Below, in pieces: positions 1 to 32,713 of a stretch of 32,713 nt of DNA (the stretch's first letter is position 1; every line of letters begins with the position of its first letter). The stretch comes from Halobacteriales archaeon QS_5_68_33. Its GTDB lineage: Archaea; Halobacteriota; Halobacteria; Halobacteriales; Haloarculaceae. The position numbers were made by a program, and so were the translations under genes. A model generated the notes under the pieces. It saw only the letters and a list, made by a program, of their open reading frames with translations, did not search any database and was not told where the DNA came from. The DNA is taken from positions 1 through 32,713 of the forward strand of contig PXRS01000042.1 in the NCBI GenBank assembly GCA_003023785.1, in the 5' to 3' direction.

Positions 1-265
1 CGACCGAAACTGTCGGAGACAGTTCGGTCGCGTGCGTGCATGGAGACGAAGAAGGTGAGGAGCACCTCGATGTCTGGTACTTTCCGCCGAAATTACCGGA
101 ACTCAACGCGGTAGAAGGATGCTGGAGGCAAGTCAAGGACTGGTTCAACTACCGGCTCATTGAGGATCTGGACGCGCTGAAACAGAGCCTGGGAGAAGCG
201 ATCGCCGAGATCTAAGAGCCGATTCTATGGAATTACTTGTGTCCGTGATTATAGTTCAACGACAG
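1..265 (+). mobile_element. 3' remnant of an IS630-type insertion sequence
   Basis: The stretch carries the last part of a transposase reading frame followed by a candidate element end. After the frame ends at 248, the sequence up to 265, read inward from the end, is CTGTCGTTGAACTATAAT, followed outward by TA at 266-267, the usual IS630-family target dinucleotide. The end differs from the CGGTCGTGCG end of the complete IS630 copy at 4301-5335, so this is a related but different element. The left part lies outside the window. The exact right boundary is inferred from the TA and from the short distance to the stop codon (27 bp in the complete copy). Confidence 0.6.
3..248 (+). pseudogene. IS630-family transposase, C-terminal fragment with premature stop
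   Basis: Reading from position 3, the frame encodes the end of an IS630-type DDE transposase, including WYFPPKLPELNAVEGCW with the last catalytic Glu. A TAA at 213-215 interrupts it. The same frame continues after that stop with EPILWNYLCP and a TGA at 246-248, and WNYLCP is also the last six residues of the complete transposase at 4328-5245. The TAA is therefore a premature stop within the gene. The first 125 bases are nearly identical to the complete copy (one difference, at base 60), then similarity drops abruptly after the GCTGG codons. The 5' part lies outside the window. It is a non-functional remnant. Confidence 0.8.
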
Positions 266-455
266 TACCGAGGGATCAAGCCTCGGTCACCGGAAGATTC
301 GACTGGCAGGATCCTTTGACGGCTCTCGGGCACAAGCGCGAGTGGATCGAAGGCCCTATTTTTGTGAGGAATACCCCGCGAAATCGCTGGAGACTCCGTT
401 GACGAGAGCACTTGTGGATAACAGACTGTCGAAAGTTGCATCCTCACGTTCAGAG

Positions 456-1104
456 TTAGTCAATCACCTGTGTGGCGCTGTCTTGGTCTATCGGCACATC
501 GAGTTCGTTCTCGTCGACGGACTCATCCAAAACACGGCTACAGACACTTAGGATCTGTCTGACGTTGCCCTGCGACCGCTGTAGAATGTACTGGAGCGCA
601 TCCCGGCTGAACGGTTCGATACCACCCTCTGAACCCGTTCGGACGAGATCGAGATACTCCTTGACGAGTTCCGCGACGTCGTCTTCGGTGAGCGGGCGGA
701 GTGCGACTTCCTGCCCGATCCGTTCGGAGAAGGCGTGGTACTCGCTCATCACGTCCTGCCACACCTCGGGAGCGCAAGCGAACAGAATGCAGAGACCGTC
801 GCTGTTCTGGTCCATGAGATGGCGAACACTGTTCAGCGTCGCCTGCTCGTTTTTCCGTAACAGTCGCGCGATGCGCTCGAACTCGTCGACGAACATGAAG
901 ATGCCAGTATATCCGCGGTCTCGAAGCATATTCTTGAGCGCGGTGAACGCTCGCACTGCCGTCGTGTCGTCGTCAATGGCGCTGTGGATTTCCATCTCTT
1001 TTCGCTGCTCGTATCGGAGGCCTTCGGCCGTCAGCCACTGCCAGGCATAGAGATTCGTGTCCTCGTAGACCATGTGGACGACGGCCATCCTCACTTCCTC
1101 TCGT
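456..1104 (-). pseudogene. 3' fragment of a P-loop ATPase (BrxD/DUF2791-like)
   Basis: The minus frame ending with TAA at 456-458 encodes about 215 residues of a P-loop ATPase. It contains a Walker B-like segment IFMFVDEFERI, a sensor-like strand GLCILFACAPEVW, then SERIGQEVALRPLTEDDV and a helical lid with RSQGNVRQILSVCSRVL. This layout fits the DUF2791 ATP-binding proteins found with DUF1998-type or Lhr-type helicases in BREX-related defence loci; other AAA/ORC-like ATPases are possible. No Walker A motif is present. The frame stays open to 1466, but beyond about 1104 it is antisense to helicase codons and stops looking like a protein. The N-terminal part has been lost at a junction near 1104, so the product cannot bind ATP normally. 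Confidence 0.6.
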
Positions 1105-3178
1105 CCGGCCCGGCGATGGAACTCGGGGTCGACATCGGTGATCTCGATTCCCTGCTTCTGTACGGTACACCGCCGAACATGAACTCGTATCTCCAGCGCG
1201 TCGGGCGCGCTGGTCGACAGTCGGAGTCGTCGCTGGTCCACTCGGTCAGTCAATGCAATCCGATCGATTACTACTGCTTCGAGCGACCGAGCGAACTCAT
1301 CCGGGCCGATCCGCAACCCGTACCCCTGAACGAATAAACGAGAACGTCCTCCGGCGGTCGCTGACGTAAGCACTGCTCGATTTCGTCGCGGCGACACAGT
1401 GGGTTCCCATCCGACGGGAGGAGAGCGCGCTGCAGGACGCGTTCGTCTACGAGGAGTCCGGTACACCGATCCCCCGGAGCGACCCCCGGCTGAACGATGT
1501 CGAGATCTTCAGTACGCTCCTTGCGAATTCCTGTGCGCAACTGCAACCAGGCGCGACTATTTCCCCGCCCGAAGTAGTTCGCGACGCTATCGACGGCCAG
1601 GCCGACGATGCACGGACTTGGCTTGAGGATCTCCTGCGGTTTGCATACTGCGACCGCTGTGGGCGGAAACACGACGTCGGTCACGACGAGCCCTGTACGG
1701 CAGATGGGTGCGACGGGACGACGGTTTCGGCACTGGAGCGCCACGAGAGACTCGTCGACGAGGCGCTGGAGCGACTCGAAATCGAGATCATTGACTCCTA
1801 CATCGAGTTCGAAGACGAGTTGTTCGCGGAACTCGACCAACTCGAGTCGGAAGTGAGCGACGCCCGACGGAGCAATCGGCGACGCCGGTGCGGAACAGGA
1901 CAAGATGGCGAGGACGGGTCGGGAGCAGACCAGCGCGAACGACTCGAACGACTCCGAAACCGGCGGACCCAACTCGACCAGTATCTCCAGCGACTGGAGG
2001 AACAATCGTTCGGCGACTTCCTCTCGACGCACAGCGACACCGACTTCAGCCTCCGCTCGGTTTCCGATTCGGTGACCTACGAACTCGTCGGGTCGGGGTT
2101 CGAACTCGCGACGTCAGACCCACTCGACCGCGATATCCAGGTCGCACTGTCGGAGTCACACCCGGGAGCCGCGTACCTCCACTCCGATAACGAGACGTAC
2201 GTGGTGACCGAGTTCGTCGAAGACTCCTACGAGACGTCGCAGGTACGAGACGCCGTGGCCGACCAATCTATCTGTCCGACCTGCGGGTCGACCCACGATG
2301 TTGAAGCCAACGACTGCGAGGGGTGTGGGACCGAGCTCAAACGACTTCGGACCGTCGTTCCCAGTCGTGTTCGAGCCTTCAAACACGACCTGCCGGTCGA
2401 GACACTTGCGAACGGTGACTCACTGACACCTGACAGTATCTATCGAGCCGACGATCAGGAGATCCAGAGCGCCTATGCTCCCGTCGACCGCGAAGTCGTC
2501 GGATTTACGCCGAACGACAAGCGGTCGTTCGCGATCGTCGATGGCGATGGGAACCAACTCGGGACGTTCGCTCACGGGAGCGTACGGATCCGCGCGACGG
2601 CAGACCAGTTCTACGCGTCCTACAAGAACGGCGGTTCGGACCCCTTGCCGACGATATTCGAACGCTGCGGGGTCGGAAGCTGTGACGGGTTCGTCGGCCA
2701 CAGCGGCGACCAGTCGTACTGTCTGCGGGACCCACAACACGACGTCGATGACTCCGTCGCAGTTCGACTTGCAGCCGAATTCGAGACGGAGGGTGTGCGT
2801 GTCCAGTTAGACCGCGAGGAACTCGAACACACGCTCGCTCACGGGTTGCGAGTCGCGTTACAGTATATCGGTGGCGTCGGCATGCGAAAAGTCCCGGAGA
2901 CGATCGAGGAAGACGGGACGTACGTTTACGACGCCGACGAGGGAGGGAGTGGTGTCACTGTCCTCCTTTCCGATGGGGCCGGAAAACCGGACGGGAACTT
3001 CCAGCAGGCGCTGGAGATCATGAGCAAAACGTTCGATTGTGACTGTGATGGCGGGTGTCCGTTCTGTCTCTATCAGTTCGGATGTACCGAACGCAACGAC
3101 CCGAATTCGTTCGACAAAGCGGAGTTATCCGGGTTACTGACCGACGGATTGCAACTGGTGCCACACGAAGAAGTATAA
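1105..3178 (+). pseudogene. DEAD/DEAH helicase with DUF1998 (MZB) domain, 5'-truncated and frameshifted
   Basis: The first open part (to the TAA at 1335-1337) holds helicase motif V, MELGVDIGDLDS, and motif VI, NSYLQRVGRAGRQ. The second part is open from 1370 to 3178 in another frame, preceded by an in-frame TAA at 1367-1369. It contains two paired-Cys clusters (CDRCGRKHD with CTADGCDG; CPTCGSTHD with CEGCG), a coiled-coil-like region around 1760-2010, and a C-terminal CDCDGGCPFCLYQFGC, the zinc-binding signature of DUF1998/MZB helicases (MrfA, DISARM DrmA, Druantia DruE and relatives). The N-terminal helicase domain with Walker A and DEAD box is missing. One frameshift near 1335 and one stop break the rest. 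The family member cannot be named from the remaining part. Confidence 0.75.
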
Positions 3179-3236
3179 GGAATACTGACATTGCGTCGAT
3201 CCATCGAGTTGCCCTTCAGCCAAGAGCTGCAATCGG

Positions 3237-3872
3237 TCAGTCGTCGCGAGCGTCCTCCTGTCGCTGTCGGTCTGCATCGCTATAGCCGCTGGTCTGTCCC
3301 GTCTGTCGGGCCTCTCTGACCTGTTCGGACGTGGACTCGTATGCCGCCTGTGCTCCCTCACCGCTATGTGCCATATTCAACGACTTGTCCGCATCGATAC
3401 CCATACTCTCTGCAGTCAGTGCGGCGTCTTGATTGGCTCCGATGAACAGGAACTCCCAGCCGTGCTCTTCGCGCCGAACTCTCACCTGCTCGCGAACTCG
3501 TTCTTGGTGTGTTTCGGACGCGTTCTCCTTTCCGTCGGTCAACACGACAACGATCACGTTGTCCGGTCGCACGGTGGGTTCGACTCCGTCTATTCGCTCT
3601 GCTGTTTCGGTAACCGCTCTGTAGATGGCATCGTGGAGTGCGGTGCTCCCACCAGGGGTGTAGTTCTCGTCGTCGAGTTCGGGCGCGTCCTCTATCGGAT
3701 ACTTCTCGTAGATGAGTTCGACGTTCGTGTTGAAGTCGTATAATGTAACCGTCGCGGTGCCCGGTTCGTCCCGCTGGTCTCGGAGAAACGTATTGAATCC
3801 GCCTTTCGTATCTTCTTCGATGGCGGACATCGAACCCGACGAATCGAGCACGAAGGTGATCTGAGTGTGCAT
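3237..3872 (-). CDS. VWA-domain protein
   Basis: The 211-residue protein is almost entirely a von Willebrand factor A domain. The metal-ion-dependent adhesion site is complete: DSSGS at residues 10-14, the Thr of GGSTAL at 77 and the Asp of LTDG at 113. No signal peptide or membrane segment is seen, so it is probably cytoplasmic and may act in metal-dependent protein binding. The C-terminal 40 residues are polar and Gln/Arg/Asp-rich. The start is ATG at 3872, with TTTATATT on the minus strand about 30 nt before it, which fits a leaderless transcript. It lies between the broken helicase and the IS630 element and seems intact. Its partner is unknown; VWA proteins often pair with MoxR-type ATPases, and none is visible here. 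Confidence 0.85.
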   Translation of the reverse strand: MHTQITFVLDSSGSMSAIEEDTKGGFNTFLRDQRDEPGTATVTLYDFNTNVELIYEKYPIEDAPELDDENYTPGGSTALHDAIYRAVTETAERIDGVEPTVRPDNVIVVVLTDGKENASETHQERVREQVRVRREEHGWEFLFIGANQDAALTAESMGIDADKSLNMAHSGEGAQAAYESTSEQVREARQTGQTSGYSDADRQRQEDARDD

Positions 3873-3899
3873 AGTCCATTCCAGAGGATTACGGTATCC

Positions 3900-3907
3900 A
3901 ATATAAA
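3900..3907 (-). promoter_or_regulatory. TATA box of the VWA gene
   Basis: On the minus strand this reads TTTATATT, centred about 31 nt before the ATG at 3872. The spacing matches leaderless haloarchaeal promoters, where transcription starts at or next to the start codon. Confidence 0.6.
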
Positions 3908-4072
3908 CTGGAAATTCAGATAGATCGGCTTCCAGTGCCCCGCGGGATCACGCATCGAGAAGAATGCTACCCAGAGGGTTGCCACCAGTGAGAGCCATAG
4001 TTGTCTGACAAACCTTGGGAGAATATACAGAACTGACAAAGAGTTAATGATAACTAACAAAAAACTCACAGC

Positions 4073-4300
4073 ATGAATTCACGCCCATCCAATTCCCCCG
4101 ATCTGCCCGATTTACCACCACAATGTGATGAAATTAAGGCCACCGCCAAACCCGGTAGTACCACCCGACTTGAGGATTACATCGAAGACTTGCCAGGTCT
4201 CAACACTGACCGGTTCACCGTCCTCTCCAATATCGCTCACACGATGAACGGTTCAAAATGCGAGAGCGCGAACCGGGGAGGGACGGTTCTCGCTCTCATA
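4073..4300 (+). pseudogene. Possible small ORF interrupted by the IS630 element
   Basis: An ATG at 4073 opens a frame of 76 codons up to the IS630 insertion at 4300; beyond that it runs into IS sequence. If the element and one TA copy are removed, the frame continues 15 codons from 5338 to a TAG, giving a protein of about 91 residues. The translation has acidic stretches (for instance LEDYIEDLPGL) but no recognised domain. The upstream 60 bases are AT-rich. The last coding part overlaps a strong hairpin, which argues that the end may be non-coding. Whether it is a real gene is uncertain. Confidence 0.3.
4262..4297. repeat. Inverted repeat (hairpin) touching the IS630 insertion site
   Basis: GAGAGCG-c-GAACC and GGTTC-t-CGCTCTC form a 12-bp stem with one internal mismatch and a purine-rich 10-nt loop. 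The last paired base is at 4297 and the IS630 flanking TA is at 4299-4300. It could be a terminator-like hairpin or a structural target for the insertion. Confidence 0.6.
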
Positions 4301-5335
4301 CGGTCGTGCGTTAGTTTTTACCGGCAGTCACGGACAGAGATAGTTCCAGATATTCGGTTCATCAACTGTGTGGAGTCCTCGTTGAATCTGCTCTTTCAGC
4401 GACGACAGGTCAGGGATAAGACGGTGCTTGAACCATTCGTTGAGTCGATCCCAGCATCCTTCTACCGCGTTGAGTTCCGGTAATTTCGGCGGAAAGTACC
4501 AGACATCGAGGTGCTTCTCACCTTCTTCGTCTCCATGCACGCACGCGACCGAACTGTCTCCGACAGTTTCGGTCGTGCGCTCACCACTGACGTGCTCCCA
4601 GAGATCTCTGCTGTAGAAGTACCCAGCACGGTCGAGAAACACCACTAACTCTTCACCAAACCGCTCTTGGAGCGCACCGAGCAACCAGATTCCTTGTTTT
4701 AACGTGAGATTCTCCTCAGTCCAACAGTAGAAGCTGTCACCGTCATCGGTGACAGTACCCAGCACCGTCACCTTATCCCAGGAGTTCGATGTCTCTATCG
4801 TTGGATTTGATCCGATTGGGTACCAGCTACGTCTTTGCACCGTACCGACGCGCTTGGTAAACTGATCGACGACAACGACGGTTTTCTCGGTCAGTTTCGG
4901 CCGTTTTTTTTCGACCATCTGTTGAAATTCAGCTTCCTGTTCCGGATCAGCCTCGTGATTGCGCGGCCGTGCTGTCCGGCAGGACAGCCCGGCCTTTCCC
5001 AGGAGTTTCCGAGCATGGCCTTCGCTGTATTCGACTCCGTACTCTTCTTTGACGTGGTGAAGCAGTAGTTTCGGAGACCACGCTTGTTGGTCGTAGCCGA
5101 GTTCTGTCGGCGATTGGTGGAGCTGTTCGAAGAACTGTTTGCGTTCGTTTTCGTTAAGTTTCGAGGGACGGCCTGGTCTGGGATCGTCGTAGGGGGCTTG
5201 CTCGATCGGTTCTTCAGCGAACCGATCGAGCCTCGGTTCGTTCACGGAGTTGCTGAAGCTCTTCCAGAGTGATATCGTCTAACCGTCCCATCACCGCAAA
5301 CTGAGTCTACGCTGGCAAATATTTTCGCACGACCG
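4301..5335 (-). mobile_element. IS630-family insertion sequence, 1035 bp
   Basis: Both ends are visible: CGGTCGTGCG at 4301-4310 and its exact reverse complement at 5326-5335, with TA on both outer sides (4299-4300 and 5336-5337). The inverted repeats continue imperfectly into TTTTTACCGGC and its counterpart ATATTTGCCAGC. Length, TA flanks and the DDE transposase inside fit IS630. The wider flanks read CTCA-TA and TA-TCAG, the same as around the short palindromic elements later in the window. The transposase frame is damaged at its N-terminus, so this copy may not move by itself. Confidence 0.88.
4328..5245 (-). pseudogene. IS630-family DDE transposase with damaged N-terminus
   Basis: The frame encodes 305 residues. 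It includes the linker RPGRPSKL, a helix-turn-helix-like region with LGYDQQAW and YSEGHARKLLGKAGLSCR, and the DDE catalytic set: Asp in VVVVDQFTK, Asp in VVFLDRAGYF and Glu in LPELNAVEGCW. It would cut and join DNA at TA dinucleotides. The original start is probably the ATG at 5291 (MGRLDDITLEELQQL, typical of haloarchaeal IS630), but that frame hits a stop after 25 codons and is out of frame with the main part. The first N-terminal DNA-binding domain, about 60 residues in relatives, is missing. A GTG at 5245 could start a shortened protein. Activity is doubtful. Confidence 0.8.
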
Positions 5336-5513
5336 TATCAGTTCGGTTGGGCATGGCCTATCCACCGATTGCAGAACCTCAGTAGTGTGCGTACATTGTA
5401 GCCCGCTTAGCATCCAGAACCGCGTCATCTAATCACAGGATTCGGGTCAGCGAGTCCCGGTACACGATGGTGTCGACTGAAAGGCTTATGCGGCGGCCCG
5501 TCAAAAGGGGGGC

Positions 5514-6170
5514 ATGACCTACGATACCGTCGTGTTCGACAACGACGGTGTCCTCGTCGGTCGGACGAGTTTCGACGTCCTCCGGGAGGCGACCCGCGAG
5601 ACGTTCGTCGAACTCGGGGTATCGGACCCGGACCCTGACCACGTCGAGGACATGACCATCGGCGCCTGCCCCGGCAGCGTGGGCACCGTCTGTCAGGCCT
5701 ACGGCCTGGAAGCATCGGAGTTCTGGCACACCCGCGACACCATGCTCACGCGCGCCCAGCAGGTCGAGGCCCGCGCCGGCCGCAAGACGCCCTACGACGA
5801 CATCCACGAACTCGCTGACCTGGACGTCGCGAAGGGGATCGTGAGTTCGAACCAGCAGGAGACGGTCGACTTTCTCATCGAACACTTCGAGGTCGACCAC
5901 CTCTTCGAGACGGCCTACGGCCGCGAGAAAACCATCGAGAGCCTCACCCTACGCAAGCCCAATCCCCACTACCTGGAGCGGGCCCTGGAGGACCTCGACG
6001 CGGGGTCGGCGCTGTTCGTCGGCGACAACGAGTCCGACATCAAGGCCGCCGAGAACGCCGGCATCGACTCGGCGTTCATCCGCCGTCCACACCGCACCGA
6101 CTGGGAACTCAACGTCTGGCCCACCTGGGAGATCGAGGCGCTCGAGGACCTCCACGAGATCTCCGTCTGA
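5514..6170 (+). CDS. HAD-superfamily hydrolase (phosphoglycolate phosphatase-like)
   Basis: The 218-residue protein has all four haloacid dehalogenase motifs: nucleophile and acid/base Asp in FDNDG (D9, D11), Ser in VSSNQ (about 111), Lys in LRKPNPHYL (148) and the acidic motif GDNESD (170-175). The alpha-helical cap lies between motifs I and II. It should hydrolyse a small phosphate ester, possibly phosphoglycolate or a sugar phosphate; the substrate cannot be read from the sequence. The ATG at 5514 directly precedes the family start MTYDTVVFD. A TTATG box about 26 nt upstream suggests a leaderless transcript. It is the first gene beyond the accessory region. Confidence 0.88.
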   Translation: MTYDTVVFDNDGVLVGRTSFDVLREATRETFVELGVSDPDPDHVEDMTIGACPGSVGTVCQAYGLEASEFWHTRDTMLTRAQQVEARAGRKTPYDDIHELADLDVAKGIVSSNQQETVDFLIEHFEVDHLFETAYGREKTIESLTLRKPNPHYLERALEDLDAGSALFVGDNESDIKAAENAGIDSAFIRRPHRTDWELNVWPTWEIEALEDLHEISV

Positions 6171-6284
6171 CTGGACCCCGGTGGCGGCAGTCACCAGCCA
6201 GTGGTAACGCCGAGTCTCTCTTGCGGGATCCGACCGGCCTCGCCCACCACAAGGGATTTGCCGGGCCGCCGAGTCCGCGCCCCT

Positions 6285-6887
6285 GTGACCGACGACGAGA
6301 CGGTGGACCTCCTCCCGCTGCTGGACGAGTTCCGCGCGATGGCCCAGACCGGGCTGTACCACGCCGAGGACCCCTACGACGAGAAACGTTACGAGCGCAT
6401 GCTCGAACTCGTCGCCGAGCACTACGGCGAAACGTTCTCGCTCCCGCCGGCCGAGGTCCGCGAGCGACTAGCGGGCGACCTCGGCGAGATCACGCCGAAG
6501 ATCGCCGCGATCGCTCTCCTCTTCGACGACGATGGTCGCGTGCTCGTTATCGAACGGACCGACGGCCTGGGATGGGCCCCGCCGGGCGGCAAACTCGACC
6601 TCGGCGAGACCCCCGCCGAGGCGGCCGAGCGCGAGGCCCGCGAGGAGACCGGTCTCGAAGTCAGGGCTCGGGAACTCGTCGGTACCTACGCCGTCGAACC
6701 TCCCGGCGATTTCCCCCACCACAGCGTCTCGCACGTCTATCGCTGCGAGGCGGTCGGCGGCGAAATCACGGGGTCCCACGAGGCTCGCCAGGTGAGGTAC
6801 CTGCCCGTCGACGATGTCCCGGAGTGGGCGCTCGATTACTACGAGCAAGCGATCCGCGACGCCCGAGGGGGTCATCGGAATCGATAG
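6285..6887 (+). CDS. Nudix hydrolase with N-terminal helical domain
   Basis: The 200-residue protein carries a complete Nudix box at about 102-124 (GKLDLGETPAEAAEREAREE followed by TG). The preceding GWAPPG is the usual entry strand. The first 70 residues form an acidic helical domain as in NUDIX_N pyrophosphatases that act on ADP-ribose-like or nucleotide substrates. It should split a nucleoside diphosphate linked to another group, with Mg2+ held by the box glutamates. The reading frame is open from 6201, but GTG at 6285 is preferred because the protein then starts with an acidic helix and the upstream translation is Pro/Arg-rich and non-protein-like. The substrate is not determined. Confidence 0.85.
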   Translation: MTDDETVDLLPLLDEFRAMAQTGLYHAEDPYDEKRYERMLELVAEHYGETFSLPPAEVRERLAGDLGEITPKIAAIALLFDDDGRVLVIERTDGLGWAPPGGKLDLGETPAEAAEREAREETGLEVRARELVGTYAVEPPGDFPHHSVSHVYRCEAVGGEITGSHEARQVRYLPVDDVPEWALDYYEQAIRDARGGHRNR

Positions 6888-7003
6888 CAGGGGCACCAAC
6901 CGACGGTTCCGTCCTCCGGGTTCGGCCCGCCGGTACACGATGACTCGCGCTCCGGAACAGCGCTGGCGACCCCATGGTCCCACGACTCACCCCGCGTCGC
7001 GCG

Positions 7004-7357
7004 TCAAAGCAGGTCTCCGGGGAACTTCTCGGGGTTCGCGGCGATGAGTTCGAGTGCCGGTTCGACGCTCGCGAATCGGGGGCCCCTCGTGACAGTTCCC
7101 GCCTCCCGGTCCCAGCGGACGAGGCCTTCCTCCTCCAGTTTCGGGAGGTGGCAGTGTCGCAACCGGAGCGTCAGCTGGTCGGAGCCTCGCTCGTCTTCGG
7201 GGTTCGCCCCGAGCGCACCGCTGTCCTCGCGCGCCGTCGCGCCGCGCGTCCGAAGTCCGTCGGGCACCGTGACCGACTCCTCCTCGCAGAGCAACAGAAG
7301 CAAGCGCCGACGGTTCCGCTCGCCCAGCAGGTCGAAAAGCGTCGACGAATCCAGCAT
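7004..7357 (-). CDS. Winged helix-turn-helix regulator (DUF7344-like)
   Basis: The 117-residue protein begins MLDSSTLFDLLGERNRRRL, the typical start of small haloarchaeal wHTH proteins of the DUF7344 group, and has the recognition and wing region LTLRLRHCHLPKLEEEGLVRWD. It ends with a short Glu-rich helix. It is probably a DNA-binding transcription regulator; its target is unknown. The frame is open much further upstream, but only the ATG at 7357 gives a family-like start. It is transcribed away from menA, and the 240 bp between them would carry both promoters, so control of the menaquinone genes is possible but not shown. Confidence 0.75.
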   Translation of the reverse strand: MLDSSTLFDLLGERNRRRLLLLLCEEESVTVPDGLRTRGATAREDSGALGANPEDERGSDQLTLRLRHCHLPKLEEEGLVRWDREAGTVTRGPRFASVEPALELIAANPEKFPGDLL

Positions 7358-7597
7358 GTTCCCGTCTATTGTACTGAGGAACAATGAATGTTTGTAAGAA
7401 AACACGTAAAACACGTCGAGCGGAATCGCGACCCGAGGCCCGTCGGCGGTCGGAGCGGGACGAGCAGAGGACGGGCAAAAACTCCCCGCTCCGGACGTAG
7501 GTCGGTCGCTCGGAACAGACACTGGGCCCGGGCGGGGAGCGACCGGCGTCCGGCGAGATGCCAACTTTGACACTCACCGCCTCCCGAGTGTCCGGCA

Positions 7598-8578
7598 ATG
7601 ACGACGGCGGACGTCTCGAAACGAGAGGCGTGGCTGATGGCGGCGCGCCCACAGACGCTCCCGGCGGGCGCGTCGCCGGTCATTGTCGGCGCTGGACTGG
7701 CCGTCCACGAGGCCGTCTTCGCTCCCGTGCCGTGGCTGGCGGCACTCGTCGGCGCCCTGCTCATCCAGGTCGGGACGAACTTCGCCAACGACTACTACGA
7801 CGCCGTCAAGGGCGCAGACACCGATGAGCGCGAGGGGTTCACACGGGTGACCGCCGGCGGGCTCATCCCCCCGCGGCGCGTCAAACTCGCGATGGCCGCA
7901 ACGTACGGGCTCGCGGTCCTCGTCGGGGTCTACCTCGTCGCCGTCGGGGGTGTGCCGATCCTCGTCGTCGGCCTCTCCAGCATCGCCGCCGGCGTCCTCT
8001 ACACCGGCGGTCCCTATCCCTACGGCTACCGCGGCCTCGGTGACCTCTTCGTGTTCGTCTACTTCGGCGTCGTCGCCGTCACCGGCACGTTCTACGTCCA
8101 GGCGGTCGCCAGCGGCGACGTCGCGCTGTTTCCGACGTGGGTCCCCGACGGAACGGTGCCGCCCGCGGCCGTCGTCGCCAGCCTCCCCGCCGCGGGGGTC
8201 TCGACGGCCATCCTCGTCGTGAACAACGTTCGTGACAGGGAGACCGACGCCGCCGCGGGCAAGCGGACGCTCGCGGTCATCCTCGGATATCGCTGGGGTC
8301 GCGTGGAGTACCTCCTCCTGATGGGGATGGCCTACGTCGTCCCCGTCGTCTTCGCGCTGGACCCCGCGTACGGCCTTCCCGCGCTCGCGCCGCTGGCGTC
8401 GCTGCCGCTGGCCGCGTCCGTCTCGAAAACGGTGGTGGAGCGGACCGACGGCGAGGCGCTGAACCCCGCGCTGGAGCGGGTCGGGCAGACCCTGTTCGCC
8501 CACTCGCTCCTGTTCGCCGCCGGACTCGCCGCGCCCGCGGTCGAGTTGTCGGTCCTCGCCGCCGCGGTGATTGCATGA
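7598..8578 (+). CDS. menA: 1,4-dihydroxy-2-naphthoate prenyltransferase (MenA)
   Basis: The protein has 326 residues with about eight hydrophobic segments. It carries the two Asp-rich prenyl-diphosphate/Mg2+ motifs of UbiA-type enzymes in their MenA form: NFANDYYDAVKGAD at 61-74 and VNNVRDRETDAAAGKRT near 208. It attaches the isoprenoid tail to dihydroxynaphthoate in the membrane, a late step of menaquinone synthesis. The start ATG at 7598 fits MenA (KREAWLMAARPQTLPAG follows). Its TGA overlaps the ATG of menC by 4 bp, and menE overlaps in turn, so the three genes form a tightly coupled operon. Confidence 0.93.
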   Translation: MTTADVSKREAWLMAARPQTLPAGASPVIVGAGLAVHEAVFAPVPWLAALVGALLIQVGTNFANDYYDAVKGADTDEREGFTRVTAGGLIPPRRVKLAMAATYGLAVLVGVYLVAVGGVPILVVGLSSIAAGVLYTGGPYPYGYRGLGDLFVFVYFGVVAVTGTFYVQAVASGDVALFPTWVPDGTVPPAAVVASLPAAGVSTAILVVNNVRDRETDAAAGKRTLAVILGYRWGRVEYLLLMGMAYVVPVVFALDPAYGLPALAPLASLPLAASVSKTVVERTDGEALNPALERVGQTLFAHSLLFAAGLAAPAVELSVLAAAVIA

Positions 8579-9618
8579 TCGAACGATTCTCGGTGCCGCT
8601 CTCGTCGCCGCTGTCCACCGCCGCGGGCGCGATCAGCGAGCGCCAGGGATTCCTCGTCGGATACGACCACCGCGGGGTGACGGGCCTGGGCGAGGCGACG
8701 CCCCTCCCGGGCTGGACCGAAGCCATCGAGGAGTGCGAGCGGGCGCTCGAAGCCGCGCTCGCGGCGGGAGCGGGCGGCGCCCACAGCGAGGCGTTGCTGA
8801 CGATGGACGCCGACCGGGTGCCGGCCGCGCGCCACGGCTTCGCGACGGCGTTGCTCGACGCCGACGCGCGTGCCGACGGCGTCCCCCTCTACCGGTGGTT
8901 CGACGACGCGCGCCGCGTCGATAGCGTGCCGGTCAACGCCACCGTCGGCGACGGGGACCGCGAGGAGACGGTCGTCGCGGCGCGCGCGGCGGTCGAGGCC
9001 GGGTTCGACTGTCTCAAGTGCAAGGTGGGCGCCCGCGACGTCGACGCCGACGTCGAGCGTATCCGGGCAGTCCGGGAGGCCATCGGCGGTGACGTCGCGA
9101 TCAGACTCGACGCCAACGGTGCCTGGGACCGCGAGACCGCTCGTCGCGCCCTGGACGCGTTCGAACCGCTCGAGGTCGCCTACGTCGAACAGCCCCTCCC
9201 CGCCGGGGAGATAGACGGACTGGCCGACCTGCGCGAGCGGTCGGTCGGCGTCGGTGTCGCCGTCGACGAGACGCTCGTCGACCACCGGCTCGCCGACGTG
9301 CTGGACGCCGGGGCCGCCGACGTCCTGATGCTGAAACCGATGGTGCTGGGCGGCCCGGGCACCGCCCACACGGTCGCGATGCGGGCCCGCGAACTCGGGG
9401 TCGACCCCGTCGTGACCACGACGGTGGACACCGTCGTCGCGCGCACGGCGGCGGTCCACGTCGCCGCGGCGATTCCCGACGTCCGGCCCTGTGGCCTCGC
9501 GACGGCGGATCTGCTCGCCGAGGACATAGGGCCGGACCCCGCTCCCGTCGCGAACGGTCGGATCGCGGTTCCGCAGGACCCGGGGCTCGGCCTCGACTGC
9601 GCGGAGGTCACCCCGTGA
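8575..9618 (+). CDS. menC: o-Succinylbenzoate synthase (MenC)
   Basis: This 347-residue member of the enolase superfamily has the expected active site: Lys pair in LKCKVG (148, 150), metal ligands Asp in RLDANG (179), Glu in VEQPLP (205) and the Asp/Glu of VDETL (231-232), and the second acid/base Lys in LMLKPM (254). It dehydrates SHCHC to o-succinylbenzoate. Related enzymes act as N-acylamino-acid racemases, but the position between menA and menE supports MenC. The ATG overlaps the menA stop (ATGA), and its 3' end overlaps the GTG of menE. Confidence 0.92.
   Translation: MIERFSVPLSSPLSTAAGAISERQGFLVGYDHRGVTGLGEATPLPGWTEAIEECERALEAALAAGAGGAHSEALLTMDADRVPAARHGFATALLDADARADGVPLYRWFDDARRVDSVPVNATVGDGDREETVVAARAAVEAGFDCLKCKVGARDVDADVERIRAVREAIGGDVAIRLDANGAWDRETARRALDAFEPLEVAYVEQPLPAGEIDGLADLRERSVGVGVAVDETLVDHRLADVLDAGAADVLMLKPMVLGGPGTAHTVAMRARELGVDPVVTTTVDTVVARTAAVHVAAAIPDVRPCGLATADLLAEDIGPDPAPVANGRIAVPQDPGLGLDCAEVTP
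9603..9608 (+). promoter_or_regulatory. Shine-Dalgarno site of menE inside menC
   Basis: GGAGGT lies 6 nt before the GTG at 9615. Because menE overlaps menC, the site supports internal initiation there and decides the GTG start. Confidence 0.6.
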
Positions 9619-11246
9619 CGCTGCCCGGCCCCGCCGAGTGGCCGGTCGAGAACCCGCTCGGGGACCCGTCGGCTGACCTACTCCGCGAGCGGGCGAACGT
9701 GACGCCCGACGCGACGGCCGTTCTCGACGCCGATGCCGGCGACACCTGGACATACGCCACACTCGACGAGCGGGTGTCGCGGCGCACCGCACGACTGGCA
9801 GCACGTCTCGACGCCGCCGACGGCCGCCACAACCCGGCCGACGCGCAGGGGAGCCTCCCGGACGGTCGCGTCGGGCTCCTCGCCGGCACCCGGCCGGCGT
9901 TCGCAGAGGTGTACTTCGCGACCGGACGCCTCGGCGCGTCGGTGGTCCCGCTCAACGTCGAACTGCCGGTCGAAACCCTCCGGGACCAGGCCCGGCGGGC
10001 CGCCGTGGACTGCCTGGTCTGTGAGTCCGCCACGGAGCCCCTCGCGACCGACATCGTGCCGGAGAGCGCCCCGGTCGTGTCCGTCGACCCGCCGACACGT
10101 GACCGCGTCGCGTCGGTCGCGCTCGACGAGTCGATGCCGGACTCCGCGCCCGCATCCCCGGAGCGCGCCCTCGGCGCCGACCGGGTCGTCATGTTCACCT
10201 CGGGGACGACGGGCGACCCGAAGGGCGTCAGACTCACCCGCCGGAACCTCGTCGCGAGCGCCGTCGGGTCGGCGTTCCGCCTCGGCGTCGAACCGAACGA
10301 CCGGTGGTTGGTCTGTCTCCCGATGTATCACATGGGCGGGCTCGCCCCGCTCGTCCGGTCGACGCTCTACGGCACCACGACGGTTATCCAGCGGTCGTTC
10401 GACGCCGAAAGAGCCGCCGCCGCCCTCGACGGCTACGACGTGACCGGCGTCTCGCTCGTCCCGACGATGCTCCACCGGTTGCTCGACGCCGGATGGCACC
10501 CCCCCGGGACGCTCCGGTCCGTCCTCCTGGGGGGCGCGCCCGCGTCCGAGGAACTGCTCACCGGTGCGCTCGACCGGGGGGTCCCCGTCTACCCCACGTA
10601 CGGCACGACGGAGACCGCGTCGCAGGTAGCGACCGCCACCCCCCAGGAGGCACGTGACCACCCCGGCACGGTCGGGCGGCCGCTCCGCGGGACGGACGTC
10701 TCGATACTGCCCGCGGGTGGCGGCGACGACACCGACACCGACGCAACCACGCCGGTCGACCCCGGCGAGACCGGCGAGATAGTCGTCTCGGGGCCGACGG
10801 TCACGCCAGGGTATCTCGACGAGACACAGACCGCGGCGGCGTTCGGCCCGCGCGGGTTCCACACGGGCGACATCGGCTATCCGGACGACGGCCGCCTGTG
10901 GGTCCTCGGCAGGCTCGACGACCGCATCCACACCGGCGGGGAGAACGTCCACCCGGCAGCGGTGGCCGACGCGCTGACCGACCTGCCCCCGGTGGCCGAG
11001 GCGGTCGTCGTCGGCCTCCCGGACGCCGAGTGGGGCGAGCGCGTCGCCGCGCTGGTCGTCGCCGCCGAGTCCGGCGAGCCCCCGACGCCGGGCGGAATCC
11101 GTGACGCGCTCCGCGGGCGGGTCTCCGACTACGCCCGCCCGAAGACCGTCGCCGTCGCCGACGAACTCCCGCGGACGGCGTCGGGGACCGTCGACCGGGA
11201 GGCCGTCAGGGAGCGACTCGCCGACGACGCGTCGAGCGGTGACTGA
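9615..11246 (+). CDS. menE: o-Succinylbenzoate-CoA ligase (MenE)
   Basis: The 543-residue protein is an ANL-family adenylate-forming enzyme. Visible motifs are the P-loop MFTSGTTGDPKG (193-204), YHMGG, YGTTETAS, and HTGDIGYPDDGRLWVLGRLDD with the hinge region, followed by GENVHP. It activates o-succinylbenzoate to its CoA ester. The start is the GTG at 9615, overlapping the menC stop and preceded by GGAGGT. One oddity is in the C-terminal A10 motif: it reads LPRTASGTVDRE, with Thr (about 525) where most family members have the catalytic Lys. The adenylation step may therefore use another residue. Position and length support MenE; other acyl-CoA ligases are less likely. Confidence 0.88.
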   Translation: MTLPGPAEWPVENPLGDPSADLLRERANVTPDATAVLDADAGDTWTYATLDERVSRRTARLAARLDAADGRHNPADAQGSLPDGRVGLLAGTRPAFAEVYFATGRLGASVVPLNVELPVETLRDQARRAAVDCLVCESATEPLATDIVPESAPVVSVDPPTRDRVASVALDESMPDSAPASPERALGADRVVMFTSGTTGDPKGVRLTRRNLVASAVGSAFRLGVEPNDRWLVCLPMYHMGGLAPLVRSTLYGTTTVIQRSFDAERAAAALDGYDVTGVSLVPTMLHRLLDAGWHPPGTLRSVLLGGAPASEELLTGALDRGVPVYPTYGTTETASQVATATPQEARDHPGTVGRPLRGTDVSILPAGGGDDTDTDATTPVDPGETGEIVVSGPTVTPGYLDETQTAAAFGPRGFHTGDIGYPDDGRLWVLGRLDDRIHTGGENVHPAAVADALTDLPPVAEAVVVGLPDAEWGERVAALVVAAESGEPPTPGGIRDALRGRVSDYARPKTVAVADELPRTASGTVDREAVRERLADDASSGD

Positions 11247-11309
11247 CGGGACACACCCTTGCCTGCGGTAGCAGAAGTTGTATTAATCACTACGCCGCCG
11301 CGGAATGAG

Positions 11310-11468
11310 GAGGTCGGCGACGCCGACCTCCCTTTCGATGACGGCCGGTGACCCAAGCACCGCAGGCCGAAGGCCGAGGAGCGTGGTTCGAAAGAGCGTA
11401 GCTCTTTCGTCATCCCGAAGATCTCCGATTTTCGGCGACAGCGAATCGCCCGAGTCGAACGGCTCGGG
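11310..11468. repeat. Cluster of short perfect hairpins in the menE-NRDE gap
   Basis: This 322-bp gap (11247-11568) has no clear gene. It contains three 9-bp hairpins with 3-nt loops: GAGGTCGGC/GCCGACCTC (11310-11330), CGAAAGAGC/GCTCTTTCG (11389-11409) and CCGAAGATC/GATTTTCGG (11415-11435, one G-T pair). A weaker one, CCCGAG/CTCGGG, lies at 11449-11468. The word CTGCGGTAG occurs on both sides (about 11263 and 11482) as a direct repeat. This could be a structured RNA, an insertion-element remnant or a terminator cluster. Confidence 0.55.
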
Positions 11469-11536
11469 GCTTTCATGCTGTCTGCGGTAGTTGCAGTTGG
11501 ACTCTTATCTGAACAGTGCCTTGCCTACCCCCGTCG

Positions 11537-11543
11537 GGTTTAA
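11537..11543 (+). promoter_or_regulatory. TATA box of the NRDE gene
   Basis: GGTTTAAT lies about 26-32 nt before the GTG at 11569, fitting a leaderless haloarchaeal promoter and supporting that GTG as the start. Confidence 0.55.
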
Positions 11544-11568
11544 TCCGATTGGCCTCCTACGGGGGTCC

Positions 11569-12309
11569 GTGTGCACGCTCGTCTTCGCCTGGCAGGTGTT
11601 CCCCGACGCACCGGTCGTGGCGGCGGCCAACCGCGACGAACTGCTCGACCGGCCGTCGGAGCCACCCTCGGTGATCGGCGAGGAGCCGGGCGTCGTCGCG
11701 CCGCGCGACGCCGAGGCCGGCGGCACCTGGATCGGCTACAACGAACGCGGGGTGCTCGTCGCGATCACGAACCGCTGGACGGACCGCGACGTGACCGGCG
11801 AGCGCTCGCGCGGCCTGCTCGTCCGTGACGCGCTGGGGCAGGGCTCCGCCGAAGAGGCCGCGCGCCTCGTCGAGCGCGAACTCGACGAGCGCGAGTACGA
11901 GAGGTTCAACCTCGTTCTCGCGGATGCCCGGGCGGCCGTCTACGTCGAGTACGACGGCGCGAGACGCGTCCGGAACTTCGACCCGGGCGTCCACGTCGTC
12001 GTCAACGTCGGTGCCGACGGGGACTACACCGTTCCCGCCGAGCGACAGGCAGCTGCCGAGCAGCAAGCCGAGAACGCCGACAGCGTCGCGGCCGCGCTCG
12101 TGCCGGAACCGGGCGAGACGAGCAGTTCCTGGCTCGACAGGGCCGCCGACGTCGTCTCCGACCACCAGTACGGTGTCTGCGTCCACCGCGACCGGTTCGG
12201 GACGCGCTCGTCGTCGCTCATAACCCTCGGCCGGCAGGGGACGACCTACCGGTACGCCGACGGGCCGCCCTGCGAGACGGACTACCGGCGGGTCGAAAGC
12301 CAGGTTTAA
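11569..12309 (+). CDS. NRDE (TANGO2) family protein
   Basis: The 246-residue protein shows the family signature early: MCTLVF at the N-terminus and AANRDE at 19-24, followed by GGTWIGYNERG. The Cys right after the start would be the N-terminal residue once Met is removed, as in Ntn-hydrolase-like members. The biochemical role of TANGO2 proteins is not settled; haem handling and metabolite repair have been proposed in eukaryotes. The frame is open from 11491, but the GTG at 11569 gives the conserved Cys2 and has a TATA box at the right distance. The upstream translation is not family-like. Confidence 0.85.
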   Translation: MCTLVFAWQVFPDAPVVAAANRDELLDRPSEPPSVIGEEPGVVAPRDAEAGGTWIGYNERGVLVAITNRWTDRDVTGERSRGLLVRDALGQGSAEEAARLVERELDEREYERFNLVLADARAAVYVEYDGARRVRNFDPGVHVVVNVGADGDYTVPAERQAAAEQQAENADSVAAALVPEPGETSSSWLDRAADVVSDHQYGVCVHRDRFGTRSSSLITLGRQGTTYRYADGPPCETDYRRVESQV

Positions 12310-12310
12310 A
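12305..12310 (+). promoter_or_regulatory. TATA box of the wHTH gene at 12336
   Basis: TTTAAA lies 26-31 nt before the ATG at 12336 and overlaps the TAA stop of the NRDE gene, so the second gene has its own leaderless promoter. Confidence 0.6.
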
Positions 12311-12335
12311 CGGCGTTGCCGACGTAGTGCCTCCT

Positions 12336-12680
12336 ATGGCTGTTGCCGAGGACGACCTCAACGAGGACGAGCGCGCGGGACTCGCACTCATCCGGGAGAC
12401 CGGGGGGATCCACCAGAGCGACTTCTGGAAGGAACTGGACGTCGGCTCCCGCAAGGGCAGCCGCATCGCCGAGTCGCTAGCCGAACAGGACCTCATCCAG
12501 CGCGAGGAGACGGTCTACGACGGTCACAACACGTACCACCTCACGCCGGCGCCCCGCGACCTCGACTTCTCGCTTCTGATGGCCGGCGACCAGCTCTCGC
12601 CGTTCATCGGCGACGAGGAGGTCGACGCCCACTCCGACACCTTCTCGCAGTGGGTGATGAGCCTCGCGTACGAGGACTGA
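12336..12680 (+). CDS. Small winged helix-turn-helix protein
   Basis: This acidic 114-residue protein has a wHTH fold: EDERAGLALIRETGGIHQSDFWKELDV (first helices), SRKGSRIAESLAEQDLIQREE (recognition helix) and a wing DGHNTYHLTP. It resembles the small IclR/MarR-like regulators common in haloarchaea. Its DNA targets and ligand are unknown. The ATG at 12336 fits the TATA box at 12305-12310; a GTG 9 nt upstream is less likely. Its TGA is followed within 3 bp by a partial copy of the 104-bp palindromic element family. Confidence 0.72.
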   Translation: MAVAEDDLNEDERAGLALIRETGGIHQSDFWKELDVGSRKGSRIAESLAEQDLIQREETVYDGHNTYHLTPAPRDLDFSLLMAGDQLSPFIGDEEVDAHSDTFSQWVMSLAYED

Positions 12681-12682
12681 TG

Positions 12683-12750
12683 CGGTCGGGTGACAGCGTT
12701 TCTCCGGACCGGACTGGCGGGGTATCGTCGAGTCTCTCGTGACGAACACC
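12683..12750. repeat. Partial copy of the 104-bp palindromic element
   Basis: From 12695, 37 bases are identical to the inner part of the complete element at 27430-27533, followed after one mismatch by TCTCTCGTGA. The left end is missing, about eight bases are deleted near 12690, and the right terminal repeat has decayed (GACGAACACC instead of GATAAACAC). It begins directly after the stop codon of the wHTH gene. Confidence 0.8.
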
Positions 12751-12793
12751 GGGTCGGGTCGGACCGTCCCCCCGACCCCGGGAGCGTGGCTCA

Positions 12794-12800
12794 CCTATTT
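12794..12800 (+). promoter_or_regulatory. TATA-like box of acd
   Basis: CCTATTT lies 27-33 nt before the ATG at 12827, a typical leaderless spacing. Confidence 0.45.
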
Positions 12801-12826
12801 CACCGCCCCGGTCGAACCGGCGAGCG

Positions 12827-14929
12827 ATGGGCGAACTCGCGCGACTGTTCGGACCCGAACGAGTCGCTGTCGTCGGCGCGACCGAGAGCGAGGGGTCGGT
12901 CGGGCGCGCGGTGACCGAGAACCTCCTCGCCGAGTTCGACGGCGAGGTGTTCGCCGTCAACCCGACGAAAGACGAGGTGCTCGGCCTGCCGTGTCACGAC
13001 GCGCTCGGCGACCTCTCGAACGTGGACGTCGCGGTGGTAGTGATCCCGCCGTCCGTCGCGCTGGACGTGATCCGCGAGGCGGGCGAGACCGGCATCGGGA
13101 ACGTCGTCGTCATCACGGCGGGCTTCGGCGAGGCCGGGACCGAAGGCGCCGAACGGGAGCGTGAACTCCGCGAGATCGCGACGGAGTACGACCTCAATCT
13201 CGTCGGCCCCAACAGCCTGGGGATCATGAACACAGCCCGGGGACTCAACGCGACGTTCGGTCCCGAGAGCCCGGCCCCGGGGTCGATATCGTTCATGAGC
13301 CAGTCGGGCGCGTTCGTGACCGCCGTCGTCGACCGGGCAAACGACCGCGACCTCGGGTTCAAGGACGTCGTCTCGGTCGGCAACAAGGCCGTCCTCGACG
13401 AGAGCGACTTCGTCGCCGAGTGGGGCGACGACCCCGACACCGACGTTATCCTCGGCTACCTGGAGGACGTCGTCGACGGTCGGTCGTTCCTGGAGGCGGC
13501 CCGCGAAGTCACGCGGGAGACGCCGATGGTCGTCGTCAAGTCCGGTCGCACCGAGGCGGGCGCCTCGGCCGCGGCCTCCCACACCGGCGCGATGGCCGGC
13601 AGCGAACGGGCTTACGAGGCCGCCTTCGAGCAGGCGGGCGTCCTGCGCGTCTCGACGGTCCAGGAACTGTTCGACTACGCGAGCATCCTCGCGGGCCAGC
13701 CGCTGCCCGAGACCGACGGCGTCGCCATCGTCACGAACGCGGGCGGCCCGGGGGTGATGACGACCGACGCCGTCGGCGACGCTGGCCTCTCGCTGGCCTC
13801 CTTCGCCGACGAGACGGTCGACGCCTTCCAGGCGGCGCTACCCGACGGCGCGAACGTTTACAACCCGGTCGACATCATCGGCGATGCCCCGATAGAGCGC
13901 TTCCGGGAGGCGCTCGACATCGCGCTCGCCGACCCGAACGTCGGCGCGACGGTCGTCGTCGCCTGCCCGACCGCGACCTTCGAGTTCGCGGACCTCGCCG
14001 AGTCCGTCGCGGAGCGACAGGCCGAGCACGAGACCCCGATGGCGGTGACGCTCATGGGCGGGTCCTCGACGCGTGCCGCCAGCGAACGCCTCGCCGAGGC
14101 CGGCATCCCGACGTACTTCGACCCGGCACGCGCGGTCGCGAGCCTGGACGCGCTCCGGGAGTACCGCGAGGTCCGGGACCGCGAGCGGGTCGGACCCCGC
14201 AGCTACGACGTCGACCGCGAGCGCGCCCGGTCCATCATCAGGACTGCCGCCGACCGGGGTGCGACCCGACTCGGCGTCGAGGCGATGGACCTGCTGGCGG
14301 CCTACGGTATCCCGATACCGGAGGGCGAGGTCGTCTCGGGCCGCGCGGCGGCCGCCGAGGCAACCGAGCGCATCGGCGACGGCGAGGACGTCGTCATGAA
14401 GATCGTCAGCCCGGACATTCTCCACAAATCCGACATCGGCGGCGTCGCCGTCGGCGTCCCGCCCCGGGAAGCCGGAGACACCTACGAGGCCCTCGTGACA
14501 CGGGCGCGCAACTACCAGCCCGACGCGACCATCCTGGGCGTGCAGGTCCAGAAACTGCGCAACACGGACGCGGGCGTCGAGACCATCGTCGGCATCAACC
14601 GCGACCCGAGTTTCGGCCCGCTGGTCCTGTTCGGCCTGGGCGGCATCTTCGTCGAGGTGCTGGAGGACGCTACCGTCCGGGTGGCGCCGGTCGCCGAACC
14701 CGACGTCCGGGAGATGCTCGACGACATCGAGGCCGCGCCGCTGTTGCGGGGGGCGCGGGGCCGCGACCCGGTCGACGAGACCGCGCTCGTCGAGGTCATC
14801 GGGCGGGTCTCGCAGCTGGCAACGGACTTCCCCGCCATCGTGGAACTGGACGTCAACCCGCTGGTCGCGACGGCCGACGGCGCGACGGCCCTGGACCTGC
14901 GACTCACCATCGACCCGGAAAAAGCATGA
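12827..14929 (+). CDS. acd: ADP-forming acetate-CoA ligase (fused alpha-beta)
   Basis: The 700-residue protein has the domain order of haloarchaeal Acd: CoA-binding Rossmann domain (1-130, VAVVGATESEGSVGRAV), succinyl-CoA-ligase-like domains with the phosphohistidine loop SHTGAMAG (His 252), and a C-terminal ATP-grasp domain (about 475-700; VVMKIVSPDILHKSDIGGV, GLGGIFVEVLED, ELDVNPLV). It turns acetyl-CoA or another acyl-CoA plus ADP and phosphate into the acid, CoA and ATP in the cytoplasm. Preference for acetyl-CoA is inferred, not visible. The ATG at 12827 gives the usual N-terminus. The stop overlaps the next gene's ATG, so the two are probably translated together. Confidence 0.9.
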   Translation: MGELARLFGPERVAVVGATESEGSVGRAVTENLLAEFDGEVFAVNPTKDEVLGLPCHDALGDLSNVDVAVVVIPPSVALDVIREAGETGIGNVVVITAGFGEAGTEGAERERELREIATEYDLNLVGPNSLGIMNTARGLNATFGPESPAPGSISFMSQSGAFVTAVVDRANDRDLGFKDVVSVGNKAVLDESDFVAEWGDDPDTDVILGYLEDVVDGRSFLEAAREVTRETPMVVVKSGRTEAGASAAASHTGAMAGSERAYEAAFEQAGVLRVSTVQELFDYASILAGQPLPETDGVAIVTNAGGPGVMTTDAVGDAGLSLASFADETVDAFQAALPDGANVYNPVDIIGDAPIERFREALDIALADPNVGATVVVACPTATFEFADLAESVAERQAEHETPMAVTLMGGSSTRAASERLAEAGIPTYFDPARAVASLDALREYREVRDRERVGPRSYDVDRERARSIIRTAADRGATRLGVEAMDLLAAYGIPIPEGEVVSGRAAAAEATERIGDGEDVVMKIVSPDILHKSDIGGVAVGVPPREAGDTYEALVTRARNYQPDATILGVQVQKLRNTDAGVETIVGINRDPSFGPLVLFGLGGIFVEVLEDATVRVAPVAEPDVREMLDDIEAAPLLRGARGRDPVDETALVEVIGRVSQLATDFPAIVELDVNPLVATADGATALDLRLTIDPEKA

Positions 14930-16044
14930 ACCCGATCTTCGTCACCTCGACCGAGGAAGGCACAGGCAAGACGGCCATCGCGGTGGCCATCGCGAAACTC
15001 GCACAGGACGCCGGCCGCGACGTCGGCTACTTCAAGCCCAAGGGGACGCGACTGCGCAGTCCGGTCGGCAAGACACGCGACGAGGACCCGCTGCTCGCGA
15101 TGGAGGTGCTGGGGATCGAGGCCGACCTCGCCGACCTCGAACCGGTCGTCTACTCGCCGGCGTTCGTCGAGGAGGCGATCCGCGGCGGCGTCGACCCCGG
15201 CGAGATACGCGACCGCGTCCGCGACCGCTACGATGCCGTCGCCGCCGACCGAGACCTCGTCGTCGTGGAGGGTGGCGGCCGCGCCACGACCGGCGGCATC
15301 GTCGACCTCACCGACCCCGACGTCGCCGAGCTGCTCGACGCCCGCGTCGTGGTGGTGGCGACGTACGGCAAACCCGGCGACGCCGACGAGGTACTCGCGG
15401 CGGCCGACCGCTTCGGCGACCGCCTGGGGGGCGTCGTGTTCAACGCCGTCGCCGACGCCGACCGCGACTCGCTGACGACCGACGTCGTGCCCTTCCTCGA
15501 AGGCCGGGGCGTGCCGGTCCTGGGGATCGTCCCCCGCGTCACCGAACTCGCCGGAGTGACCGTCGAGGAACTCGCCGACGCAGTCGGCGCGGAGAACCTG
15601 ACGCCGACGGTCCCGGCCGACGGGTTCGTCGAGCGGTTCACCGTCGGCGCGATGGGCAGCGACACCGCGCTCCCCCACTTCCGGCGCCTCCAGCACGCCG
15701 CCATGATAACCGGCGGCGACCGCTCGGAGATCCAGGCCGCCGCCCTTCAGGCCCCGGGCGTCGAGTGCCTCCTCCTGACCGGCGGGCTCAGGCCGTCGAG
15801 CGCCATCCTCGGGAAGGCTACCGACGCCGGCGTCCCGGCCCTGCTCGTCCGGTCGGACACCAAGGCCACCGTCGACCGGGTCGAGGACGTCCTCCACACG
15901 GGCCGGACCCGGGACACCGGGACAGTCGAACGGATGGTCGGGCTGCTCGGCGACCACGCCGACCTCGACTCGCTCCTCGCGGGCCGGGACGGCGACACGA
16001 GTGCCGACAGCGACCCCGACCGGGGCGAGGGCGGGAGCGGGTGA
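14926..16044 (+). CDS. Pta-like P-loop/DRTGG-domain protein (COG0857 N-terminal type)
   Basis: The 372-residue protein starts with a dethiobiotin-synthetase-like P-loop, STEEGTGKT (8-16), and has an acidic switch at VVVEGGG. The C-terminal half, with MITGGDRSEIQAAAL and LLTGGLRPSS, fits a DRTGG domain. Together they match the regulatory half of long phosphotransacetylases, without the catalytic C-terminal domain. It overlaps acd (ATGA). In haloarchaea this gene commonly follows acd, so a role in controlling acetyl-CoA/acetate interconversion is plausible. The frame is open far upstream, but that part is antisense-like shadow of acd. It should not be annotated as phosphotransacetylase or BioD. 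Confidence 0.82.
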   Translation: MNPIFVTSTEEGTGKTAIAVAIAKLAQDAGRDVGYFKPKGTRLRSPVGKTRDEDPLLAMEVLGIEADLADLEPVVYSPAFVEEAIRGGVDPGEIRDRVRDRYDAVAADRDLVVVEGGGRATTGGIVDLTDPDVAELLDARVVVVATYGKPGDADEVLAAADRFGDRLGGVVFNAVADADRDSLTTDVVPFLEGRGVPVLGIVPRVTELAGVTVEELADAVGAENLTPTVPADGFVERFTVGAMGSDTALPHFRRLQHAAMITGGDRSEIQAAALQAPGVECLLLTGGLRPSSAILGKATDAGVPALLVRSDTKATVDRVEDVLHTGRTRDTGTVERMVGLLGDHADLDSLLAGRDGDTSADSDPDRGEGGSG

Positions 16045-16167
16045 CCGGCCCCTTCTGGTCGGCCCTGCTCTCACCGCCGCGAGGGGGTGAACCGGTCGAA
16101 GCGACGGTTCGATGTCACGTTCCGCGAGCGACTCGCCGGAAACGGGGCCACAGCGGGGTGAGCGATG

Positions 16168-16275
16168 CCGAATTCTTATTGCGCTCGAAACCCTCGTTTC
16201 CGTTGGAGCCTGACGGCTCCGTAGTGTCACACGCTGGGGCTACCCCGCCCCACGTTTCCCCTGTGCGCTGATTCG
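16168..16275. other. Gene-free stretch with TATA-like box and hairpins
   Basis: The gap 16045-16408 has no coding sequence. A TATA-like TTCTTATT near 16173 is followed by two hairpins: GGAGCC-TGAC-GGCTCC (16205-16220) and GGGGC/GCCCC (16236-16251). GTTTCC occurs near 16196 and GTTTCCC near 16254. A small untranslated RNA is possible. The right end of the gap holds the 74-bp element at 16333-16406. Confidence 0.3.
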
Positions 16276-16332
16276 ACGGCCAGCGGCGGCCGTCTCGGTG
16301 TTGTTGACCGCGCTGCCGGCAACCGCCTCATA

Positions 16333-16406
16333 CGGTCGGTCGACTGTTTACCGGTACAACCGCACGACTGCGTGCGGTCGATCCGGAACAGACCGACAGC
16401 GATCAG
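16333..16406. repeat. 74-bp TA-flanked palindromic element (CGGTCG family)
   Basis: The element starts CGGTCGGTCGAC and ends GCGATCAG, with TA on both sides (16331-16332 and 16407-16408) inside CTCATA and TATCAG. Its exact middle is a hairpin, CCGCACG-ACTG-CGTGCGG (16361-16378). TACCGGTA and ATCCGGAAC are shared with the 74-bp copies at 20246 and 29834. Its ends match each other poorly, so it is a diverged copy. Position 16409 begins the bioB stop codon. Confidence 0.75.
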
Positions 16407-16408
16407 TA

Positions 16409-17518
16409 TCAGTCGTCGGTGTTGCTCGTCGCGGTGCCGGCAGCCGTCTCGACCGGCGAATCCTCGTCGTCCCGGGCTTTGACCGCTTCGGGGTCGAAGT
16501 CGTTGGTCGCGGTGTTGGGTTCCAGTCCGGCCCGCTCGATCGTCTCGATGTCCGCGCCGGGGGACTGGCCGTCCGTCGTGAGGTAGTCGCCCGTGAGGAT
16601 GCCGTCCGCGCCCGCCTCGAAGGGGCGGTGCTGGTCCTCGGGCGCGAGATTGGCCTCACGGCCGCCGGTCAGGCGAACCCGTGCCTCGGGGTGGAGCAGG
16701 CGATACACCGCGACCGTCCGGACCACCTCCTCGGTCGTGATGTCGGCCCCGTCGGGGAACTGCTCGCCCAGGGGCGTCCCCGCCACGGGGTTGAGGATGT
16801 TGACCGGGAGCGAGGAGACGCCCACCTCCTGGAGCGCGATAGCGGCGTCGACGCGGTCGGTCGGCGCCTCGCCCATCCCGAGGATGACCCCCGCACAGAG
16901 GTCCATCCCCGCGTCCCTGGCGACCCGGAGCGTCTCGACCCGGGCCTCGAAGGAGTGGGTGTCGACGACCTCGGGGAAAAAGCGCGGCGAGGTCTCGACG
17001 TTGTGGTTGTAGTGGTTGATCCCCTCGCTCGCGAGGATTTCCGCCTCCTCCTCGGTGAGGATGCCGAGGCTCGCGTCGGCTTCCACGTCGGTCTCGTCTC
17101 TGACGAGGCGGATCGCGCGGATGACCTCCTGCCACTCCTCGGGGCGGCGTTCCTTCGAGACGCCCCTCTCGGCGAGGACGATGCCGAAGCGCTGGGCGCC
17201 GTCGCGCTCGGCGCGTTTCGCCGCGGCGAGTATCTCCTCCGGGTCGAGAAACCCGTAGGTGTCGATGCCGGTGTCGAAGCGGGCCGACTGGGCGCAGAAG
17301 CCACAGTCCTCGGCACAGTCGCCGGCCTTCGCGTTGACGATGGAGCAGGCGTCGACGGTGCCGTCACCGAAGTGTGCGCGGACGGCGTCGGCCGCGGCGG
17401 CGAGCGGTTCGACCGGTTGAGCCAGCAGCGCGAGGCCGTCCCGGCGGTCGAGGGACTCGCCGGCGAGGACCCGCTCGACGGCGTCGTCTATCGTCCGGTT
17501 GCCCGTCTCGTAAACCAC
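16409..17518 (-). CDS. bioB: Biotin synthase (BioB)
   Basis: The 369-residue radical SAM enzyme has the CxxxCxxC iron-sulfur motif CAEDCGFC (Cys 68, 72, 75 from this start) and further BioB signatures: YNHNVETSPRFF, AGVILGMGE and NILNPVAGTPLG. It inserts sulfur into dethiobiotin. The GTG at 17518 is chosen because VYETGNRT is a usual start and TTTTTGCG lies about 28 nt before it. An ATG at 17584, overlapping the stop of the phosphatidyltransferase, adds 22 residues and is an alternative. The C-terminal 20 residues are an acidic extension, and the TGA directly touches the 74-bp element. No other biotin genes are in the window. Confidence 0.92.
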   Translation of the reverse strand: MVYETGNRTIDDAVERVLAGESLDRRDGLALLAQPVEPLAAAADAVRAHFGDGTVDACSIVNAKAGDCAEDCGFCAQSARFDTGIDTYGFLDPEEILAAAKRAERDGAQRFGIVLAERGVSKERRPEEWQEVIRAIRLVRDETDVEADASLGILTEEEAEILASEGINHYNHNVETSPRFFPEVVDTHSFEARVETLRVARDAGMDLCAGVILGMGEAPTDRVDAAIALQEVGVSSLPVNILNPVAGTPLGEQFPDGADITTEEVVRTVAVYRLLHPEARVRLTGGREANLAPEDQHRPFEAGADGILTGDYLTTDGQSPGADIETIERAGLEPNTATNDFDPEAVKARDDEDSPVETAAGTATSNTDD

Positions 17519-17580
17519 AGTTGCCGTGTCGGTTGACCGACGCAAAAACGTTCCGGTGGGCGACACGTTCGGGCGGGAAC

Positions 17581-18282
17581 TCATCGCTCCCAGTAGAACC
17601 TGGGGGCGAGCAGCAGGTAGGCGAAGGCGGCGACCAGGAGCGCGCGGGGGAGCACCCGGCCCAGCGCCGACGGGGCGAGGACGGCGCCGAACTGGACGAC
17701 CCCCATCACGGCGGCGTCGCGGGCGCTCAGTTTCGGGTACGGCACGGGCACGACCATCGCGACCGAGAGGACGACCGTGCCCACGAGCAGGCCGGGGACC
17801 CAGGAGAGGCCGGCGAGATAGGCGGCCGCGAGGATGGTCGCGGCGAGCGTGTTCTGGACGCCCGGGCGGGTGTGGTCCTCGGTGAAGTGCTTGGCGTAGA
17901 GCGCCGTCCGGACGATGGACATCACGGCGAAGAAGGTGGCGACGCCGAGGACTGCGGCGGCCTGGGCCGGCGGGGCGGCCACGAGCCCCCCGTCGCGCCA
18001 GCCCCAGGCGTCGGCGGTCACGACGTAGACGAACAGGGCGGGCGTCGCGCCGAAGGAGACGACGTCGGTGATGGCGTCGAGCAGCGGGCCGACGTCGGAA
18101 CTGCCCATGGTGCGGGCGGTGATCCCGTCGAGGGCGTCGGCGATGGCCGCGAGCAACAGGAGGCGAGCGGCGAGCGCGGGGGCGGAGAAGGCGACGACGG
18201 CGGCGACGATGCCCACAGCGGCGTTGGACAGCGTCACGACGTCCGCGACGCCGAGCCGCTCTTGCACCCGCAGGCCATCCAT
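17581..18282 (-). CDS. pssA: CDP-alcohol phosphatidyltransferase (PssA-like)
   Basis: The 233-residue membrane protein has the family motif DALDGITAR-x7-GPLLDAITD (49-73) with all conserved Asp residues, and about seven hydrophobic segments. It transfers an alcohol, most likely serine, onto a CDP-activated archaeol in the membrane. Serine specificity is inferred from the close match of the sequence around DVVSFGATPA to archaeal phosphatidylserine synthases. The frame is open to 18426, but ATG 18282 (MDGLRVQERLGVADVVTLSN) gives the usual short N-terminus. Its TGA overlaps the alternative ATG of bioB by 4 bp. Confidence 0.85.
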   Translation of the reverse strand: MDGLRVQERLGVADVVTLSNAAVGIVAAVVAFSAPALAARLLLLAAIADALDGITARTMGSSDVGPLLDAITDVVSFGATPALFVYVVTADAWGWRDGGLVAAPPAQAAAVLGVATFFAVMSIVRTALYAKHFTEDHTRPGVQNTLAATILAAAYLAGLSWVPGLLVGTVVLSVAMVVPVPYPKLSARDAAVMGVVQFGAVLAPSALGRVLPRALLVAAFAYLLLAPRFYWER

Positions 18283-18373
18283 ACCCCGCCTGTCGGCGGA
18301 TGCCCACAAGAACCCCGGGGATTTCGGGCCGGACACGCCCGCCGGGTGGCGGTCGCTCGCGCCCGGGTCCGGT

Positions 18374-19027
18374 TCAGTTGCCGTCGGGGAGGCGAAAGCG
18401 CACCGCGGTGACCGCCGTGCCGGCACCGAGGAGGAGCAACTGCCAGCCCGACCGCACCACCGGGAAGACCCGTTCGGGGTTGGGGTCCTCGCTGGTGTCG
18501 CTCGGATCCGGGTCGATACCGGTGCTCATGTTGACCTCCTGTGAGGACCCGAGGCCGTCGGGGGCGGGCGCGCCGCCCTCGTCGGGCGAGAGGTCGACGA
18601 ACGTCTGGATGACCCCGCGCTGGTCGGAGAGTTCGACCTTGCCATCGAGGGTATAGAACTGGTCGTGGAGCGGCCACAGCGGGTTGACGCCGGCACCGAC
18701 GAAATCGAGGCCGATGCCCGAGACCCCCCACGCCACGAGACTCACCCACCCGACGGCGACCCCGTACCCGCCCCAGCGCTCGCGGACGAACGACTCCTCC
18801 CGGAACCGCGTGTCGTAGAGCAACGCGAGCGCGACCGCGATCGGTATCACGTACGTATGCAGGACCGTCCGGTGGCCCACCACGAAGAAGGGCGCGATGA
18901 AGGAATCCAGGTCGGGAAAGGCGGTGGCGGCGAGCACAACGAGGACGGCGTCGCGGTCGTAGTACGGTCCGAGGAGGGCGGCGGCCAGCAACCCGGCGAA
19001 AGCGAGGTGAACGACCGTCGAAGGCAT
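18374..19027 (-). CDS. Membrane-bound metal-dependent hydrolase-like protein (DUF457/YdjM type)
   Basis: The 217-residue protein starts MPSTVVHLAFAGLLAAAL and has FPDLDSF and HRTVLHT, the His/Asp pattern of the YdjM/DUF457 family of integral membrane proteins. There are about four to five hydrophobic segments and a polar loop of 70 residues before the last membrane helix. Family members are predicted metal-binding hydrolases with unknown substrate. The start ATG at 19027 is preferred over an ATG 27 nt upstream because the family begins with the His-containing helix and AGGTTATG lies 26-33 nt before it. A half copy of the CGGTCG element sits just behind that promoter. Confidence 0.75.
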   Translation of the reverse strand: MPSTVVHLAFAGLLAAALLGPYYDRDAVLVVLAATAFPDLDSFIAPFFVVGHRTVLHTYVIPIAVALALLYDTRFREESFVRERWGGYGVAVGWVSLVAWGVSGIGLDFVGAGVNPLWPLHDQFYTLDGKVELSDQRGVIQTFVDLSPDEGGAPAPDGLGSSQEVNMSTGIDPDPSDTSEDPNPERVFPVVRSGWQLLLLGAGTAVTAVRFRLPDGN

Positions 19028-19052
19028 GCCCGCCCCTGAGAGAGCCAGGGGC

Positions 19053-19060
19053 ATAACCTT
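19053..19060 (-). promoter_or_regulatory. TATA-like box of the DUF457-type gene
   Basis: AAGGTTAT on the minus strand, 26-33 nt before the ATG at 19027. The partial palindromic element begins only 5 bp further upstream. Confidence 0.45.
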
Positions 19061-19065
19061 TCATA

Positions 19066-19091
19066 CGGTCGGTTGTCAATCAGTTCCGGAT
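19066..19091. repeat. Half copy of the CGGTCG 74-bp element
   Basis: CGGTCGGTTGTCAATCAG and the following TTCCGGAT match the left end of the element at 29834-29907 with one difference, preceded by TTCATA. No right end or second TA is found at the expected distance, so the copy is truncated. Confidence 0.75.
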
Positions 19092-19136
19092 CGCTCACCC
19101 GGGTGTGCGACCTCGAACTCGATACCGGCCCGCTGC

Positions 19137-19180
19137 CCCGCGCTGGAATCCTCGCGCTTCAGCGCGGGGAGGGGGTCAAG
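19137..19180 (+). mobile_element. Possible right-end remnant of an IS200/IS605-type element
   Basis: GGAATCCTCGCGC-TTCA-GCGCGGGGAG followed by GGGGTCAAG forms an 8-bp hairpin and resembles the subterminal right-end hairpin of haloarchaeal IS200/IS605 (tnpB) elements. No tnpA or tnpB frame is present. After it, codons up to a TAG at 19243-19245 read ALAARLEEVADERPEDRMYM, which looks like the tail of a lost protein gene. The assignment relies on remembered end sequences and is moderate. Confidence 0.4.
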
Positions 19181-19279
19181 CCGCCCTCGCCGCCCGCCTC
19201 GAAGAGGTCGCCGACGAACGGCCCGAGGACCGCATGTACATGTAGCGGGCCGGGACACCGACAGTGCGCCCCGAGACGC

Positions 19280-20131
19280 TCAGTACTCGTGAACGGCGTC
19301 GTCGGTGACGACGGTGTCGACCAGGCCCATCGGGGTGGCGTCGTAGGCGGGGTTCTCGACGGCGAAGCCGTCGGCGGGTTCGCGGATGACCTCGCTGACC
19401 GACCGCTGTTCGTTCTCGAAGGCGAAGCCGCCGCCGACGATCTTCGACTCGGCGCCCACCACGACAAAGGGGACGCCGACGTCGGCGGCCGTCGCCGCGA
19501 CCGGGTAGGTGCCGACGCGGTTGTACAGCGTGTCCTCGACGATGCAGTCCATGCCCACCATCACGCGGTCACAGTCGTCCAGGAAGATCCCCGCGGCGCC
19601 GTCGACGACGAGGGTGACGTCGAAGCCGTCGAACTCCGAGAGGGTGCGGGCCATCTTGCGCCCGAGATAGCGGGGCCGGGCCTCCGCACAGCGGACCGAC
19701 AGCGAGACCCCCGCCTCGGCGGCCGCCGTGAGCGCCTCGAGTACCGTCGAGGAGTAGTCATAGGTGAACACCGTGTCGCCGTCTTCGAGGAACTCCGCCG
19801 CACGCTCGCCCGCCCGGCGCTTGGCAGACTCGACGCGGTCGACGACCTCCGCGACGACGTCCTCGGTGACTGCCTGGGCCGCAGGGACCGTCTCGGCGTC
19901 GCTCTCGGTGACCCGTGAGACAAGTTCTCGCTGGGTCGTCTGGAGGGTCGCGTGGGAAGGGTTCGCCCGCCGGAGCGCGTCGCTGTTGCGCTCCAGCGCG
20001 CGCTCGTACTCCTCGACGGTCGGAAACTCCCGGCCGCCCAGCGCCAGCAGCGCCCGTGCCGCCTTGATCGCCACCACCGAGGAACTGTGCGTCTGCATCT
20101 CGGCGATCTCTTCGACCGTCTCGTCTATCAT
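19280..20131 (-). CDS. eIF-2B alpha/beta/delta-like protein (sugar-phosphate isomerase family)
   Basis: The 283-residue protein has an N-terminal helical domain (1-100, HSSSVVAIKAARAL) and a C-terminal Rossmann-like domain with VFTYDYSSTVLEAL, ARPRYLGRKMA, VMVGMDCIVEDTLYNRVGTY and VVGAESK. This is the eIF-2B/methylthioribose-1-phosphate isomerase/ribose-1,5-bisphosphate isomerase family. The Cys, Asp and Asn of GMDCIVEDTLYNRVGT stand where the family has its catalytic region. Which sugar phosphate it uses is open; archaeal ribose-1,5-bisphosphate isomerase of the AMP pathway is one option. ATG 20131 (MIDETVEEIAEMQTHSSS) is chosen over an upstream ATG because AAAACATTTG lies 26-36 nt before it. 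Confidence 0.8.
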   Translation of the reverse strand: MIDETVEEIAEMQTHSSSVVAIKAARALLALGGREFPTVEEYERALERNSDALRRANPSHATLQTTQRELVSRVTESDAETVPAAQAVTEDVVAEVVDRVESAKRRAGERAAEFLEDGDTVFTYDYSSTVLEALTAAAEAGVSLSVRCAEARPRYLGRKMARTLSEFDGFDVTLVVDGAAGIFLDDCDRVMVGMDCIVEDTLYNRVGTYPVAATAADVGVPFVVVGAESKIVGGGFAFENEQRSVSEVIREPADGFAVENPAYDATPMGLVDTVVTDDAVHEY

Positions 20132-20245
20132 ACGGGAACTGTCGCCGCTTGCGGCCAAATGTTTTCCCCTCCCGGCCGCCGGCGGTCCGGACCGCCCGTC
20201 CGCTCTCCGGACCTGTTCCGGCCGACGTCGCTATCGCGTCTGATA

Positions 20246-20319
20246 CGGTCGGTCGTACCGATGTACCGGTATTTCGCCGACCGGTTCGACGAAATCCGGA
20301 ACTGATCGACAACCGACCG
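20246..20319. repeat. 74-bp TA-flanked palindromic element (CGGTCG family)
   Basis: Ends are CGGTCGGTCGT and ACAACCGACCG, inverted repeats of about 11 bp with one mismatch, with TA at 20244-20245 and 20320-20321 inside CTGATA and TATGAG. In reverse orientation it matches the copy at 29834-29907 at 70 of 74 positions. It sits between the divergent eIF-2B-like and HtrA genes. Confidence 0.88.
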
Positions 20320-20390
20320 TATGAGAGCAGGGTTCCCCGCGTCACCGTGCCCGGGGAAACATTCAATCGTGCCCTTCCCTTTGAACCGTC

Positions 20391-21518
20391 ATGGGAACGC
20401 AGCGACCCTCCAGACGCGGCTTCCTCACAGCGTGTGCCGGGCTGCTGGCGGCCGGCGTCGCCGGCTGTAGCGCGGCACCGGGCGGTGACGGCGAGTCGCC
20501 GGCCAGCACGCCGGAGCCGGACGCATCGCTCGGCGACGAGTCAGCCGCGGTCGAACAGCTCTCCCGGTCCGAGGACGAGGACAGTCCGTACGTCGCCGCC
20601 TACCGGGCAACATACCAGTCCGTGGCCCGGATACGGGTCTACACGCAGTCGGGGACCGGCGGCGGTACCGGCTGGCTCTACGACGAGAGCCACCTCGTCA
20701 CGAACCAGCACGTCGTCGACGGCGCCAGCGACGTCTACGTCCGCTTCCCCGAGGGCGGCTGGACGTCGGCCTCCGTGGTGGCCGCCGACACCGACAGCGA
20801 CCTCGCGGTGCTCGACGTGGCGGAGACGCCGGAGTCCGCCACGGCCCTCCCGTTGCGCGCCGAGGACCCGGCGGTCGGAACCGAGGTCATCGCCATCGGC
20901 AATCCCTTCCAGCGGACGGGGTCGGTCTCGGCGGGCATCGTCAGCGGGACCGACCGGACGCTCCGCCTGCCGAACAACTTCTCGATCCCCGACGCGATCC
21001 AGACCGACGCCGCGGTCAACCCCGGGAACTCCGGCGGGCCGCTCGTCACCCTCGACGGCGACGTCGTGGGCGTCATCAACGCCGGCAGCGGCGACAACGT
21101 CGGCTTCGCCATCTCTGGGGCGCTCACCCGGCGGGTCGTCCCCGCGCTCATCGAGGACGGCGAGTTCGACCACTCCTACATGGGAGTCAGGCTCCGGTCG
21201 GTGGACCCGCTCCACGCGGAAGTCAACGACCTCGAAGAGGCGAGCGGCGTCTACATCCACGAGGTCGTCTCGAACAGTCCCTCGGACGGCGTCTTCCGGG
21301 GGTCGACGGAAACGGTAGCCCGCAACGGCGTCTCGAACATCGGCGTCGGCGGCGACGTCATCGTCGCCATGGAGGACACGCCGATCCCCCAGCAGGAGGC
21401 GCTCTCGTCGTTCCTCGCGCTGGAGACCAGCCCCGGCGACACCATCGAAGTCACGGTCATCCGCGACGGCGAGGAACGAACGGTCGACCTGACGCTCGGC
21501 GAACGACCCGAACTCTGA
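20391..21518 (+). CDS. HtrA/DegP-type serine protease, Tat lipoprotein
   Basis: The 375-residue protein begins with a Tat signal (SRRGFLTA, 7-14) ending in a lipobox VAGC with Cys 26, so it is probably exported folded and anchored outside the membrane by lipid. After an acidic linker comes a trypsin-like domain with His 106 (TNQHVV), Asp 136 (DSDLAVL) and Ser 213 (GNSGGPL), followed by a PDZ domain (about 280-370, YMGVRL and GGDVIVAMEDTPIPQ). It should degrade or refold damaged extracytoplasmic proteins. The PDZ domain has an insertion between strands (ending GVSNIGVG). No neighbouring gene suggests a more special role. Confidence 0.92.
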   Translation: MGTQRPSRRGFLTACAGLLAAGVAGCSAAPGGDGESPASTPEPDASLGDESAAVEQLSRSEDEDSPYVAAYRATYQSVARIRVYTQSGTGGGTGWLYDESHLVTNQHVVDGASDVYVRFPEGGWTSASVVAADTDSDLAVLDVAETPESATALPLRAEDPAVGTEVIAIGNPFQRTGSVSAGIVSGTDRTLRLPNNFSIPDAIQTDAAVNPGNSGGPLVTLDGDVVGVINAGSGDNVGFAISGALTRRVVPALIEDGEFDHSYMGVRLRSVDPLHAEVNDLEEASGVYIHEVVSNSPSDGVFRGSTETVARNGVSNIGVGGDVIVAMEDTPIPQQEALSSFLALETSPGDTIEVTVIRDGEERTVDLTLGERPEL

Positions 21519-21540
21519 GCCTCCCGCCGAGAACGGTCCC

Positions 21541-22365
21541 TCAGTCGATCCGTTCGGCCGCGTCCTTCTCCAGCAGCGGACCGACGTTCGGTTCCGGGAG
21601 CGTTACCACGTCGTTTTCCGTGAGTTCGTACTCGCGGCCCTCGACGCCGTAGATGGGGCCGACGTCGTCCGTGATCCGGACCATCGACCGGTCGACCGAC
21701 GCCGGGCCCGCTCCGCCGGCCGAGTCAGTTCCGGCCGGACCCGATCCGACGGTGTCTGTCCGGGCTGGGTCCGGTCCCGCCGGGTCGGGACCGGCGTCGC
21801 TCCGTGAATCGTCCGGCCCGTCGGCCATCAGGTCCGCCGCGTCGACGGTTCCCCCGTCCCCGGTGTCGCGACTCCCACGACCGGCAGCTTCGACGCCGTC
21901 AGTCGGGCCAGCGGTCGGTGTCTGTGCGTCGGGCTCGCGGTCGGCCGCTCCGTGGTCGGTCGGGTCGACCGGCGGGTCCTCGCCGTCGAGGATGGCGAAG
22001 ACGCCCTCGCGGTTCTGTTCGATGGCGCTCACGAGGCGGTCGAAGAGGGCCTGTTCCTCCTCTGTGAGGCCCTCGTCGCCGGTGGGCATGTCGGCGGCCG
22101 CGAGCGAGGCCATCTTGACTATCTTGCCGACGCGGCGCTCGTAGATGGCCTCGACGGTGTCCTTGCCGGTGTCGATGTCGTCGTTGAGGCGGCCCACCTC
22201 CGGGGCGTTCCACGGGTCGTCGGCGCGCTCGGCCGCGGCGTCCCGTTCGGACTCCAGGTCGGCGATGTAGTCGGCCGCGTCGCGGTAGAACGTCGCGCGC
22301 AGTTGCTGGAGGCTGTCGGTCTGGCGCTCCCGACTCTGTACCGACTGGAGTTCGTTCAGGTCCAT
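21541..22365 (-). CDS. GINS-family DNA replication protein
   Basis: The 274-residue protein has an N-terminal helical A-domain (MDLNELQSVQSRERQTDSLQ, FYRDAADYIADLE), a long low-complexity Asp/Gly/Pro linker (about 135-225), and a C-terminal B-domain-like part with MVRITDDVGPIYGVEGREYELTENDVVTLPEPNVGPLL. This is the layout of haloarchaeal Gins51/Sld5-like proteins, part of the replicative helicase complex with MCM and GAN/Cdc45. It lies 147 bp downstream of priS on the same strand, an arrangement seen in other haloarchaea, which supports the call. ATG 22365 is used; the longer open frame upstream is not protein-like. Confidence 0.8.
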   Translation of the reverse strand: MDLNELQSVQSRERQTDSLQQLRATFYRDAADYIADLESERDAAAERADDPWNAPEVGRLNDDIDTGKDTVEAIYERRVGKIVKMASLAAADMPTGDEGLTEEEQALFDRLVSAIEQNREGVFAILDGEDPPVDPTDHGAADREPDAQTPTAGPTDGVEAAGRGSRDTGDGGTVDAADLMADGPDDSRSDAGPDPAGPDPARTDTVGSGPAGTDSAGGAGPASVDRSMVRITDDVGPIYGVEGREYELTENDVVTLPEPNVGPLLEKDAAERID

Positions 22366-22512
22366 GGTCTCCGGGTGCCCGCTCGGACCGCCGTCCGCTT
22401 GGCGAGTGACTAACCGGCGGCCACACCGTAAAGCTATCGGCGCCGGTCGGCCGGAACGACCCACCGGGAGGCGTATCGGGCACCAGCCCCGTCAGGGGCC
22501 GCGCGGCGTCCG

Positions 22513-23691
22513 TCACTCGGGGGCTTTCTCCGCCCGGCCGCGGGCCATCAGGAACACGCCGACGCACTCCGGAACTTCGACGGTCCCCTCCGCCAGGTCG
22601 AACCGCTCGCCGCGCAACTCGACGGGGCCGGGGTCGGTCACCCCGACCGCGATGTCGTGGCCGACGAACGTCTCGGGGACGGCGTCGACCAACGGCTCGA
22701 ACGCGTCGATGGCGTCCCGGTCGATCCGCCGGACCGCGAGGCCGCTCCCGCCGTGGAGGCTGCCGGGCAGGCGGATCAGCCGGTTGGTGTCGGTCGTCAC
22801 CGGTTCGTCGATGGGCGCGTTCTGCTCGGCCACCGTGACCGCGGCGAACTGCTCGGCGACCTGCTCGAAGGCGGTGTGGACCGAGACGTTGCCCCGTTCG
22901 ATCTCGGCAAAGCGGTTCCGGGCGATCCTGTACATCGCCTTCGCCTTGCCCTCCCCGATGCCGTCGTACTCCGAGAGCGTCTCGACGGCCTCGGCCTCGT
23001 CCCGGTCGCGGACCGTCTCCGCGAGGTCGAGGACGCGACCGTGGATGCGGGCACCCCACCCGCCCGCCCGCGGGAGATACCGGTTCGTCGCGGGCGACGT
23101 GCGGCCGGCCTCGCCGCCCACCGTCTCCTCGTCGACGACGTGGTCGAATTCCAGGCCGATACCCCGCACGTAGTCGACGACCTCCCGGCGGGAGTCGCTG
23201 CCCAGTCCCAGGACCGCCTCGTCGCGGACGTGGACGTGGTAGCCCCGCCCGCCCGAGAAGACGACACCCAGGTCCTCGAAGCCGAAATCGGTCTCCAGGA
23301 AGTCGAGCAACCGCAGGAGCGCCTCTTTGCACTTTGCGAGCATCTCGGCGTAACTGTCCTCGCCGGGGACGACCGAGGGGAGGTGGTCGGCGTCGAGGTC
23401 GAAGACCAGGTCCGACGAGCGCCAGCCCTTGCCGGACATCGTGCTCGCGCCGGGGTCGTCGTACCGGCCGGCCGAGAAGTAGACGTGTTTCGGGCGTTCG
23501 CCGGCGAGGAACTCCTCGAGCGACCCCAGGTCGAGCAGCGAGCGGTGCCGGACCATCGTCTCGCCCGGCCCCTCGGTCCAGGGGACGTAACCCCACTCGC
23601 GCTCGTTGGCGTCCGGCGGCGGCGTCAGTTCCCCCCGGCGGTAGTAGTCCCCGAACCGCCCCCGGAGGTACGCCCGCGTCTGTGACTGCAC
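22513..23691 (-). CDS. priS: DNA primase small subunit (PriS)
   Basis: The 392-residue protein is the catalytic subunit of archaeal/eukaryotic-type primase. Signatures are VYFSAGRYDDPGA (70-82), the metal-binding FDLDADH (97-103), and SGGRGYHVHV (147 on), followed by NRLIRLPGSLHG. It makes primers for DNA replication together with PriL, whose gene is not in the window. GTG at 23691 (protein starting QSQTRAYLRGRFGDYYRR after Met) is preferred; the TTG nine codons upstream lies within the probable promoter, where CAAACGCTTTGC is 25-36 nt before the GTG. A 74-bp palindromic element lies 69 bp upstream. Confidence 0.92.
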   Translation of the reverse strand: MQSQTRAYLRGRFGDYYRRGELTPPPDANEREWGYVPWTEGPGETMVRHRSLLDLGSLEEFLAGERPKHVYFSAGRYDDPGASTMSGKGWRSSDLVFDLDADHLPSVVPGEDSYAEMLAKCKEALLRLLDFLETDFGFEDLGVVFSGGRGYHVHVRDEAVLGLGSDSRREVVDYVRGIGLEFDHVVDEETVGGEAGRTSPATNRYLPRAGGWGARIHGRVLDLAETVRDRDEAEAVETLSEYDGIGEGKAKAMYRIARNRFAEIERGNVSVHTAFEQVAEQFAAVTVAEQNAPIDEPVTTDTNRLIRLPGSLHGGSGLAVRRIDRDAIDAFEPLVDAVPETFVGHDIAVGVTDPGPVELRGERFDLAEGTVEVPECVGVFLMARGRAEKAPE

Positions 23692-23760
23692 GCTCCCAGA
23701 TTGCGAACGGGCGTGCAAAGCGTTTGTGCTCCGGGACAGCCCCGAACGGGACCGCTCATA

Positions 23761-23834
23761 CTGCCGGCTGTAACTTCGTGAGGATATTCGCCGCCTCGGG
23801 GCGGCGAAATTCTTAACAGACTTACAGCCGGCAG
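23761..23834. repeat. 74-bp TA-flanked palindromic element (CTGCCGGC family)
   Basis: Ends are CTGCCGGCTGTAA and its exact reverse complement (13 bp), with TA at 23759-23760 and 23835-23836 inside CTCATA and TATCAG. The exact centre is a second palindrome, TTCGCCGCC/GGGCGGCGAA, around 23797. It has the same length and symmetry as the CGGTCG elements but different sequence. Position 23837 is the first base of the complement of the GNAT stop codon. Confidence 0.9.
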
Positions 23835-23836
23835 TA

Positions 23837-24322
23837 TCAGCCGCTCAGGAAACTGGTCAGCCGGTCGGCGAGGCCCTCCGCCTCGCCGAGGCGGAGGTAG
23901 TAGGCGTCGCCGCCGTCCTCGTAGTAGCCGTCGATGCGCCGGTCGACCGTGAACCCGATGTACCGGTAGAACTCCAGGGCCTCCTCGTTGGTCGTGCGGG
24001 CGTGGCAGGTGACCGACCCGAAGCCCTCGGCGACGCGAGCGACGAGCGCCTCCCCGAAGCCCTCGCCCTGGTAGTCGGGGTCGACGGCGAGAAAGAGGAC
24101 GTAGCCGTCCCGACGAACGGCGGCGAACCCGACGAGCGCACCGCGGTTCGAGCGGTCGAGGAAGAGATAGACCGTCGAGCGCTCGTACGCGCTTTCGAAG
24201 AAACCCCGGCGCTGGCGGAGGACGCCGTGGTCCCGTCGGATCCGCTCTTTGAGTTGCCAGGCGTCCTCGACGTGGCCCCGGTCCCCCGGGTCGACGACCC
24301 GTCGTTCGACGTTGACGCTCAC
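23837..24322 (-). CDS. GNAT N-acetyltransferase (RimI-like)
   Basis: The 161-residue protein has the GNAT core: LVGFAAVRRDGYVLFLAVDPDYQGEGFG (acetyl-CoA loop QGEGFG), followed by ARTTNEEALEFYRYIGFTVDRRIDGYY, the typical second half of RimI-type enzymes. It transfers an acetyl group to an amine; protein N-termini are possible, but the acceptor is unknown. ATG 24334 and GTG 24322 are both possible starts. The GTG is preferred because ATTATAGT on the minus strand is 24-31 nt before it, too close to the ATG. The stop codon touches the palindromic element at 23761-23834. Confidence 0.82.
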   Translation of the reverse strand: MSVNVERRVVDPGDRGHVEDAWQLKERIRRDHGVLRQRRGFFESAYERSTVYLFLDRSNRGALVGFAAVRRDGYVLFLAVDPDYQGEGFGEALVARVAEGFGSVTCHARTTNEEALEFYRYIGFTVDRRIDGYYEDGGDAYYLRLGEAEGLADRLTSFLSG

Positions 24323-24345
24323 TACGCCGTCCATAGCGGATCTGT

Positions 24346-24353
24346 AACTATAA
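24346..24353 (-). promoter_or_regulatory. TATA box of the GNAT gene
   Basis: On the minus strand the sequence reads ATTATAGT, 24-31 nt before the GTG at 24322. This spacing decides the start choice. Confidence 0.5.
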
Positions 24354-24436
24354 TTCCATCGGCGTGGTACGGCCCGCGTTCGGTCGCGTCTCGGCCCCGC
24401 CGAAACGCTTTCACGGCGCCCCCGAGTAGTTCGAGC

Positions 24437-25345
24437 ATGCCTCTCCTTGCCACGACGTCCCCGGGGCGTGCTATAAGCCGTTCCGCCCCCTCGTTGCGGA
24501 AACGCCTCCGGAGCATTCTCCTCAGCGGGGTCGCGCTCACGATCCCGCTCATCGTCACGTTGATCGTCCTGCAGTTCGTCGTGAACTTCGTCCTGGGGTC
24601 GATCAGTCCGGCAGCGACGTTCGTCAGCAGGGCGCTCGGCTTCGGGCAGGTCGACCCCCTCGTGTTGCACCTCGCGGCCATCGGAACGCTCGTCGGACTG
24701 GTGTTCGTCGTCGGCCTGGTCGCCCACGTCCGCCAGGGCAACGAGATCGAGGAACTGTTCGATGCGGTGATGGAGAGCATCCCCGCCGTCGGGTCGGTCT
24801 ACACGAGTTTCAACGAGATGACCGAAATGCTCATTTCGAACGACACCCGGAGCTTTCAGGAGGTCAAACTCGTCGAGTTCCCCGTCGAGGGCTCGTATTC
24901 GCTGGCCTTCGTCACGGCCGACTCCCCGGCGGAAGTCGAGACCGCCACCGACCACGACGAGATGCAGACGCTCTTTCTCCCGATGGCGCCAAACCCGGTG
25001 ATGGGCGGGTACGTCCTGCACGTCTCGACCGACCGCGTCCACGACGTCGACCTCTCCGTCGAGGAGGGGATCCGCTCCATCGTCACCAGCGGTGTCGCGA
25101 CCGGCGAGACCCACGAACACGACGCCGAACTGGTCGACCTCGGGGACATCCGGCAACAGGCGATGGCCGAACTCGACGTCGTCAAAGAACACGCCCGGCG
25201 GGACTACGCCGCCGTCCACCCCGACCGCGACCCCGAAGAGGTCCGGGACGCCGACTCCGCCGAGGGACCGGACGGCTCGGCGGAAAGGGGGGACGACCCG
25301 ACCGATGACGCGGAGGACGCGGACGACGAGCAGGCGAGGCAGTGA
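24437..25345 (+). CDS. DUF502 family membrane protein
   Basis: The 302-residue protein has two membrane helices (about 26-52, ILLSGVALTIPLIVTLIVLQFVV region; and 78-100, LHLAAIGTLVGLVFVVGLVAHV), then the conserved cytoplasmic part with EELFDAVMESIPAVGSVYTSFNE and QEVKLVEFPVEGSYSLAFVT. This is the DUF502 family, whose role is not known. The C-terminal 45 residues are very acidic and disordered. ATG 24437 is the first start giving a short polar N-terminus before the first helix. Its TGA overlaps the archease ATG by one base, so the two are probably cotranscribed. Confidence 0.85.
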   Translation: MPLLATTSPGRAISRSAPSLRKRLRSILLSGVALTIPLIVTLIVLQFVVNFVLGSISPAATFVSRALGFGQVDPLVLHLAAIGTLVGLVFVVGLVAHVRQGNEIEELFDAVMESIPAVGSVYTSFNEMTEMLISNDTRSFQEVKLVEFPVEGSYSLAFVTADSPAEVETATDHDEMQTLFLPMAPNPVMGGYVLHVSTDRVHDVDLSVEEGIRSIVTSGVATGETHEHDAELVDLGDIRQQAMAELDVVKEHARRDYAAVHPDRDPEEVRDADSAEGPDGSAERGDDPTDDAEDADDEQARQ

Positions 25346-25785
25346 TGTCGTACGCGTTGCGCGACCATACGGCCGACGTCGCGGTCGAGGCGACCGGCGA
25401 AACCCTCGACTCGGTGTTCGAGGCCGTCGCCGACGGGATGGCCGCCGCGATGGCCGAGTCGATCCCGGAAGGCGGCGAGCGGTTCTCGCTCGCCATCACC
25501 GCGGAGGGGCGCGAGCAACTCCTCTTCGACTACCTGGACGACCTCATCTACGAGCGCGACGTCCGCGGAACGCTCCCCATCGACAACCGGGCGACGGTTT
25601 CGGCCCCGTCGGAGAGCGAGGGTGTGGCCGACGGGGGAGGCGGTCGGTGGCGCGTCGAGGCGACGGCCCGCGGCGTGGCGCTCGACCGCGTCGAAGCCAG
25701 GGACCTCAAGGCGGTCACCTACTCCGAGATGGACCTCTCGCAGACCGAGGAGGGGTGGCACGCGTACGTCGTCTTCGACGTCTGA
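25345..25785 (+). CDS. Archease
   Basis: The 146-residue protein matches archease: YALRDHTADVAVEATGETL at the N-terminus with the His-Thr-Ala-Asp motif, the central REQLLFDYLDDLIYERDV and the C-terminal DLKAVTYSEMDL. It activates the RNA ligase RtcB by helping guanylylation and turnover in tRNA splicing and RNA repair. The His seen in many members after KAVTY is Ser here. ATG 25345 overlaps the stop of the DUF502 gene. rtcB itself lies 2.3 kb downstream on the same strand, separated by a histidine kinase, a palindromic element and a broken gene. Confidence 0.92.
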   Translation: MSYALRDHTADVAVEATGETLDSVFEAVADGMAAAMAESIPEGGERFSLAITAEGREQLLFDYLDDLIYERDVRGTLPIDNRATVSAPSESEGVADGGGGRWRVEATARGVALDRVEARDLKAVTYSEMDLSQTEEGWHAYVVFDV

Positions 25786-25795
25786 CAGTCGAGAC

Positions 25796-25804
25796 GCTTA
25801 TTTT
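25796..25804 (+). promoter_or_regulatory. TATA box of the histidine kinase gene
   Basis: CGCTTATTTTAC, with the core about 24-31 nt before the ATG at 25827, fits a leaderless promoter and shows that the kinase has its own promoter after archease. Confidence 0.55.
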
Positions 25805-25826
25805 ACAGAAGCCCGTCAAATGGGTA

Positions 25827-27335
25827 ATGGACGAAAACCTGGGACAGTCGCTGGCCGACGAGATGGTCCCGCGGGTCTTGCTCGACCGGATGATCGACGC
25901 GTTCCTCGCGCTCGATGACGAAGGTCGCGTGACTTACCTGAACGAGCGGGCGAAAACCGTGCTCGGACCGCTGTTCGAGGACGGAAGCGACGCCGAGCGG
26001 CTGCAGGGCGAACTCCTCTGGGATGCCCTGCCACAGGCCAGGGAGACCAAGTTATACGAGCGGTTCGACGAGGCGATGGACAGGCAGGAAGGGGACACCT
26101 ACGAGGACTACTACCCTCCGCTGGAGACGTGGTTCGAGGTTACGCTCTACCCATCGGAAGAGGGACTCTCGGTCTATTTCAGGGACGTCACGGAGCGAAA
26201 GGGGCGCGTCGACCGACTGCGACGGCGCGAAGCGGCGCTCCGTAACCTCTACGAGGCGATCGCGTCACCTGACCGCTCGTTCGAGGACCGCGTCGACGCG
26301 CTCCTAGAGACCGGCCGGTCGACGCTCGGGACGGAGTACGGGACCCTCTCGCGCATCGAGAACGGAAACTACCGTTTCGAATTCGTTCGGGGCCCCGGGG
26401 ACACGGTCGAACCCGGGACGATGGTCGACTTGGAAGAGACCTACTGCGAACACGTCGCGGCCCTCAAGGAGACGGTCGTGATCGGGAACGTCGAGATGGA
26501 AGCCTCGGAACTCACCGACCGCGCGGAGTTCACTGAACTCGGGATCACGAGCTACGTGGGGACGCCGGTCCACGTCGACGGCGAGGTCTACGGGACGCTC
26601 TGTTTCTACGGGACTGCGGCCCGGACCGAGGGGTTCTCGGACTGGGAAACGACGCTCGTCGACCTGATGGGGCGGTGGGTCGGGACCGCGGTCGAGCGCA
26701 ACCGCGCCGCGGCCCGGCTCGAACGACAAAACGAGCGATTAGAGCAGTTCGCGGGCGTCCTCTCGCACGACCTGCGCAACCCGCTCCAGGTCGTCAGGGG
26801 GAACCTCGAACTCGCGAGGAGGGACCACGACTCCGAGCACCTCGAGAACGCCGAGGCGGCGGTCGAACGCATCGACCGGATGGTTACGGAGATGCTCTCG
26901 CTCGCAAGGACGGGCGAGACGATCGAGGAGACCGAGACGGCCGAACTGGCGACCCTCGCGCGAGAGGCCTGGGAGCCGGTCTCGACGACCGAGGGGGCTC
27001 TCTCTGTGGAGGTGACCGGGACCGTCGAGGCCGACCGCGCCCGCGTGCTCCGACTCCTCGAGAACCTCTTTCGCAACAGCGTCGAACACAGCGACGGCCC
27101 TGTCGCGATACGCGTCGAGGACACCGCCGACGGGTTCGCCGTCGTCGACGACGGACCGGGGATCCCCGCCGACGTCCGCGACCGGGTACTCGAATACGGG
27201 TACACCGATTCGGCAGACGGTACGGGGTTCGGTCTCTCTATCGTCGCGGAGATCGCCGCAGCTCACGACTGGTCGCTCGACATCACCGATGCAGAGGGGG
27301 GCGGCACCCGGGTTGTACTCGGGGAAGCCCGCTGA
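25827..27335 (+). CDS. PAS-GAF sensor histidine kinase
   Basis: The 502-residue protein has no membrane segment. Domains in order: PAS (about 18-122, MIDAFLALDDEGRVTYLNERA, ending with FRDVTERK), a linker helix, GAF (about 140-290, GITSYVGTPVHVDGEVYGTL), a dimerisation helix with the phosphorylated His 314 in LSHDLRNPLQ, and the ATPase domain with NLFRNSVEH (N-box), DDGPGIP (G1) and GTGFGLSIV (G2). It would sense an internal signal, such as a small molecule or light via PAS or GAF, and phosphorylate a response regulator, which is not encoded nearby. ATG 25827 is chosen with the TATA box upstream. Confidence 0.9.
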   Translation: MDENLGQSLADEMVPRVLLDRMIDAFLALDDEGRVTYLNERAKTVLGPLFEDGSDAERLQGELLWDALPQARETKLYERFDEAMDRQEGDTYEDYYPPLETWFEVTLYPSEEGLSVYFRDVTERKGRVDRLRRREAALRNLYEAIASPDRSFEDRVDALLETGRSTLGTEYGTLSRIENGNYRFEFVRGPGDTVEPGTMVDLEETYCEHVAALKETVVIGNVEMEASELTDRAEFTELGITSYVGTPVHVDGEVYGTLCFYGTAARTEGFSDWETTLVDLMGRWVGTAVERNRAAARLERQNERLEQFAGVLSHDLRNPLQVVRGNLELARRDHDSEHLENAEAAVERIDRMVTEMLSLARTGETIEETETAELATLAREAWEPVSTTEGALSVEVTGTVEADRARVLRLLENLFRNSVEHSDGPVAIRVEDTADGFAVVDDGPGIPADVRDRVLEYGYTDSADGTGFGLSIVAEIAAAHDWSLDITDAEGGGTRVVLGEAR

Positions 27336-27429
27336 CCGCGGCGACCCTCGAATGGGTCGGCCCGCCGGGGATCGCCTGGGATATTTTACCGATTGCGACC
27401 CAGGCAACGGTATGAATGGGCGTCTCATA

Positions 27430-27533
27430 GTGTTTATCACGAGCATTTACCGGTGAGTCGGTCGGGTCACCGGGTGAAAGCGTTTCTCCGGACCGGACTG
27501 GCGGGGTATCGTCGAATCTCTCGTGATAAACAC
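27430..27533. repeat. 104-bp TA-flanked palindromic element (GTGTTTATC family)
   Basis: GTGTTTATCACGAG and its exact reverse complement (14 bp) form the ends, with TA at 27428-27429 and 27534-27535 inside CTCATA and TATCAG. Inside are a hairpin CCGGTGA/TCACCGG and a central GG-t-GAAA-GCG-TTTC-t-CC. A partial copy lies at 12683-12750. It stands between the histidine kinase and the broken membrane gene. Confidence 0.9.
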
Positions 27534-27577
27534 TATCAGGGCGTCGCTGGGCGGCGCCGGACGGTGCTGGGTCTGGC

Positions 27578-27986
27578 GTGAGTCGCTGGCCGCGCGAGCG
27601 CACACGTCGACTACGTGACGGGCCCGGCGGCGGCGTCCTGACAGTTCTCGCGCTCGTGGCGCTGGACCTGCGCGTGCGGCCGGCTGTCCCGGACGTGGAC
27701 GCGCTACAGGCGGCACTTGCCGAGTACGACGGGCACGTCCCCTGGATGTTGCGGCTGAGCCTGCGGCTTGCCGCTGGTCGGCGCCGGGTTCGCGGGCTAC
27801 CTGTTTAGCCCCGCCGTCCTCGCCGACGCGCGCCTCCTGCAGGTGGGTATCGGATCCCTCCTGCTGTTCGGGCTGGCGACGCTCTTCGGACTGCCGGACG
27901 ACCCGGTGCTCGCCCACATCACGCTGTTCGGCCTCCTCTCGGCCGTGTTCACCCTCGGGAGCGGCCCCTACTCGCTCGACGCGTGA
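27578..27986 (+). pseudogene. Small membrane protein gene with a frameshift
   Basis: A frame from GTG 27578 encodes a polar start, then GGVLTVLALVALDLRVRP and AALAEYDGHVPWMLRLSL. It stops looking protein-like near 27768, where another frame continues with LVGAGFAGYLFSPAVL, a hydrophobic helix LLLFGLATLFGL and ITLFGLLSAVFTLGSG up to the TGA at 27986. Together they give about 135 residues with three to four hydrophobic stretches. A single-base change near 27770 would join them. It is either a decayed gene or a sequencing error. The family is not recognised. Confidence 0.5.
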
Positions 27987-28099
27987 CTGGCGACGAACAG
28001 CCCTCGGGCCGAACGGGGCGCGATGTCGGCCGACCCCGCCGGCCGGTGACCCCGGAGGACAGCGAAACCTATTCCGGCGCGCCCGGCGGACGCTAGGGT

Positions 28100-29554
28100 A
28101 TGACCACCTACGACGCCGACGGGATCACCCTCGAACGGGTCCGCGAGTACGTCTGGGAGATCCCGCGCGAGGGCGACATGCGCGTGCCGGCGCGCGTCCT
28201 CGCGAGCGAGGAACTCCTGGACGAGATCAGCGAGGACAAGACGCTCCAGCAACTCAAGAACGCGACCCACCTCCCCGGGGTCCAGGAACACGCCGTCTGC
28301 ATGCCCGACGGCCACCAGGGCTACGGCTTCCCCGTGGGGGGCGTCGCCGGCATCGACGCCGAGGACGGCTGTATCTCGCCGGGCGCGATCGGGTATGATC
28401 TGAACTGCGGCGTCCGCATGATGACAACACCACTCACCTACGACGACGTGCGGGGCCGCGAGGCGGAACTCGTGGACACGCTGTTCGCCAACGTCCCCGC
28501 GGGGCTGGGCGGGGGCGGCGTCTACGAGGGGTCGAAGGCCGACGTCGAGGAGATCCTCGAACGCGGCGTCGAGTGGGCGCTGGCGGAGGGGTTCGCCCTT
28601 CCCTCGGACCTGGACCACTGCGAGGACGAGGGCCGCCGGACGGACGCCGACCCCTCGCGCGTCTCCCGGAAGGCCAAGGACCGCGGAAAAAACCAGGTCG
28701 GCAGCCTCGGGAGCGGCAACCACTTCCTCGAAGTCCAGCGCGTGACGGACGTCTACCGGGATGACGTGGCCAGGGAGTTCGGCCTCGAAGCGGACCGGAT
28801 AGTGGTGCTCGTCCACTGCGGGTCCCGCGGGCTGGGCCACCAGGTCTGTACCGACTACCTCCGGGAGATCGAACAGACCCACGCCGGAATGCTCGACCGC
28901 CTGCCCGACAGGGAACTGGCGGCGGCGCCCGCGGGGTCTCAACTGGCCGAGGACTACTACGGCGCGATGTGCGCGGCGATCAACTTCGCGTGGGTCAACC
29001 GCCAGCTCGTCATGCACCGGGCCCGGGAGGTCATCGCCAAGCTGTTCGACCTCGATACGGGGGAGATGGAACTGCTCTACGACGTGGCTCACAACATCGG
29101 GAAGAAGGAGGTCCACCGGATCGAGGGGGAGGAGCGTGAACTCTACGTCCACCGGAAGGGGGCGACGCGGGCGTTCCCGGCCGGGCGGCCGGAACTCCCG
29201 GCGGCCTACCGCGACGTGGGACAGCCCGTGATCATCCCGGGGAGCATGGGCGCCGGGAGTTACGTCCTCCGGGGCGGGGAGAACTCGATGGACGTCTCGT
29301 TCGGCTCGACGGCCCACGGCGCGGGGCGGCTGATGAGCCGCACCCAGGCCAAACAGGAGTTCTGGGGCGGGGACGTCCGGGACGACCTGCGCGACCACCA
29401 GCAGGTCTACGTCAAGGCCGAGAGCGGCGCGACCGTCGCCGAGGAGGCCCCGGGCGTCTACAAGGACGTCGACGAGGTGGTCCGGGTCTCCGACGCGCTG
29501 GGCATCGGCGACCGCGTCGCCCGCACGTTCCCGGTCTGCAACATCAAGGGTTAG
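28100..29554 (+). CDS. rtcB: tRNA-splicing ligase RtcB
   Basis: The 484-residue protein is a complete RtcB. Mn2+-binding and catalytic residues are visible: Asp 100 and Cys 103 (GYDLNCGVR), His 208 (GSGNHFLEV), His 239 (VLVHCGSRG), His 331 (AHNIGKKE), and the guanylylated His 406 (STAHGAGR). It joins RNA 2',3'-cyclic phosphate ends to 5'-OH ends with GTP, in tRNA splicing and RNA repair. Archease at 25345 is its activator. ATG 28100 gives the usual N-terminus. The TAG overlaps, on the opposite strand, the TAA of the truncated pilin gene. Confidence 0.96.
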   Translation: MTTYDADGITLERVREYVWEIPREGDMRVPARVLASEELLDEISEDKTLQQLKNATHLPGVQEHAVCMPDGHQGYGFPVGGVAGIDAEDGCISPGAIGYDLNCGVRMMTTPLTYDDVRGREAELVDTLFANVPAGLGGGGVYEGSKADVEEILERGVEWALAEGFALPSDLDHCEDEGRRTDADPSRVSRKAKDRGKNQVGSLGSGNHFLEVQRVTDVYRDDVAREFGLEADRIVVLVHCGSRGLGHQVCTDYLREIEQTHAGMLDRLPDRELAAAPAGSQLAEDYYGAMCAAINFAWVNRQLVMHRAREVIAKLFDLDTGEMELLYDVAHNIGKKEVHRIEGEERELYVHRKGATRAFPAGRPELPAAYRDVGQPVIIPGSMGAGSYVLRGGENSMDVSFGSTAHGAGRLMSRTQAKQEFWGGDVRDDLRDHQQVYVKAESGATVAEEAPGVYKDVDEVVRVSDALGIGDRVARTFPVCNIKG

Positions 29555-29847
29555 CCGTCCCAGGTTTCGAGGACGGTCTCGTTGCCCGCGGGGGGCGCGT
29601 AGACGACGCGGATCCGGTCACCCGAGTTGACGCATGCCCCGTAGGCGTTGTCGGTGCTGAGCTGGACGGTATCGCCGGGGCCGACCGGTGTGGTTTCGCC
29701 GGACCCGGCGAGTTCGTGCCAGCGGGCGCTCCCGTCTCCCGACCGGAGCGTGAGGTTCCCGGCGTCGAACTCGCTGCCGCGGTCGTGGGTGACGATCAGG
29801 ACCGACGACCCCTCGATGTGCTGGAAGCTGATACGGTCAGTTGTCAA
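29551..29847 (-). pseudogene. Archaeal type IV pilin, N-terminus lost by element insertion
   Basis: The frame encodes the C-terminal part of a haloarchaeal type IV pilin (DUF1628-like): ISFQHIEGSSVLIVTHD, DAGNLTLRSGDG, VGPGDTVQL, NSGDRIRVVYAPPAGNETVLETW. The N-terminal signal, processing site and hydrophobic assembly helix are missing. Host sequence stops at about 29833, exactly at the TA flanking the 74-bp element; the only start (TTG 29847) and first five codons come from the element. Nothing matching a pilin N-terminus is found on the other side, so more than a simple insertion has happened. Its TAA overlaps the rtcB stop on the opposite strand. Confidence 0.72.
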
Positions 29848-29907
29848 TCAGTTCCGGATGTCGTCGAACCGGTCGGCGAAATACCGGTACATCGGTACAA
29901 CCGACCG
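29834..29907. repeat. 74-bp TA-flanked palindromic element (CGGTCG family)
   Basis: The element starts CGGTCAGTTGTC and ends GTACAACCGACCG, with TA at 29832-29833 and 29908-29909 inside CTGATA and TATCAG. It is the inverted counterpart of the copy at 20246-20319 (70 of 74 identical). It ends the pilin coding sequence, and the second element at 29923 starts 15 bp further on. Confidence 0.88.
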
Positions 29908-29922
29908 TATCAGCCGTTGATA

Positions 29923-30026
29923 CTGTCGGACACGAGCCATGCCACCGCTCCGGTGGCTGTCTCGGAGTCCTCGAAACGCACGTCCCCGACCGTCGCCGAG
30001 CACGGTCATGTACCTGTGTCCGACAG
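29923..30026. repeat. 104-bp TA-flanked palindromic element (CTGTCGGACAC family)
   Basis: CTGTCGGACAC and its exact reverse complement form the ends, flanked by TA at 29921-29922 and 30027-30028 inside TTGATA and TATAAG. With flanking bases the inverted repeat is 14 bp perfect. Inside is a hairpin GCCACCG-CTC-CGGTGGC (29941-29957). Its end sequence shares CTGTCG with the IS remnant end at 260-265. It lies directly before the UPF0173 gene. Confidence 0.8.
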
Positions 30027-30032
30027 TATAAG
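30026..30032 (+). promoter_or_regulatory. TATA box of the UPF0173 gene at the element border
   Basis: GTATAAG lies 27-33 nt before the ATG at 30059. It is formed by the last base of the 104-bp element and its TA flank, so the insertion may have created or moved this promoter. Confidence 0.5.
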
Positions 30033-30058
30033 TGGACATCCGCCGTATCCCCGCTCGT

Positions 30059-30778
30059 ATGGAACTCACCTGGCACGGCCACTCGACGTGGCACGTCTCG
30101 GTCGGCGGTACAGACCTGCTCATCGACCCGTTTTTCGACAACCCGAAGACGGACGCGAGCCCCGACGACGTCGACCCGGACTTCGTGCTCGTGACCCACG
30201 GCCACGACGACCACGTGGCCGACGTGGGCGCGTTCCCCGACGCCACCATCGTGGGCACGCCCGAGGTCACCGGTCACCTCGCGAGCGAACGCGGCCACGA
30301 CGAGGACGCGGTCGTCGGCATGAACCTCGGCGGCACCGTCGAGTGTGGCGACGCCTTCGTGACGATGCACCGCGCCGACCACACCAACGGCGTCGGCGCC
30401 GGGTTCGAGACGCCCAGCGCCGGCATGCCCGCCAGCTACATTATCTCCGACACCGTCCCGACCCAGGTGGACGACGCCGACAGCACCACCTTCTATCACG
30501 CCGGGGACACGGGGCTGATGACGGCGATGCGCGACGTGGTCGGGCCCTTCCTCGAACCCGACGCCGTCGCGGTGCCCGTGGGCGACCACTTCACGATGGG
30601 GCCGATGCAGGCCGCCGTCGCGGTCGACTGGCTCGACGTCGACCACGCCTTCCCGATGCACTACGACACGTTCCCGCCCATCGAGGTCGACACCGACCGC
30701 TTCGTGAACGAGGTCGCGGCCACGGGCAGCGACGCCGAGGTCCACGTCCTCGACGGCGACGAGTCGTTCGAACTGTAA
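30059..30778 (+). CDS. UPF0173 metal-dependent hydrolase (beta-lactamase fold)
   Basis: The 239-residue protein has the metallo-beta-lactamase motif THGHDDH (His 47, 49, Asp 51, His 52), preceded by WHGHSTWHV and LLIDPFF, the usual UPF0173 N-terminus. Later metal ligands fit FYHAGDTG and [11 protein letters not shown]. It is a cytoplasmic two-metal hydrolase with unknown substrate. ATG 30059 is preferred over the GTG at 30032 because the family starts MELTWHGHS and because the TATA box overlaps that GTG. Confidence 0.88.
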
Positions 30779-30858
30779 CCGGCGACCCGGCGGTCGGCCA
30801 CCGTTCGAGAGCAGAGTGAGGTACCCTTTTGGGCCCGCCGGTCGACGTTCCGGACGCA

Positions 30859-31257
30859 ATGCCCGACATCGAAGTCTCCAGCGTCTGCGAGGAAGGATAC
30901 ACGGTCGAGAGCGACATCGACGGCGAGTGGCAACTGGTCGTCGACGCGCTTGGCGAGGACGGTCCCACGCCCAACCAGGTGCTGGCGGCCGACTACGCCT
31001 CCTGTTACATCCCGGCGTTCCGCGTCGCCGCCGACCAGCACGACTACGACGACGTCGGCCGCGTCGCCATCGACGTGGGCGCCGACTTAGACTCCGACGA
31101 CGACGTCGAGTCCATCGAGTTCGAGGTCCGCGTCGAGGCCGCGCTCGGCAACGACGCCACGCCCATCGCCGAACTCGCCGAGGATATCTGTCACGTCCAC
31201 TCGGCGCTCCGCGACGAACTGCACGCCGACATCACCGTCGAGGACGAAGCGTTCTGA
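30859..31257 (+). CDS. OsmC family protein
   Basis: The 132-residue protein has the OsmC/Ohr fold pattern with two Cys at the expected places: Cys 49 in ASCYIPAF and Cys 111 in DICHVHSAL. Members reduce organic hydroperoxides with this Cys pair. The Glu/Arg set of Ohr is not clearly complete, so a general OsmC label is safer. ATG 30859 is used; CCTTTTGG about 27-34 nt before it is a likely TATA box, and the GTG upstream gives a longer, unlikely leader. Confidence 0.85.
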   Translation: MPDIEVSSVCEEGYTVESDIDGEWQLVVDALGEDGPTPNQVLAADYASCYIPAFRVAADQHDYDDVGRVAIDVGADLDSDDDVESIEFEVRVEAALGNDATPIAELAEDICHVHSALRDELHADITVEDEAF

Positions 31258-31270
31258 GCTAACCTCGTTT

Positions 31271-32713
31271 TCAGACGTACCCGAGGTCTTCGAGGCGCTT
31301 GCGGGTCGCGTCGCTCGCCCCCTCGACCCCGGCGCCCGACGTGCGGACGCCGGCGTCCGCCACGTCCGCGAACGCCGATCCGACCCGCGAGCGGACCGCA
31401 TCTGCCGGCGCCTCGACCCGGTAACTCGTCCCCGCGTCCCGTATCTCGACGCGCCGGGTCCGGTCGCGCCACGTGATGTCCTTCCGGACCGTGCCGTCCC
31501 GCTTCTCGACTACCGCGCGTGCCGTCGCGGTGAACGGCTTCAGGTCGTCGACGTGGTCGGCGGCCCGGCCCTTCAGCGCGTCGTTGAGCCCCACCGCGGT
31601 GACGCGGACCGGGCCGTCCGGCACGAACTCCCCGGGACGCCCCTCGCCGTCAGCGGCCGCCATGGCGGCGTCCGGGAAGCGGGTCAGCGTCGCCGGGTCC
31701 TCGACCGTCGCCCCCTCGGTCTGGCCGGGGTACTTTACCAGCAGCGGGACGTGCGTGACCACCTCGTGAATGGAGACGCCGTGTTCGGCGACGCGCACGT
31801 CCCGGACTTCGTCGGGTTCGCCGAAGCCCTCGCCGTGGTCCGAAGTCACGACGACGAGCGTGTCGTCGAGGACCCCCCGGTCCGCCAGCGTCTCGACGAT
31901 CCGGCGGATCTGGGCGTCGATCTGTGCGATTGCGCCGTCGTAGAGCCCTTCGAGCGCCCGGCGCTTCCACCAGGGTTCCTGACCGCCGAGGAAGACCCAC
32001 TCCAGGTCCGCCAGGTCGTCCTGGATGGCGCGGGCCTCGGGGCCGCCCCAGCGGTCGAACTCCGGGGCCGGTTCGTAGGGGATGTGGGCGTCCATGAGGT
32101 TGAGACACGCCGCCCAGGGGCCGTCGCGCTCGCGTTCCCATCCCAGGAACAGGTCGGCGTAGACCTCCGCGGCGGTGCTGGCCTGCAGCGAGTCCGGGAG
32201 CAGCCAGGGGAAGTCCCAGGCGAGTTTCGTCGCGAGGCCGTTCGCGAGCGACCGGACCGGCCGTGAACTGTCGAGGCTCGCCCTGAGATAGTCGGCGTAC
32301 TGGCCGCGACCCGCCTCGGCGACGAAGGACTTCGGGTCGACCGCGTCCGGGAACGGGAGGTTGCGCGGTCCCTCGACGGTACCGAACCCGTCTTTGAGCC
32401 CCACCTCGACGTCGGTGACCCAGGTGTTCTCGGAGAAGACGCCGGTGTCGTACCCCGCCTCGCGCAGTCGCTCGAACACGGAGTAACCCGGTGCGAGCCT
32501 GTCGTCGGCGGAGGTGATGTTGTGCTGTTCGACGTCGAGGCCCGTGAAGATGCTCGTGTGGCTGGTGAGGCTCTTGGCGCCGGGCGAGCGCGCCTGTGTG
32601 TAGGTGGTCGCCCGCTCGGCGAACTCGGCACAGAAGGGGGTCGTGTCGTTGGTCCAGCCCCCGAGAGAGGTGTTCCTGGCACGAACGCTGTCCAGGATGA
32701 TCAGCAGAACGTT
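31271..32713 (-). CDS. Sulfatase/alkaline phosphatase superfamily protein, 5' end outside the window
   Basis: The frame is open from the window edge to a stop at 31271, giving 480 visible residues. The N-terminus visible (NVLLIILDSVRARNTSLGG) holds the first metal-binding Asp; ARSPGAKSLTSHTSIFTGL holds the position of the catalytic residue; VVVTSDHGEGFGE holds the second metal site, with AEHG and HVPLLVKYPG after it. The Cys of classical sulfatases is not present, so the product may hydrolyse or transfer sulfate or phosphate groups on envelope polymers. The C-terminal 100 residues are an acidic extension ending with KRLEDLGYV, common in haloarchaeal members. At most a few residues of the start are missing. 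Confidence 0.85.
   Translation of the reverse strand, partial: NVLLIILDSVRARNTSLGGWTNDTTPFCAEFAERATTYTQARSPGAKSLTSHTSIFTGLDVEQHNITSADDRLAPGYSVFERLREAGYDTGVFSENTWVTDVEVGLKDGFGTVEGPRNLPFPDAVDPKSFVAEAGRGQYADYLRASLDSSRPVRSLANGLATKLAWDFPWLLPDSLQASTAAEVYADLFLGWERERDGPWAACLNLMDAHIPYEPAPEFDRWGGPEARAIQDDLADLEWVFLGGQEPWWKRRALEGLYDGAIAQIDAQIRRIVETLADRGVLDDTLVVVTSDHGEGFGEPDEVRDVRVAEHGVSIHEVVTHVPLLVKYPGQTEGATVEDPATLTRFPDAAMAAADGEGRPGEFVPDGPVRVTAVGLNDALKGRAADHVDDLKPFTATARAVVEKRDGTVRKDITWRDRTRRVEIRDAGTSYRVEAPADAVRSRVGSAFADVADAGVRTSGAGVEGASDATRKRLEDLGYV

Follow-up and report, generated by a model that had tools for sequence, protein, structure and literature searches.

Gene-less mini-transposons occur in salt-loving archaea in hundreds of copies at a few fixed lengths, often exactly on stop codons

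Introduction

The SMR-A and SMR-B elements (short mobile repeats) of the haloarchaeon Haloquadratum walsbyi are gene-less, have prominent inverted ends and are present in many copies; three families of ~110 bp lack sequence similarity to each other, and one SMR-B family is 80 bp long (PMC3119063). RUP of Streptococcus pneumoniae is a 107-bp MITE with ~110 copies and ends like those of IS630-Spn1 (PMC3049150, PMC2229807), and the abundant Correia/NEMIS elements of Neisseria have terminal TA and a short form of ~107 bp (PMC2229807). The target duplicated by those IS630/mariner elements that have been characterised is TA rather than TNA (PMC2170065). The lengths of MITEs are usually regarded as accidents of internal deletion. 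Duplication of a 3-bp TNA or TWA, together with abundant MITEs, is found in the IS1031 group of IS5 and in PIF/Harbinger with its Tourist MITEs.

The window is the whole 32,713-nucleotide stretch of DNA that was analysed; it is contig 42 of an assembly with 84 contigs (2.42 Mb, 71% complete), referred to below as G000. Matches in plasmids of Haloarcula and Halomicrobium suggest that G000 belongs to the Haloarculaceae. A first-pass annotation of this DNA had noted TA-flanked palindromes at fixed lengths and knew of no report of such a length rule. This is only partly right, as the SMR families, described in 2011, are a precedent (PMC3119063). Compared by description only, the SMRs cover the same two length ranges as the MITEs described here. 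By these descriptions the MITEs differ in having a duplicated 3-bp TNA, ends that resemble those of IS630 and stop codons as targets; SMRs were reported without a target duplication or a related transposon, IS605/PATE palindromes being preferred (PMC3119063). RUP resembles our elements in its length and in its IS630-like ends, but is AT-rich, has been described at TA targets and lies near IS elements; neither a series of lengths nor a preference for stop codons has been reported for it (PMC3049150, PMC2229807). Correia/NEMIS elements resemble them in their TA termini, the length of their short form and their abundance, but have a second form of ~155 bp with a 50-bp internal insert and a different transposase context (PMC2229807). 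Transposons of the ISY100 type (IS630/Tc1/mariner) are, as here, ~1 kb long with inverted ends, and their DDE_3 transposase has helix-turn-helix domains at its N terminus; they insert into and duplicate TA (PMC2170065), whereas the haloarchaeal copies lie in TNA repeats with the TA inside the element.

Elements in the window

Six TA-flanked stretches with spacings of 74 or 104 bases are present in the window where the first-pass annotation had placed them, but the element boundaries that it drew were wrong. The two flanking TAs have to be counted with the terminal inverted repeats, and it is the adjoining 3 bp on either side, TNA (mostly TCA or TGA), that represent the duplicated target. With TA inside the element and the TNA duplication outside it, the true lengths are therefore 78 and 108 bp. 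The elements, none of which is assigned a strand, are as follows.

16331-16408: degenerate MITE, 78 bp, TCA on both flanks; aligns with an 80-bp family of genome G003
20244-20321: MITE, 78 bp, family F1 (TACGGTCGGTYGTA), duplication TGA; inverted-repeat scan
23759-23836: MITE, 78 bp, family F2 (TACTGCCGGCTGTAA), strong central hairpin, duplication TCA; inverted-repeat scan
27428-27535: MITE, 108 bp, family F6 (TAGTGTTTATCACGAG), duplication TCA; inverted-repeat scan
29832-29909: MITE, 78 bp, family F1, flanks TGA/TCA (duplication no longer matching)
29921-30028: MITE, 108 bp, family F5 (TACTGTCGGACACRAG), flanks TGA/TAA, non-matching

Good inverted repeats were found in five of the six stretches, with 10-12 of the outer 12 bases pairing, and a scan of the window for TA-N(30-300)-TA with at least 10/12 paired end bases returned exactly these five (five shuffled windows gave 0-2 matches). 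The remaining element, at 16331-16408, has mismatched ends and is a diverged copy of the 80-bp family in the related genome G003, with which it aligns well. Symmetry about the exact centre, which had been claimed for all of the 74-bp copies, holds for three of the four (42-58 of 74 positions) but not for 16333-16406, which is no clean palindrome and has in-register symmetry at only 20/74 positions; in the 104-bp copies symmetry is confined to the ends. Two elements abut genes on the minus strand: the right TCA of 16331-16408 is the stop codon of a radical-SAM/BATS gene (16409-18307) and the right TCA of 23759-23836 is that of a GNAT gene (23837-25219), which was missed by the simple gene caller.

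Target duplication

In family F2 the base at position -4 was identical to that at +4 in 97% of copies, compared with an expected 33%, and F5 and F1 showed the same agreement. In G003, which belongs to another genus, the same TNA was present on both sides of nearly every arm pair, and in G021 the TNA flanks were identical in all pairs. A scan that required the duplication returned 121 pairs, compared with 0 in shuffled DNA; the duplicated triplets were TCA (73), TGA (42), TAA (5) and TTA (1). Family F4 lacks the 3-bp duplication in its flanks. We rejected the alternative that the flanks CTSATA/TATSAG belong to the element, because the S base is a direct rather than an inverted copy across the two sides.

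Three nested copies reveal the empty site: empty F1 ends read GTTGTAAGTC or GTTGTCAATC, and F1 ends with an F2 copy inside read GTTG-TAA-[TA...TA]-TAA-GTC or GTTG-TCA-[TA...TA]-TCA-ATC. F2 lies inside the F1 end at an identical position (GTTG-TNA) at L033 5959-6112 and L031 14335-14494 in G000 and at L144 16788-16947 in G003. The F1 end is a favoured target, with three independent F2 insertions in two genera. Different MITEs also lie side by side with one common TNA between them, at L135 2066-2224, L142 7054-7214 and L152 15699-15857 in G003 and at L257 1504-1682 in G115, as if the new copy had landed on the duplication at the edge of the old one.

Families and copy number

The genome-wide counts rest on 1.13 Mb of the 2.42 Mb of G000. 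A stricter scan of this sequence gave 155 matches, whose lengths between the TAs peaked at 74, 76 and 104; Markov shuffles gave 2. The annotation's statement that there were at least four sequence families was correct: six main families can be defined in G000 by their ends, with 206 pairs in the 1.13 Mb.

F1, ends TACGGTCGGTTGTA: 111 pairs
F2, ends TACTGCCGGCTGTAA: 46 pairs
F5, ends TACTGTCGGACACAAGT: 23 pairs
F6, ends TAGTGTTTATCACGAG: 11 pairs
F4, ends TACTGGTCGACAGA: 9 pairs
F3, ends TACGGATTATTGTAG: 6 pairs

Among the matches listed, F1 has ~40 strong copies genome-wide. The elements are real non-autonomous transposons (MITEs), with ~200 in the 1.13 Mb: they are 78-108 bp long, have no coding capacity, carry end repeats of at least 12 bases, and are dispersed in many copies with a target duplication, as seen in the pair counts, the TNA flanks and the nested empty sites. 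F2 had no match among phage records. An element near-identical to those of family F5 is present at L299 578-689 in the genome G030, which has been placed in a different family of the order; recent transfer or assembly contamination could account for this.

IS630-family transposons

Besides the MITEs, the window carries a complete transposon.

4299-5337, minus strand: complete IS630-family transposon, 1039 bp, ends TACGGTCGTGCG, TCA on both sides; duplication-filtered de novo scan
4328-5245, minus strand: transposase ORF, 305 aa; Pfam DDE_3 PF13358, 1.1e-30; NCBIfam transpos_IS630 NF033545, 9.6e-48

The transposase is of the IS630-family DDE_3 type (NF033545, 163 bits against a cut-off of 100 bits). 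Only the outer 8 bp, TACGGTCG, are common to this transposon and F1, which makes it a likely relative of the F1 mobiliser. F1 has more copies than any other family; no full-length transposon with ends identical to those of F1 was found in G000.

Further IS630 copies came from PF13358 searches of G000 and ten relatives and from a scan of named genomes (76 loci). Where their ends could be set, they start with TA and lie in TNA repeats, as at L162; identical TNA repeats were present in 16 of 22 clean-ended copies (counted by eye from the table). The L158/L214 transposon, 1114 bp long with ends TACTATCGGCTGAAAGTTCGTGAG, is close to F2 over 24 bases, and the start of F6, TAGTGTTTA, matches the IS630 loci L192, L193 and L174. 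In G003 the L164 transposon (1193 bp, ends TAGTGACCGTTGTACCGAT) is accompanied by an 80-bp MITE with matching ends. Ends in common with an autonomous transposon, as expected of MITEs, are therefore clearest for L164 and its 80-bp MITE, close for F2 and L158/L214, and limited to 8 bases for F1. As judged from these ends, the MITEs are likely to be mobilised by an IS630-family (DDE_3) transposon.

Duplication of the dinucleotide TA, the usual mark of IS630 elements, was not seen in the MITEs or in the 16 IS630 copies with identical repeats, which have the 3-bp TNA with the TA inside. As published IS630/mariner elements duplicate TA, the haloarchaeal TNA type is a departure; if IS630-type enzymes do make 3-bp TNA duplications, this would widen the known behaviour of the large mariner-related family. 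In a transposase tree, with partial labels and several weak deep forks, three groups are of the TNA type and a fourth, with ends CTATAGTAACC, resembles the classic TA type. The loci L216, L219, L221 and L231 make up a haloarchaeal IS630 clade of their own with ends CTATAGTAACCGTTAGAA, and its target appears to be the classic TA (C-TA-G).

The TNA duplication had initially suggested an IS5-type (DDE_Tnp_1) mobiliser, which was rejected for want of matching ends: none of 31 PF01609 loci in G000 and its relatives had matching ends at a transposon boundary, and G000 has a single DDE_Tnp_1 match, without MITE-like ends. The transposases with the right ends are of the DDE_3 type; IS1031 and PIF/Harbinger use another transposase family. 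L119, considered as an F2-ended mobiliser, was likewise rejected, as it proved to be an unrelated insertion sequence that had entered an F2 copy (a DDE_Tnp_1 element of ~1.4 kb at L119 1008-2498 in G003, with its own duplication of ~10 bp). Apparent composite F1-ended elements of 500-3000 bp in G000 proved to be separate MITE pairs around ordinary genes.

Insertion at stop codons

For the stop-codon test we used the 96 MITEs of G000 that are flanked by TCA or TGA, together with predicted genes, for which the calls are approximate. The triplet coincided exactly with the TGA stop of a gene for 48 of the 96 MITEs, compared with 595 of 6091 extragenic TCA/TGA sites (~10%; P = 7e-23), and GC-rich third positions upstream of the on-stop sites confirmed the gene ends. 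On-stop placement was also found for 15/42 elements across the order (one locus per genome), for 4/13 in the named genomes, for 10/37 at G003 and F1-type loci (a few of these from G000) and for 15/23 at the G000 loci L001-L030, which partly overlap the set of 96; the control for these sets was 2-7% of neighbouring extragenic TNA sites. Both length classes were alike in their stop-codon placement. Of the IS630 copies themselves, only 3/22 were on stop codons.

A TGA duplication restores the stop, so that an on-stop insertion is harmless and the gene survives. The excess could for this reason be a matter of survivorship, i.e. insertion at random TNA sites followed by loss of the copies that hit genes or promoters; genes are dense, and an on-stop insertion with its 3-bp duplication keeps the protein intact. 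However, sites a few bases downstream would be equally harmless. Yet of the 56 insertions that lie no more than 60 bp from a gene 3' end, 48 were exactly on the stop, compared with 595 of 1175 sites (P = 1e-7), and in convergent gaps only, 14 of 18 insertions were, compared with 196 of 504 sites (P = 0.001). Although this evidence is not final, given the approximate gene calls, survivorship seems to us a reasonable but rather doubtful account of the excess, and the convergent-gap control favours a preference, i.e. stop codons would be chosen by the enzyme rather than merely tolerated. Stop-restoring insertion would explain how gene-dense genomes can hold hundreds of parasite copies without gene breakage.

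Length classes

Sharp length peaks across unrelated ends had been proposed as the test of a length rule. The outcome was favourable, at the corrected lengths of 78 and 108 and with a third class at 98-99. We searched 295 genomes of the order for elements of 69-129 bp with TACTGTCGG ends; 57 had matches, compared with 0 for the reversed control, and 25 of the matching genomes were searched again for listing. Taking one element per genome (n=52), 28 were 75-79 bp long, 9 were 98-100 and 13 were 102-109, with almost none between. The shorter lengths were 70, 75, 76 (two), 77 (four), 78 (twenty), 79 and 82, and the longer ones 98 (three), 99 (five), 100, 102, 103, 105, 107 (three), 108 (six) and 109. 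This survey is based mainly on one end sequence, and the data on which the peaks were defined are the same as those that support them. When the range was extended to 119-179 bp only six genomes matched, mainly with families at 161-167 bp; one multi-copy family with TACTGTCGG ends, at G083:C1 101310-101482 and elsewhere, is 165-167 bp long and lies outside the usual classes. F1-type ends occurred in eight genomes, mostly at 78-79 bp. In 1.37 Mb around IS630 copies of named haloarchaea, with 40-400 bp allowed, we found 12 elements, compared with none in shuffled DNA, at 78 (five), 79 (two), 95, 98, 99, 107 and 108 bp.

Equal lengths could arise from common descent only, the families being ancestral deletion products that have drifted apart as cousins, with no constraint at all. 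For the shorter class this has some force. The interiors of F1, F2, F3 and F4 in G000 are alike (z 6.5-10.6), and the 75-80-bp class is largely one deep lineage whose members have the same layout and fold into a central hairpin (mean folding z -3.4). The hairpin is conserved: its stem has 26 double-change cells, indicative of compensatory change, where shuffles gave 8.9 +/- 2.2 and slid controls no more than 9. Since most 78-bp elements go back to a single lineage, they may have inherited their length.

The longer elements behave differently. Single-linkage clustering at a loose threshold (z>5.5) ran many families together; at the stricter z>8 that replaced it, the longer elements form 20 interior clusters without mutual similarity. 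Eleven of these are at 107-108, six at 98-99 and three at 102-105, and two extra clusters are at 162 and 167. With 17 of the 20 at 98-99 or 107-108, descent alone is no full explanation. Most 98-109-bp elements have no central hairpin (mean z -0.8), whereas L288/L292 are strongly folded, yet both kinds are 108 bp long. L290 and L292, a 78-bp and a 108-bp element of one group, have their outer ~27 bases in common. The recurrence of 107 bp in the bacterial RUP and Correia elements also argues against common descent, which as the only cause of the length classes we consider unlikely. The first-pass annotation had attributed the fixed lengths to the machinery that moves the elements; such a constraint, though not proven, best explains the longer classes, common descent accounting in part for the ~78-bp class. 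It would reside in the end-pairing complex of IS630-type transposases, and possibly acts in helical-turn steps. Lengths of 78, 98.5 and 108 fit steps of ~10 bp, but three classes cannot prove helical phasing, and lengths of 102, 103, 105 and 161-167 occur as well.

That the elements are retained as bidirectional terminators or transcript-end hairpins serving the host at gene 3' ends, with selection on the hairpin, is very improbable: the compensatory changes of the 78-bp class and the many copies directly 3' of stop codons would fit such a role, but the mostly hairpin-less 98-109-bp elements lie at stops about as often, i.e. unstructured elements behave alike, an Rfam search of the window matched no family, and convergent gaps are not dominant (26/90).

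Proposed mechanism

We infer that haloarchaeal IS630-family (DDE_3) transposases mobilise the gene-less MITEs in trans by a cut-and-paste reaction. Each ~25-bp end would be a putative transposase binding site made up of TA, a variable outer box and a more conserved inner box. Insertion is at a TNA trinucleotide, very often the TGA stop of a gene, and duplicates the TNA. Element lengths are limited to a few values (77-80, 98-99 and 107-108), which would be explained if the paired-end complex works well only at certain end spacings, perhaps about a helical turn apart. Under this proposal, a complex that is efficient only at certain spacings would allow only elements of those lengths to spread. 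We consider this account as a whole, i.e. movement in trans by IS630 transposases with TNA duplication, complex-limited lengths and frequent stop-codon targets, to be probably correct, although F4, without a 3-bp duplication, and the elements of 102, 103, 105 and 161-167 bp do not fit it.

A broader version, which we put forward only tentatively, is that a set of archaeal IS630 enzymes combines a 3-bp stagger with a stop-codon preference and a quantised end pairing (~78, 99 and 108, in ~10-bp steps) that sets MITE length across the order, and perhaps also in RUP and Correia. If families with unrelated interiors do have preferred lengths in common, the length of a MITE would reveal the geometry with which its transposition complex is built.

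Two further observations concern the transposases. A fragment of a second IS630-type (DDE_3) transposase lies at the contig start (window 57-182). The IS630 transposases at L154, L157, L159, L160 and L162 are each encoded in two overlapping frames, a split that would fit either programmed frameshifting or decay.
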